This document shows positions 1-64,000 of a stretch of DNA of 64,000 nucleotides, one piece after another; within the stretch, counting starts at the first letter, position 1, and each line of letters starts with the position of its first letter. Where the stretch lies: assembly GCF_000204055.1 (NCBI RefSeq), contig NW_006768768.1, positions 1,118,071 to 1,182,070 on the forward strand, written 5' to 3'. Source of the stretch: Melampsora larici-populina 98AG31 (taxonomy: Eukaryota > Basidiomycota > Pucciniomycetes > Pucciniales > Melampsoraceae). The position numbers and the translations under genes were made by a program. A model generated the notes under the pieces. That model was not told the DNA's origin, made no database searches, and saw nothing but the letters and a program-made list of their open reading frames with translations.

Positions 1-20
1 CCATCAGATAGTAAGGACCA

Positions 21-735
21 GGCGCAGATTCGAGCGATTCGTTACTATTTGAAGTACATTAGAGTGGTTTTTGGCTTTGGTATCAGCAGGAAGGTTAAAC
101 TATAGGACGAGTGACAGCCTTGTGGATGTCACTCAGTCACCTATCTAATCCCATGCCTGGTGTTTGAGATACCTCGATGACATGCCGATGATTGAAACTT
201 CATCCTGGCTGCCCGATTTCACCTGCCCCCTTCTACAAATCCTCTTTTACATATTTCAAGTGGGCAAACCCATAGCTATCATTCGTGTCATCTGGGTGAA
301 AGGCACCTTGAAAGCCTTGATTAAAGTGCAGATGAGCACTTGAATCCAGTGATGTGCACTCTAAACCAGTCTCCAAATAGAAAATAGACTGGTTTTTGAC
401 GTCCTGCGCAGTTTTCTCATCACGAGATAACAGAAATAGCGATAGCAGAAAAAGGAATAGAAAAGCACCTTCCTATTCCTTCACTAACAAAAGGACTGGC
501 TGCGTAAAAGCCCCCAATGCTGCGTTTGCCCGCGTCATCGGCTGTGTAGATGACGTCGAGCCTCACTGAAACTATAGGAGGCTCGACGTTTTAAAACGAA
601 TGTTAAAGTTGATCGGACTGTGCACGACGTCTAAAAGTGGTCCTTTGTCTACTTTGCAAGCGAAAACGTGAAAAATCTGGTAAAACGAGTACCATATCGA
701 CAAAATAGTAATAACGAATCGCTCGAATCTGCGCC
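21..735. repeat. Inverted-repeat pair, possible foldback or MITE
   Basis: Bases 21-50 recur as the reverse complement at 703-735. The arms are about 30 bp and differ only by a 3 bp insertion (GTTACTATTT against GTTATTACTATTT). The DNA between them has no convincing gene. A small hairpin also lies inside (363-372 with 386-395, arms AAACCAGTCT). No target duplication was recognised because the left arm is close to the window edge. Confidence 0.5.
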
Positions 736-1029
736 TTCTCTCTAGTCCCCGATTATCCATCATGCTTATATCCAGCCGAAGCTATCGAGGAGACACGGAC
801 TCATGTACGTCATCGCGCATAAGACTGTGACGACCGCCGAGAATCATCCGCCCGAGCTTAGTCATCCACCAATGCACCATCGGATTTTTCAATTCAAGAG
901 TTGAACCTCAATTCGGCTCGTGTACAGTCTATTTGACCTATCACTCCCAAAAAAGTGATTGAAGCTCCAGTGGCTACCTCCTTTGCTCATCTTCAAAATA
1001 CGTCAACCTCACACTATACAAACATAACA

Positions 1030-2761
1030 ATGCCCTCCTTACCACAACGAAAGATTGGGAACGATTTAGTACCAGTCAGTAATTTTCCGATAGACTCGGT
1101 GTACATTCCAGGTAACCAATCGGTGTTTCGATGACTTGGCAGATTCCAGGTCTGGGTTGCATGGGCTTTTCCGCATTCTACGCTGGTGATCGAGATGATG
1201 ATGCTAGTATCCAGGTGATCAAGGCTGCTTATGAGGCGGGTCAGACCTTTTGGTAAACAAATTTCATCAATTCTGCCGAGGCTTGACACTGAATCTGAAT
1301 CTGGTCAACCAGGGATACTGCTGATATCTACGGTGATAAAGAGATGGGGGCAAACGAACGATTGTTGGCAAAGGTTGGTATTTTGATTCCACCCTTCTTG
1401 GAAAACCTTGCCAAGATTGGTAACATGGATTCTTTCCAGGCGATCAAAAAGATTGGGATTCCCAGGAAAGATTTGTTTATTGCCACGAAGTTTGGGAACC
1501 ATCGAGATTCCAACGGAACTTGGACAGTGAAAGGCACTCCTAAGTATGTCAAAGAGGCCTGCGAAGCTTCGCTGAAAGCTCTTGAAGTAGAGACCATTGA
1601 TTTGTATTGTAGGCCTTACTCTTCTTTGATTGGATTCATGATATCAAAGTGAATGCTAATCATTCTGGTGATTACCTAGACCAGCACCGCGTTGATAAAG
1701 ATACGCCTATCGAAGACACGGTCAAAGCGATGGAGGAGCTCCGACAGGCTGGAAAGTGAGTTGCACGTCCAGACAAACTCCTTTGCTCGCCTTTCGATAG
1801 ATCATAATGAGTTGGAAACACTTTTGCCGATTTGCTCAGGGTGAGATACTTGGGTTTGTCGGAATGCTCAGCTGCAACTTTACGCAAGGCTTGTAAAGTT
1901 GCGAAGATAGATGCATTACAGATCGGTGCGTGCTTCGTAGAGGTTATATGAGTTGAATCAACCCACTCGACGTATCCTTTTGAGGATGTTCGGGTGCGTT
2001 TCCATATCAGAGCTCTGATTTTCGTTCAATATCTGTAGAATACTCACTCTGGCAAACTGATATTGAAGACAATGGTATCCTAGATGCCTGCAAAGAATTA
2101 GATGTTGTAAGTGCTCACGTGAAAATATTTAAATGATTTTTTCAAAGCAAAACTCATGGTCTTGTTAACCTCATGCTGACTCTGTTGGTGTTGGGAGAAA
2201 ATAGACCTTGATTGCCTATAGTCCTCTGGGTCGAGGTATGCTTGCTGGAAAGTTCAAGTCTCGTAATGATATAGGAAAGGACGACTTTCGCTACAATCAA
2301 CCTCGCTTCTCAGAGGAAAATTTTCCTAAAAACCTACAATTAGTCACAGAGCTTGAAAAGATGGCGAAAAAGAAAGGCTGCACGCCTGCTCAATTAGCAT
2401 TGGCGTGGTGCCATGAAAGGTCTTTCATCGGTTTTCACTAGGGATACTGATATATGAATAAATCGTCACATTGAACTGACGCGACTGCCTGGTAAATTGG
2501 TCTAGATGGGAAAAGGTAATCGCAATTCCCGGGACTACCAACGTTGATCGAATGAAGGAGAACATCGGATCCGACAAAGTAAAATTAATCAAGTCAGAGA
2601 TGGACCAAATTCAAGAAATTCTCAACACCTTCAAGCCACATGGTGATCAGTTGAGTACTCCATGTCTCCTACAAAATCCCGTCAAGTACTGTGTGGCACT
2701 CATCCTACGAAATTTTGTGGGTAGATATGAGCACCATATGATGGGGGCGATTGGCTTGTGA
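1030..2761 (+). CDS. Aldo-keto reductase (AKR13-like), multi-exon
   Basis: NAD(P)H-dependent oxidoreductase of the aldo-keto reductase superfamily; a cytosolic TIM barrel that reduces aldehydes or ketones. The gene has about ten exons split by short GT-AG introns. Clear junctions are 1252/1313, 1608/1680, 1755/1840, 1925/2039, 2106/2205 and 2419/2506. The N-terminal motif GLGCMGFS, the DTADIYG segment (catalytic Asp and Tyr), ATKFG (catalytic Lys) and YYQHRVD (catalytic His) make a complete tetrad. SPLGRGML and IPGTTNVDR (cofactor loop) follow. The ATG at 1030 gives the usual N-terminus starting just before the first barrel strand. A 66 bp stretch at 1374-1439 has no stop and could be an intron or be retained. 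The last exon boundary near 2650-2720 is uncertain. The gene looks intact. The AKR13/pyridoxal-reductase-like assignment is by motif only; the substrate is unknown. Confidence 0.9.
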
Positions 2762-3759
2762 ATGGTAAAACTGGCCTGAGATAGACTTGGGCACACGACA
2801 GGTATTCAATTGCCTCGCCGTAGTATTTCTCGATCAAAATTGCATTTCGTTAGTGGCCAGTTCATGTACACCAAACATCCCTCCTTGAGGGTAGTAGTCT
2901 ATGGTGGTAGAGTGAGGATCTTTTTGTGAATGTTTGCTTCTAAGAGCACCCACTATCATGAGGGTGATTTATCTTAGATTTTGCGGTCCTGAGCGCGAAA
3001 TTTGATCATGCGTGTTTTACCAAAGTTGGTAACCGCATGAATTCCACTATGGATTGACGTAACATCTGCTTTACCAATGATAAATCACTGTGAATCAACC
3101 AGATCCCTTTAATAGCCCAGGACGTGTACGGTTTCCTAGTATGGGCAAGTGCTTCGAATTCCAAGAAAGAGACATCGGCAAAAAGGGAGGTGAAATTTCA
3201 TCCAACAAAAGATCCAACAAATGCCTGCTCTGAGTCCCTTGAAAAGGGAGATTGACGGTCTTTTGAAGTCTTCCAACAACGATGAGGACAACTAGAGTGA
3301 CCAACTGGTCTTTGACTTCTTGTTTGCTAAACCTCTCCTCCACCTCCTCAGACTCGCATCCATCGAGACCGCGCTTGACGTGCTCAGAGGCTATATGATA
3401 ACTATTTCACACATAACGCTAAATATGAAGTCATTTTAAACAAAGATTCCTGTATATTCCAAATAAGTAAAGAACTCTGTTTTAAAATAGTCAAATCTAC
3501 AATTACATGATTGATTTTGAATCGTGAATCATTTAGAACAGATGAATTCAATCCAGATGAATTCTTATTATCAAAACAACATACATCTTTGAAGAACCAA
3601 ATTGAGAACCGATTTGAATGATTTAAAGTTTGAAGTTGGATTGATTAATGAAGATGTTGAAGGTTTTACTGGTTTAGGAATGGTTTTGAGAGGATCGATT
3701 GAAAGAAATATGATTCGAATTGAAACACCAATTGAAGATTGTAAAGAACACTCAAAGTT

Positions 3760-3860
3760 GAGTTCTGAAGTTCAAGGTTGAGTTTTGAAGTGTGAGTTTT
3801 CGAGTTGAAGTTGAAAGCTTTGAGGTTGAAGTTTTGAAGGTGAGGTTTTGAATAATGCAG
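3760..3860. repeat. Degenerate GTTGAAGTTTTGAG-type minisatellite
   Basis: A purine/thymine-rich stretch repeats variants of GTTGAAGTTTTGAG about seven times. It lies in the non-coding body of the TIR element. Confidence 0.45.
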
Positions 3861-4468
3861 TTGTTGAGTGGTTGGATGCATCAAGTCTTACGATAAATCA
3901 AGTTGTAGCTGTTCGTAGATTTGAACATGGGGAAAGCAAGATTTGACGTGGTCGTAGGGACCGCAAGTCTAAAACAGGTCCATAGTGGACCAGGACCCCG
4001 GATAAGTCTTATAAATGATAGGGATGGAAAATTGGTCAAAACCTCCTAATTCATACCTCTTTTTTTGTTTTTTTGAGGCCATTAATTCCTGTTTCATCCC
4101 TAACCTAAAAGCCAGGTTTTTAAGAGTTTTGGAAATTAATTCCCCCACATCCCTAACATTGGAAAGCTGGTTTTGGGGAATTTTTGGGGACTTCAATTTT
4201 GTTTCTGGAACATTGAAAAAGCGCAAATAATCTTGATGTGATTCTTGTACCTAGATCAGCTATTTCAATGTACAACAGTTTCAACATGGGTGAATACTCA
4301 TCAGAGTAAAGGGAAGTCAGAAAAATTGACTTTTGAATGAATGCAAGCTATGTCCCTTGTGCACAACTCAACTTGCATATGAGCAACTTGTGTAAAAACT
4401 TGTTGAACATGACTTCCTGTTTGTTCCTTTCAAGGTCAATCAAGAAATAACTTATGAAATGGGATATT

Positions 4469-4918
4469 TGTTGGTGTTGATGATTATCAAATAGTGATCG
4501 TAGTGTTATTTGATTAGTGCTGTGTTATGATCATCCTGCGTGATGAAGTTCTGTGACTGTCTCATCCTGCGTGATGAATTTGATATGTTTCTTTTTATTT
4601 AATAATCATTTTTTTGTGCGCGTAACTCTCACCTATAAAGACTATGAGCTTGCACTTAGCTTTGATCTTCATCTCTTTCAAAGCTATTGACTTCATCACA
4701 AACTAACTATTTTCGTGTTTGTGAATCCGTGCAATACTCATAGGTATGATTCTTTTGCTTTATGTTTTCCTTTTTTTACTTTTCTCTCGATGCTTGTTTT
4801 TCATATTTCTCTCATGTTTCTATCGTGTACACATTATGCAAAATTCATCTCTTTAAAAGCTATTGACTTCATCACAAACTAACTATCGTCGTGTTTGTGA
4901 ATCCGTGCAATACTCATA
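4469..4918 (+). repeat. Copia 5' LTR with internally duplicated 3' segment
   Basis: It starts TGTTGGTG and ends around AATACTCA(TA). A TATA-like CCTATAAAGA is at 4632-4641. A segment of about 70 bp (from CTCTTT.AAAGCTATTGACTTC to the TACTCATAGG end) occurs at about 4674-4745 and again at 4848-4920, so the LTR 3' part is duplicated. The exact right edge depends on whether the end is CA (4916) or ATA, as the target duplication suggests. Confidence 0.6.
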
Positions 4919-4930
4919 GGTTATGAGCCT
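4919..4930 (+). promoter_or_regulatory. Primer-binding site for half initiator-Met tRNA
   Basis: GGTTATGAGCC directly follows the LTR. It is complementary to the anticodon stem-loop of fungal initiator tRNA-Met, the internal primer site used by many Ty1/copia elements. Confidence 0.6.
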
Positions 4931-5007
4931 TTTTACCGAGTAAAACACAGGTTTATACGAATACACGATTGACGTCATTATCAATTTTTTGAATCTTTAC
5001 TCCAGCA

Positions 5008-6135
5008 ATGGCTTCTTCTTCGCCTATCAATTCTGGTTCTCCTGTTTCCGACTCGTTCACCAACGACTCGATCATCAATCCACCGGCCTCCAATTCTGCC
5101 GGGTCTACTGCTTCAATCTCTTCGTCTTCAAGAACTATCGTTCCAGGCGCATCTTCTCCTATCGATAATCTTTTATCTCTTCCAGCATCAATGGCTACTC
5201 TTGAGACCAATACTGGAACCGGCGATGACCGCATCAAGATCCCGATTCTCAGTGACGGCAATTTCCCTCACTGGAATAAGCGTCTACATTTCGCCCTTCA
5301 GACTAGAGGGTTGCTTGCTTATCTAACCAATGACACTCCGCCGACTGCCTCCGCCGAACTTTTGACTTATTGACGCCATCAGGGTCGTGTTATGGAACTG
5401 ATTGTCAATTCTTTGGACGCAGCTAACGACTCTCTTGTTCAAATTACCAATACTCCTAAGATCGCATACGAGACTCTATGTCGGGCTCACGGTAGTAGCG
5501 GTGGTGTTTTAGCGGCCGCGGCTATATGTGAAATTGCTACAGCTAGATTGGAACCTGGGCAATCTCTTTCAGAATTCATCATTCGTATTCGAAATTTACA
5601 CAATCAATTGGCTCAGTATGCCGCTGAAGACAAAGATATTGTGTTATCTCCCAAACTTTTGGCAATCTTCTTAATGAACGGTCTTGGCAAGGAGTTCAAA
5701 TTTATCACGGCTCCATTCTTTGCTGATCTTTCGACTTTAACTGTTCAAAAAGTTATGGATTGATTAGTACTTGAGACAGCTAAACAATCCTCCTCCGGTT
5801 CTGTCTCTTCTACGAATGCTTTTGTCGCCAAATCAACCGTATCTTCGACTGCGAATCGAAACTCTAACACCAAACGTATTGGTCCTGGTCCAGATGACTT
5901 GTGCAACTTGGACAAGCATCGTGGTTTACCTCATTCTAATCGTAACTGTTTTGCTCAAAATGGAATGAAACCTCGTAGCAAATTACCTACCTCATCTTCT
6001 CAAAAAGGACAGACCTGGGGTAATCAGGATCAAGTGAGTAAAACGGCTCAAGCCACTACAAGCTTTAACAAGCTTAAAAGGACAGACCTGTGCGTAAAGC
6101 AGCAGGGATCGAAAGCAAAGATGCGGTTAAGATAA
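5008..6135 (+). pseudogene. Copia gag with two in-frame TGA stops
   Basis: The frame from the ATG at 5008 encodes a Ser/Thr-rich leader. It then shows the copia gag pattern (GDDRIKIPILSDGNFPHW, then an ISLEFIIRIRNLHNQL-like UBN2 segment seen as LSEFIIRIRNLHNQLAQY). A degenerate zinc-knuckle follows (CNLDKHRGLPHSNRNC). In-frame TGA codons at 5371-5373 and 5761-5763 break it, but the same frame continues across both. Both could come from TGG or CGA by a G-to-A or C-to-T change. Nothing downstream resembles pol. Confidence 0.75.
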
Positions 6136-6163
6136 GATAAGCAAACAAATATAGATTTCTTTT

Positions 6164-6207
6164 CAAACTAACTATCGTCGTGTTTGTGAATCCGTGCAAT
6201 ACTCATA
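6164..6207 (+). repeat. Copia 3' LTR remnant
   Basis: The last roughly 44 bp match the 3' end of the 5' LTR (CAAACTAACTATCGTCG through AATACTCATA). The rest of the 3' LTR is missing. Confidence 0.65.
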
Positions 6208-6588
6208 ATATTAATCATGCTGTTCATTCATGGTACATCAGTATCATCTGAGAGGGAGATTTTTGTCCAACTGAGATTCATTCCTCCACATCCCTAACAT
6301 GTGACCAGGACCGGGGCGGATAATTCCTTTTTCATCCCTAACATAGCAAAAATTGGAGGGTCTGATTCATTCCTTTTTCATCCCTTGGGTTTATGGGACT
6401 TATCCGGGGTCCTAGTGGACCTGTCTAGATTTTAGCACTAAAGTTACGGTAAATCACTCAGTTACCGCACCCATAGTGGGTGCTCTAAGAATACAAACAT
6501 AGGCATAATTTGCCTTGCATTTAAAGCTACACAACATTTGGTTGGCTCATGGTTTGGCTGCCATCGGAAGACAAGCAGTTGTTAAGAG

Positions 6589-7066
6589 CAACACTGCCAC
6601 AATTACTTTACTGTTTACAATAAAGTGACAGTAAAGTACTGTTTTTCCAGCATAAGTATCTCAATACTTGGTATCACTCTGCCCAATACTGTACTCCCAG
6701 GCCCTTGGGATGGTATTGTCAATTTCAAAATGGTATCAAGTAAATCATCTGAAAACCAATACTTTACCCAGAAGTTGATGGATAAGTATTGGTCAAATAC
6801 TTCTCCCATTTAGGCTTAGATACTCAGTATGGTATCAGCTTGTGGCACAAAGACCAATACAGTATCAAGTATAGTAACAGTATTTCTTCAAGATAATTTA
6901 CTCAAGATAAGTCTTTGGTACATAGTATCACAGTTTTTGATACCGTATTGAGTATTGTATTGGTGAACCAATACTTTACTGCCTACCAAATTTTACGGTA
7001 TTGTTTTTTTTGATACTTTACCCAGTATTGCCAATACAATACCAGTAAAGTCACTGTGGCAGTGTT
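6589..7066. mobile_element. MITE with 8 bp duplication GTTAAGAG (hAT-type)
   Basis: The left end CAACACTGCCACA and right end TGTGGCAGTGTT are inverted. GTTAAGAG flanks both sides (6581-6588 and 7067-7074). Eight-base duplications fit the hAT superfamily. The 478 bp interior is non-coding and rich in short inverted motifs around CAATACTTTAC and CAGTATTG, so much of it could fold on itself. Confidence 0.75.
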
Positions 7067-7074
7067 GTTAAGAG

Positions 7075-7615
7075 AAATGTCAGAGAATTATAATGATCCC
7101 TGCAATAATATTGTCAAACGAGATCAATCTGTTCAAGTTACTTTGTATTTGTATAATGTTTGTTTGATTTATTGCAAACCCTTATAAGCCTTTGATATTG
7201 TATTGATTGGAGTAGTTTATCATTGTTGAACAAGTCAAACAATTGTTTTTTTGACTCAGCTGCAGTTGATGATGAGAAGGCAATGGAGAATTTGAGGACT
7301 TGGCCAAACAGGGTTGGCCAGGGTCAGCACTTGGTCAGCTGACCTTTTTTGGGGGTGGGGAATGTCAGTTTTGACAATTTTGACAACATGACTCAAGTGG
7401 CACTTTAGAGCCTCCATATGACTCATGAGCCTCCGTGTTGTCTTTACTCAGCTTGTTACTTGTATCCCATCTGGAATCCATACATAAATGATCAATTTAA
7501 TTCTTTTTTCTGTATGTACAATTATGTATATAGTTGATTACATATGGACTGGCAACTCTAGTCATCTAGTTTCAGAAACAGCATGAAGGCAACATCAAGG
7601 CAAGGAGTTTTGGAG
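7075..7615. other. Spacer without recognised gene
   Basis: AT-rich DNA with scattered TTTGACAA repeats near 7360-7385. I see no coding potential and no RNA gene. Confidence 0.4.
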
Positions 7616-9651
7616 TAGGGCTGTGACCCGACCCTGCGTGTGACGGGGCCGCCCCAAGGCCGAACCCGGACTTGGGATCTAGGATGGCTGAACAGATGTA
7701 GACTGCCTTTTTCTGGGCAGCCTCCTGGTATCCGATGATCTTCTTTATCATCGGCGTAATGGCTACTTTGAGTTCCTTACACTTGGAATCAGCCCAGGCC
7801 TAATCAAAACAAGAGATATGTTAGTAACATGTAAAAAGACAAAGTGGAAAAAGGAACAAAAATAAAGAAAAAAACTTACATGTTCAAGGCAGTCAACGAG
7901 CCACTGGTAGTCAGGCATAACAAGAGAAAAATTCTAGTATAGATGGCCTTCAATGGTTGAAGTCACAGCAGCTAGAGGAGATAAGAACTCAACCAAGTTT
8001 TCAACCAAAGTCCATTCATCATAGTCGAGTATGAAACATTCAAGAGCTGGGTTACAGTTGAACTGGTACTCCAGAACAACTCTAAGCTGAACAAAGCGAG
8101 CCAAAGAAGAGTGGGTTGAAGACCAACGAGTTGAGACCTTGTGGACTAAACCCACTTTGGGAACAGTTGCACAGCTTGCAATAGCATTGTTGAGTGAGGT
8201 TTTGAGTTGGCTAGAATGTTTAATCTTCCGGTGAAAGGCTTGAATTCGAGTGAGGACACTTGCTACCTCAGAATTTGAGGTATACTCAACAAACAATGGA
8301 ACCAAAGCGTGATCATGTGGAATAGCAGGATTGAGAGCATTGATCACGGCAGGGGCATTCTTTTGATTGAAGACAGACAGTCCAGCCTGAGCCACGAGAT
8401 TGATCATGTGGGCTACGCACCCGTGAAGATGTTGGGAAGCGTCAAAATGGGGAATCATGGTTGAAAGGCTTTGACCCATGGTGGTATTGTTGGAGGCATT
8501 ATCGGCAGTGATGCAGTAAAGACGTGGAGAGATTGAAAACAAATCTAGAATAGCCTTGAGAATGGTGGCAAGGTTGGTACCGGTGTGAGGGCCTTTGATT
8601 GGCTTCAAGGCAAGTGCAATTCCACAGAGTTCAAACATATTGGTTATCCAATGAGCGGTGACTCCTAGCATGGCGATATTGGTGGGAGAGGTCCACCCAT
8701 CACAGGTGATACTGATATGAGACACATTAGAAAGGAGATTCATGATCTTAGCTCAAGCTAATCAGAAGTGGTCCAAGATTCCATCGGAGATTGCTGTGCG
8801 CTTAGACAACAGGGTGAAAGCGTGAGGGTTGATCATATTTATGATCTCGCAGAATTTGGACGCATCAACAAACGAAACCGGGATCTCTTGGTTGACAACC
8901 ATGCGGATGAGCGCATCCTTGAGGTTGGTTTGGCTGAGGGGTTTGACCTAAAAAAAAGGAAGATAACAAAAGAAAGGAAGAAAAGAATAAGAAAATGAAT
9001 GATGAAAAATAAGTTGAGAAGGGAAGTACATTACCTTAATTGGCTCGCCATCAATGTAGAAGGCTTGGACAGTGGGTTGATTGGTTTGAATGGGGGCTAC
9101 AATATGATGAGCACGCCAGAGATGTCGTATCATCGATTTGGTACTAGAGTGCCTATCATGAGCTAACGGTTTGTTGCAAACCCGAACTTCCTTGAGATCT
9201 TGGTTCATAGGATTAATAGTGTTGATAAAACCATCTTGCGCATGACAATGTTTTTCATGACACCTGAGACTTCTTCTTGTACAAAGTACGTCCAAACCCA
9301 CAACAAGTGTTGGGTGGTGGTAGCGTCAGAAACTACGGAAATTGAATCAGAAGGGGTAATTGATGAAGTCGCAGCGGCGGAAAGGGAAGATGACTGCATC
9401 GTGCGACGTAATCCGGTGGATCTGGTCACCGGGGTCAATCCAGATGGCATATCTTGATTGATAATCTATTAACTTTGATTATTGTGAGAGTTTGGTGAGG
9501 GAAAAGGGCTTGGGCATGCGTCCGGCTTGGGCGCCTGAGGCGCCCGCGGGCACTTTGTCTCTCTCATCCTGTTAGGTTTAATTGCCCCAAGGCCGGGACT
9601 GCTAGCTTCCAGAAATCAGCCGGGCAGGGTTGGGTCCGGGTCACAGGCCTA
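7616..9651 (-). mobile_element. hAT-Ac-type transposon, deletion derivative
   Basis: The left end TAGGGCTGTGACCCGACCC and the right end, in reverse complement TAGGCCTGTGACCCGGACCC, are typical hAT-Ac termini. Flanks TTTTGGAG (7608-7615) and TGTTGGAG (9652-9659) match at 7 of 8 bases, as expected for a decayed 8 bp duplication. The subterminal regions are GC-rich. The internal transposase runs straight into the left terminus, so its 3' part has been deleted. Confidence 0.75.
7680..9450 (-). pseudogene. hAT transposase lacking the C-terminal dimerisation domain
   Basis: Read from 9450 downward: a Ser-rich N-terminus, a BED-type zinc-finger region (WVWTYF, then VCNKPLAHDRHSSTKSMIRH and a final H), then the RNase-H-fold core. 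The core has ITCDGWTSP (catalytic Asp), ITADNASNN (second Asp), the insertion HLHGCVAHMINLVAQAG and STRWSSTHSS. A frameshift separates the WVWTYF segment from the zinc ligands. At least two introns interrupt the rest (around 8750-8765 and 7800-7930). The last recognisable piece (VYICSAILDPKSG, about 7670-7700) meets the GC-rich terminal sequence, and the hATC domain is absent. The copy is therefore not autonomous. It is a divergent relative of the hAT at 25-27.7 kb. Confidence 0.8.
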
Positions 9652-9659
9652 TGTTGGAG

Positions 9660-10124
9660 TGTATGTTGTTATGTGCTCATGTAACTGTACTGGTACAACT
9701 TTATATAGGGGTTTTAGTCCGCTATGTTGATACTAGGAGCCATACCTGCCTCCCCACATGATTAGCATACGGTGTCTATAGCTCCAAAGAAACCATCCAC
9801 TGTAGGCTCATTAATTTACACGGCCATGCGAAATAACAAGAATGATGTGGTCAAGGTAATGCACCAGGCTTGAAGAAAACAAAGGCTCACAAAGGACAAG
9901 TGTAATCTTGATTATTTCAACATTATTTACACACTGATGGGGGTTGGAGCAGACAAAACAAAGATTGGATCCAAACATTGACAGTGTAAGGTTTTGAGAA
10001 TGAGCCACAGCATGCGCAGTAAGATTACAAGGTTGCCATACAAAGAACTACAAGTGAATGTGCTAGTCAAATGCATGAAATGAAGCAGGAGATATGGGGA
10101 TTATTGAGGATATGCTGGCATTGA
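9660..10124. other. Intergenic DNA before the P450 3' end
   Basis: No domain-bearing frame. The open frame at 9811-10008 (-) has no recognisable features. Confidence 0.35.
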
Positions 10125-12879
10125 TCATGCTTTTTTGCGCTTTTGGACTCGTATCAACATGGGTTGAGCCATGGGTAGCGTCAAAGATGATTTATAGCTA
10201 GGAGTTGGATAAGATGATTTGACACCCTGAAGTGGTTTGCTCTTGGGGACGCTCTTGAGCCTGATAATTGAAGGTATGAGTCAGCTACATCACTGCACAC
10301 TGACAACAGGGATCAGCAAGACTTTTGGCTCACCAGCCTGGGGAGAATTCTATATCAAAGTTTCGTACAATTTCCACTATGACGGAAATCGCTTCAAGCA
10401 TAGCCAAATTGATACCTAGGCAGAGCCGAGGTCCACCCTAAAATTTCGTTGTAGTTTGATGAATCTTGGAATCAACACGATGATATTGTGAAAGGGGTGC
10501 ACGAAACTTATTTTACATAAATTGGTGAGATACTAACATTGAAGGCGTGAAACTTGAATGGTCCGAATTGTTTAAGTTTTCCCTCAGAATCAATCCAACG
10601 CGTGGGCTTGAATTCACCACAGTCTGGGCCCCAAATATCGTGATCTCGACCCATCGCCCAGTCACTACTCAGAAAGGAACACCGAAAAATCCAACAGTCC
10701 ATATAATGTCAGTAGTTGAAAGTCGTTGCATCGAGCATGGAAACCCACCCCCATCGAACAGCATCTCCGGGCTGTATCACCGGACCATTTGGTATTTGAT
10801 CATGCTTGACAGCCATCTTCATATTCTGATCCGACGGTCATGATTGCGATATAGTGTCGAAGACAGTTAGATCATGAGCAAATGGCAATCAAGCAAAAGC
10901 CTGATCAATGGAGGGTATCTGACCTTGGGGACACTGGGATGTAGCCGCAAAGCCTCACACAACACAGCTTGGGTCCAGACAAATTGTCTGTAGTTGTCGT
11001 ATGTCACAATCCCGGATTCGGCACCTCGATCCATTTCGCTTATCTCTTCGCGCACACGATCAATCATCCCAGGATTCATGATTAAATGAAAGAAGGCCCA
11101 TGAAAGAGCCTGAGCAGTGGTATCGCTACAAGAGAGGGGTACAGCAATTAGAAGATGGGGCTCTTCGGCAAATGTGATACACAAGAAAACTTACCGTCCT
11201 GCTATAAGCATGTTTAGCAACGCATCCTTTAGCTGCGTTCGGTCGAGAGGGGTACCCTTTTCGTCCTCTGCCTTCATGAACAACTCTAGTAGATCCTCAG
11301 GCCTGTCATCATTCTTATCTCCCTTGTTTGCTCTTTCATCGATTAACTTGTAAGTGTAATTATCTAGCGTCTTACAAGCATTCGCCACCCGCTTGCCCAA
11401 AGATGGTACGATTTTTTCCACAATCGACCATCCAGCTACGATGGAGAAGCGCCAATCGAGATGGTTTTGAGCTACGTCAAAAGCCTCTGCAAATGCAATC
11501 GCGGAGCTATCTAGATGCATATCTGGATACATCTCTGCTTTTAAGACGTCCAATTCTTTTCCAAACCTGTGATGATCAAAGAGGAAGGCGTGTTGTTTTA
11601 ATGAAAATGATCACCATTGCGATCATCTGATTTCTCATGAGCTGAAATGTTTAGATGTTCAGGGATACGTACGTCATTTTGACAAATGACTCAAGGGTAA
11701 ATTTATAGAAGATCGAGCAGAAGTCGACCTCTAGTCGGCGATTGGCTTTGTGTTGAAGCATTGCATTGAGTGATTGTAAGCTTTCATCAAGTGATGGCAT
11801 AACAATGTTCTGAAAAGTACAAGGGTAGCAACGGCCTCAATAATTCATCGTCTCGTATTTGCACCAAGATTGGAAGGTCGATCAGATACCACTTACTTTG
11901 AACGAATTGACGTTGAAGATTCGTGAGGTACATTGTCTGGTACTTTTCCACCGTGCGCCGTCCGTCACAAAAATTCCTTCTCCGAATACATCGCTCATGA
12001 TGTCCCGGAACATGTGCCCCTGATGTGTTAGATCAGATATGGAAAGACTCTGCCTGAAAGCTGAGATTCTGAAAGGGTATGAACTTACTTTCACATAATT
12101 TGAAAAGTTTGCTGTATGATTCAGATATAATAAGCAAAATTGTGTTCAATCGTAGCGACGCACTTGGCTCGTATGAACGAATGTTGAAGATATTCTCAAT
12201 TCTCACTTTTCTGTACATATTCTATCCACTCTGGTTTGCTGATATCAATGAGTCGTAAGCCAGGGAAAGTACAACTCCAACCAGGGCCGTGTTTGATTCT
12301 TAGGGTGGCTGCCCATTCGAGACCATCTTTGCTATGATAGGCAGCACGTGGCAGCTAATGAAGGGTCGATGGAAAGATTGGATCAGTCAAAAGCTTGTGC
12401 AAACTTGGCTCGTGTATCAGGCTACATCAGAACCAATGGAGTGTTTTGCGAAGTGTCTTGACTGTGGAGGGCCATACTTACTATTCCAAGCCTGCATAAG
12501 GTAGTTTGTCAGAAAACAGGTTTGAGATACACACCATTCGACGACTGAAAACCGTACTCACAAAGGTAGGCCAGATACGTCCTGAAAGTTGGGGTCTTTT
12601 CGTGGGGCTGTTCCGATCGCTATCTCATTGATATTGCGTTGACCTTTCGTCAGTTTATCTACGTAATCGTGCGGGAATAAATCGAGAAGGCTAACCTCGA
12701 GTTCGACTTGACCAGTTTCAGGGTTCAGTTATTTACACGTCAGTGAGCGTAAATCAAGCGAGCCCAAATAACGTTCAGAATACTCGGACTCACTATTTGA
12801 TGAGGAAGTAAACTGCACACAAGCACAAAAGAGCGCTCGTATTAAATAACTCGGAGATCGGCTGACCAAGCAACGACAT
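10125..12879 (-). CDS. Cytochrome P450 monooxygenase, multi-exon
   Basis: Membrane-bound haem-thiolate monooxygenase of the fungal CYP52/CYP63-like type, expected in the endoplasmic reticulum. The ATG at 12879 opens a short exon with a hydrophobic anchor ([16 protein letters not shown]). Downstream, in order: [24 protein letters not shown], the C-helix region [16 protein letters not shown] (about 11970), the I-helix split by an intron (AGR then [15 protein letters not shown], about 11080-11195), the K-helix EALRLHP (about 10950), the PERF-like FKPTRW (about 10595-10615) and the haem loop GGPRLCLG with its axial Cys (about 10416-10437). The last exon ends [14 protein letters not shown] then QKRKKA and a stop at 10125. 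Introns are short GT-AG types; the N-terminal junctions between 12200 and 12860 are only approximate. It looks intact. Substrate unknown. Confidence 0.9.
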
Positions 12880-12886
12880 AAGGAAA

Positions 12887-12914
12887 GATGGGATAGGATG
12901 GGATAGGATGGGAT
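12887..12914. repeat. GATGGGATAG microsatellite
   Basis: Nearly three copies of the 10 bp unit lie just upstream of the P450 start codon, in its promoter or 5' UTR. The following 430 bp to the MITE hold no recognised gene. Confidence 0.7.
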
Positions 12915-13342
12915 ATTGGACTTCGATAATGATCGGCTCTGTCACTGTGGAGCTCTTTATGTCAGGTGTCAAACGAGATCAAACCGGAGCTAACTTAACT
13001 TAAGTCTCGGCATCATGTGACATACTGGAAAGCTGACACGCGGGATCTCCAGTCCTCTCCAGTCCTCCAGTCCCTCGCTGCTTCTCGCACACCTCGAGTA
13101 CAAGGCACTTTATCCCCTCTCCGCAGACTCCGCGGGACGTCTGCGGTTGGTGGGGCCAGTACGTACTTGGAAAGTCTATCATTGAATTGTCTCAAACAGA
13201 GTACGGTACGCTGACTTTGCTTATAACGTGTACACTGACTTTGGTAACGAGTACATATGTGACGTGTGCAACCCAATGTGCACCACCAAAGATGTGCAGT
13301 GACATCAGGGGGTTTCAAGTTTGGGTTTTTTTTGCATATTTA

Positions 13343-13795
13343 TGGTCCTCAAACCCATGCAAAAATTTGTGCAAGTTTTGTGCAAATTCTGTGCAAGACA
13401 TAAATAGATCTTGCAGGCACAGGGTCCAAATCTTATACTCACGACACATTAGCAAAGGAATCATACATGTTTGGTATCAAGATAGGTATTACTCATACTG
13501 AGTATTTGTTGATTGACTTGGCACAACTCCAGCCAGGTGTAAAGATTGTGTTCCAAGGCTGCACTTCTGGCACCAAACATACAACAATCTCAACACAATC
13601 TTGGAAAATGCTCTGCTAACACATCGTGAGTGCAAAAATCTGGAACCTGTGAGGTTGGTCTTGCACGGTTTTGGTACCATTTGGAACAAGATAGCTGGGT
13701 TTGTCAAAAAAATTAATGCACAAGATTGATGCAAGAAACCTTGCACTGATCTTGCATGTTGGTCTTGCACAGTATTTGCACAGGTTTGAGGACCA
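13343..13795. mobile_element. MITE with TIR TGGTCCTCAAAC and TA duplication (mariner-like)
   Basis: TGGTCCTCAAAC at 13343 is mirrored by GTTTGAGGACCA ending 13795, with TA on each side (13341-13342, 13796-13797). The ends continue with repeated GTGCAA-type motifs (TTTGTGCAAG, TGTGCAAATT and others). The 453 bp interior is non-coding. The mariner/Tc1 class is inferred from the TA duplication alone. Confidence 0.65.
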
Positions 13796-13797
13796 TA

Positions 13798-15060
13798 ATT
13801 TTTTAAAGATTCAGGCAAGTTTTCATAAAAATGTGTAAAACTGACGTATTTTAATTTGGGACACCTAAAAAGGTGTCCCATTGAAAAATTTATGCATGTC
13901 TTCCAACAATGGGCAAGTTGTTGTAGCATGAAAATATGTAAGAACCTTTAACTGAATTGTGCCGCTGTTGAAAATTCTGAAGTGTTTGTTGTTGGTTTCA
14001 GTTGTAGGATCCACAATGTGCACCGCGCTTGCGCTTGCAGAGAACTCTGAGAACTCTGATTATTCCAACATTGTTCCAACACTTCTTGAAGAGACAATAA
14101 AGAAGGGAGATTTGATACAGGAACTGAGAAAGAGGTAGAAGGAGGAGCTGGATTGACCAAAATGGTTGAAGTTGATGATGGGTTTGGGTTTTGTTCAACC
14201 CATTCTGCTTTGGCTTTCTTTGCCTCCACACAAGTGTTGTATTTATTGATGTTTCTTGGGTTTTGGATACAGTCTGCCTGAGTATGTGTAAGTGACACAC
14301 ATTTCTTTGGCAAACATTGGGTTTGACCGTTTTAGGGAGAATACTGGAAGGGCTGTGAAATTGCAGCTACCATGTGCTACGTACCCTTTTCTGACCCGCA
14401 GGTGTTGGAAATCTCAAAGTGTGAGACCTAAGTGTACAGATTGTGTAGACCCTTAGAGCATCTCCAACGTTCCTGAATCCAAAAACATGTACAGCTTGGG
14501 TTTTCCCCTCAGCTGGACAGGTGTATTTTTTTCAGCTGACAGCACCCTGCAACGCACAACTGAGCTTCTTTCTCAATTCCCCATAGGGTTCATTTGAGGT
14601 TGAACCCCCATCACCACATGTATATTCATCTACATAAGTGGTTGATCACACTTATTGTGTTCCACACAACATATGTGATTGATTGGGCTCACCTCATGTA
14701 AAAAAAGAGAAAGAAAGTCCATGGATGTAACAATTTTTTTATTTTTGGCCCAATAGTCGTTGGGGGACTGGTTTTTCAGTGATTCAGCCAGGTCCGCAAA
14801 TTTGCAGACCTGAGCATGGGAGTGTGTCATTTCCCAAAAACCAAGTTTGCAACGTGGGCCAGGTGTGAGACCTTGCCCTCAGTGCTGGAAAACAATTTTC
14901 TGAAAAACTGCAATACAGCTTACGTTTTTGTCAGTACTCAAGACCTTACAAACAAGCTCCAGAAGCACTTCACAGATAACATTGTAAAATAGAACATATC
15001 TTTTTCAAAATTCTTATATAAGTTTATTCTTTTTTAATGACTCTAATACAAAACACACCT
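13798..15060. other. Repeat-like DNA with one unassigned reading frame
   Basis: A 121-codon frame on the minus strand (13948-14313) is Ser/Pro/Asn-rich and has no domain I recognise. The phrase TTAGAGCATCTCCAACG at about 14455 resembles a PIF-type element end, but I found no partner. No RNA gene is visible. Confidence 0.3.
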
Positions 15061-15063
15061 TAA

Positions 15064-15361
15064 CACCATGTCTGTACCCTTGTAGCACATTGATGTGCAC
15101 ACACCAACCTTTTGATACATACTTGAAAGACACTTTCAAGAGGTCTCCACAAAAGGCACGTCTTCCCCTTGTCAATTGGGAGGTTGACACTCAGTTGACC
15201 CCAACTGCTGACAAAGGATCCCACAGATTCCATAGTCAAATGACCAGTCACAAAGGGTGACCAACACCAATCTCAGTCTAAAGCCTACCAAAAGATTTTC
15301 TGATTTTTTCAAAACTCTCCGTGTGTGCATGTCAACGTGCTACAAGGATACAGACATGGTG
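15064..15361. mobile_element. MITE with ~45 bp TIRs and TAA duplication
   Basis: CACCATGTCTGTA(C/T)CCTTGTAGCAC and the following GATGTGCACACAC-type bases recur in inverted orientation at about 15317-15361. TAA flanks both ends (15061-15063, 15362-15364). The 298 bp interior has no gene. It sits directly against the end of the gypsy LTR, so one inserted beside or into the other. Confidence 0.65.
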
Positions 15362-16040
15362 TAAGGATCTGGTTTCAAAGATTCACAATAAACATTACGA
15401 AAAACATAATCAATACAACTTAAGGAGTCTAGTATCAAAGACCCATCTACAAAATATAACAAAGCTTAAAGAAACAAGAACAGTAAAAAAAGAGAAATAG
15501 AATCAACTTGAATACAAGGATTTTATGTAATACAATAATAAATGAATAAAATGATTCATGAGCCAAGAGAAATTCCCTATGACATATTAATTGCAAAGAC
15601 TAGGTAGCCTAGACAAGTTCTTCAGAGTAATACAATAAAAGCTCTTGTAATATCTCCTTACGTAAAATTACTGATCACACGGACCCAGCTCAGCCCTCCT
15701 TTATGTAAAATACGGATCACAGGCTAATCTAGCTATTTGACTCAAAGAACCAGACTTACTAGATATTATAGTAGAAGAAAAGGTTAACTAGAGATATTTT
15801 CAGGCTACAGTCAGCATTAAAAGATAGGAACCAGAGAGGATAACTCACTCAGCTATCAAGCACTAGAATGATATGACTTGGATTGAAGAGATGCAAGAGA
15901 TGAGATGAGACAAGGCCCTTCAGGTGAGCTATTAGATTGCTACGTGCAGTATCAAGGTTCTACTCAGATGGCAGGATATAGAGAGAGTACAACTTAGTAT
16001 AAGCATAATGAAGTAGCCTTGTAGCCTGTGGCTCATAACA
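15360..16040 (-). repeat. Ty3/gypsy 3' LTR
   Basis: On the minus strand the LTR begins TGTTATGAGCC right after a purine-rich tract (AAAGGGGGGAGTGG, complement of 16041-16054), the usual polypurine primer. A plausible end is CCTTACA at 15360, which gives about 680 bp. The far boundary is provisional because no second LTR exists in the window to compare with. Confidence 0.55.
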
Positions 16041-16133
16041 CCACTCCCCCCTTTATGACTCAACCCCCTTTTGCGGGTTAGCATCTTTCCACGGGTTGGC
16101 ATTAAAAAACCCCTTAGGGAAAAAGCTTCACCC

Positions 16134-19100
16134 TCATTTCTTTCTCCGCACCTTCCTATATCTGTCTTCTGCTTGAGGATACTTCTTGTTGAACTCAGTC
16201 ATTAATTCTTTTGCATTCTTAAGTCCACTTTCTGGTTCCCATGAATCATAATTTGGACCGTACCCCTTCCAGCTAATTAAGTATTCTATTCTTTTCCCCC
16301 TCTTTCTTTTATCTAATATTTCATTGATTTCAAATTCTTCTTCTTCATCAATTATGATTGGTGGCGATGGTGTTTGATTTTGTCCTTTGATTTCACTTTC
16401 CTTGAACTTTTGTAATAAATTGACATTGAACACAGGGTGAATTCTCTGCATTGACTTTGGTAAGTTGATTTTGTAAGCGTTGTCTGATACTTGCGCTGTG
16501 ATGGTAAAAGGACCTAACCAGCGGTGAGAGAACTTAGCTGTAGGCTGGGTCGTCGATATGTTCTTGTTACTTAACCAGACTTTGTCCCCACTTTTCCATT
16601 TCGGTGATTTCGTCGTTTTGTTTTCGTGTTGTGTTTTCATCGTTTCTTGTGTTAGATTCATCGCATCTTTTAGTTCACGTTGCACTTCTTTGATTTGGTT
16701 CATCCGATCTTCTACAACTGGCAGGCATTGTTCGCTCGATGGTACATCTGTAAACGCAACATCAAATCCATAGTTCGCCTTGAAGGGGGATATCCCTATG
16801 GCTACATGGTGATTGTTGTTATATGAGAATTCAGCGAATGGAAGAAGATCATACCAGTTATCTTGCTTATAAGAAGTGTAGTGCCTGATGAATTGTTTGA
16901 CTGCCTTATTGGTGATTTCCGACTGGCCATCCGTTTGAGGGTGGTACGCAGTTGATGATTGAGTCTTTATTCCCAATCTTTTATGGAAGTCTTTCGTTGC
17001 TCTTGAAATGAACACATTACCTCTGTCGGAGGTGATCGACTTAGGCGTACCATGCAGCCTCCATACTTCGTGTATCATGATTTCAGCTAACTGTTCGGAT
17101 GTCAGGCTTTTGTTGCATGGCATAAACTGAGCCATCTTGGTTAGTCGGTCGACTACAGTTAATATGCTATCATAACCTTGTGATGTCGGCAAGTCGGTTA
17201 TCAAGTCATAGCAGATATCCAGCCAGGGACCTTCAGGTACAGGAAGTGGTCGTAAGCTACCGAAAGGTTTCTCAGTCCTTGACTTTACCCGTTGGCAGGA
17301 TTGGCAGCCATCCACATAAAGGTTCACAAAGGCCTTCATTCCCGGCCAGTAGAACGATCGTTTAACAAGAGCTAAGGTTCTCATCCTTCCAGGATGTCCT
17401 GCTAATCTGCTGTCGTGCCGCGACCGTAGGATTTGTATTTTCAACTCTTGATCCATAGGCACAACTACCTTGTTGCAAAAATACAATACATCATTAACAG
17501 TCTTGTAGTTCTTTAGTAGTTTCGAAGTTGGCATTTCTCGGCATAATTGTTTGATGTCATTTAGTTTTTGATCGTTCTTGGACTTGTTCTTGATAGCAGC
17601 TAAGATCTCTAAATCATTCCATATAGCTTGACTCGTCTCTTCTTCTTGAATTTCTTCCTCATTTTGTTCTTCCACCAGTACCTCTCCCTCATCAATGAAC
17701 CACATTTCAGCGATGTCAAGTTCCTCTACAAACACATCTTTTGGGAGATTTTCAGGTTTCAACAGTTGACCGAATGACAGTTTCTCGCTCTCAGCTGGGA
17801 TGAAATCTGGTCTTCTTGATAACGCGTCTGGTTTCGCTGATTGTCTTCCAGGTCGAAACCGTATCTCAAAGTCAAACTCTCCAAGTGTTTCTGCCCATCT
17901 AGCCTGACGTCTTGTCAGTTCTTTAGTTGTCATTAACGATTGTAAGTTTTTATGGTCTGTGTATACAACAACATTTAGGCGGTTGGGGTTCCCCTCTAAA
18001 TATTGTCGCCATTCCTTGAACGAAGCCACTACTGCCAATAACTCCTTATCAAAACTCTCGTAGTTTCTTTCTGCTTGTATTAGAGATCTAGATAGGTAAG
18101 CTATTGGATGCAATTCATTGTCGTCTTTGGATATTTGAGAAAGGACCGCTCCTAAGGCATAGTCAGAGCAGTCGCATTCTAGGACGAATGGGCGATACGG
18201 ATCCGCGATTTTCAGTACTGGCGCCGTTGTGAATGCCGTTTTCAATGCTTCAAAAGCCCTTTCTCTGTCTTCGTTCCATTCAAATAGTACATTTTTCTGC
18301 GATAATTCATGCAATGGGCGTGCTATTTTCGAGAAATGACTGATGAAGTGTCGATAAAAGTTGGAAAAACCTAAGAACATTTGGACTTCCGTGAGATTCT
18401 TCGGGCGAGGCCATTCTTTTACTGCTTTGACTTTGCTTTCGTCCATTCGGATTTGATTCTTCGAAATGATGAGACCTAAGTATGAGATTTCTTTCTGAGA
18501 AAACTTGCATTTCTCTGGTTTTAACCATACATTTTGCTCTTTCAAAATCCTAAGAACATCCTTCACCACCGCTTGATGATCAACACCAGGTCCTGTATAG
18601 ATCAGTACATCATCCTGATAAGCCGCTACATCCCTTCCAATATGACTTTTGAGAACATCTTGAATAAAGTATTGAAAAAATCCCGGTGCTCCGGTGGGAC
18701 CAAAGGGCATGGTTAATGGTTCAAACTGTCCTTCCTTGCAAATGAACGCCAACTTAGCCTCGTCACCTTTGCGTACACGTAAATTATTGTAGCCATTACG
18801 CATGTCCAAACTAGTAAACTCATCAGCATTCAATAAGCTATCAATCAATTCCATCGTTAACGGTAGCGGATATTTGTTTTTGACAGTGACTGCATTTAAT
18901 TTCCGGTAATCAAAACATGGCCTTAAGTTGCCATCTTTCTTTCCCGTGAATAGTACCGGCGCCGCCCATGGTGAGGTTGTTCTCCTGATTGTACCATTCT
19001 GAAGGCCTTTCTCTAACATTTCGTGGAGGACTTCACTTTCCTTCGGAGATAACAGGATGACTTTTCCAGCTTGAGGTGTTGCTCCAGGGACTATATCTAC

Positions 19101-20273
19101 TCGGAAATCATACGGGCGATGTGGTGGTAGTACATTAGAATTAGATTTTTCGAACATATATAAGTATTCATGATAACATTCCGGTACTAATTCAGCAGCT
19201 GTCTTCTCAGGTTTCTTCAATGCTTCTTCTGCTGCCAGTTTCGCCGATAAATTCCACGATGCTTTAGCAGTGTCAATCATAATTTGGGACGGCTTCAGTT
19301 TTTCTTTCAATTGCTGTGATCTTGTACTTGGTCGTAGGACGTTTGAAGTCAGTCTGTTGATGGCTGAATTAGGAAGATACAATCGCTTGCTAGTGTTCTT
19401 TAAATTTTTGGAGAAAGGTTGAATACACGCACTCTGCGGGGGTTGTAATGAGTTCGTACACAACTCAACCCCCTTGTCATTTTGCCTAGCGTGCCTCACT
19501 GGCTCCAATTCCTGTTGGTCCATAGAGGTCTGGTTCGGCGTTGACAATATCATTTTTTCAATGATAGCAGGTTTCTTCTTTCCTTTACCGTCATCGTTTT
19601 CTTTGTTTTTGAATTCTGTAAGGAGATTAAGCTTGTCGGCTGTTTCAAGAGAGGTAAGGGTACTAGGAGAATCACACTCACATTGCGGGGGTGTTGATGA
19701 GTTTACAGACTCCACCCCCTCGTTAAGATTCCTAGCTTTCCTCTTGGGTTCCACAAGGGCCTTCGAGGTGTTTGTCGGTCTCAACGAAGTCGACTCGGCG
19801 ACCGCAATGCTTGATTCATTCAATGATAAGGTTCCATCTTCCCAATTGATAACATGCCAGTTCTTTCTGATCCAGGGAATACAAAGAATAACATCGTATT
19901 TGTCCTTCAAGTCAGTGATTATAAAGGTCGTTGGTGTTGTTGCAGTGCTGTTGACATGGAAGTCTCCTGTGTGAGTAACTTGAGTTTCGTGACCGCTGAA
20001 ACCTGTTACCTTTCGTATTTGTGGTAACGGAACCGTGTGGAGTTTGTGATTATGAGCAAACAGTTTACTCATTGCCTCATGGGTGGCTCCACTATCCACG
20101 AGGGCTTTGGCAACAACAGTTGTGGCAGATGCTGAGTCAAATAAAGTGATGTTATGAAAAATTCGGGTGTCTTTTATTTCAAGTTCATCAATAACACTAC
20201 TTTTTAGATTCAACATGTTCTTGCTCAGGGGTGGCACAACTAGCACTCCCGAGCGCCGCCATTTTTCGATCCT
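16134..20273 (-). CDS. Ty3/gypsy chromovirus pol polyprotein
   Basis: One uninterrupted frame of about 1,370 codons, open from 20273 to the stop at 16134. Domains in order: retropepsin with LVDSGATHEAM (about residues 48-58 counted from 20246), reverse transcriptase with YQDD (about residue 543), RNase H with LECDCSDYALGAVL, an HHCC zinc integrase domain (GHPGRMRTL, then C..C), the DDE integrase core (TVVDRLTK, SDRGNVF, TDGQSE) and a C-terminal chromodomain (YLISWKGYGPNYDSWEPE, about residues 1315-1340). The chromodomain marks it as a chromovirus, which usually integrates into heterochromatin. Pol overlaps the end of the gag frame in another frame, so a programmed frameshift is likely. The frame is intact, but the 5' end of the element is missing, so it cannot move on its own. 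Confidence 0.93.
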   Translation of the reverse strand, partial: RIEKWRRSGVLVVPPLSKNMLNLKSSVIDELEIKDTRIFHNITLFDSASATTVVAKALVDSGATHEAMSKLFAHNHKLHTVPLPQIRKVTGFSGHETQVTHTGDFHVNSTATTPTTFIITDLKDKYDVILCIPWIRKNWHVINWEDGTLSLNESSIAVAESTSLRPTNTSKALVEPKRKARNLNEGVESVNSSTPPQCECDSPSTLTSLETADKLNLLTEFKNKENDDGKGKKKPAIIEKMILSTPNQTSMDQQELEPVRHARQNDKGVELCTNSLQPPQSACIQPFSKNLKNTSKRLYLPNSAINRLTSNVLRPSTRSQQLKEKLKPSQIMIDTAKASWNLSAKLAAEEALKKPEKTAAELVPECYHEYLYMFEKSNSNVLPPHRPYDFRVDIVPGATPQAGKVILLSPKESEVLHEMLEKGLQNGTIRRTTSPWAAPVLFTGKKDGNLRPCFDYRKLNAVTVKNKYPLPLTMELIDSLLNADEFTSLDMRNGYNNLRVRKGDEAKLAFICKEGQFEPLTMPFGPTGAPGFFQYFIQDVLKSHIGRDVAAYQDDVLIYTGPGVDHQAVVKDVLRILKEQNVWLKPEKCKFSQKEISYLGLIISKNQIRMDESKVKAVKEWPRPKNLTEVQMFLGFSNFYRHFISHFSKIARPLHELSQKNVLFEWNEDRERAFEALKTAFTTAPVLKIADPYRPFVLECDCSDYALGAVLSQISKDDNELHPIAYLSRSLIQAERNYESFDKELLAVVASFKEWRQYLEGNPNRLNVVVYTDHKNLQSLMTTKELTRRQARWAETLGEFDFEIRFRPGRQSAKPDALSRRPDFIPAESEKLSFGQLLKPENLPKDVFVEELDIAEMWFIDEGEVLVEEQNEEEIQEEETSQAIWNDLEILAAIKNKSKNDQKLNDIKQLCREMPTSKLLKNYKTVNDVLYFCNKVVVPMDQELKIQILRSRHDSRLAGHPGRMRTLALVKRSFYWPGMKAFVNLYVDGCQSCQRVKSRTEKPFGSLRPLPVPEGPWLDICYDLITDLPTSQGYDSILTVVDRLTKMAQFMPCNKSLTSEQLAEIMIHEVWRLHGTPKSITSDRGNVFISRATKDFHKRLGIKTQSSTAYHPQTDGQSEITNKAVKQFIRHYTSYKQDNWYDLLPFAEFSYNNNHHVAIGISPFKANYGFDVAFTDVPSSEQCLPVVEDRMNQIKEVQRELKDAMNLTQETMKTQHENKTTKSPKWKSGDKVWLSNKNISTTQPTAKFSHRWLGPFTITAQVSDNAYKINLPKSMQRIHPVFNVNLLQKFKESEIKGQNQTPSPPIIIDEEEEFEINEILDKRKRGKRIEYLISWKGYGPNYDSWEPESGLKNAKELMTEFNKKYPQAEDRYRKVRRKK

Positions 20274-20400
20274 TCAGCTTTACTTTCCTCCGCTTCTTCT
20301 TTCACTCCATCAATCTCAGCTACTTTTGATCTATACTTAAAACCACCTCTTCCTCTCCAGTTACTTCTCCAACTACCTCTTCCACCTCACCTGTGGAGCC
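20241..20400 (-). pseudogene. Truncated gag tail of the gypsy element
   Basis: A frame offset from pol encodes GGRGSWRSNWRGRGGFKYRS followed by an acidic stretch, and ends at a TAG at 20241-20243. This RGG-rich tail fits the nucleocapsid end of a chromovirus gag. Similarity stops near 20400. The rest of gag, the primer site and the 5' LTR are absent. Confidence 0.6.
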
Positions 20401-20414
20401 TGTATAAAGTGACT

Positions 20415-20454
20415 TACATGCCCTGGGTAAAATGACATTTACCCAGGGCATGTA
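20415..20454. repeat. Perfect 17 bp hairpin
   Basis: TACATGCCCTGGGTAAA, a 6 bp loop, then the exact reverse complement. It lies between the broken gag end and the inverted repeat at 20614. Function unknown. Confidence 0.85.
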
Positions 20455-20613
20455 TGCCAGACTTTGGCAGCAGAGCAGCTCAGGACTCCTGGAGCACATC
20501 CTCAAAGCCTTATAACTTCTTTTTGAAAAAGTTTTTACACACTATAAATCACCTCAGGGTACATCAAAGAGTGTATTCTTTATTATTCCTTCTTTCAAAC
20601 TTATCTGAATCTT

Positions 20614-20733
20614 GAGTTAATCTCAAGGTCCTTGCCAGAGCGCTCTGAGGACCGCCAGAGCGCTCTGAGCAGCCCTCAGAGGCCTCAGCTCTGACTTGTC
20701 AATTTTCGGAGTTGACCTGAGGCTGCTGCATTA
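20614..20733 (+). repeat. KDZ-A left terminal repeat
   Basis: It begins GAGTTAATCTCAAGGTCC and continues with two GCGCTCTGAG units separated by GACCGCCAGA, then GCCCTCAGAGGCCTCAGC and TTGTCAATTTTCGGAGTTG. About 105 bp are nearly identical, in reverse complement, to 57243-57376. That copy carries one extra unit of about 22 bp of the GAGGACCGCCAGA repeat. Confidence 0.8.
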
Positions 20734-21338
20734 CTTGCTGGAAATCACTCCAACACCAAACTACACATGACCGAAGTAGAATACCCAAATTCCTCTTGAT
20801 ATCAACCCTCGCTCTGGTCCTTCCTCAAGTCGTCACAACTTATGTATGTAGTCACTATCTTGACCTTGGCACAATCGATAAAATGATCCTTTTGTTCTGA
20901 TCAATCGACTCTACCCATTTTGACTTCACCCGTTCCACCTCAAGTTGTTTTATGTTTTATGTCCACCTCAAGTCGGTATATGTCCTCGCTGTTTGATATT
21001 TGGTCAAAACTAGATAAGCCAATTCATTTTGATTTCACAAAAACACAGGCACCACAACAAAGCAGAGAGATGCACTAGAAATTCAAAAAGTTTCTTAAAA
21101 AAAGGTCTAACAACGAACAATGACATAAAGATCGCATTTGGTCAAGGAACATTTGAAATAGATCAATCTATCTTTGACCATCTGAGGCATCAGCTGGACA
21201 AAGACCCGCAACAATAAGCATTGTAACTACATGAGACATACAAAGCAATGACTATGTTATGTGAAAACCCCAACTGATGAAAATAGAGAAAGAACATTGA
21301 TTTCACAATGATGAAAGCCTGAATCGATGTATTGACTA
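20734..21338. other. Spacer between terminal repeat and HMG-like gene
   Basis: AT-rich, no recognised gene. It would be the subterminal and 3' flanking region of the HMG-like gene in KDZ-A. Confidence 0.4.
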
Positions 21339-23825
21339 CTAATCGGAAGAACTTTCATCGTCATCTGACAAGCTTCCTTTTTCACTTGGAGACTGTTCTT
21401 CTTCAGAAGTGGAACTTCCTTTTTCAGTTGAACTTGTTTCATTGGAATCGGAATCGGAATTGGAATCGGAATTTCGGGTCTTTTTACTCTTATGAGAGCC
21501 TTTGTTCATACCACCTTGCGCCAATTTCAAGAGTTTCCGACGTCCTTGACTGATAGGTTGATTGTCCGTATGTTCGGCAGTTGATTGATTTCGCTTGTTT
21601 GGGTTTGCTGCAGGGAGGCGAGTCTGAGGGAGTGCTGAGCCACTTGGTTCTTTTTCATCATCCTGACCAAGTAGAGATTGCTGTTGGGTGTTGTCACTTA
21701 TCGCCTCGAGCGTAAAATTGCCGTTCTCAACGTCTTGTGCCCAAAGTTTAATCACTGCACTAGTTAATTTCCGATGACCTACATCAAGGTCAGATTGTTT
21801 GAGCAATGATCCAGGCTTTTGGACAATCTTCACAGGCCATTTTGACTTCAAAATTTGTCCAACAGGGTCTTGATTTTTCGGAAATACAGCACCTGGAACA
21901 TGTACACCTACAAACAGTCAAATGTACATCAGACTTCAAATAGCAAACACAAATCAAGATGAAATGAAAACAGAAATGAAACATACGAAGAAGTTCATTC
22001 AGCCGTGCTCCCAAGGTACTTCTTCGCTCATCACTGGGTTGTCGAGTAGTAGATTCGATCTCCTTAGCTGTTTCAATTCCGTGAACATAAGTTGAAAACT
22101 TAGAGGGAATTTTCTCGATGTCAAGCGCCCATTTTGCAAATCGGACGTTGTTTGAATAGGTCTGTGACCAGCCGTCAATACCTCCACAGCTGGCTGTTGT
22201 AAGATAGTATGCTATCTGATTTTGTTGGCAAACAACAGCAAACTGATAAAAAGGGCGTCTCATAAGTAACTCAGACATAAATATCGTTGGGTGTGACAAA
22301 TAAGGAGTCTTACGTCATGATGAGCTTTCTTTACGGCTACCAAAGACTTCTTTTGAAGCGTAGCCACCGATGGTGATGGTTCCGGTTTACCATGACACAT
22401 ATGAACCTTTTCAACATTGACCAAGCGATTGAAGATGGGCTGATACTTTTCTTTTGCTTCATCCGTAAGGTTGTGAACTCGAGGTGCCCGAGTTGTTGTA
22501 TCAAACTCTTGTACATTGACACCAGTTTTGTCCTCGTCTGAAACTTCCGTTTGATCTTCGAGGTCTTGATTGGCGTAGTCTGGCAGATTGGCCAAGGCGA
22601 AGAAATATGGATCACGAAATACCCTTTGTTCGTCCTTGGAGAGTTTGTTCCATTCATCCGACATTTTCTGATTCCGAGCCACCCAAGTGTCTTTGTCATC
22701 GCGATCCGGAACTTGATGATGTCAAAGTATGAGAGGAAAGAGTGATTGATCGAAAAGTGTTATGATGAGGTGTTGAAGAGTTTGAAATCGAATATGACAG
22801 TAAACGACAACATCAAGTAAAATGAAACAAGTTTGATTGGATTATGATGATGTTGGAGAGTTAGAAATCAAACATGACCGAGAAAAATTCAAGTAGAGTG
22901 AGATCATGTTTGATAGAATTGTGATGATGTTGAAGAGTAAAATTCAATTAGAGTGTTATGATGATGTTAAAGAGTGTTTGATTGAATAAGACCAATACAA
23001 AGTATATAAAGATTCGATGTGATAATGATGATTTTGAAGAGTTTCAATCGAATTTCAAATGGAATCAATGTACGATCAGTCGAGATTGATTTTGTATGGT
23101 GTTGATAATTTTCGATATGAATAGTTGTCAGAATAACAAGCAGTGGAATATAAGGATATCATCAAAGTACACAGAGAAAATGGTGATATGATTGTTACAC
23201 TTACGTTGGTCACCAAGGCACTTGATACAAAAGGAAAGGAATCGAATCCAAGGATTGGCCTTGACTTTCTTTGACCCAAATCCTGTGAAACATGTGATGG
23301 CTAAGGTTATCTAATCTTCAGAAAAGAAACAAGGGGAAGAAAAATTGCTTACACCAAATTCCAGATTACAACTTCAGGCACTCCAGCCATGAGCGCAATC
23401 ATGAGGATCCTTTTCTCAAACTCAAATCGCATGATCTTGACAAGATCTTTGATTTCTTTTGGAGCTTTGCTGCGACGAGAGTCTTGGTGAACAATTGCTT
23501 CTCGAAGACCAACAAGTGTCCATTTCGGGAGTTCATCTTCGAACATGTCTAATTCTAATTGGGGAAATCGAGATCGAAAGGGACCTTTGACTTTCGGATT
23601 GTTATTATTAGAGCCAGAAGGATTGATAGAGGGATCCGTATGTGGTGGCTGTCCTTGAGTATCCGTTGGAGGTGGTGACTGGTCTTCGCGAGGAGAGGTT
23701 TGAGCTGGATTGGTGGAAGTTTTGGTCCGACGAGTCGGACCCTTCTTCTTATTGGGGGCCTTCGTGTTTTTCTTTGGCTGTGTTTTCTTGGAGCGAGTGG
23801 TGTATGGCATTTTGGTGGATGGCAA
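21339..23825 (-). CDS. HMG-like hypothetical protein carried by KDZ-A
   Basis: Multi-exon gene read from the ATG at 23825. Exon 1 (to about 23350) encodes a Lys/Thr/Pro-rich basic leader, then a helical region ending MAGVPEVVIWNL. Next come NPWIRFLSFCIKCL (about 23220-23280) and an exon (22260-22700) with MSDEWNKLSKDEQRVFRDP, which has the W-x(n)-L-S-x-E-E/D-Q pattern of HMG-box-like helices. The exon at about 21990-22270 contains TTASCGGIDGWSQ and a FAKWALDIEKIPSKFSTYVHG helix. A last exon ends in a Ser/Asp/Glu-rich tail. I associate such proteins with rust genomes; function is unknown and the HMG comparison is weak. The similar gene in KDZ-2 (42500-44557) suggests it travels with KDZ transposons, perhaps as a DNA-binding accessory protein. 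Low-complexity repeats fill the intron at 22740-23070. Confidence 0.65.
22740..23070. repeat. Intronic minisatellite GATGATGTTGAAGAGT
   Basis: At least five degenerate copies of (A/G)TGATGATGTTGAAGAGT followed by (T)GAAATC(A/G)AA-like bases occur at irregular spacing of 40-80 bp, inside the long intron of the HMG-like gene. Confidence 0.55.
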
Positions 23826-23940
23826 TCGGTTGGTGATTCAATTTTGATGGGCCGGTAGAAAAGATCAAGAGGAAGTGTCTAAAAGGAAAAAATGTTGATG
23901 AGTTGACGGATGATTCTGTGACTGGAGGGGTGACGTGGCC

Positions 23941-23989
23941 GTGTGAAAGGTACATACATGCACACACATGTCATGTATACCTTTCACAC
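23941..23989. repeat. 49 bp imperfect palindrome upstream of the HMG-like gene
   Basis: GTGTGAAAGGTACATACATG pairs with CATGTATACCTTTCACAC across an ACACACA-type loop. It lies about 115 bp upstream of the start codon, so it could be a regulatory site or a cruciform. Confidence 0.75.
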
Positions 23990-24358
23990 TGCATACTGTG
24001 ATAGGTATGAATGGATTTATGGATAATCAAATATTTGATTTCTTGTTTTAGTTATCACTGTTTGAATTACATTTAGATAAACAACATCATCACGATCAAA
24101 TCTTTTACAAAATCATTCAAAGCAAACTCAAGAAAACAAAAAAGAGTAAGGTGCTATTCCTGAGTTGCAATGATTGAACATTCAAATGAGAAAAGGTGGA
24201 AACTTTATAATTTGAAAAATGAAGTCACATAAAATAAGTTTGAGTTTAGGTGAGATGATTTATAGTGCTTGATCATGTGCTTTCACCGTTTAGATTTGAA
24301 TGTAGGATTGAGTCACAATAACATAAATAAGATAATGAGTGATGCTCACGTACAGAAA

Positions 24359-25035
24359 TTTGTGATGTTGCGAGGGGGTTGCGTATGCCAAAATTGAGCA
24401 TACCGTACTCAATTTTGGCCCAAACTGGATGGTCTAAAAATCAAAGTTGCTTGAAAAATGATTTCAAGTTGAGTTTGAAAATGTCACCTTGGAAAATTTC
24501 TATGTCTAGATGGTCCCATAGAGGTTTTTGTGATGTTGCGGTGAGTTGAAGACACCTCCAATCAGTGTACCTTACTCAATCTTTCCCCAAAATTCATGAT
24601 CAAATAACAAAAGTTGTTCGAGAATGGATTTGAAGTAAAGTTTGATAACATCATATTGGAAAATTCCTATGTGTAGATGGACAAGTGGAGGGTTTGGTGA
24701 TGTGGCGGGAAGTCAAAAGCGGCACAAATTAAGCATTCCTTACTCAATTTTGCTCTGAACTGGATTTTCCAATAATGAAAGTTGTTCAAAAATTAATTAG
24801 AAGTAGAGTATTATAGGACAATATTTGAGAATTGTTATGTATTGATGGTCACATACACGAAGCTTTGTATGTTTTGGGGGGTTGAAGATATCACAAAATG
24901 CCCATATCTCTTTCAGTTTGGGTCCAAACTGAAAGCTTGAATAATGAAAGTTATTCAAAATCGAATTTGACTTTCCATTTAATATAAACTTTCTGTAAAA
25001 AAATGACTTCTTGACATACCTTTGCCCAATTCGAT
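24359..25035. repeat. ~168 bp tandem repeat, four degenerate copies
   Basis: The phrase TTTGTGATGTTGCG, followed by ...TACTCAATTTTG... and ...GGAAAATTCCTATGTGTAGATGG..., recurs with starts near 24359, 24526, 24693 and 24863. Copies are clearly diverged. The array ends against the hAT element at 25060. The 380 bp before it (23990-24358) show nothing recognisable. Confidence 0.7.
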
Positions 25036-25059
25036 TTTTAGCACATATTTTTGGGTCCC

Positions 25060-27688
25060 TAACGCATCGACCCGGGACTGGGGCCACCGGGCCGGGACCG
25101 GTGACGGGCCGGGCCCGGGTTTTCACGGCCTCCTCAAAATGCTGAGGAGACCGGAAGTAGTGTGCTCACGAGCCGCCGAAAGGGCCCGACCCAAAGGGGC
25201 CCGGCAGGTGGGAGCGATGTGAGAGCAGGAAAAAGCGAGCTGAAGAGCTCAGCAAAGTCAGTAAGCAGCGGAACGAGTCAAAGTGACTGAGTGGGGATGT
25301 TGTTTATTGCTCCGAATACTGTAGTGTAGATACAATAAATGTAGATCACATGATTTTTTTGGAGTTCATGATTTGATTGATGAATTTGTTGAAGCTCTTG
25401 AGGCAAACCGCTGCTTCAAGGGTTTGAGTTTTCATCGAACTACGAAGGTCGGTAATTGTCCTACCTGCAGTGGAGAACTCACGCTCGGTAGGAGTAATGG
25501 TGGCTGGAATAGCAAGGAAGATGCGTGCCATCTTGGAAAGAATCGGAAATTTGTGACCCTCGTTTTGCCAATACTTAAGTGGGGTGTAAGTTTCGTCCTC
25601 TCGCTCGGTCGAGAGATAAGTTTGAAGCTCGGCCTCGATGCCTTGAGCTTTCTTTTTAGTGACAAAAGATCAAGGACGATCTTCAGGTGGCGGTCCAGAT
25701 TCTTCATTGTTTACTACGGGCACATCGACATGAAATTTTTTACACTCATTCAAGAAGAGTGTCTTCCAATCATCCCAATGATCGAGTCCAGCAAGCGCTA
25801 GAGTTGTATCGCTTAACTCTTGATCCTTGCTGCGTGGGTCAAGAATCAGAGCACAGAGACAAACAGGTTTCACGAGGACTTTTTTGTAATATGTTTCGGC
25901 CTTTGTCTTCATTGGTTGAATGGCTTGTCGGAGCTCTTGAGCCTCGTAGTTACACCAGCTCTATCAAAATATGAGCAAAGTCAACATCGTGAGACAGAAT
26001 AAGAAGATTATCAAAAACCAACGTACCGAGTTCAATTTCTTAATGATCCATTCATATACTGGAATCACATCTCCAAGGCTTGGGTATTTGCTTGCTGAAA
26101 GATCCTTTGTAGCAGACTCGAACGGCTCCAGGAATTCAATGAGATGGCCAATGAGCTTCCACTCGTCATCTGACAGAGCATATGGACTATATTCAGGATT
26201 GTTTCGGCATTTTGTGTCAATTGAAACACGTAATCGGTGTGCTCGGCGATAACAGTCTAGGTCAGAGTTCCATCTTGTGTCGACATTTCGGACGAGGTTG
26301 AGTTGATAGCCTAAGTCAGCCTCAACTTGCTTGAGAAATGACTGTAAGCGCTGCGGCGACTTGTAGATCCAAGCAATAAGCTTGAGGAGTCGAGTGAGAA
26401 CTGAGTTGACATCCGAGGTTTGAATCGGTTCCAGGAGAATAGCTAGATTGCGTGGTACTGGACCATCTTCACCAAGTTTTCGGGCAAATGTTTTGAGTCC
26501 GTCTCGAGCAATGAGGTTTATGACATGGGCAACGCATCCAAGGAGATTTTGGTCTCGGTTGAAGTTTGGACAGACTCTTTCGAGAGCATCGGCCATTGTA
26601 CCGTTTGAGCTAGCGTTATCAGCAACAATACAGAAGACCTTATCAAGTAGGCCATACTCTTCAAAGACCGGAATGAGATGATTGGCTAGGTTGATACCGG
26701 TATGCTCGCCATCAATCTCTTTGAGACAGAGTATGGCCTCTTGCAGTTGGAAACTTTCATCGATCCAGTGAACTGTGGCACCCAAGATTGATTTGCGATT
26801 TGGGGATGTCCAAGCGTCGCAGGTGATGCTCACCGCGGTTTGATTTTGAAAGATCTCCTTCATCACTACCTTCATTTCAACAAAAGTCTTTCGTACAGCA
26901 TCTGCAAGAGCATCGGCGCCAACTAGGAACGGCGAGACTGCAGGGTTACACATTTCAAGTAGCTCTCGTAGTTCTGGAGATTCGACAAAGTTGAAAGGTA
27001 GCTCCTTCATGAAAATGAGGCGAAGTAGCTTAGTCTTGAGATTCTCGCGAGTGAGTTTAGGGATCTAGGATTGAAATACTCAGCCAGAGAACAAACAAAG
27101 ATGACAGTCAATACAAGAAAGTCAACATACATTCTGGAGGTTCCCATTGGTGGTATAGCTCTTCATTGATCCACGCTCAACTACGGTGCTTTCGTAAATT
27201 TGATGACGGCGTTCCAAATGGCGCGCCATCGACTTTGTGCTGCAGGATTTATCCGGTTTCAGTGAAAGTCCACAGATTCTACCTCCTGCGGTTGGAATAG
27301 TTGCTTGACATATGTTTGATATTTCTTTTGAAACATCATCACGTTCAGTCTTGAAATGCTGCCAGACCCAAGAGGACTTGTGTGAGTTGTCGATCTCGGT
27401 TTTTTTGCGTGGAGGTGCTGGTGTTTTAGAGCTTTGGGTGGTCTTGGCTTTTGTTGGAGAGTCGGTGATTATGATTGCGCTGCCATCAGAGACGCGAGGG
27501 CGTTTAGAGGCCATAATCAATGGATGCAGAGGTGAGCAAAAGGTCAATCCTCTCAATGCTGAGCCACACAGCATCGAAATTTTTTTTTACGCCATTTACG
27601 CCCGGGCCGGGTCGAGCGGGCCAGGGCAAAAAGGAGGCCCGAATCGGCCTACATTCTGAGAGCCGGGTCGGGCCGGGTCGATGCCTTA
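25060..27688 (-). mobile_element. hAT transposon with perfect 8 bp duplication
   Basis: TGGGTCCC flanks both ends (25052-25059, 27689-27696). The termini TAACGCATCGACCCGG and, in reverse complement, TAAGGCATCGACCCGG differ at one base and lead into GC-rich (CCGGGCC)n-like subterminal sequence. The single gene inside is nearly intact, so the insertion is fairly young. Confidence 0.9.
25346..27514 (-). pseudogene. hAT transposase, full length with one in-frame TGA
   Basis: Read from the ATG at 27514: a basic Ser/Lys-rich N-terminus and a BED zinc finger (SSWVWQHF ... RICGLSL ... STKSMARHLERRHQI). After an intron near 27070-27130 comes the catalytic core with ITCDAWTSPN (Asp), IVADNASSNG (Asp), LLGCVAHVINLIARDG and VDTRWNSDLD. 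After a second intron (about 25950-26030) comes YYKKVLVKPVCLCALILDPR. The C-terminal hATC dimerisation domain (IFLAIPATITPTEREFSTAG) ends at 25346. The only break I find is a TGA at 25670-25672 in the linker before hATC; the frame continues unbroken past it. One such change could be recent, a readthrough site or an assembly error. Confidence 0.85.
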
Positions 27689-27696
27689 TGGGTCCC

Positions 27697-28498
27697 TATA
27701 TCTCAGCCAATTTTTGTATTTTGATGTCTGGAACTGTTCCAGTCGATTCTTAGGAGTTTTTTAGGGTGGGTTTATTAATGAAGTTTTCCTCCAAAGCGAC
27801 TTTGAAATTCCTTCAAAATTTTACCTCAAGAATGCACATATTTGTGCATTTAACGTCAAGCATGACAACATAACACCCTGCCACCAAATGAGATTTGTAA
27901 CAGGCAGGGTGATTTTTTTGGGCAGAAATATTTGCAGCACCCTCATAACAAATCCAATTAAACAATGACCATTCATAACCATGTTCCATCGTCTTATGAA
28001 GGATTTGCTGCTTTTACTGAGGTTAGGGGTTAGGGGTTTGCATGAACCTCAAACCACTAAACACAATCAAGATGTAGATTTTTGTTACAACTGAAATAAT
28101 TGACCCATAACGAAATGTTCTTCCGGACATTTTCCATTAATGTCTCGTCAGTAATCAATCAATATTGAGTGAGATGTGTACCCTTTGTGCAACTCGCGGA
28201 TTTCGATTTTCAACAAAATCCATTATATGTCCATCATGAGTGTACAATTTGAGATTGTGCTCATATTAAACTCCCTGTGAAATCGTTTTCTGAATATCTT
28301 ACATTATTGGTTCATCCAGTTCGGATGATTATTGAGTCATCTGTGTACATTTTGAGTCATCTAAATCACAGTAAGATGATAACTATCAAATAAGAGAGTC
28401 ATTAGTACCCAATGGAAGCTATATTATTGGCCTTGAGAGTACTTGATGTACTTGTCAATCGTGTACATAACACTAAATGTGTATCATATGCCCAAGAG
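27697..28498. other. Spacer between hAT and YR retrotransposon, inside KDZ-A
   Basis: AT-rich, no recognised gene. A hairpin with 9 bp arms (CACCCTGCC, 27874-27882; GGCAGGGTG, 27903-27911) is present. Confidence 0.4.
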
Positions 28499-28502
28499 AT
28501 AG

Positions 28503-28650
28503 GAATGGGACTTTTTTAGGTCTGGATACATGTGTATCTGGTTCACGCTAAACGGCCGCAGAGGGCAGGCTTGATTAGCATAGTTAATAAGCCTGATACA
28601 GAGAGAAAAGACAACTAGAACTGAGACAATATAAATTTAAGTACAAGTTC
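28503..28650 (-). repeat. Split direct repeat B2
   Basis: About 148 bp starting GGAATGGGACTTTTTTAGG on the plus strand, nearly identical to 29147-29294. The 190 bp between it and A2 are unique. Confidence 0.85.
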
Positions 28651-28839
28651 TGAGGGTGGCTTTTTCGATATGTGCGCCTACAATTTTGGAGTTGAACACA
28701 ATTTTTTCACAACAATACAATTTGTTTAACAATTTTTTGCTTAATACTGAAAGATATCTACTGTTAATTTTACATGTTCTCGATTATATCTAATTGCAAA
28801 AATAGATGAGTGAGATTGTTAGGGCGGGTGGGAGGAGAA

Positions 28840-29146
28840 AAAAATTTTTATCGCTGATAAAATTCTTGGACGAAAAAAGTATCAATCAGGATAATGAAGT
28901 TGGATGATTAGGAATAAATTATTAGATTATAATTTCTCGACTGGGGACATTGGGAATTAGGGAATGAGATCTTCCTAGACATCCAATTCTTCAGTGACAA
29001 CATTTTGGTAAACTACTATAAGATGAGAGAAGTATAAAAATGCCGTCTGTGAAGAGTGGACGTGATTGAGTGATCCGGATACTTCATTACCCGATCCTTT
29101 TTTCCCGTCCCATTCCCATTCTTCAATACCTTGTACCGACTACTAG
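28840..29146 (-). repeat. Split direct repeat A2
   Basis: About 307 bp (TTATCGCTGATAAAATTC ... CCGACTACTAG on the plus strand), near-identical to 34507-34816. Confidence 0.85.
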
Positions 29147-29294
29147 GAATGGGACTTTTTTAGGTCTGGATACATGTGTATCTGGTTCACGCTAAACGGC
29201 CGCAGAGGGCAGGCTTGATTAGCATAGTTAATAAGCCTGATACAGAGAGAAAAGACAACTAGAACTGAGACAATATAAATTTAAGTACGAGTTC
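29147..29294 (-). repeat. Split direct repeat B1
   Basis: Copy of B2, directly abutting A2. Confidence 0.85.
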
Positions 29295-29782
29295 CACCAC
29301 CCTCGTATATCATAGAGTAGTGATGGTATTTTTTGAGTAGTGATGTAGGTGAGGATTTGGAGAATCGAAGCAAGGTGTTGAACTCTATGTACTAGGTGGG
29401 TCATGTTCTGGATGTTGTTGAATTTTCAATTGTGATAACATGTCAGCCGTTTATGACTACACTATTAAAGAAACTGTGATATTCAACGAGAATACTAACA
29501 GCTTTCCAACCGTGATATACACTCACGGACTGGTGACGTAGGATCACACGAACGGGATTCCTATGAAAGAAACCTGTACGAGGTTTTTTGAGAGTCAGCG
29601 TGTGGTTTGTAAACAAGGATTACAGTCTTGTTGTAAGACTCACTTAACGCTACCCAAGACTTGTTCGAGTCTATTGGGTGTTCACTTTTTTGCTGGCCCA
29701 CGGCTGTAAAAGAGGAACGAATCAGCATAATGTCAGTATAAACTGCAAGCTGTGAAAGTCGCATGACTTTGATAGATGTTAT

Positions 29783-30826
29783 CTATGAAGGGTGGAGGCT
29801 TACGAGCACTGCTCCAGGAAACTGAATGTGGCTTCCCGTGGTAAAACCGGCAGCTTGCGTGATGCGTTGCGTTTTATTCAGGTTCAAGAGCGGGTGAGTG
29901 CGTATATAAGTCCTGAATGCTTCCGACGACCATCTCCCGATGCATTGTATGGTGTCCATGTCCATGCCGTTTTGAGCATAGGCTGTGGCGCCACCGGCAC
30001 GGAGGGAGTGTCCTGTTCTTGAATTCCCGAATACTTCCTTGAGGCGATTCATAAACCAGCTTCTAGTTGGTTGACGACCGTTTTCCTTAACTAGCCAAAA
30101 CGGGTAGATCGGAAACTTCTTATCTCTTGCGACGGTGTATCTGAGGAGAGTTTTGATTGGGCAAGTTTGATCGCCAGGCCTGTTAACGATGGCTACAGGG
30201 GTACCCTTGAATTGAGGGTCTCCCTTGTGATAGGGAAGATTATAGCACGCTACTGAACCACATAAGGAAATGACAAGTGATGATCTACAGATGCATTTCC
30301 TGTCGTTTTGTAAATTCAAGGTGTCTGGGATGGTGAGTTCTCCTAACCGGTGCAATCCGGCGAATCCTAACGCTAAGATGGTGTTGAATAGACTATCGTC
30401 GAACGTAGTGTTGAAATAACTTGCTGCGATGGAGATATCGTAGATGGTGAAGGCGTTGGCTCGGATGGTAGGTTTAGAGAAAAGTTTTTGGCAACCTCTA
30501 AGCGATTCTTTGACCTTGGTCGATTGCCGGGTTATAAGGACTATTGGAAATTGATCTCGCATGTTGTATGAGATGCCAGTTAGATACTTTCCTACTGTGT
30601 CGGGAGTTACTTCTCGGGATATGACTGTGATGAAATGACAGAGGTTGGTTTCGCTGGGGTATAGACGGACGTGATGTTCTTTGCAGAACTTGACAAAGCG
30701 TCGGTATCCAGATGAGTATTTTGAGACAGTTGATTTTTCTAACCGGTTTTTGATATCTGATTGATTCAAAGTTTCTCGTTCTTTGAAGGAGAGGGGAGCT
30801 GAGACAGACTTCTTAATTCTGGCCAT
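29783..30826 (-). CDS. Tyrosine recombinase of the YR retrotransposon
   Basis: A 347-residue phage-integrase-family recombinase thought to integrate a circular double-stranded cDNA. The N-terminal SAM-like core-binding region has SKYSSGYRRFVKFCKEH and ends near YLTGISYNMRD. The catalytic domain shows LGFAGLHRLGEL (first Arg), HSLRAGGATAYAQNGM (His-x-x-Arg), IGRWSSEAFRTYIR (Trp in the His position, nucleophile Tyr). All expected residues are present and the frame is complete. It lies 21 bp downstream of pol in the same direction. Confidence 0.92.
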   Translation of the reverse strand: MARIKKSVSAPLSFKERETLNQSDIKNRLEKSTVSKYSSGYRRFVKFCKEHHVRLYPSETNLCHFITVISREVTPDTVGKYLTGISYNMRDQFPIVLITRQSTKVKESLRGCQKLFSKPTIRANAFTIYDISIAASYFNTTFDDSLFNTILALGFAGLHRLGELTIPDTLNLQNDRKCICRSSLVISLCGSVACYNLPYHKGDPQFKGTPVAIVNRPGDQTCPIKTLLRYTVARDKKFPIYPFWLVKENGRQPTRSWFMNRLKEVFGNSRTGHSLRAGGATAYAQNGMDMDTIQCIGRWSSEAFRTYIRTHPLLNLNKTQRITQAAGFTTGSHIQFPGAVLVSLHPS

Positions 30827-30847
30827 AGTGATAGATAGGAAGCGTTT

Positions 30848-32758
30848 TTATAAAATGATTGTCCGTTTTAGGGACGGAAGGGAGCGTTCTTGATATCCTC
30901 CGATGAGGGTTGAGGGATCAGGAGAGAAGGTTCTGAGGTGTAGTCTGGGAACCATGGACCGAGCTAGATCGAAAAGGCCTTTTGATAGTGCGTCAGCTAC
31001 TTGGTTGTGTTGCCTGGGGACGAACCTGACCTTCACGTCTATCGGGTGTGATAGCATAAGGTCTACTGCATACTTGAATAGAGCTCTGGCTGCTGCAGTT
31101 GGACGGTGGGACGAGAAAAGGTACGAGACTGATTCCGAGTCTGTAAAGATCACCACTTTCGACGCTTTGAAGTCAACCGCCATCTTGATTGCTGATACGA
31201 CGGCCAACAGTTCAGCCCAGTAGCTGTTCCGGGACGGAGGAGGTAAGGTACAGCTCCAGGCGCAGCCGTTGGACGGTTGCCAGAAACCGAAACCGGTGGG
31301 ACAGGCATCAGTAAAAAACATGCAGTCCGCGTCTGTTAAGGTCCAATGGAGGTGTTTGAAAACTCTACGACCTGGCCATGCTTCTAAAGCGTTTGCTAAC
31401 CAGTTCAGGTCTTCTACGTTTAACCGATTTAGGGGGATATGTGCATTTCTAATTGTTTTACCTGCGATTTTATCCCAGGACGACTGCAAAGCCCATCTAC
31501 CGAGAGGAAAGATGTTTAGGCCCCAGTTGGCCCATCCAGTTATACGTTGCCATTCAATGAGGGGGTGAGATAAAACTGAGGTAAAGGTTCGGAGTGCTAT
31601 GATGAGAGATATCCGTTTGCCTTCCGGAAGAGAGATGGATATCTCTTCACAATCAATTGAATAACCGATAATGTCGAGTTGGCTTCCAAAAATCTGCTTC
31701 TCCCAAGCCCAGGGGAGGTTGATGAAATCGAAGATAGATAAGAATTTAGCTTGATTTAAAGGAATCTTACGACCTTTCAACAACACCATATCAGAGGATA
31801 GCCCGATTCCCCAGGAATCGTCCATATATGCGTTTAAATCCGTGATGTTGAATTCATAATAAGCAATCCAGAGGACTAGTGAGAAAAACGCACACCACAA
31901 CTTCGGGGAACTTGAACACCCAAAGTTAACGTTCCTGTCTGCGTGAAAAGCGTTTTTGATTTTGATTATTTGACGAAACTGCCATTGTCTTGAGACTGGA
32001 AGATTACGAAAAGCAGCATCTACGTCAGATTTCCAAAGAATAAATTTGTTTTTACCAAAGTAGTGGTAGAGGATGTAGGGGATGAAGTAAGGTATGCCAT
32101 CTAAGTCAATAGCGATATCCTCTTTTTTTATTAAGTCATTGGGGGAAGGATTGCCGAAAGACATATTCGTGCACATCCTGACTTTCCCAGATGATGGATT
32201 GGTAGCTAAGCATAAGGGGGATACTTCCATACCGGGAAGTAGGGTGTAAAAGGGTGGGGAAAATCGATTTAATTCCATTTCCTTGTCTCTGGTTTTTGTA
32301 AGAACCTCTTCTGCTTCTGGTCCTGAAGCATGATTCTCGTTGAAGACAGTTTTAGAAGAGGGCATTTCAGAGATAGGCCAAAAACCATCCGTGAGACCTA
32401 AAATAATAGAATCCACGAAAGGTTTATTGGGGTGGTTTTTTAAGAGTGTTTTTAAATTTTTTACATTAATAGAACAATTTATTTGAAAGAGATCCGGCCG
32501 TCTTTCAATAGCATACGCTGCCTGAGGGTCCGAGGAGAGGGGAGGGGCTGATGGAAGAGGGTTGGCATGAATAGATGATTGAACAGCAGCTGAATAACCT
32601 TTGTCGAGCACATCTATTTCCAAGCCTCGTAGGAAAGTTCGAGCATTAGGCTTGTCGGTGAGCGACACTTCCTTGATGATCCTCAAAACATCCATCTTTG
32701 TTGCATACCCCGTGAACTCGGTCGCAGTCAGCGGCGCTGAAGGGGCACACACGTGCAT
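30848..32758 (-). CDS. Pol: reverse transcriptase and RNase H of the YR retrotransposon
   Basis: RT with CTNMSFGNPSPNDL, WKSDVDAAFRNLPV (catalytic Asp), FGCSSSPKLWCAF and NAYMDDSWGIG (YMDD box, about 31810-31840). RNase H follows with FFTDACPTGFGFW, SYWAELLAVVSAI, FTDSESVSYLF and ADALSKG. The frame is open up to 34456, but the upstream part overlaps gag in another frame and reads as a Leu/Pro/Ser-rich shadow. I therefore place the start at the ATG at 32758, within the gag 3' end; a frameshift from gag is the alternative. It looks intact. Confidence 0.85.
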   Translation of the reverse strand: MHVCAPSAPLTATEFTGYATKMDVLRIIKEVSLTDKPNARTFLRGLEIDVLDKGYSAAVQSSIHANPLPSAPPLSSDPQAAYAIERRPDLFQINCSINVKNLKTLLKNHPNKPFVDSIILGLTDGFWPISEMPSSKTVFNENHASGPEAEEVLTKTRDKEMELNRFSPPFYTLLPGMEVSPLCLATNPSSGKVRMCTNMSFGNPSPNDLIKKEDIAIDLDGIPYFIPYILYHYFGKNKFILWKSDVDAAFRNLPVSRQWQFRQIIKIKNAFHADRNVNFGCSSSPKLWCAFFSLVLWIAYYEFNITDLNAYMDDSWGIGLSSDMVLLKGRKIPLNQAKFLSIFDFINLPWAWEKQIFGSQLDIIGYSIDCEEISISLPEGKRISLIIALRTFTSVLSHPLIEWQRITGWANWGLNIFPLGRWALQSSWDKIAGKTIRNAHIPLNRLNVEDLNWLANALEAWPGRRVFKHLHWTLTDADCMFFTDACPTGFGFWQPSNGCAWSCTLPPPSRNSYWAELLAVVSAIKMAVDFKASKVVIFTDSESVSYLFSSHRPTAAARALFKYAVDLMLSHPIDVKVRFVPRQHNQVADALSKGLFDLARSMVPRLHLRTFSPDPSTLIGGYQERSLPSLKRTIIL

Positions 32759-34472
32759 TCCAGTTGTTACAAGGCTGATCAGCCACAGGTACTGAATCAG
32801 AATCCTTAACTTTATATTTCGGTTTGACGCGCCTTCCTTTCGGTTTTTTCTCGGCGGGACGATAATCTGACTGTCGAGACGAGGCTGCAGCGTCGGTGGA
32901 ACGCTTAGTAGCACGAGCAGTAGAGGGAGACGCGGATTGGACAGATTGGTATCGAGCTGTGGGAATAGCAGCTTTTCCAAGCTTGCTCGAAGAGCTGTAA
33001 AGAATCCGATTATCGATACCCTTGAGAGATTTGTGTTTGTAATCTCCCCAGACCAAACTGGGACGTGAGGCAAACTCTTTCCGTAGTTCGGCGTCGAAAT
33101 CCCAAACATCTTCCCAATGGACTCTGGCTTGAAATAATCCTGGGAGAGAAAGAATATATTCGAAATAACTTTTGATGGAAAGGGCTGCTGGAGGGAAAGC
33201 TGCGATGTAAGCGTGTTTAAGAACAGCCAGGAGATTCTGCCAATGATTATTGTCAGAAATTTCCTTAGGCGCAGAGCCTTCAACATTTTTAAGATCACCG
33301 TCTGCATTGATGCAAAGGCGGCTTTGAGGAGGGTCTGAGGACGCAACTGCACCATAGAACTTTCTAAGATCGACAAAGTTATATTCGAGCAAATCTTTCG
33401 TGAGGGAGTTCTGCCAGTTTGCTGGCCTATTTTTGCATGAGTTAAACGCACTGACATGGTGTTTAATGTCTGACTTGTATAATAGGGCAATTTGATTGAC
33501 TTGAAAGGAGATAGGCGAGAACTCCTCAGGAACCAGATGCTCGTTGTCGTCCATGTACGGCGCGGAAGAAATAACGCTTGTAAAGGGACCAGCAGGAGCT
33601 GGGATTCCAGAAAAAGCTGGTGCTCCAGAGGCAGCTGGTGCTGTATTGTGAGAAAGAATGCCTGACTGGACAGGTTCTCCAGAGACAGCTGGTGCTGTAA
33701 AACGAGGATGTACGGACGAAACGTCCGAGGACAGGGAATGACTTCGACGTCTTTTGCCTTTATCGATTCTTTCGAAAATTGGTAAAGTAGCCGAGGGAGC
33801 CTGGCGTAAGGTTTGGCGATGAGGGGGACCTTGCGTACGAAGCACAGCTGGAGGCTGAGCTGACGGACGAAAGGAACTTTGACGTAACCGAGGACTCTTA
33901 GAGAAGGTAATCCTGTTGAGTAAGGAAGGCCCCTGAATAGGGGCTTGAACCGGAGGTGGAGGACTCGGGGTACGAATACCCACCGAATATATGTCTGAGA
34001 TGAGAGGAGGCGGAGGTGGAGGAGGCCCAGCAGTGTTGGTAACCGGATTCGAAGGAAACATAGACAGATCCTCGAACCGCGGAGGCGATTTTGGAACAGG
34101 CCTTTCCAAAAAACCGTCGACCACTCCGTATATGTCGATAGTGGAAGGAGGTTCGAGTAAGCCACTAAGGACAATAGGAGGGATGGATTGGGGATCTGGG
34201 TTTTCAGGCCATTGATACGATAAGGGAAAAACAGGCCTGCCGGCCCTACGGTCGAGTTCAATGGCAACTCGAGCGACAGCAGAGAAGTGAAATAAGAAGT
34301 TTTCGTCTTCGTAATGATAGACGGACGCAATCTGTGTACGGAGTTGAGCCATCGAGGTGTTTTTACTCCCACCGGAGTCATCGTAGTGGGTAAGGATCTT
34401 ATCGATGTCATCGAAAATAGCGGTTGTCTCATTCGCTTGCATGACATAGTCATCACCTAGATCAGTGATCAT
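32646..34472 (-). CDS. Gag-like protein of the YR retrotransposon
   Basis: 608 residues with a Pro-rich N-terminal third (a poly-Pro run near residue 155), a central helical region (about 340-480) and a basic tail with a CCCH-like cluster (NARVCPFSAADCDRVHGVC, then C...H) just before the stop. The arrangement fits a nucleic-acid-binding capsid precursor of DIRS/Ngaro elements. The poly-Pro and repeated APAASGAP-type stretches are low complexity. It overlaps the start of pol by about 110 bp. Confidence 0.75.
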   Translation of the reverse strand: MITDLGDDYVMQANETTAIFDDIDKILTHYDDSGGSKNTSMAQLRTQIASVYHYEDENFLFHFSAVARVAIELDRRAGRPVFPLSYQWPENPDPQSIPPIVLSGLLEPPSTIDIYGVVDGFLERPVPKSPPRFEDLSMFPSNPVTNTAGPPPPPPPLISDIYSVGIRTPSPPPPVQAPIQGPSLLNRITFSKSPRLRQSSFRPSAQPPAVLRTQGPPHRQTLRQAPSATLPIFERIDKGKRRRSHSLSSDVSSVHPRFTAPAVSGEPVQSGILSHNTAPAASGAPAFSGIPAPAGPFTSVISSAPYMDDNEHLVPEEFSPISFQVNQIALLYKSDIKHHVSAFNSCKNRPANWQNSLTKDLLEYNFVDLRKFYGAVASSDPPQSRLCINADGDLKNVEGSAPKEISDNNHWQNLLAVLKHAYIAAFPPAALSIKSYFEYILSLPGLFQARVHWEDVWDFDAELRKEFASRPSLVWGDYKHKSLKGIDNRILYSSSSKLGKAAIPTARYQSVQSASPSTARATKRSTDAAASSRQSDYRPAEKKPKGRRVKPKYKVKDSDSVPVADQPCNNWNARVCPFSAADCDRVHGVCNKDGCFEDHQGSVAHRQA

Positions 34473-34506
34473 AATAAACTTAGAAAAAAGTTTTTTATAT
34501 ATAGAA

Positions 34507-34816
34507 AAAAAAATTTTTTATCGCTGATAAAATTCTTGGACGAAAAAAGTATCAATCAGGATAATGAAGTTGGATGATTAGGAATAAATTATTAGATTAT
34601 AATTTCTCGACTGGGGACATTGGGAATTAGGGAATGAGATCTTCCTAGACATCCAATTCTTCAGTGACAACATTTTGGTAAACTACTATAAGATGAGAGA
34701 AGTATAAAAATGCCGTCTGTGAAGAGTGGACGTGATTGAGTGATCCGGATACTTCATTACCCGATCCTTTTTTCCCGTCCCATTCCCATTCTTCAATACC
34801 TTGTACCGACTACTAG
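34507..34816 (-). repeat. Split direct repeat A1
   Basis: Left-terminal repeat of the YR element in its own orientation, and the likely promoter and 5' UTR of gag. Near-identical to A2. Confidence 0.85.
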
Positions 34817-35091
34817 ATATGACCAGGGATGTGAGGATGCGAGGATGCACTAATAGGCCTGAATTCCACGAAATGTTAGTCCTGATTTCCGCGTAACTGA
34901 CTATCTTCATAACCGACGCAATCAATCATCATACAATAAATGAAAAGTTGTAAGACAAACAAAACTAATGAGACTTTCAATCCAAATCTTTTTTTTACTG
35001 CACATTATATTATGATTTTTTAATATTCAAACCCCAAACTCGAGTCCTCTTTGAACTGCACATATATTTACAACACTCAAACTACTCATTT

Positions 35092-36085
35092 ATGGTCTTA
35101 CCAGGCGAGGAGGTTGGGCCCGAACCAAAGCGGAAAAGGAGAGAAAATGTCACTTCAAACTCGTCCATCGGCGCCAGGCTTGCCAATATGGAAGCTCTTG
35201 AAGAAGCGGATGCCAAAAACTTAGAGGCTCAGAGGGCTCGTCAGAACGCACCGGTTCCAGTGTTGCCCCCAATCAATCAAGCCGACTCAGATGAAGAGCC
35301 TGCACAACTGTATGATGCGTTCATGCCAGCTGATGTTCTACAAGATTTGGCTCAAGATGCGAACGCAGATCATCAAGTTATCAATTGAGCCAATTACTTT
35401 CGTAGTGTTACATACCAAGAACGTGCGCTCACGGAGGAACAAAACTGGAAAGAGGTGATACCGGCGATTTTCATTGCTTTCATGCCATGTAGCAGAACAA
35501 CATTCCAATGGGCAGACCCGGTTCTGTGGAGCCGTGACATGAATCAGCGGTGCAATTGTGCACGTTGGCAAAGGTCGACCGTCACCGTGGATACAATTGA
35601 TTGGTCCGGTGTGTTATCTACAGCATGTGGAATGTGTTTTATTTGTTAATCGCATGCTCATACTCAACTTTTTCTTTGAATTTTGTATGTATGTTAAAAT
35701 AGGACGTGCTAAGACTCCACTTGAAACTTGCCGGTGCACTCCGGATGTGGTTAGGCTTCTACGTCAAGGTTACATAGGAGGAACGCCTGTAAACCCCAGG
35801 ACCGCATATTCAATTCGATTGCTGCGATTCCATCATATATTGTGGAAGCACTGTAGCATCCGTATTGCACCTTTTGTCGAGGCAATCGAGGAGTATCTGG
35901 ATCCTCGAAGTGCACTTCTCTTGGTTGCAGGAAGCGATCAGGTAAGTAGGTTATTTGTAACAAACAAATTGGAATAAACAAACACCAATTAGTATGATTC
36001 CTCTGTCTGATGTATCCAACAGACTCGTGACTGGCGAAAAGGCTTTTCAGCCGCCGTGGATGTTTTCAGAGAGATGCTGCGACTA
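35092..36085 (+). pseudogene. KDZ-A transposase, N-terminal half
   Basis: ATG at 35092. A basic acidic-mixed leader (KRKRRENVTSNSS) is followed by ALTEEQNWKEVIPAIFIAFM, CNCARWQRSTVTVD and CRCTPDVVRLLRQGYIGGTP. This is the paired Cys pattern of CxC1-like clusters of KDZ transposases. Then come AYSIRLLRFHHILWKH, EYLDPRSALLLV and, after an intron at about 35940-36022, TRDWRKGFSAAVDVFREMLRL. It ends exactly at the duplicated TGCGACTA (36078-36085), where element B begins. An in-frame TGA (35386-35388) lies early in the gene; CGA to TGA would explain it. The continuation is at 54481. Confidence 0.85.
36078..36085 (+). repeat. Target duplication TGCGACTA, left copy
   Basis: It is repeated exactly at 54473-54480, on the other side of element B. 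In the KDZ-A gene it codes for part of the Leu-Arg-Leu run. Confidence 0.85.
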
Positions 36086-36252
36086 GAGAGCATTCGCGCA
36101 TCCACGGAAAAAAGAGCCGGCTCGAGAGTCCGGGCCGTAGTAGCGCAGCAATCCCCTTTGATAAATTATATAATTCCAAAGTGGCGTAATATGGAATACG
36201 GGACTTCTCACAAACCGCAACACCCAGAATTAATTCACCTCCGGACTTCCTA

Positions 36253-36413
36253 TACAGCTATCTAGAGCAGTGTACGAAGTGACCCTGTACCACTGCTCTA
36301 GACAGTGAAGAGGTCTATCGCCGATTATCGCCACTATCGCCGCTATCGCCGATTATTTGGCCTCAAAATCAACAAAAAACAACCAAGTCCCTCAATCGCA
36401 CATACCCCCGGTA
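36253..36413 (+). repeat. KDZ-2 left TIR
   Basis: Inverted copy of 45857-46019, including the GAGCAGTG hairpin (36263-36302) and the ATCGCC-rich segment (36316-36355). Confidence 0.9.
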
Positions 36414-36817
36414 CCGGCCATACGTCCGATTCGGGCTACTCGCCAGGTGACCCACCCCGACTTTGTCTACACCAAGGCTTGTGGCTTTCGATCAACTTTT
36501 GACTTGTTCCACTCAAAACTTCGAAGCGACCGATGGTTCTCAAGTTTAATCATATCAACCATCAACAACCAATCACATCCCTATCAAAAATCAACACTCA
36601 ACAATTGAAGATCAATCCTTTCATTAGACCAACAAGTGTTTTCACCTCTGACCGGATTCAGAGCCCTGATAACCTTGGGACCTTTGAGTAAGACAACCGG
36701 ATTTGTACCTCACTGGTCTGGCCGAACGAAGGATTGTGATATCAACTGTTCTGAACACCTCATCAACCTCATCTATCAACATCGAAAATCTATCCAAATA
36801 CCGCCCTTTGCATCAAG

Positions 36818-39800
36818 ATGCCCAGACTTCCCAGAGATCAAAAATTCTTCCCCAGTATAAAGCCAAAGCGACATCGAGACACCGAACCTGACCGTCATCA
36901 TATCCCCCACGATCGAGCCGTTAATCTCCTGCAGAACCTCGGAATTGGACCAGCTCGACCAGTTGAACCACCAGCTGAACTGGATAGACACGATGAACAC
37001 GAAGACGATTGGAACAATCAACCCGATGTCAACTATGACCCTCAAGATGACCCACCTGTCCCTACCCTTGATGGCGCGGCCGAACGACTAGCTGAGGCTG
37101 CAAGAGCGCAACACTATGCTCAAAAACGGCTCAACTTCGAAAAACAATGGGTTGCTCTTGCAGCTCCTGTCACCGCTGTATACCTTGAGCGTCAGCATGC
37201 AACCCAGAATTGGACAACTAGCATGTCATACCTAGCCAACCAGCCCGAATGCCGCTGTAATAACCAAACCACCCGGCTGATCGACCTCATTGACATGTAT
37301 GGTAAGTGGTGACAGCTTTCATTTTTTATTCTTACACTTATCATCTATAATTCTGTTTTACTAGGTCGATTAAGCAGTTACCAATTCACGTTTTGCAAGT
37401 GTTGTCCAGATGTCATCCGCCTTCTCTATGCAGGATACTTCGCAAGCTCACCTTCCCAACCACACACAGCCTTCTCGATTCCTCTCATTCAATTCCATAA
37501 CCGACTTTGGCAGACCTCGGCACTTTCAACAAGTTCCTTTATTGACGCTCTTGGAGGTTTCCTGGACGATCGATCAGCTTCACCCCTCTATGGCCAGCTT
37601 CGTAATGGAACAATTTGCAAGCGGGAACTTAGAAAACCTATAACCCATTCAATTGATCTTTACCGGCGAATATTATATCATCAAGAACTACTTTACATAG
37701 AAGGACTCGAGCTCAGTTTACTAGAAGTATATGCCGACAAGTGTTCTCGCTGCTTTGGACCCAGAGAAGGTGAAGTAAAAGTATCACCAGATGAACCTGA
37801 TGTCATCATATGCGCCGATGGCAACTTTCAACACCGTCATTACTCTTATGCCAGCAAAGACAACCCAGCCGAGCACGAATATCCCTCATCCTTCCTTTTA
37901 CCCTTGCAGATCACAAAGGTGGCCGACTTGTGTAAGAATACTGCTGCACTAGCCAGCGATATCAAGGTTTGTCGCTCACATGATTCCACAGATCTTGAAT
38001 ACTGCATCGGCTGATCTTTTGTTATCTACCTTGTCTCATTCTGCAGACTGCTTGCTCAGACTCTCACACAGCAGCAAATGACACCCGAAGCAGCGCCACC
38101 TGGAGGAAATCGTGTGATGATAATGGACTTTTTGCGTTTGCATGTCGACACGACCTCATGCTCAAGATGGCAAACCTCCATGAGGAATCTGAGAAGTGAG
38201 TAATTTATTTCCACCTCGAATTTTGATTTCCACATCTAACTCAGTCGATCTCAATGTGTAGATTGCATTATCCAGTCAGCATACTGGGATACTTTCTAGA
38301 ACAACTCCCCAATATCAAGTTTGGCGTTCTCTACGACATTGGGTGTCACCTTGATGCACACATCAAGAAGGTAAGAATTTCTGCCACTTGATTGTTTATT
38401 TTGTTTCTTCCGATTTATCAACTCACCTTTTTTATTACTGAATCAGAGGGGTCTCTTACCCAATTTTCAGACTCGATTGATGTTTGGGACAGCTGTGTTC
38501 CATGCATACGTCCACGAATGGGCATGCCAAATAGTTTACAATCCTCGATACAACAAGTACTGGGGTCTATCCGACGGTGAAGGTCTGGAGCGACTGTGGT
38601 CGTTCCTATCAGCCCTAGTAGCAGTGCTTCGGACATCAACCCGGTTACATCGATTTTGGGCGTTACACTGGCGCTGCAACTTTTACAACGAGAATCTAAA
38701 ATCAACCAGTGGTAAGTCTCTTCTTTTTTAGTTTCAAATCCCTCTTAGTACTAATTCTTTGGGAATGTTACAGGGAAATGGCTCCTCAGCAAGTTGAACA
38801 ACGCCAACCAGGTCAAGAAGGAAGCAAGCGAAGGACTATTGAATCTGTACACGCAACGCAACCCCTACGATCCTGACCGACAGTTTTATTCAGCTGATTT
38901 TCTCAGGGAGCAATGGATATTGGAAAGGAACGCACAAGCCAGCAAGAAGCATGCAGAAGAGCAACAAAAACTTGAACTGGGACGATTGCTATGTCTAGAA
39001 CAAGAGATTCAGAAGCTCTGGTATGCCGGTCTATAATCTATATAAGATACTGATGACTGATACTCACAATGATTGATTTAAAATTTGCAGGAATAGCCCT
39101 GTTCCTACTGCTGAGTATGAAATATCACGGGCACAAAGGTTGAATGAACTCCAGGAAAAAATCACGACACAGCGAAGAAAGGTTGGAGCAGCAGATGTGC
39201 TTGCATTGCTAACTAGTAAGTGTATATTTAAAATCAAATGACATGATAATTGTGACTGAAACTCGTTCTCAGGGCCTGAGCACGATGGCCTTCTAATGGT
39301 TTGGTACTGCATGCGAGATGTCCGATCTAGGTTGATTGCAATATTCAAGGAAAAGTTGCCCCTTAACCAATCTCAAGCTCATGGTCGAGATTCAAACTTA
39401 GGTAAGTACATGCTTCATCTCAAAATTATCCGTAGGAACAGTACTAACTAGAAATACAGGTGTTTCTGGCAGGACTGCTGTTCTTGCCTCAATACGAAAG
39501 CATGCTGCCGCTCTCGGCAAGGCCGTTGATCGCTACCAAGAACGCCTCAACACTTTTCGTCAAAAATTCCCTAATCGCCTTGCGTATCCTCCTGATATTG
39601 AGTACGCAACGCTGTTCCAGATTGCGCCGGATGATCCTTTTTGGAGTGAAGGTCTCTTCACCAATCACAATGAACCATGGGCAATCGATCCCTCGACTCA
39701 ATACGGAATGCGACAGCTTTCTTACCTTGAACGATCCGAAGAGGAACTGCGTAGAATTGGGTGGGAAGTACGACGTGAAATGCGATGGATCATCAACACT

Positions 39801-40397
39801 CGTACCCGAATCTCTCATCTTCTTCAATGTCTTCTCCATGGTATGTTGGAGCCCGGCTTACCTGACGTCGAAGCCATTCAACCCCTTCTCAACCATCCCA
39901 CCCTAAGTCATATTGACCCTCAGTCTCGCAAAATTTCGGCAATAAATCTCCTTCACACTCGATTGATACGACTTTTGCACCATATGCGGAAGTCATCTAA
40001 CAAATTTCAACAGGTGTTTCGAGGTACAGTAGCTCAAGCTGGTGATAATGGTCTTTCACAGGATTGGGGAGGACTTGGTAGGTTTGTGTCAAGTATTGGT
40101 GAACAAGGAATGTCGATGATTCCTGGATGTCTCTCATTGGCAGACAGATTGTGGCCAGTAGAACAACCAATAGAACAACGAGTAGAACTACCAGTAGACC
40201 AACCAGTAGCAGAAGATAGGAATGTTGTTGGAAATGAAGTCAATTTGGTTATTATTGAGGACGAAGAGGAAGATAAGGATGCAGATGAAGAGGAAGAGAT
40301 TGTCAAACAAACAGTATTGAGTGCAACTGAGAAAGCAGTGTCTTCAGCACTTGATAGGTTAGCATTGTATGATGATATGGAAGATGTTGAGTATTAA
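36818..40397 (+). CDS. KDZ transposase of KDZ-2
   Basis: Multi-exon gene from the ATG at 36818. Exon 1 has an acidic, Pro-rich region and CRCNNQTTRLIDLIDMYG; the next has CKCCPDVIRLLYAGYFASSP, giving the CxC1-like cysteine cluster. Later exons show CSRCFGPREG, IICADGNFQHRHY (first catalytic Asp), GVLYDIGCHLDAHIKK (second Asp) and YWGLSDGEGLERLWSFLSAL (catalytic Glu and the RW-type helix). A long helical region follows (REQWILERNAQASKKH; DDPFWSEGLFTNHNEPWAID), then an acidic Glu/Asp tail near 40255-40300. Introns are short GT-AG types, for example after 37302, 37967 and 38371. I see no frameshift or stop in the exons, so the transposase may be functional. It should cut and join the element's TIRs in the nucleus. 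Confidence 0.88.
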
Positions 40398-40632
40398 AAA
40401 ATGTACTTAGTTATTCTCTATTCAAAAACCTTGAGATATTTGTATGACATGCCTGAATGAGAATCAATTGAAGTGTTCAATAAGAATCCATTGAAGTGAA
40501 ACAGAATCTCATGTAGACTTTTATGCTTGATTCAGAATGCATCAATGTTAAAAAAACCCATGAAAAACTCATGACATGAAAATGTATAGTGTTCTAAAAT
40601 TGATAGTTTCATTGGTTTATGCATTACAGTTG

Positions 40633-42064
40633 CTTTAACCTGGCTTCTTGGAAGTTGCAGTAGAAGAAGATGTTACAATGAATCATGTTTAATCTTTTGA
40701 ACAGTGGGAGACACCAATAAACAACCAAGTTTATTGGTGAAAATGGACCTGAGGTGCAGGAGCGGTGCGGGAGTCGTGATTGGTGAAGTGTTATGTGGAT
40801 ATATTGATCCATGTACACGTGATTAGTGGTGTGTGGTGGTACCATCAGAAAGCCCTGACCTTGGCGGAGAGTTTGAGTCTACCACGGACCATTTTGGATG
40901 TAACTTGAAAAAGTTATTACAGATTGCATCCATGCGCGTCACTGAGGTGCGCGGGGAAGACATGAGGGGCTCTGGAGTTTTCCACACACATCATGAGTGT
41001 GATTGGGTTGTAAATTCAGAAAGCCCCAGCCAATGCGCAGAAATTGAGCCCTTACTGGAGTTTTTTTATTGAGAAATGAAAAAGTTATCAACATTTCCAT
41101 AGTTGCAAGTCATCACGCAGAAATAGCACATCTGGAGCGACGGTTCACCCCTCTTTTTTNNNNNNNNNNNNNNNNNNNNNNNNNNNNNNNNNNNNNNNNN
41201 NNNNNNNNNNNNNNNNNNNNNNNNNNNNNNNNNNNNNNNNNNNNNNNNNNNNNNNNNNNCTTTCTCACTTCTTGATCAAAACACTCCAGTAAGGGCTCAT
41301 TTTTTCCGCCTTGCTCAGGGCTTTCTGAATGTACTGTCCAATCACACTTTTGATAGGTGTGGCAATCTCCAGAGCCCCATATGTAGTCCCCGCGCACCTC
41401 AGTGACCCACATGGATGCAATGCGTAATAACTTTTTCAATTGACGTCCAAAATGGTCCGTGGTAGGCTCAAACTCTCCGCCAATGTCAGGGCTTTCTAAT
41501 GGTACCACCACAGATCACTACTAACATGTACGTGCAACAATATATCTACATAACACTTTACCAATCACTACTCCCATACCGCTCCCGCACCTCAGGTCCA
41601 TCTTCACTCAGAAACTTGGTTAACTTTTTACAAAACTCCTCAATAAAGACTCATTTTTTCCGCCTTTATTGGGGCTTTCTGAATGTACTGTCCAATAACA
41701 CTTTTGATAGGTGTGGCAATGTCCAGAGCCCCATATGTCCTCCCGCGCACCTCAGTGACCCACATGGATGCAATCCGTAATAACATTTTCAATCTACATC
41801 CAAAATGGTCCGCGGTGGGCTCAAACTCTCCGCCAATGTCAATGCCTTCTGATGGTACCACCACAATCCACTAATCACATGTACTTGGATCATTATATCC
41901 ACATAACACTTTACGAATCACTACTCCCGAACTGCTTCCGCACCTCAGGTCCATTTTCACTCAGAAAATTGGTCGTTTATTTCTGTCTGATGGTGTTTAA
42001 CAGATTAATCATGATTCATTGTAACATCTTCTTTTACTGCAACTTCCAAGAAGCCAGGTTAAAG
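40633..42064. repeat. Foldback element with long complementary arms, split by an assembly gap
   Basis: The left arm (40633 to about 41100) is the reverse complement of the right side. The ends are CTTTAACCTGGCTTCTTGG and CCAAGAAGCCAGGTTAAAG. The right side consists of two similar tandem modules (about 41272-41637 and 41640-42064), each with GGTGTGGCAATNTCCAGAGCC, CGCGCACCTCAGTGACCCAC and CACTCCCNNACNGCTNCCGCAC-like phrases. The arms exceed 400 bp, and the loop includes the run of Ns. No coding capacity. It is inserted between the KDZ-2 transposase and the HMG-like gene. Confidence 0.8.
41160..41259. other. Assembly gap of 100 N
   Basis: Exactly 100 undetermined bases in the loop of the foldback element. 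The round number suggests a scaffolding placeholder rather than a measured length. Confidence 0.95.
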
Positions 42065-42499
42065 GTGTCATATTACTGTTATTAATGCATTTATCTTTGC
42101 TGATCAACAGGGTTTTTATGTGCCCATTGTGTAGCTGTGTTTTTCATTTGTACATCTCAGGTTAATATTGCATCATGATTGATAATTTAAATCTTCCCCA
42201 GCATGATTTGAGAAACAAATGAATGGGCAAACAGTACCACATTTGTGGTAATGTGGTATCATTATCTGATGTCTTATACACATCAAAAATCGTGTCAAAA
42301 ACCCCTAATAGCCACCTAAGTGGCTTTTACATTACCCTTGTAGTCTTACAAAATAGGTTTAAACCACAATTTCAAATTTGGGAACAACAAGCTCTTGACT
42401 CCTCACACCTTGATTATACCTCAACACACCTTGCTGATACTTTCAGTACCTCCAACTTTACAATTTTTTCGTATTTCTTTCTTTTTGTTGTGACCAACA

Positions 42500-44557
42500 A
42501 TGGATTCATACCAGGCATCCCTCCCGAACTTAACTCAACTGGCCTATAGTCAAACTGATTATGACAACCTCGACTTCACGCAAGGCACGAATCTTGGCTT
42601 CAACAACCAGTCTTTCATCCAACCACCAACTCCTCCTTTCACTCAGTCGGTTCTGCCATATCAAAGCTCCCACTCTCAGTACCAGCAGACTTCACACCAA
42701 TCGTATCAGCAGCCTTCGCACCAATCTCAGTACCAGCACACTTCCCAAGTGGGTGCAAACTTTGGCCCTGGTAGTCAAACTACATACTGGAGTCCAGGGC
42801 CTCGTCAAGAACCTTTAGGCCAACTGCCACGTCCAACTTCATTAAATGCTGGACGTGGTGAACACACAAGCTCCGGACGTGGTGGACACGCGAATTCTTC
42901 TCTTCGGGCAAGAGGTCGCGGCCGTGGGCAAGGCCCAACTCGAACTCAACTAACTCGAATTCAGCAAACCCCCACTTCTACCGCAACTACTCCAACTGAG
43001 CCACCTCTATCAATGAAACAAATCCTCGACCAATTCCTCCCCAAATCGATTGTTACAATGCTTCCAGACAGCGCCAAGACATTCACTCCAATTGTCGCCA
43101 ATCAGCTTGAAGAAGTAATGAAGAAAGTTGTTGCAAAAGAAATCTTGGCTGCTGAACTGCGTGTTGTGGCGGCAAAGAATTGTAAAAAGTCATTCTCGCA
43201 AGCCGATGGTTCTTTTTTTATGGCTCTTGAAAATGACCTCGACATAATCAGAGTGATCTATTGTCTTGTCAGACGTGTTTCGCCAGAAAGGGCTTCAAGG
43301 CATATGTAAGTCTCATTTTCAAAAGCTTCACTTTTGATTACATCTGACTGCTTGAATCCCTTTAAAGTGGCGAATTCAAGGCCATGCGAGATGCGACTCT
43401 CTGGAACGGTTTTCAAGCAAGCCCTGAAGGGCAGGAAGTATATCGCACTCGTAGGTTATGCTCGCTTTGTCAACTTGTGGGATTCTTCTGATCTCACATT
43501 CAAACTCATCCCACGTAGACCGTGGAATTAAGGGCAAAGCAAACAGTGTACTCTCCGACTTATGGAACGAGAAGACTCTCGATGAAAAGCTGACCTACCA
43601 ACAATATGTTCGCAAATCCAAAAACCTCACATCGGTTTTGTTGGGAGCCGAAGGAGACGACTTGAACCAAACCACTGGAGACTCATCCGACTCTGTCGAA
43701 CCAAAATCAACTGGTGAGAATGGCTGGGTAGGTTCAGGTAGATCGCTCGCAAGCGCTCAACAGACTGCCGAATTGTGGCTCGCCGAAACCGAGGTGGAGG
43801 TATGTAAAGTCTCTCTACAACCTACCTTTCAATCCAGCCGCTTACCAGTTTTATCTATAAACGAAGGCAAAGAGGATTGCTTCTCTGACCAACAGCAACA
43901 TAGTGATACTTTGTGTATCATCACATCTGGGACCAAATGCGTTCCAGATGTTTGCTGGCTCTCCGAGGGGTCGATCCTGGCTAAAACTGAATCAGGAAAG
44001 GTACGGCTCTGCTTATTGCAACTGTGAGTTTCAGAGCTTCTGCACCGGGGTTGCAGTTGCCAAGCTCGACACGCCTGGCGTCAAGGCAAAGAAATCGATT
44101 GCTTACCCCAAACAAGACCAAGCTCGTGCAGCATTGAAGGGACTTCTTAGTAAGTGCCTCATCTCTTTATTATGTAACTCTAATCAATTCCAGTTTCACT
44201 GAAATCAGGACATCCCCATCGAAAACAGAAAAAACTTTTCCAACCAAAAACTACGCCTGGCCATGGATCAATTGTGAGGCTCGACTGCTCCACTGGGGTG
44301 CTAAAATTGTGCTACATCCAGAAGCTCAAACTGAGTTGGGTTTCGTCACTCAATTGAGCAAGAATCTCAATGACGAACAAGGTGACTGTATCTCTACCGA
44401 TATCACCAAAGGTTTGTTCGAGTTGGCTCAGGTTCCAAAGGATTCTTCGGGTCTGAAGAAACGGGCCCCAAAACGGAAGCGTGAACAAGAATCAGCGAGC
44501 GAAGAGGGTGATGAAGATGAGACCGATGAAGAGGAAAATGAAGATATCAATGAATAG
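42500..44557 (+). CDS. HMG-like hypothetical protein carried by KDZ-2
   Basis: Exon 1 (42500 to about 43307) encodes a Gln/Ser/Thr-rich leader with repeated QYQQTSHQS-type units and an RGRGRGQGPTR basic stretch. A helical region follows (SMKQILDQFLPKSIVTMLPD; FTPIVANQLEEVMKKVVAKE). The next exons give MRDATLWNGFQASPEGQEVY and VLSDLWNEKTLDEKLTYQQY, the paired W-N-x-F / L-W-x3-T-x2-E-K pattern of an HMG-box-like fold. The 3' part has CLISLLCNSN-type intronic frames, a FVTQLSKNLND segment and a Lys/Glu-rich acidic end. It parallels the gene at 21339-23825. Exon edges between 43300 and 44300 are approximate, and I cannot exclude a frameshift there. Function unknown. Confidence 0.6.
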
Positions 44558-44565
44558 TTTTCATC

Positions 44566-44860
44566 ATGACTTTCGCATATTTTTCAATCTCTTTTGTCTT
44601 CCTTTTTAACTCTAATTTCTTCCTTTTTTATGTTTTCATCTACTTCATCTTGTTATGTCTTCATTCGTGGTTACTACCACTTCGTTTCTTACTTTCTTTT
44701 TTCTTCTTTTTTACGTTATCATCTTCTTTACATTATCTTTGTTTTGATGTTTTCATCGTTCGTTCTTGTTCGTTTTTTAATGTCTTTTGTCTTCCTTTTT
44801 TCATCTTTACTTTCTTTTTGTTTCTTAATTTCATTTTATTTTTACTAATCCTTAGTTTCT
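44566..44860. repeat. Polypyrimidine low-complexity tract
   Basis: Nearly 300 bp of T/C-rich sequence built from variants of TTTTCATCTTCTTTT, directly downstream of the HMG-like stop. It opens long Phe/Leu/Ser frames that are not genes. Confidence 0.7.
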
Positions 44861-45281
44861 CCAGAATGCAGCTGCATTGTTCAATTCCAAACTGATATTT
44901 TGCCATTGAATCATTGAGTTAAGATACCAAGATAAAGCCAAAGTGGGACACGATAAAACCAAAGTGAGATACAAAAATAAAGACACTGAAATAAAAAATA
45001 CAATTCCTTTTAATTCAATCACTGCTAACATAGATATTGAGAGGACAAGCAGAGAAATAAAGTGAAAGGTGTGACTGAAAACTCCTTCATCATTCTGAAC
45101 AACATATCGAGATATAAAATAATCGATCTACTGCCTCCTTCATAAATAACCTAACAAACTACTACAACTACAAACTACAACAGATATTCAGGATGTTGAA
45201 GCTATTCAACATCACTAAAAGTAAACTTTGAGTCAGTGAGTCAATAGTGTATTAGTCTCAACAAATGAAAAGACCACAGGC

Positions 45282-45833
45282 TTACTCATCAAATATGTCA
45301 CACTCTTGAAGGTCTCTAGTGAGCACTTCAGCTTCGCCAAGATCCTTTAATACCTTGAGCATTGATTCCTTGCTCCATTTGAAACCCTCGAGGTCAAGTT
45401 TTTCCAAAGTCTTTACAATTCGATCGGAAACAGATGGAGATTGCTCGTAGGGTTGTGTTTTGACCGTGATCAAGTTTTGCCACTTTGGAATGAAGTTTGA
45501 CAATCCTGATGATTGTGACGATGTTGATGGAAGTTGAGATGGGGTTTGAGGTGGCGGTATTGATTGAGATTGAGATGGTGGTGGTGATCGGGGTGGGGAG
45601 GCCTCATCAGGTCCTTCGGTTTGCGAACCTCTTTCGACTCTCTTGACTCGGACCTCAGGCGTGTCAGGGATGTCACAATCGTGCTGGTACTCGAGGACAA
45701 TCATCATGAGGTGAGTGATTGATAAGATGTGGTTTGAATCGATGAGGTGGTGGAAGTCGAGAAGTGGTGATCGCAGAGGTTGAAGTTTGGGTTGCCCGGT
45801 CCGGACATCTGGGTAGCATGTACAGGTGGTCAT
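45282..45833 (-). CDS. Small hypothetical protein of KDZ-2
   Basis: A 183-residue single-exon frame from the ATG at 45833, starting just inside the right TIR. The N-terminus has a Cys pair (TTCTCYPDVRTG), followed by LLDFHHLIDSNHILSITHLM, a Pro/Ser/Gln-rich linker and a C-terminal helical region (DRIVKTLEKLDLEGFKWSKE; LKDLGEAEVLTRDL). No known domain. The frame is open further upstream into the TIR, which is probably the promoter. It could be a third element-encoded factor. Confidence 0.5.
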   Translation of the reverse strand: MTTCTCYPDVRTGQPKLQPLRSPLLDFHHLIDSNHILSITHLMMIVLEYQHDCDIPDTPEVRVKRVERGSQTEGPDEASPPRSPPPSQSQSIPPPQTPSQLPSTSSQSSGLSNFIPKWQNLITVKTQPYEQSPSVSDRIVKTLEKLDLEGFKWSKESMLKVLKDLGEAEVLTRDLQECDIFDE

Positions 45834-45856
45834 ATACTGTTTGATGGTACCGAGTC

Positions 45857-46019
45857 TACCGGGGGTTATATGAAAATCGAGGGACTTGGTCGTTTTTTGT
45901 TGATTTTGAGGCCAAATAATCGGCGATAGCGGCGATAGTGGCGATAATCGGCGATAGACTTCTTCACTGTCTAGAGCAGTGGTACAGGGACACTTCGTAC
46001 ACTGCTCTAGATAGCTGTA
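45857..46019 (-). repeat. KDZ-2 right TIR
   Basis: Inverted copy of 36253-36413 and close to the start of the small minus-strand gene. Confidence 0.9.
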
Positions 46020-46044
46020 CAAACCGCAACACCCAGAATTAATT
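46019..46044 (+). repeat. 26 bp direct repeat flanking KDZ-2
   Basis: ACAAACCGCAACACCCAGAA and the next six bases (TTAATT) follow the right TIR directly. They also occur at 36210-36235, 17 bp before the left TIR. This is longer than a usual target duplication. Confidence 0.8.
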
Positions 46045-46538
46045 GGTCCACATTTGATTTGACGGATTTGACAATCTCCCACTTCGCTATTGCACTCTCA
46101 CGAAAGATCCCGTCTTTCCGGAACGGTCGCCGCACTCAAACCGGACGTGATTAACGCCGCCGCAGGCTTGCTCGGTCAACCACTTCCGATCACCTCAACG
46201 GGCACGTCGCCTTTTCACTCGGCTTCCACAAAGACCCTTGATTTACGAAAATGGTCATGGGGGCGTACGAAAATCCAGATGTTGACCGTGCGGAGGGCCC
46301 AGCCACCTCATATAACCAGAACAGTGCTGTTGTATGTTAACCACTCACCCAAATCAGCGTCGCATTACCTCGGCAACGCGCGCGCCGAACCACATTGGAG
46401 ACTCATGACCTGCCCTACTGCCATTGGGAGCACAATTGACGAATCTACCAAGGGACCCTATATAGCTCCATATTGACCGGCCCTTAATGTTAGTGCTCTA
46501 ATCTATCAATTCCCCAGTAACTTTCCATTTCACAGGAC
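46045..46538. other. Element B subterminal region
   Basis: GC-richer than its surroundings. The open frame at 46090-46476 (+) has no domain features. Probably the 5' flank of the cysteine-rich gene. Confidence 0.35.
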
Positions 46539-46660
46539 AACTCCGCGAGTTATCATCATTCACATAGTTCATTTATTTCACCTCCGCGAGTTCTCATCTT
46601 ACTCATAGTTCATTTTCATTTCACAACCAACTCCGCGAGTTATCATCTTACAAACAGTTC
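46539..46660 (+). repeat. Triple CTCCGCGAGTTNTCATC repeat in the 5' flank of the Cys-rich gene
   Basis: Three copies start near 46541, 46582 and 46631, each followed by a CATAGTTCATTT-like phrase. They end about 10 bp before the start codon at 46672, so they may act as 5' UTR or promoter elements. CCGCG and the CTCCGCGAG half-palindrome are conserved. Confidence 0.75.
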
Positions 46661-46671
46661 CACTGATTGTC

Positions 46672-48551
46672 ATGCCTTCAGGCTCCAGAACCACACGATT
46701 GAACCCGATCAACCCCTATCAACCTTTGCCTGTCCCCTCCCGCAAAACCAAGCAAACTGGACTTATTTGCCAGTCAGCAAACTGCACCAAGAGGCCTACT
46801 CACTCCACGCTCTACTACCAACCACGGAACCAACCTAACGCTAAGCTGATTGGAATAAGGGTAACGTGACCAAACTAAAAGATGTCCACCACTGGATCAC
46901 ACTGAATCTTATATATTACAATCATCATCCTTACAGTGTCCACACGATTACAAGGCCTGTTATACACGTTTCTACCACCCATACCGAGTCGAAATCCTCG
47001 AACACAACGCCCAGTTACTCGCGATGGAAGTCGATCCACGGCTCATCGGTGGAATTGCTTCAAACACTACTTCCCAAACCTTTCCCCAAACTTCCCAAAC
47101 CACTTCTCAAACCACTTCTCAAACCAAACGCCGCACCACCAAAGTTGATTCATCTGCTCAATGCCAAGGCGTTAAAGGTCAATTTGCCACTGGTCATACG
47201 ATGCGGAAGAACAATTCATGCAATGCCAATGCCTGCCGCCATGTAAGTTTATTTCTCAGTGCAACCCGGTGATGTTAGATATCATGTAACTTACATATCA
47301 TATTTATTCTACATGTTCCATGTAGTGTTGCCAGGAACTCAATGATCAATTGGCTGGATGTGCACCTCACGGTGCCATGAATCGTGGGTCCCAGCGATCT
47401 GCTCGCAAGCAACCACTATCACCGAGCGGTCCTACAAGCTCATCGGCCACTCCCCTTACCCAAGCTGGTCGAACTTATTCACGCCTTCTCCTTCCGTCAG
47501 AATTTGCTAAGTTCAAAAGTATCACGATTCAAAAACAGGCAGACGAACGAACTCAAAGAGATAATGAACAGATTGCAAATAAACAAGTCACTCTGATGGT
47601 GTGGACCGGCACCGCGGTCAGTCTCAGTCTTACTTTTTTATTAACAAAAAGCAATGAACCAGGCTGATTTCATTTATTTTAGGGCTACCAATCTGGCTGC
47701 TGGGCGGGAGTGGTGTATGCACCACAATGGCCATTGGTTGCATTGAACAAATCCGAAGATCTTAGGAAGGTAGTTCACAAACATTTGGGTAATGACTGGA
47801 ATGGCAGTTTGCAGGTTTGGAGTGCGGAGAATAAAATATGGGTGAGAATTTCCTGCTGCAACTACCAAAACCAATGTAAAATAACCCGGATTCAAATCGT
47901 TGTTTGTTTCAGCTCAATGTTCCATTTGGAATGATCCATCAGTACCCAACAAACTGTCGAAAACTTCTTGTACTGTTTCCAGACGTCGACCCGAGCCAGT
48001 GCGAAAACCTCGATCACCACAAGGCCACAGTCTCATCAAGCAACAAATCCGCGATGACTATCACCAAACACCTCAACCCGTCACCTTTCAAAGGTTCTCC
48101 TGTCGCTAGATCTTCTCCTTCACCCCCTGAACAACCTCAGGCATCTTCTTCCAATAAGCGTATCCGCCTCCTCACATCTACACCTGATCCGAGTGACGAC
48201 GAAAGCACCGAAGGCATCCCTACTGGACGCTTGGGGAAGTGGCCCTGTGCATGTGTCATGCGCGACATGGAGAAGTTCTTAATTCAGTCAAAGAAGCCGA
48301 AAGTGACCATACCAGCCGCTTGGAATTCACTATTCAAAGCCGCTGGTTACAAGTACGCTAAATCCACTGCGTCTCGTTACCGTCGCTGGCTTGAAGCAAT
48401 TGACACTGAACGGTTGGCTCGATATGTTTCGGCAAATGGCGACAAGCGGGTTAAGCACGGGGTTCGATACTTTCACAAGGAATGGCTAGCTACCAAAAAC
48501 GTTGGGGAAACTGAAGAACAACCAACCCCATCCAAGCGTGTCAAGCTATGA
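46672..48551 (+). CDS. Cysteine-rich passenger protein of element B
   Basis: Five exons with clean GT-AG junctions and all phase 0: 46672-46860, 46937-47242, 47326-47616, 47683-47841, 47913-48551, giving 527 residues. Exon 1 has LICQSANCTKRP; exon 2 begins CPHDYKACYTRFYHPYR and ends with CQGVKGQF and CNANACRH; exon 3 continues with CCQELNDQLAGCAPHG. Together these make a Cys/His cluster likely to bind zinc. The middle (LMVWTGTA; SGCWAGVVYAPQWPLVALN) is hydrophobic. The last exon holds a Pro/Ser linker, a basic RLLTSTPDPS region, GRLGKWPCACVMRDMEKFL and a helical DNA-binding-like end (SRYRRWLEAI; KRVKL). I do not recognise the family. It lies 850 bp upstream of the alpha-kinase in the same direction. 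No stops or shifts are seen. Confidence 0.75.
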
Positions 48552-48840
48552 GTACTCCCAGATGAATTCTATCTCTCCCTTTTCTAACCTTGTATAAAAT
48601 TTTCCTTTCCAACCGTTCATTTAAATAATAAGTTTTTGTATATATAATTTTTTCAATTTTTCAGCATCTATATGTCTTCAATTTCTCTGTCTTCTCCTTA
48701 TGTCTGCCGTTCGGACTTTTTGATGTATGCTATGCCACCTATTAATTAAGCTATGTCCAGTAATACCATCAAGTATGCAGCAACTAGTTGAAGTCGAATG
48801 ACTTCTTTTGCGATTTACATGTGCCAAAGTAATCTAAAAA

Positions 48841-48906
48841 GTGATTGGCGTGACCAATCACACTCTTTCTTGCTCATTAACTGAGTCTTAATGGGCAAGA
48901 AAGAGT
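48841..48906. repeat. Two adjacent hairpins downstream of the Cys-rich gene
   Basis: GTGATTGG...CCAATCAC (48841-48861) is followed by 19 bp arms ACTCTTTCTTGCTCATTAA / TTAATGGGCAAGAAAGAGT (48862-48880, 48888-48906) with one mismatch and a 7 bp loop. Confidence 0.8.
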
Positions 48907-49203
48907 TATTGACCGTCATGAATAGTATAGAATCGATCACAAAGACTCAAAGAATTCTATTAATTGATCGGAAATGACTTCAGACAAGCACATCAATTAG
49001 TAATATTATGTTGGGAATTCTTTCAATCATTTTACCATGGGGTAACATGAATAGAGGTGACGGAATGATAAGAAAATCATGAGAACAAAACCTAAATGAG
49101 GGGTCTAGCTCGCGGAAAAACATCCTCATTATGTGGAACGTGTGTAAATTGGAAAGTAAGGCCAAACTAATCCGGCCAAACGATGGTAATACGATAATAG
49201 AAT

Positions 49204-49238
49204 TATCGATCACCCTCGATCACCCTCGATCACCCGCT
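49204..49238. repeat. GATCACCCTC triple repeat
   Basis: Three consecutive GATCACCCTC/GATCACCCGC units about 165 bp upstream of the alpha-kinase start, a candidate promoter element. Confidence 0.65.
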
Positions 49239-49400
49239 TTCGCGCTATTCATACTATTCCGCAAATGAATCTCTTGAGTATGTCATCTACTATAAAATGT
49301 CCTACACTTACACACTTATAAAGTTGTATCAATATCTCCTTCACGTTGTCACGTTGCTCAATTATTAAACCATCCACACATCACATTTATCTTGATTATT

Positions 49401-50691
49401 ATGCCAGATATAGCTGCTACCTTCAGTGATGATGACCCGCCGGCTTTTGATAATTGTCGCAAGGGAACCCCCAATACTGATACCAGTGCCGAAACACCTG
49501 ATCAACCTTCATCAACATCCATCAGCTTGTCTTCCTTGGCAGATGTGGTTTATGATCAACTTACGGAAACCAAGCCGCCCATCACTTCAACAACTCTAAC
49601 TCTGCCTCGTCGTAGAGCCGTTCCGGCGTCTCGCAATGGCAACATCTTTCGTGATGTGGAAGTCTCCGAAGAAGAAATTGTCACGTTGTCAAGACAGATT
49701 CGTGACACCAATTTCATGTTTGCACCAAACACCAGATCTGTCCGTGGTGGCTGGGACTACCAAGTTATTGCATTGGTTCTTGAGGGCGACCCTTTCACCT
49801 TCAATCCAGCGGGCGGCGACTATCGAATGAAAGAACGTGTATGCACATTCCGGTGTGATCCATTCCAGCAACACTATTTTACTCGGGATTCAAATTCTTG
49901 GATTCAGCACAATATGACCATCCTAGGCGACACTGTTCCTAAATCGATGATCGCCAAACAGCATACGGAGTGGACCTCGAGGCCTAACTTAGCGCGATCT
50001 CATGCTTTGGAGCGAGTCAAGTCCAACCTTTACGTAGCAGATTTGTTGAAGGTCTTTGTGCAGGACTTGGAAAATGTGTCTAAATCGAAGCGTGGCCAAA
50101 CTGCTCGCATCGCCGCAGAAGACATGCATATGCAAAGTTGTAACTTAAAGGTAATTTTTTTTGCTCTTGAAAAATACTTAGTTCAGTTCTAAAAGTGTTT
50201 TTTTGTGTATCCAGGTACCACCAAACAGCCTACTTAAGACGTTTGGTCGTACTTTGTCTGACGAGTCCGAATGGCTTTTGATTGATGCACCCCACGACTC
50301 AGACAATGTGCGCTATCTACACCCTTACAAGTTCAGGTGCGACCACGAGGACAAGTGGAGCAATTTAGTGCATGCTTTAGCCCATTTCGCGTATCACCGG
50401 ACTGGAGCTCTTTCGTTATTGAGCCAAATTGATTGTGACAAATCAGGTAATTTATCGAACCTGATATGTTTTACCAGAGGGTAAGTAGTATCACTTTGGA
50501 CTCCACCATTCATTCATGCTTACTAAATCATTGTCAGGTATCCGCACGTTGGTATACCGGGAACCGACATGGACGAAGAAGTCCACATGGCATTTGTGCA
50601 TTTCAAAGGTGAACACAAGTGCAACCCAATTTGTCGCACTCTTGGCCTGTACAATGTACAAACGGGCTATCCAGCCAATCGGTCCGACTAG
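49401..50691 (+). CDS. Alpha-kinase domain protein, passenger of element B
   Basis: Atypical protein kinase of the alpha-kinase (MHCK/eEF2K) family, expected to phosphorylate Ser/Thr. Three exons: 49401-50150, 50215-50480, 50538-50691, giving 389 residues. The N-terminal 75 residues are a Ser/Thr/Pro-rich leader. The N-lobe spans GWDYQVIALVLEGDP, MKERVCTFRCDPF and VPKSMIAKQ, where a Lys sits in the nucleotide-binding position. SNLYVADLLKVFVQDLE follows. The C-lobe has HALAHFAYHRTGALSLLSQI then DCDKSG, equivalent to the family's AFSHF...DLQG segment. The end, MAFVHFKGEHKCNPICRTLG, is the zinc-binding H-x-C-N-x-x-C signature plus LGL. The canonical DLQG is altered (IDCDKSG), so activity is uncertain. 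Splicing is clean and there is no stop. It lies between the Cys-rich gene and the convergent transposase. Confidence 0.82.
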
Positions 50692-51463
50692 CTGGCCTTT
50701 TATATTTTGCATACGAGATTTACTACTTCATGTTCAATTTGTTTCCTTTTTGATCGCATTATTCAAATTGTCTTCTTCATGTTATTTTTGTTGTCTTTAC
50801 GATGGCCATCTTTGAATTGTTCATGTTCTTTTTGTTTTCTTTACGATGATATTATTTAAATCATATTCTAGTTAATATTGTTTTCATTATGTTACTTTTG
50901 TTTTCATTACGATGGCAGCATCTAATTTAATGTTACTTTTCGCGCTCTTTATGATGACATTGGGTTTCATAACAATTCAATACTTCTACGTTTGTAGTTA
51001 TGTTATTACGTTTGTTGGGACATCACTTTTCACCCAGTGTATCTTAGATAGAGAGTGCATTACACTGAAAAACAATCACAGGGAGACACAAAATGAGAAA
51101 ATGAGAAATTGTGATATGATACATTAAACGGGCAAGATCGGATACAAATTACCCTATCATTGTATGGTCTAGAGCTGATGCTACAATTTGAATCATTATA
51201 CGATATTTGAGTCAGTTCTTTTTAGTATTTTAATGGTTGGGAAAGTTTCAATTTCAAAGTGGACAGTGGTAGCAAAGACATGAAGATCATAAGAGCTTCC
51301 GAAACAAACGGATTGTTGGTACCAAAGTTCATGACGAGTTACAAAATGAATCCAGTGGTTTGTTCAATGTTCATGATCAACTTGAACAGAACTCAGAACT
51401 CCTGTCAAAAAGGATTCAAAGTCGTGAGCTGAGTACAAGACATTAATAGATAACGAGGTACAC
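50692..51463. other. T-rich spacer with degenerate repeats
   Basis: The 3' flank between two convergent genes. About three to four diverged copies of TTCATGTTATTTTTGTTTTC-like bases followed by TTTACGATGG lie at about 50775-50960. No gene is seen; the frame at 50912-51127 (+) is AT-driven. Confidence 0.45.
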
Positions 51464-53698
51464 CTACAATGCGACAGTGCTGTAATGGATATTGCCTACG
51501 AATTTTACCTTGTCGCGCTTGCGTAGTTTTTCCTCAAGTCGTACATTATGGAGTCGGATCATTTCATCTAAAAAGAAGTTGTACCTGACAGGGTGCATAC
51601 CACGGCACATTGAATCAAAGCGGCCGAACCAAGCGTTTTCAATCTCAGCAGCTGATGCGTTGAACTTCCAGCCGTCAGCATTCTTTAATTCCGGGAATTT
51701 ATCCGGATCATTATTGAGTCTGCAGGTGGCGTGAGTCTCTTTGTGAGACTTGATGTGGAAGGTATCCACCGGGAGGAGAGTGTTTCGAAAGAATTCAACA
51801 TCATCCGTGTTGGTGCGGATGTGTGAATATAATCCACACGCGTTATCGTAAAATATGACTTGAGGAATTTCATCGGGGAAAAGCTCCTTGATCCATTCCT
51901 GCAAGGAAAAAGTCCGAGTTACTTTTAATTCGCAAAGAGAATCGAAATGATCACTAACTTTTACTTTGGTCACAGATTCAGATTTGTAAAAAGTTTTACG
52001 CGCAATGATGATGCCACAGGGTGCTACCATTAGCTGTTCGTTGTGAGTACGGGCACGTGAAAGTACAATTCTCTTGGTTCCTTTGTTGGCAGCGGCTCCT
52101 CCGTCTCTTGCAGCTTCATGCTCGCGATCAGTGACCTCACACAATAATAATTCTGCTTCAGTTAAGGTTACCTCCCCGGTTTCTGCATCTAATAATTCGC
52201 TGGGATCGATCTGCATTTGAGTGTGAGGTCTCTTGAATTTGCGAGGTAAGCCGAAAAGACTGCCGTTCCTTGCTGCAAATTCTGCATACGCCGCTTCGTG
52301 AGCTGGATCGCCGCAGGTCTTCGATCCCTCGGCAGATACGGGTCTCACACAAGGTTGAGCTTGACAACACCCTTTGAGGATGGCATGATGTTCGGAGCAA
52401 TACCTATGTTTGACTTTTTCGAGGTGTTGGTCACAATAGATGTCAGTGGTGGTGGGATCGAGAGCTTTGACTGGCTCTTCGGTTACACTGCAGCACCAGT
52501 GTCCCATGGTTATGCCATCTGTGACTAGCGCCCGCATGACTGGAATGATTGACATGAATGAGATTGGAGGACGAAAGCAATATAGATGTGAAAGAAGGGC
52601 CTACCTCGAGCATGACCTCCGGTGAGAGGAATCTCTTCGACTTCAGTACAAAGGGTGCAGGCGTGGCCAAAGTAAGGTGATCCTTCGATTTGATTCCATG
52701 CAGTAGCTTGCTCCATAGCTGAGAAGAACCGTCGATCATCTCCTCCTGCTGCATCACCCTTCAATCTGAGACCTCGAGTATTGTAGGTCCGCATCAACCG
52801 GTGGATGTCCAGGCCAAGTGAACACACCTTGGGACTCAGCCAACGTTGAAAGCGGTCGGATGGAAAAGCGTTTGAATATATGGCATCGGGTGATGCGTGC
52901 GTGTTGTTGTAAGAATTGACAATGTTGTAAACGGAAACCCTGATTGTGACATATAAGAGGTTTAGCCTTTTGTAATAAGGATGCATGGAGTAAAACATAC
53001 TGTGCCAGCATCTGAAGATGATTGAAGTGATCGGCGGCTTTATGAGTCATGAAGTAGTGCTGTGACACCTGGAAGTGATTAGTTGGCTGCCCTTCTTCTG
53101 GGGTGTAGTAATCGCGGAAAGCTTCACGTCGGACATAGCACGGTGTATAAGTTGACTTGCATTCTGGAAAAAATACAAATGTTTGGTAAGCGGTTGGCCA
53201 ATATTGAATATTGGTAAGCTCACTTCGGCAATATGAAGTAAAGTATTGTACACTGTCGATGCCATTGATGTCGATCAGGTACGCATAAACTTGCTCTCGA
53301 TTCTCAAGTGCGAGGGCCACGCCGTCATTGTCGCAAGTGAAACAATTTTCGGTAGGGGGTTCAAACGTGTGCTCGGTAATTGTGAAGGCATCTGGTTCGT
53401 GTATTTCTGGGGGAATACCTTGAGAAAAGAATTGTGAGGGGTTGTGTAGGCAGTTCGGAATGTCATCATAGATCAGATTCCACAATCGCGCCCAAACCGC
53501 AGGGGTTTGAGCGCTGTCCAGACAGCGTGCTAGAAACTCAATGGGTGCCTCGGTGGGTGAGGGGCCATAAGTTTCTCTGGTCCTTTGCAAGAAATCAGCA
53601 GAAAGGGAGGCGAGCGTGCTAAACTGGCTGACAGTGAGACTGTTGTAGGTGTTGGGGTATTTTTGGGAGAGACTGGCGACAAGATCTTTGAGGAACAT
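51464..53698 (-). CDS. CxC5/CxC6-type KDZ transposase of element B
   Basis: Three exons on the minus strand: 53698-53001, about 52939-52610, and about 52540-51464. The first encodes the N-terminal region with TENCFTCDND and a following Cys (CxC5-like). The second has DIHRLMRTYNTRGLRLKGD and CTLCTEVEEIPL. The third opens VTDGITMGHWCC and continues with CDQHLEKVKHRYCSEHHAIL, CCQAQPC and TCGDPAH, the CxC6-like cluster. The KDZ core then shows RTHNEQLMVAPCGIIIARKT, QVIFYDNACGLYSHI (Asp), VDTFHIKSHKETHATCRLNN and AAEIENAWFGRFDSMCR (Glu), ending HPVRYNFFLDEMIRLHN. These match the CxC6-associated KDZ proteins of basidiomycetes. It looks intact and is the obvious candidate for moving element B. It is only distantly related to the CxC1-type transposases nearby. 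Confidence 0.85.
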
Positions 53699-54472
53699 GT
53701 TTAATTGTGTATGTTGGGATGAATATTTTTTGAACCAAAATGACTACGCTTATTAGCAGACAAATATTTGATGGCGTGCTGGGTTGAAGAAGATCGTTGG
53801 GTGGGTGCGCTTATTTTAACTAACTGATTATAAGAGCTGGTATGGATTGCAGTTTTTATAATTGCATGGTGTCTCTAGGAGGGATACAATTTGCTATAAC
53901 ATCATGTTAATATGCGCGACCATCTTGAAAGGCAAGCATATCAACACGCAATTTTTAAAGTAGTAAGCGAGTAAGCACGGTAACGGTGTTGATCGTGCAG
54001 GCAATCGCCATGAATGTTTGAGCGGATCAAAGCATCAAACTTCAAGCCGGGTATATCCTCCGTGATGCACAGTTTATTGGTTTGTAACAATTGCTGTCCC
54101 TGCCGGTTGGCCACTTCTCTCAGCAGGTTCTCGGTCTGCATTATCCAACCTTGCACTTTGTGCTTCATCGGGGTGGTTTCGTTTGACTGAGCCGGCATGC
54201 TCGGCTGGCACGAGCAATGAGCGATAATTTGTAATGTCGGAGACAGTGCCGAGGTGAGTTGGTGTATTTCAAAAAGAGTCTTGGGAGAAGAATCTTTTCG
54301 CCGCAATTGTCTCACACAGGAGACAAAAAGGTGTGTGAGACTAACCGAGGGAATGTGCTACGGTACTGCTGTCCAGATGTGTACGGTACTGCTGTCCAAA
54401 TTAGTCAATGTCACAGGACCGCGGACTGGCTCGTCTACAGGCTCATTTTTACGTGGCCCAGCGTGTTCTCTG
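53699..54472. other. Right subterminal region of element B
   Basis: It holds the transposase promoter and the right terminus (about 54440-54472). The frame at 53941-54315 (-) has no recognisable domain. Confidence 0.45.
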
Positions 54473-54480
54473 TGCGACTA
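54473..54480 (+). repeat. Target duplication TGCGACTA, right copy
   Basis: Matches 36078-36085. The codon after it (54481) continues the KDZ-A frame. Confidence 0.85.
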
Positions 54481-57187
54481 GAAGATGAAATGACAAATCA
54501 AGCTTTGAGATTATCATCTGTGGATAGGTTGGCATCAAGTTGTCCTGCCTGTTTTGGGCCAACAGTCCCAGGAAAGCGACCCACCGAGCCAGACGTAGTC
54601 GTCTGTCTCGATGCCAATTTCCAGCAGCGCCGTCATTACTCGGCAAGTGCGGCATGGCGGGGTGATTCGGGACTCGTTCCGTCTTTGTTCCTTTCACCTT
54701 CCCAAGTCAAGACCTGGGAGACTACCATGAGTGTCAATGTACCACGTGACAAACATTTGGATGTGATTGTGAGTGTCAAATTCCAACTGAAAGTTATCAC
54801 ATACTTACGTTTTCAAGGCTGATTTTGCTGTTGTTCTTTTACATAGCACCCCTGTAGCGAACAGCACACTGCTGCTGACGATGTTTGAGGGCGGAACACG
54901 TGGAAAAGCTATTATGAAACTGGCTTAATGGGTATGGGCTGTCGACACGATAGTATATTGAAATTCATCAATATAATTCAGAGTGGCGAAAAGTTAGTAT
55001 GTACATAACATCTCACCTATTCAAACCATCTCAAGCTGTACAACTTGCTTTAAAGGAATTCATAAGTATATGTTTCATTTTGATATTGTCTTCAAAGGGG
55101 TTGTTTCCCTGTAGCTATGCTGGATTGGCTTTTGAAACGAAGCCGAGATGATATGAAGTTTGGTGTCCTGTATGACATTGGTTGTAATATGGAGAAGGGT
55201 ATTCTCAAAGTCAGTATGACGAGTTAATCATCACATTCTTGACTATGATTGATGGTGTATGAGTATGTTTTCCAGCGGAATTTGTTTGCAGATAAGCGAG
55301 ACACTGGTTTGCTGATGTTTGGAACAAGCGTTTTCCATTCGTTTGTTCACCAATGGACTTGCCAGTTGCAATACAACCCAAGGCTGAATATGGACTGGGG
55401 TCTTTCAGATGGTGAGGGCATGGAACGTATTTGGTCCAGGCTCTCATCACTGATTGGTGGTTTGAGGTATTCAACCTCATCTCATTGGCTTTGTGCATTA
55501 CAGCATCATAACGAGGCAGGAAGAGTAAAACTGGGTGTGTAACGTTTCTTTTGACACCAGGAAAACACAAAAACTCACACGCTGGTGTTGTTTTATATTT
55601 CAGTGAGATGGTTACAGTCACGAGAGCGTACAGCTCGTAAACAGTTTTTAGACAACAAATTGAAACTGGAAGTTCTCAAGCGGGAGCCTCGTTACAACGA
55701 GGATTATTTTATTCAACAATGGGCTCGTCAGCGCGAGTGTCAGTTGAATGCATTGGTTCACAAAAACTCGGCGACTCTGAGTAGTAAATTGGCAAAGCTT
55801 GTTGGATTAGAGCAAAGCCTGCATACCTCGGAGTTGAGTAATTACACGCCCAACTAACGTGATCAATTGGTTGATATCTTTTCCTGTGTATCATACGAAT
55901 AGAGATGATCTTCAAGAGCTGCGTGCAAAACGTAGAGCTGACCGAACACACGCAGAGCAGCTCGAGTTTGCAGCTCTACCTGATGCAATTCGGGTTCTGA
56001 AAGCAAAGATTGATGAGTTGGTGGATGAGCTTGGAGGGGACGAATATTGAGATATCCCTGGAGCTGCAAGTGAGGTCATCTTTTTACATTGAGATGAGAG
56101 ACTTAACTAATCAACCTCTTGTGTTGAATTCAGCACCCAAGGGTCGAGGTCTGATTCGACTCCGGGTGGCCAAAAACAAGCTTCACATGGCAAAGATTGA
56201 TGTCTTCACTATGCAGAAGCATAGTGATGAACGAGCTGGTGTGTAAGAATTATTTGAAATATACACATGCATTTCACTGATTCTAATGAAACTACAATAC
56301 AACAGGGACTCGTGTCCAACAGAGAATGAAGAAAAGTTTGAGGGAAAAACAGGCAGCTTTCAAATCAAAATACAACACCTTTAAACGGCTGGTGGAGGGA
56401 TTTCATAATGATTTTCCAGATGGACCTGTGTTTGAGTGTCCTACATTTGAAGATTGACGAGCTCTTTCAGTGTATGATCCTTTCTGGGATGTTGGTCAAT
56501 TGACACATCCTGGTGAGGCGTGGGCGGTCGATCCAAAGACGCAAGAGGGAATTCAAGCCTATCTTGCAATGTCGCATGCTCATGACGAGCTTACTCGAGT
56601 TGGTCGCGAGTGTCGTCAAATGATCAAGTGGGCTATTTGTGTTGAGCAGAAGATATCAGCTCTTCGTGATACACTTGCTGTAAACGGTAAGAGTGACCCC
56701 CCTTTTGTGACCAATACTGACGTCTAATGAAGTGTATGGACTCTGTGTAGATGACAACGTTGGTAGTGTTACAAACACCTGGATTATAAAAACGGGTGGA
56801 TCAGTAAAGCCAGACATGTCCAAACGCTTAGCTGAGAGCAAGGAAGTTTTGCGCTCACTTCTTGCCCATCTTACCCAGACTCGTGGTTGATTATGGATCA
56901 CATGGAACATTGGAATGTTGAATGTTTTCAATAAAACTCTTCAATACAGTCAATTGTCGCCAGAAAGTGAAGCCGAGCTTAAGGTTCAATGGACCAATTT
57001 GGTGTCGAGATCCAGAGAAGCCTGGCAAAGTGTAGTTGAAGCGCCAATCCTGGAAGCGGAGCCGCTTGACGTTGAAGAAGCCGACGAGATAGCAATGGAT
57101 GACATGGAGTTTGATGAGGAGGAGGATCGTTTTGGATGGTTTGATGTAGGCGACGATAATGAAGACGAGGAGATTGAACATGATTAG
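54481..57187 (+). pseudogene. KDZ-A transposase, C-terminal half
   Basis: It begins EDEMTNQALRLSSVDRLASS at the target duplication and continues CPACFGPTVPGKRP, VVCLDANFQQRRHYSAS (first catalytic Asp), GLMGMGCRHDSI, FGVLYDIGCNMEKGILK (second Asp) and MDWGLSDGEGMERIWSRL (Glu). The helical C-terminal part (PFWDVGQLTHPGEAWAVDPK) and acidic tail (DEEEDRFGWFDVGDDNEDEE) follow. Short GT-AG introns separate the exons. In-frame TGA codons at 54886-54888, 56455-56457 and probably 56888-56890 break it. The first sits where KDZ-3 has Arg. Joined to 35092-36085 the protein aligns gap-free with KDZ-3 over the junction (34 residues each from the AYRQ/VFRE segment to CFG). Confidence 0.87.
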
Positions 57188-57242
57188 AATTTTGGAAAAC
57201 CTTCATTATCATTCATGACTGTGTAAAAAAGACGTACCTTTT

Positions 57243-57376
57243 TAATGCAGCAGGTCAACTCCGAAAATTGACAAGTCAGAGCTGAGGCCTCTGAGGGCTG
57301 CTCAGAGCGCTCTGGCGGTCCTCAGAGCGGTCTGGCGGTCCTCAGAGCGCTCTGGCAAGGACCTTGAGATTAACTC
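57243..57376 (-). repeat. KDZ-A right terminal repeat
   Basis: Reverse complement of 20614-20733 with an additional 22 bp GAGCG(G/C)TCTGGCGGTCCTCA unit. It starts 56 bp after the KDZ-A transposase stop, as expected for a 3' terminus. Confidence 0.8.
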
Positions 57377-57635
57377 ACCTGAGAGGTACAGATCCTACGG
57401 TATGTAGCCGAGCGTAACTGCACACTTTATTGTCGGCAAGATACCGATGAAACCTGCCAGATGCCTGCAGATGAGCCAGACGATCACTTTCAAGGTACAC
57501 CATCAAGTTGTACCTTTGGATTTATGTTCTTCATTCTCAAATTTGTCTAGTTCTCGCTTTTGAACCGCTAAAGCCTCCAGGAACATTGTTCTACGTTTAG
57601 TTGAAAGACTTCACGATCCCAGCGCCAAAAGTCAC
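57377..57635. other. Short spacer right of KDZ-A
   Basis: No recognised gene or repeat. It may contain the KDZ-A/KDZ-3 boundary. Confidence 0.3.
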
Positions 57636-58085
57636 ATGCAGATGCAGATGCATCTGATTTTACATCACGTATACACAACTTCACAATCAGACTCATCTGC
57701 ATGTGTACCCTACGCAGCAACTACAATGCCAGATGAATCTGGGATGTACTTGGTACACCAGATCCATCTGCCTACACTCGTCACACATCAGATGTGCAAC
57801 TGACCAGACACATCTGGTTCCACTCGCCACACCTCATCTGAATTCAACCAGATGCACCTGGTTCTCTACACATACCACGCACTACAGGACCAGATGCATC
57901 TGGTTAAATCCGCCACACCCTGCCACACCATTCAACAGCAGCCAGATGCATCTGATACATGGATCAAAACCGGATCACACAAACACCGAGGTATAGTCAA
58001 TTCTACATGTACACAATGAAGACCAGATGTGTCTGGCTATATCCGCCTTATTGCAAGTGAAAACAAGCAGATGCGTCTGGGTATT
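57636..58085. repeat. Array of CAGATGCATCTG-like palindromes
   Basis: About eleven to thirteen variants of (C)CAGATGNNTCTGG (CAGATGCATCTG, CAGATGAATCTGG, CCAGATCCATCTG, CAGATGCACCTGG, CCAGATGTGTCTGG, CAGATGCGTCTGG and others) recur every 30-50 bp. They lie just beyond the 3' end of the KDZ-3 transposase and may be subterminal transposase-binding sites. Confidence 0.75.
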
Positions 58086-58170
58086 GGCGCACTTTCTCAC
58101 TTGGCAATCTCAAAACAAGATATCAATTTCAGCTCAGCATGTAAGATTTGTTCAAATCAATGAAATTAGA

Positions 58171-61100
58171 CTAGAATACAAGCATATCTGGCAGCATAAA
58201 GGCCAAGTCCATTTCGTTCTCATACGGTTCACCTGCATCGTACCTATTCAGCCGGTTCTCTTCGAAGTCCTCCTCATCAAGCCCTTCGGCAAACACAGGA
58301 TTCCCATTGATCATACTTGCCCACTTCTCACGGTTACGATCCATCAAACCTTTCCAGCGTACCGCAAGAGACGCATTTGTCTCTGATGGATTATCACAAT
58401 GTATATTTGTCTGATCAAGTAATAAAGGGATCTCATCATCCCAAACCATCCACCTACGGCAGTATGTACGACATAGGGAGTTGTGCACGGACTTGAGGAC
58501 CTCTTGACTCTCATCCCACGCTTCTTTGGAAAGAATACCACCCGCTTGAACTAGCTCGATTGGCCGAGTTCCATTTGGAAAACCAGCTTTGTAAGCTAAT
58601 TTGCAATGACACAAACAACAAGATAGGGATAGTTAAACCAATGAAAATGAAAGTAAAGAAAGTAAATGTACGTACGTATCATACTCAAAGCCGCCAGGTC
58701 ATTCAACTTGGCCTCCATTTCAAGAGAGTGGAGTACCACGTTTTGCACCTCTCGTGAAACCCTTCTTAATTCTTCTTCACAGCTACGTAGAGTGCGGTAA
58801 GCTTCTATTCCCCTTTGAGTTGCCTCATCTACAGCCCACGCCTCTTCAGGGTGAGTCAAATTGCCGATATTCCAGAAAGGGTCGCTGATGGGCATCTGGT
58901 GTACCTCATCTAAAGTGGGTATATGCGGAGGAGGATAATCTGGAAACTTCTCTTGAAGAGTCTCAATTTGAGTTATATAGGATGTCCATTTACGCTTGAC
59001 AGTGGCAACTCGTGTGTTCATGGTGGTTTTGAATCGCTGCTGAGAAGAAGCACCTGTATAATCATCATCAGACAAAATGGTTCAGTTTGATAATACAGTG
59101 AGAAAGCCTTACCCTGATCCGCTTTATTCCACCTCTTCTGATGTTCGATTACGCCGACCTTTGCTTCGTAAAGGTTTTCTTTGGCCAAGCGAACTTGGAA
59201 ACAAGCACGAGCAAGAGGATCTATGGGATGATGATATGTCAGCTACCCATGAGCCTTGAAATGATGAGAAAAGACTTACCAGTTGCTGCTGCCATATCTT
59301 GAAACTCGGGACCACCCAACTCAGCCGTGATCTCTTGGATGGCTTCAGCCAGATCAGCCAGTATGCCGGGTAACGATCGCAACTCAGCAAATTCGGCATC
59401 GGACATATTTCTTCGTCGCTGTCGTCGAAGTTGATCCATCCGTTCGCTTTGAAAATGAGACGTTTTATAATAAGCTAGGAGAATGATACATGGATCCAAG
59501 CATGTTAACAAGTGACTTACTGACCTTCTTGAAAGCTCTCCTCAAGGTCAATCAGGCGTCCTAAACGTAACTCGAGGTGTTGGATGTTTGTATTGCCCAT
59601 ATATTCCCGTTGGCAAGTCTTCTGACGTTCCCACTGCTGCGAGAAGTATTCAGTATGATAGCCAGTAGCTCTCTCAAGCTCTTCAAGAAGCGCCAGTGCT
59701 TCTTGCAGAGATGAAACACCTTTTTTGACCCGATCCTTCATTGATCGGCCTAGCCCAATAACAAACATTCATTATTGCACAAAAATGAGAAAATTCTTGA
59801 CACAATACTAGCAAGACTTACCTATGTTTACTTGACCCAAATAAATTCTATGAAGTGCTTGAAAATGTAAAGCGTCAAGCCGATGCTGCTTGGTAACATA
59901 ACGTAGAAGGGCAACAAGGGCATCTAAAAATGACCAATCTCGCTCCAAACCCTCGCCATCAGATAGTCCCCAGCCTGTATTTAGACGGGGATTGTAGTCC
60001 AATTGACAACTCCAGCGATGTACATGTGCGTGGAAGACGCTTGTACCAAACTTGAGCTGACTTCTTTCACGCTCTTGGACAAATAAATCATTCTGTAGGT
60101 TGATACAAGTGATATAAATTATATATTCAATTCTTAGATTAGAAGAAAAGACTTACATTTTGTATACCTTTCTCAAGCGTACAACCAATATCATACAGAA
60201 CTCCTACAGTTTTAGGAGGTTTGGTGGGCTCTGAAATGCGTTCAAGTAAGGTGGCAATCATGGAATGAGCAAAGTGTGATCTGGCAAGACATGAAACATC
60301 TATCAGCACACAATCGAAAAAGACTGAAAGAACAGAAACCTTACTTTTCGCCACTTTGTACAATATTTATGAAGGCTAAAAATTGGTCATGCCTACAAGC
60401 CATACCCATGAGGCCATTGTCATCGAATCCACGAAATGTGGTGGCACACCTACGGTCAGCAGCGGCAGTATGCTGCGCAGTGCAGGGATCCTGCGGGTTT
60501 GGTTCAAACATTATCAGAAAATACTAATACTGAAATAGATAGAACAATACCACTGACCAGTGGTATTTCGACTTGTTGCCTAGCTCCAGGCCTGGCTCCA
60601 GGCTCCCACGCTTTAACTTGTTCTTTGGTAAGAAAAAGGGATGGGTACTGAAGTCGAATCTCTTCAAATTCTCGACTGGCCGCGGCGTGTCGTTTATGTT
60701 GAAAATTTCCGTCTAGACAAACAATATAGTCCGGCTCATTGGGCCGCTTGGAAGTCTCACCGGGCCCAAAGCATCGTGGGCAGATAGCAGCCATCTTTTG
60801 TAGTTTGCTGAGCTCGAGTGACAGATCCTGCAACTCGTCGCGCGCCTTCAAAATTTGACGATATGCGTGAATGGCACATGCCATTGGCCGTCTCCAATTT
60901 CGAGGCTAGATTGGTTGGTGAATCCAAGATGACGTTAATACACTATTTATAAAGAATTCTGACCGCAGCAGCTTACCTGATTGGTTCCATTGATCAATAT
61001 CAAACCACAGAAAGCATCAAGGTATTCATCGTGTGCCAGTGCGAAAGGTTGTACACCGATTGGGCGGTGTTTCCATGTCAAATGATACGATCTTATCAGC

Positions 61101-61822
61101 CGAATCGAAAAAGCCGTCTCAGGTCGTGTTGGAGAACCTCCTAAGTAGCCTTGTGAGATCAAACGGACTTGATCTGGTGTACAATTACAGAAGACAAAGT
61201 CTTTCTTTTGTCGAGCTATTGACAAGAAGCCTAAGAATACATAAATCGAGTGTATTGAACGGACTATTAACTATTACTCACACTCTCTATCGACAATATC
61301 TAGAACTCGAGTCTTCTTTTCGCTTGCCAAACAGTAACACTTATCTTCCCTAAAGTGATTGTGTGGCCAAGTTGTGGGATTTCCCCATTCGGAGGTGATG
61401 TATGAACAGCGCAAGTAGGCAACTAACATTGGTCGTAAGAATCTTGCCCATGCTTGTTCTTCACGCACCCTTCGGGTCTTGTAGGTATCGTGTTTCACAA
61501 ACTCGAGTATGTTTCGTGGAGGACCAGGTTCCGGTGCTTGATCGTGATGTTGTTCAACACGATCATCGAGTTGATTATGATTCTCAAAAGGCGGACCTTC
61601 GTCATCGTCATCCTCATTCGGGTCAGGTGGGTTTTCCTCAGTGGCTGGTTGTACTTGCTGCTGTGTGATAACTTCAAGATAACCGTCACACTTCTTCTTA
61701 CACCAGGCTTGAGCAGCTTTCTCATTCTCTAGTTTTTCTCGTGTTGCCGGAGTTTGAGGTTTCGGACGTTTTCTTTTGGAGGACCCAGTTCGAGACCAAG
61801 ATTTTTGGCTAGCACTGCTCAT
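58171..61822 (-). CDS. KDZ transposase of KDZ-3 (CxC1-type)
   Basis: Multi-exon gene read from the ATG at 61822. A basic leader (SWSRTGSSKRKRPKPQ) and acidic region precede EEQAWARFLRPMLVAYLRCS, CYCLASEKKTRVLDIVDRE and, after an intron, FCNCTPDQVRLISQGYLGGS. Next: AFSIRLIRSYHLTWKH, CPRCFGPGETSKRPNEPDY, IVCLDGNFQHKRH (first Asp), GLMGMACRHDQFLAF, VGVLYDIGCTLEKGIQN (second Asp) and TGWGLSDGEGLERDWSFLDA (Glu). The helical C-terminal half follows (PFWNIGNLTHPEEAWAVDEA; RRWMVWDDEIPLLLDQ), ending with an acidic region and stop at 58171. All catalytic residues are present and I saw no internal stop, so it may be active. It is the closest relative here of KDZ-A. Its TIRs were not identified, and no passenger gene is visible in the window. 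Confidence 0.86.
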
Positions 61823-62429
61823 ATTTTTGAATATTTTGTCCCAAAAGATGATAAATTGTATTTCTGAAGACTTGATATTGCTTTTTACAAAATGAGAACC
61901 AGTTGAGGTTTGATTCTTTTAGAAGAGGTTTGGCGGACTATGTTGGTGGTTTAATACGCAGAGAGACCTATTTATGCCCAAAGCTTCATTATAAGTACCC
62001 CTTCTGGTTAACTTATTACTGATTCACTCAAGGGCAGTCCCTGTGTATGACGGATTGAGCGTTGAGACAACAGAGCCTGTTGCAAATCAGGCCTAGAAAG
62101 TGACATGTCAATGTAAAAGCCATTTGACGTCTCAGTCTTAGCTTTGACACCCTTTGACCTGTCATGTGTGATAAATTTTAGTCCTTGATTATGTGAGAAA
62201 GTGAATTTCAATAGTGCATGTCAAAAAATTACTCAATACAAAAAGGCATTATAAGGCATTCTGCCCGGCCATGTTGTTATGCTTACCTGGGCATCTCAGC
62301 CTATTTCAGCACAGTCCATGGCTTTTTTGGTAAGCCCTTGCAAGAAATTGGGTAATGTGATATATATAGAGGTTATCAAACACCAAAGATCATCCTCCTC
62401 GAGGCATTTTATGGGGCTTTAAATCAAAT
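61823..62429. other. Upstream region of KDZ-3
   Basis: AT-rich promoter side of the transposase with no gene. ATGACGGATTGAGCGTTGAG-like unique DNA and a GTGACATGTCAA...TTTGACCTGTCATGTG inverted pair (about 62099-62170) are present but not convincing as a terminus. Confidence 0.35.
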
Positions 62430-63240
62430 AGGGTCTGATTGAAGCCATCTTACACTGGTCAGTGGACACGTAGTAAGTCATGTAGCATATAAGGATAACT
62501 TTTTAATTTTTGGAGCAATCACAAAAGTTGAAATTGGGTCATAGTTGTGAATACTATTGCTCTGATATTCATGCCACTCAGCACTAAAAAAAACATCATG
62601 TAAACCACTGATGGCCTGATGAGTGGTGACAAATTACTATTTGATAATTTTGTGCAAACACGTGCTACAAGTGATAATTTTTCAGTTTTGAAGAAACCCC
62701 AACAGTTGAACTTGTGTGATATTCTTACAGCTGTGTTATTTGATAAAAATAATCCTGGGAAGTCAACTCAAGGTATTGTGGACCACTTATGGTGTTACGA
62801 GTGGTCATATTGTCCTATTTGATAATTTTTCGGCAACACATCCCACAATTAAAAAAATTTCAGTTTTGCAGTTAACCCAAAAGTTGAACTTGGAGAACAT
62901 TATTGGAGTATGTGGCTTTTAGATTTATAACAGTTATTAGTCAAATCAAGGGTGTATACACCACTTATGGCCCATTCAGTTGGCCCGCGGAACCCAAATT
63001 GACATGTTTGCGGAAACACATAGCACAATCAAAACTTTTGCAGTTGTGCTTCAAATCAAAAAGTTGAACTTGAGAAAAATATTTGAATATATTGCAATTT
63101 ATATTTTACCCACTAGGTAGTCAACAGACCCTCACATGGACTACTTATGCGCTTATTAGTGAAATTTTGCGTGGTTTTGGGGAAGACGGTCTATAAGGAA
63201 AACTTTTTTGTTTTTTGAGATAAACCAAAAAAAAAAAGTA
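62430..63240. repeat. ~177 bp tandem repeat, about 4.5 copies
   Basis: The phrase ACCACTTATGGNNNNNNGAGTGGT, followed by ...AATTTTTNGGCAACACATNNCACAA..., ...TTTTGCAGTT... and AAAAGTTGAACTTG, recurs with starts near 62608, 62782, 62960 and 63140. A weaker copy precede them. Copies are strongly diverged and AT-rich, like an old satellite. Confidence 0.7.
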
Positions 63241-64000
63241 CCTTCTTTATTTCACTTGAAACTATTAAAAAAACCAAAAATCTCAATTTTTTTTTTTTTT
63301 GGTCACTTCACCCAAAATCTCACACATTTTCCTCAATAGCTCATATGTTTGCAATTATACCACACGGCATACGAACTTAAGTACTCAAGTAATAATATAA
63401 TATGACTGAATGTCTATCAGTCAAACACCTAATGTATTACAAATTAATAGTCCAACAGGTCATGCTGGTCAAAAAAAGGTTTCAGATATGAGATATGATA
63501 TACCATAGGTGCAGATATCACCATACATAGATGCAAATACTTATCTGCTCAAAGGTTTCAGTTCACATAACATAAAGACTCACTCCAGAATTAGTAACAC
63601 TGAGAAACACTTAGATGTGGCCACTTTCAACTACACTTTCAATAACAGCACTGCTTTGTTCTGCTTTATTTCAAACTAAGACCTCTACACCAGTTTATAC
63701 TTTGCATATCTTTAACTGCATCTCTTCAGTTATGTTATGAGATGCAGTTAAAGATATATCATTGTTTAAGTTTACCCACAAAACTTTTTTGGGTTATATT
63801 TGAGTAAATTATGTGGCTGTGGCTTCATGCTAATCCTGTGAAGTGGCATACTTGCAATCAGTCATCCTTTTTTGAGGTACTATGATTCACGCTGTACTTC
63901 AACCCGGACCATAATAAATATAAACATGGGAACCATGTATCTGGCCAGAATCATGGTTCTTCACCATATTATATAAGTATAGGTTTTCAATAGTCTACCC
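63241..64000. other. AT-rich right edge with hairpins
   Basis: No gene. A-rich and T-rich runs face each other (about 63224-63238 and 63287-63301). A perfect 19 bp hairpin ATATCTTTAACTGCATCTC / GAGATGCAGTTAAAGATAT lies at 63706-63724 and 63739-63757. Confidence 0.5.

What the first reader, a model, noticed from the sequence alone, without database searches (positions are those of the whole stretch)
36078..54480. A KDZ transposase gene is cut in two by an 18.4 kb transposon, and the frame rejoins exactly
The KDZ fragment ending at 36085 and the one starting at 54481 look like two separate degenerate genes, but both sides of the intervening 18,387 bp carry TGCGACTA. Codon CTA ends at 36085 and codon GAA starts at 54481 in the same frame. 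The virtual junction (VFREMLRL + EDEMTN) aligns without gaps to the intact KDZ-3 protein over 34 residues. The interval's ends are imperfect inverted repeats (GAGAGC... and CAGAGA..., about 24 of 33 matches). This establishes element B as one mobile unit and shows its content moved together.
Basis: seen in the sequence. Interest (0 to 1): 0.93.

Follow-up and report, generated by a model that had tools for sequence, protein, structure and literature searches.

The report
Rust transposon carrying a variant kinase
In a poplar rust fungus, one jumping gene has landed inside another and itself contains a third; the middle one belongs to a little-described class that repeatedly carries a kinase-like gene and a cysteine-rich gene together with its putative transposase.

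Summary
TGCGACTA flanks 36086-54472, the host KDZ frame rejoins at the single copy, and a paralogue elsewhere in the genome (contig C210) is an empty site with one TGCGACTA and unbroken protein. Two corrections: a 100-N gap makes 18,387 bp inexact, and 9.8 kb of the interval (36236-46036) is a second, CxC1-type KDZ transposon nested inside, almost identical to a copy 237 kb away. So "content moved together" is shown only for the ~8.6-kb remainder, element B. B's putative transposase has CxC5 and CxC6 clusters; its ends are CAGAGA...CTCTC, its target duplication 8 bp. Four further complete elements of this class were found, one predicted from the end motifs and then confirmed by its 8-bp duplication. 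All five hold the same three genes in the same order: CxC5/CxC6 protein, alpha-kinase-like gene with altered active-site motif, cysteine-rich gene. Genome-wide, 43 of 52 such kinase loci and 35 of 48 third-gene loci lie within 14 kb of a CxC6 gene (rotation means 6.9 and 5.0); yet 69 of 132 CxC6 loci show neither. Roles of the three proteins are inferred, not shown.

The parts
36078..36085 (.). target duplication of element B, left copy (TGCGACTA)
54473..54480 (.). target duplication of element B, right copy
34835..36085 (+). 5' part of the interrupted CxC1-type KDZ transposase gene (CxC1 domain in 35543-35977)
   Evidence: PF18802 E 1.6e-26; 80% to L011
54473..55542 (+). 3' part of the interrupted KDZ gene (KDZ domain in 55249-55542)
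   Evidence: PF18758 E 6.4e-21; L011 match 54473-54945
36086..54472 (-). element B as it stands, including the nested element C; about 8.6 kb without C
54438..54472 (-). head terminus of B (CAGAGAACACGCTGGGC...), on the side of the CxC5/CxC6 gene
36086..36120 (+). tail terminus of B (GAGAGCATTCGCGC...)
51464..53743 (-). B's putative transposase gene: CxC5 (in 52754-53743) and CxC6 (in 51464-52600) clusters, candidate D-D-E residues
   Evidence: PF18718 E 1.9e-14, PF18721 E 4e-18
49401..50691 (+). alpha-kinase-like gene, three exons modelled; equals the annotated M. larici-populina protein MELLADRAFT_59902 over all 389 residues of the model
   Evidence: (PF02816 E 3.1e-10)
46672..48551 (+). third gene: cysteine-rich protein of unknown family, five exons modelled, 527 aa
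   Evidence: (44-48% to four M. americana proteins over 98%)
36236..46036 (+). nested element C, a CxC1-type KDZ transposon; sister copy at C4:917655-926352
36755..40397 (+). KDZ transposase gene region of element C (CxC1 in 37313-38014, KDZ in 38375-38731)
   Evidence: PF18802 E 7.9e-25; PF18758 E 7.6e-22
36236..36413 (+). left terminal inverted repeat of C
45857..46018 (-). right terminal inverted repeat of C, lacking its outer 18 bp
36228..36235 (.). AATTAATT, target duplication of C, left copy
46037..46044 (.). AATTAATT, target duplication of C, right copy; 46019-46036 before it repeats C's left flank 36210-36227
41160..41259 (.). 100-N assembly gap inside C

Best explanation
Element B (36086-54472 minus the nested 36236-46036, about 8.6 kb) is a cut-and-paste DNA transposon of a CxC5/CxC6 class. 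Its CxC5/CxC6 protein is the likely D-D-E transposase; it would recognise the unequal ends CAGAGA(A)..CG and GAGAG.AT.CG, excise the element and insert it at an 8-bp staggered cut. It did so inside a CxC1-type KDZ gene. A CxC1-type KDZ transposon (C) also sits inside B, near its tail. Complete elements of B's class carry a fixed gene set: transposase, alpha-kinase-like gene, cysteine-rich gene. Shown: insertion, termini, target duplication, nesting, gene set and order. Inferred: that the CxC5/CxC6 protein is the catalyst; that the cysteine-rich protein binds element DNA as a nuclear helper; and that the kinase-like protein regulates transposition or host silencing, perhaps without ordinary kinase chemistry.
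For: Empty paralogous site with single TGCGACTA. Five complete elements with CAGAGA/GAGAG ends: B TGCGACTA; C28:786530-795912, 9,383 bp, GAAAACAC; C27:409227-417008, 7,782 bp, ATAGGAAG; C5:2539579-2548293, 8,715 bp, 9-bp GACAAATAG; C17:1228550-1236569, 8,020 bp, found by pattern and then shown to have CTATGTAA on both sides. All 5 of 5 hold CxC6, kinase-like and third gene between the ends (C17). Genome-wide: 42 of 132 CxC6 loci have a PF02816 match within 8 kb against 3 of 150 CxC1 loci (rotation mean 4.9, maximum 13 of 1,000); 43 of 52 P0046-like kinase loci and 35 of 48 third-gene loci within 14 kb of a CxC6 (rotation means 6.9 and 5.0, maxima 15 and 11 of 1,000). A D, a D and an E suited to a catalytic triad are among 28 invariant columns in 23 of 23 CxC5/CxC6 proteins. 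C.
Against: 69 of 132 CxC6 loci show neither companion gene by these searches. Of the 12 relatives read, C2 and C24 lack a kinase and C97 and C24 the third gene in the DNA held (matches to both lie just beyond the stretch held at C24), and only 3 (C5, C27, C28) showed both ends. Of the end-motif matches, 9 of 14 heads and 8 of 11 tails are not within 15 kb of a listed CxC6. The KDZ profile PF18758 matches only 2 of 23 CxC5/CxC6 proteins even at E 10 (best 0.0055), and a profile comparison with two KDZ fragments of the window found nothing (0.13% probability), so transposase activity and KDZ kinship rest on motif and association. The third gene has no Pfam match. The structure models of the kinase-like and third proteins were poor (mean pLDDT 30.5 and 35.4). 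One of five target duplications is 9 bp.
Confidence: 0.86

Rival explanations
1. The whole 18.4 kb, with C already inside, jumped into the KDZ gene as one composite unit.
For: B's ends and its target duplication enclose everything; nothing dates the two insertions against each other.
Against: C has its own inverted repeats and 8-bp duplication, and an almost identical free-standing sister (0 differences in 4,895 bp, 1 substitution and 1 gap in 3,467 bp), so one of the two C copies arose very recently; no second copy of B's body was found.
Confidence: 0.25
2. The kinase-like and third genes are passengers or captured host genes that contribute nothing to transposition, spread only because they lie between the ends.
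For: Kojima 2025 (PMC12730594; abstract, passages and section 4.1 seen) argues that TET/JBP genes are passed passively between transposons and says that all TET-bearing IS3EU families have the TET/JBP gene between transposase and alpha-kinase genes; 69 of 132 CxC6 loci show neither companion; the kinase gene's orientation differs between sister elements.
Against: All five complete elements keep both genes in the same order, and the third gene is opposite to the CxC6 gene in 35 of 35 nearby loci, at protein identities down to about 23-30%; decay would be expected for passengers.
Confidence: 0.35
3. Not one insertion: two degenerate KDZ genes that share TGCGACTA by chance or by rearrangement.
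For: The paralogue is only 80% alike, so it is not an allele.
Against: Exact frame and sequence continuity across the single copy in L011; four further elements with the same kind of ends and duplications.
Confidence: 0.02
4. The CxC5/CxC6 open reading frame is not a transposase; another element (for example a Copia retrotransposon) moves it.
For: Suggested for Pleurotus ostreatus, where CxC5/CxC6 frames co-occur with Copia and no KDZ-type transposon was found within expected distance (PMC7641404, passages).
Against: Here CxC5/CxC6 elements have their own ends and 8-bp duplications, and no reverse transcriptase domain was found in the 18 frames of the interval given to Pfam, 9 of them B's (not all frames were given).
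Confidence: 0.08

Closest known systems
KDZ (Kyakuja-Dileera-Zisupton) DNA transposons
   Same: 8-bp target duplication as in Zisupton and a Dileera family (PMC12730594 passages); zinc clusters that Pfam names as KDZ-associated; invariant D-D-E candidates
   Different: CxC5+CxC6 architecture; PF18758 catalytic profile not found in B's frames and in only 2 of 23 aligned proteins; ends CAGAGA...CTCTC; no TET/JBP match in B
IS3EU elements of rust fungi
   Same: carry an alpha-kinase gene in opposite orientation to the transposase (PMC12730594 section 4.1)
   Different: 6-bp duplications and TAYGG..CCRTA ends against 8 bp and CAGAGA..CTCTC here; no TET/JBP match between the two genes in B; sequences of IS3EU kinases or transposases were not compared
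CxC5/CxC6 insert in the MSH4 gene of Pleurotus ostreatus
   Same: an insert of 6,792 bp with a CxC5/CxC6 reading frame that knocked out a gene (PMC7641404 passages)
   Different: its authors found no KDZ-type transposon near it and suspected involvement of Copia; ends and companion genes of that insert were not compared here
alpha-kinases (MHCK-A, eEF2K, TRPM7)
   Same: PF02816 match E 3.1e-10, zinc motif H-x-C-N-x2-C, an I-A-K lysine
   Different: [QNS]-[LIV]-D-C-D in place of D-[LI]-Q-G (canonical motif recalled) in 12 of 12 genomic copies whose motif was read and in 2 M. americana proteins

Membership tests
KDZ transposon superfamily (element B) | KDZ catalytic domain PF18758 | tested here: inconclusive
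   2 of 23 CxC5/CxC6 proteins match at E up to 10, best 0.0055; profile comparison with two short KDZ fragments negative
KDZ transposon superfamily (element B) | KDZ-associated cysteine cluster | tested here: met
   CxC5 and CxC6 above cut-off
KDZ transposon superfamily (element B) | 8-bp target duplication | tested here: met
   4 of 5 elements exactly 8 bp, one 9 bp
Kyakuja | 7-bp duplication, CA..TG ends without inverted repeats (two families in PMC12730594) | tested here: not met
   8 bp; ends CAGAGA..CTCTC with imperfect inverted repeats
IS3EU | 6-bp duplication and TAYGG..CCRTA ends (PMC12730594) | tested here: not met
alpha-kinase family (B's middle gene) | alpha-kinase profile PF02816 over cut-off | tested here: met
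   40.9 bits against 21.3
alpha-kinase family (B's middle gene) | canonical D-[LI]-Q-G motif (recalled; invariant catalytic Asp766 and nucleotide-binding Gln758 of MHCK-A from passages) | tested here: not met
   [QNS]-[LIV]-D-C-D in 12 of 12 genomic copies read
alpha-kinase family (B's middle gene) | alpha-kinase fold | tested here: inconclusive
   model too poor to use, mean pLDDT 30.5
alpha-kinase family (B's middle gene) | kinase activity | not testable with these tools
   needs protein
KDZ transposon (element C) | KDZ domain, inverted repeats, 8-bp duplication | tested here: met

The most novel reading that the evidence does not exclude
CxC5/CxC6 elements are a DNA-transposon group of their own, not an appendage of KDZ or Copia, with a three-gene core: a D-D-E transposase, a conserved cysteine-rich nuclear helper, and an alpha-kinase-fold protein whose active site has been rewired (D-x-Q to Q-x-D) into a regulator of transposition or silencing. 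Part of the known expansion of alpha-kinases in rust fungi would then be transposon genes, not host signalling genes.
Probability: 0.4. Interest if true: 0.75.

Novelty: new variant of a known kind. Interest (0 to 1): 0.6.

Why it matters
Pfam knows CxC5 and CxC6 only as cysteine clusters 'associated with' KDZ transposons, and in oyster mushroom an insert bearing one was tentatively linked to a Copia element (PMC7641404 passages). Here they sit in elements with defined ends and duplications, which can be searched for in any basidiomycete genome. Alpha-kinases are called highly expanded in rusts (PMC4469406, one passage) and appear in a wheat-rust enrichment table (PMC5295586, one passage); in this genome at least 42 of the 147 PF02816 matches scored lie within 8 kb of a CxC6 gene, so gene-family counts used to infer rust biology include transposon genes. 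A kinase-fold gene kept in a transposon with the same altered motif in every copy read is a direct, testable puzzle.

Tried and rejected

Limits of the counts. PF02816: 150 of 243 candidates scored, 147 matches, and B's own kinase gene is not among them, so these are lower bounds. CxC1: 150 of 307 candidates scored. CxC6: all 134 candidates scored, 132 matches. The 48 third-gene and 52 kinase loci were made by merging 106 and 75 matches (83 of 189 and 89 of 89 candidates scored). The 12 relatives read were taken from the 44 matches before the kinase gene was recognised: the first eight relatives of the list and four further down; others were not read.
Full report
WHAT WAS CLAIMED. A KDZ gene is cut at 36085/54481 by an 18,387-bp element with 8-bp duplications, and the frame rejoins.

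OBSERVATION. It is in the sequence as described. The best independent proof is in the same genome: contig C210 carries a paralogue of the interrupted gene in which the two flanks are adjacent, with one TGCGACTA and an unbroken protein (80% identity over 34835-36085 and over 54473-54945). It is a paralogue, not an allele. In a test of all 33,154 exact 8-mer pairs 500-30,000 bp apart in the window, only three had better inverted ends than B: two pairs in the internal repeats of the nested element and another transposon at 3992-6413. The interval contains a 100-N gap at 41160-41259, so its true length is unknown.

ORGANISM. The kinase-like gene model of B is identical over 389 residues to MELLADRAFT_59902 of Melampsora larici-populina 98AG31, so the window comes from the poplar rust or something extremely close. 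The genome held is 98.3 Mb in 243 contigs.

NESTED ELEMENT C. Window 36236-46036 is a second transposon: CxC1-type KDZ gene, inverted repeats of about 180 bp at 95%, and a sister at C4:917655-926352 of 8,698 bp with target duplication CTTCGATG. The two copies have no difference in the first 4,895 bp and one substitution plus one gap in the last 3,467 bp; the middle differs (an internal repeat block that includes the N gap). In the window copy the last 18 bp of the right end are replaced by a copy of the 18 bp to the left of C's duplication, with the spacing to an 8-bp AATTAATT duplication unchanged. This is unexplained; a repair event after a one-ended cut is my guess. B without C is about 8,586 bp. 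The order of the two insertions is not resolved.

ELEMENT B. On its minus strand B encodes a protein with CxC5 and CxC6 clusters. An alignment of 22 homologues from rusts, mushrooms and metagenomes (of the 44 found) plus B's own 378-aa frame has 28 invariant columns, among them a D, a D and an E placed as in a D-D-E transposase (23 of 23; the choice of the three is mine), but the KDZ profile PF18758 is found in only 2 of 23 and weakly, and a comparison with two KDZ fragments of the window was negative. I therefore call B a CxC5/CxC6 element and leave KDZ membership open.

OTHER ELEMENTS OF THE CLASS. By DNA, B's body is unique (46045-50500 has no other match apart from one short inverted piece of itself); the CxC5/CxC6 gene has many diverged relatives (44 matches, itself included, best relative 69%). 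I read 12 of these loci. Three have both ends with direct duplications: C28:786530-795912 (9,383 bp, GAAAACAC), C27:409227-417008 (7,782 bp, ATAGGAAG) and C5:2539579-2548293 (8,715 bp, GACAAATAG, 9 bp). The head begins CAGAGA and the tail GAGAG in all of these. In B and C28 the first 35 bp of the two ends match at 24, in C27 only at 15 and in C17 at 18, so the inverted repeat is short and imperfect. As a prediction, I searched the genome for the head pattern (14 matches; reversed-pattern control 3) and the tail pattern (11 matches; control 2). One head and one tail bracket a CxC6 gene at C17:1228550-1236569 (8,020 bp); its flanks then proved to carry CTATGTAA on both sides. Of all matches, 5 of 14 heads and 3 of 11 tails are within 15 kb of a listed CxC6 gene; the rest are not.

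GENE SET. Between the ends of all five complete elements lie the same three genes in the same order: CxC5/CxC6 gene, alpha-kinase-like gene, cysteine-rich third gene (for B, C5, C27, C28; for C17). In the 12 relatives read, picked, whose listed matches to them fall in the CxC5/CxC6 part (51449 on), and before the kinase was recognised, a kinase-like gene is present in 10 and the third gene in 10; C2 lacks the kinase, C97 the third gene and C24 both in the DNA held, though C24 has matches to both just beyond the stretch held. Genome-wide, 42 of 132 CxC6 loci have a PF02816 match within 8 kb, 39 of them 0-6 kb downstream, against 3 of 150 CxC1 loci; random rotation of the kinase positions gives a mean of 4.9 and a maximum of 13 in 1,000. 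With the M. americana kinase-like protein P0046 as query, 43 of 52 loci are within 14 kb of a CxC6 (42 downstream), and with the third protein P0050, 35 of 48 (33 downstream, 35 of 35 on the opposite strand); rotations give means of 6.9 and 5.0 and maxima of 15 and 11. Against this, 69 of 132 CxC6 loci show neither gene, 51 have a kinase within 8 kb downstream, 35 the third gene within 14 kb downstream on the opposite strand, and 23 both; decay, divergent subfamilies and the limits of the search can all contribute. In M. americana one kinase-like protein and one third-gene protein are listed on contigs of the same length, 475,979 bp, a hint that the linkage is older than the species.

THE KINASE-LIKE GENE. 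The model scores 40.9 bits against the alpha-kinase cut-off of 21.3. It keeps an I-A-K lysine and the zinc motif, but where alpha-kinases have D-[LI]-Q-G (recalled) all 12 genomic copies whose motif was read, and two M. americana proteins, have [QNS]-[LIV]-D-C-D. Passages of PMC4876393 and PMC9921739 call Asp766 of MHCK-A invariant and catalytic, and Gln758 and Lys645 important for nucleotide binding. A uniform change across copies points to a selected, altered active site, not to decay, but activity is untested. The gene lies on either strand: B and its closest relative in the tree, C8, differ, and so do C4 and C27 (tree support 1.0 and 0.99), while the third gene keeps its strand; C28 has two copies on opposite strands. 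The third protein has no Pfam match and conserved cysteines, and ends in (A/S)KRVKL in four of the five sequences that reach the end (and the window model), which resembles a nuclear localisation signal (recalled). Its structure model is poor; only a small helical C-terminal part reaches moderate confidence.

HOW IT MOST LIKELY WORKS. Shown: insertion, ends, duplication, nesting, gene set. Inferred: the CxC5/CxC6 protein binds the ends through its zinc clusters and cuts and joins with an 8-bp stagger; the third protein assists in the nucleus; the kinase-like protein modulates transposition or host silencing. The rival that the two genes are mere passengers remains open.

LITERATURE. Kojima 2025 (PMC12730594; abstract, passages and section 4.1 seen) reports alpha-kinase genes in IS3EU elements of rusts, with 6-bp duplications and other ends; 'alpha-kinase' occurs twice in its main text, in that connection. 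The Pleurotus paper (PMC7641404, passages) describes CxC5/CxC6 inserts without assigning them to an element of their own. Alpha-kinases in rusts: PMC4469406, PMC5295586 and PMC4150398 (one or two passages each). My searches for 'KDZ' with 'alpha-kinase' (1 paper), 'alpha-kinase' with 'rust fungi' and 'transpos' (2), 'alpha-kinase' with 'Melampsora' (4), 'alpha-kinase' with 'DNA transposon' and 'fung' (2), any of 'CxC5', 'CxC6', 'KDZ' (265, 15 listed) and two of 'IS3EU', 'alpha-kinase', 'transposon' (57, 12 listed) showed me no report of this gene set. The founding KDZ paper (Iyer et al. 2014, recalled) is not held, so it may contain more.

Noticed in passing
3992-6413: Another DNA transposon of 2.4 kb with 8-bp duplication AGTGGACC and 29 of 35 matching inverted ends.
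   Followed up: no
28500-34816: A DIRS/Ngaro-like retroelement: weak tyrosine-recombinase match (29783-30847, below cut-off), RNase H match (30848-34456) and split direct repeats at 99% (28500-28650 = 29144-29294; 28838-29146 = 34508-34816), ending just before the interrupted KDZ gene.
   Followed up: no
36210-36235 and 46019-46044: The nested element's right tip (18 bp) is replaced by a copy of its left flank with spacing unchanged; mechanism unexplained.
   Followed up: partly
16134-20273: Ty3/Gypsy-type pol with chromodomain in one open frame of 1,379 codons, minus strand.
   Followed up: no
L026 (C28:790513-791341 + and 791625-792098 -): One CxC5/CxC6 element holds two kinase-like genes on opposite strands.
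   Followed up: partly
genome: Several exact head motifs (for example C3:107338, C10:48961, C47:156820, C103:112640) without a listed CxC6 gene nearby, possibly non-autonomous or decayed relatives; tails at C20:108493 and C72:431824 lie 12 and 19 kb from a CxC6 gene and may mark further elements.
   Followed up: no
61016-61216: A further CxC1 match on the minus strand (C4:1179086-1179286), so the window holds at least three CxC1-type KDZ genes.
   Followed up: no
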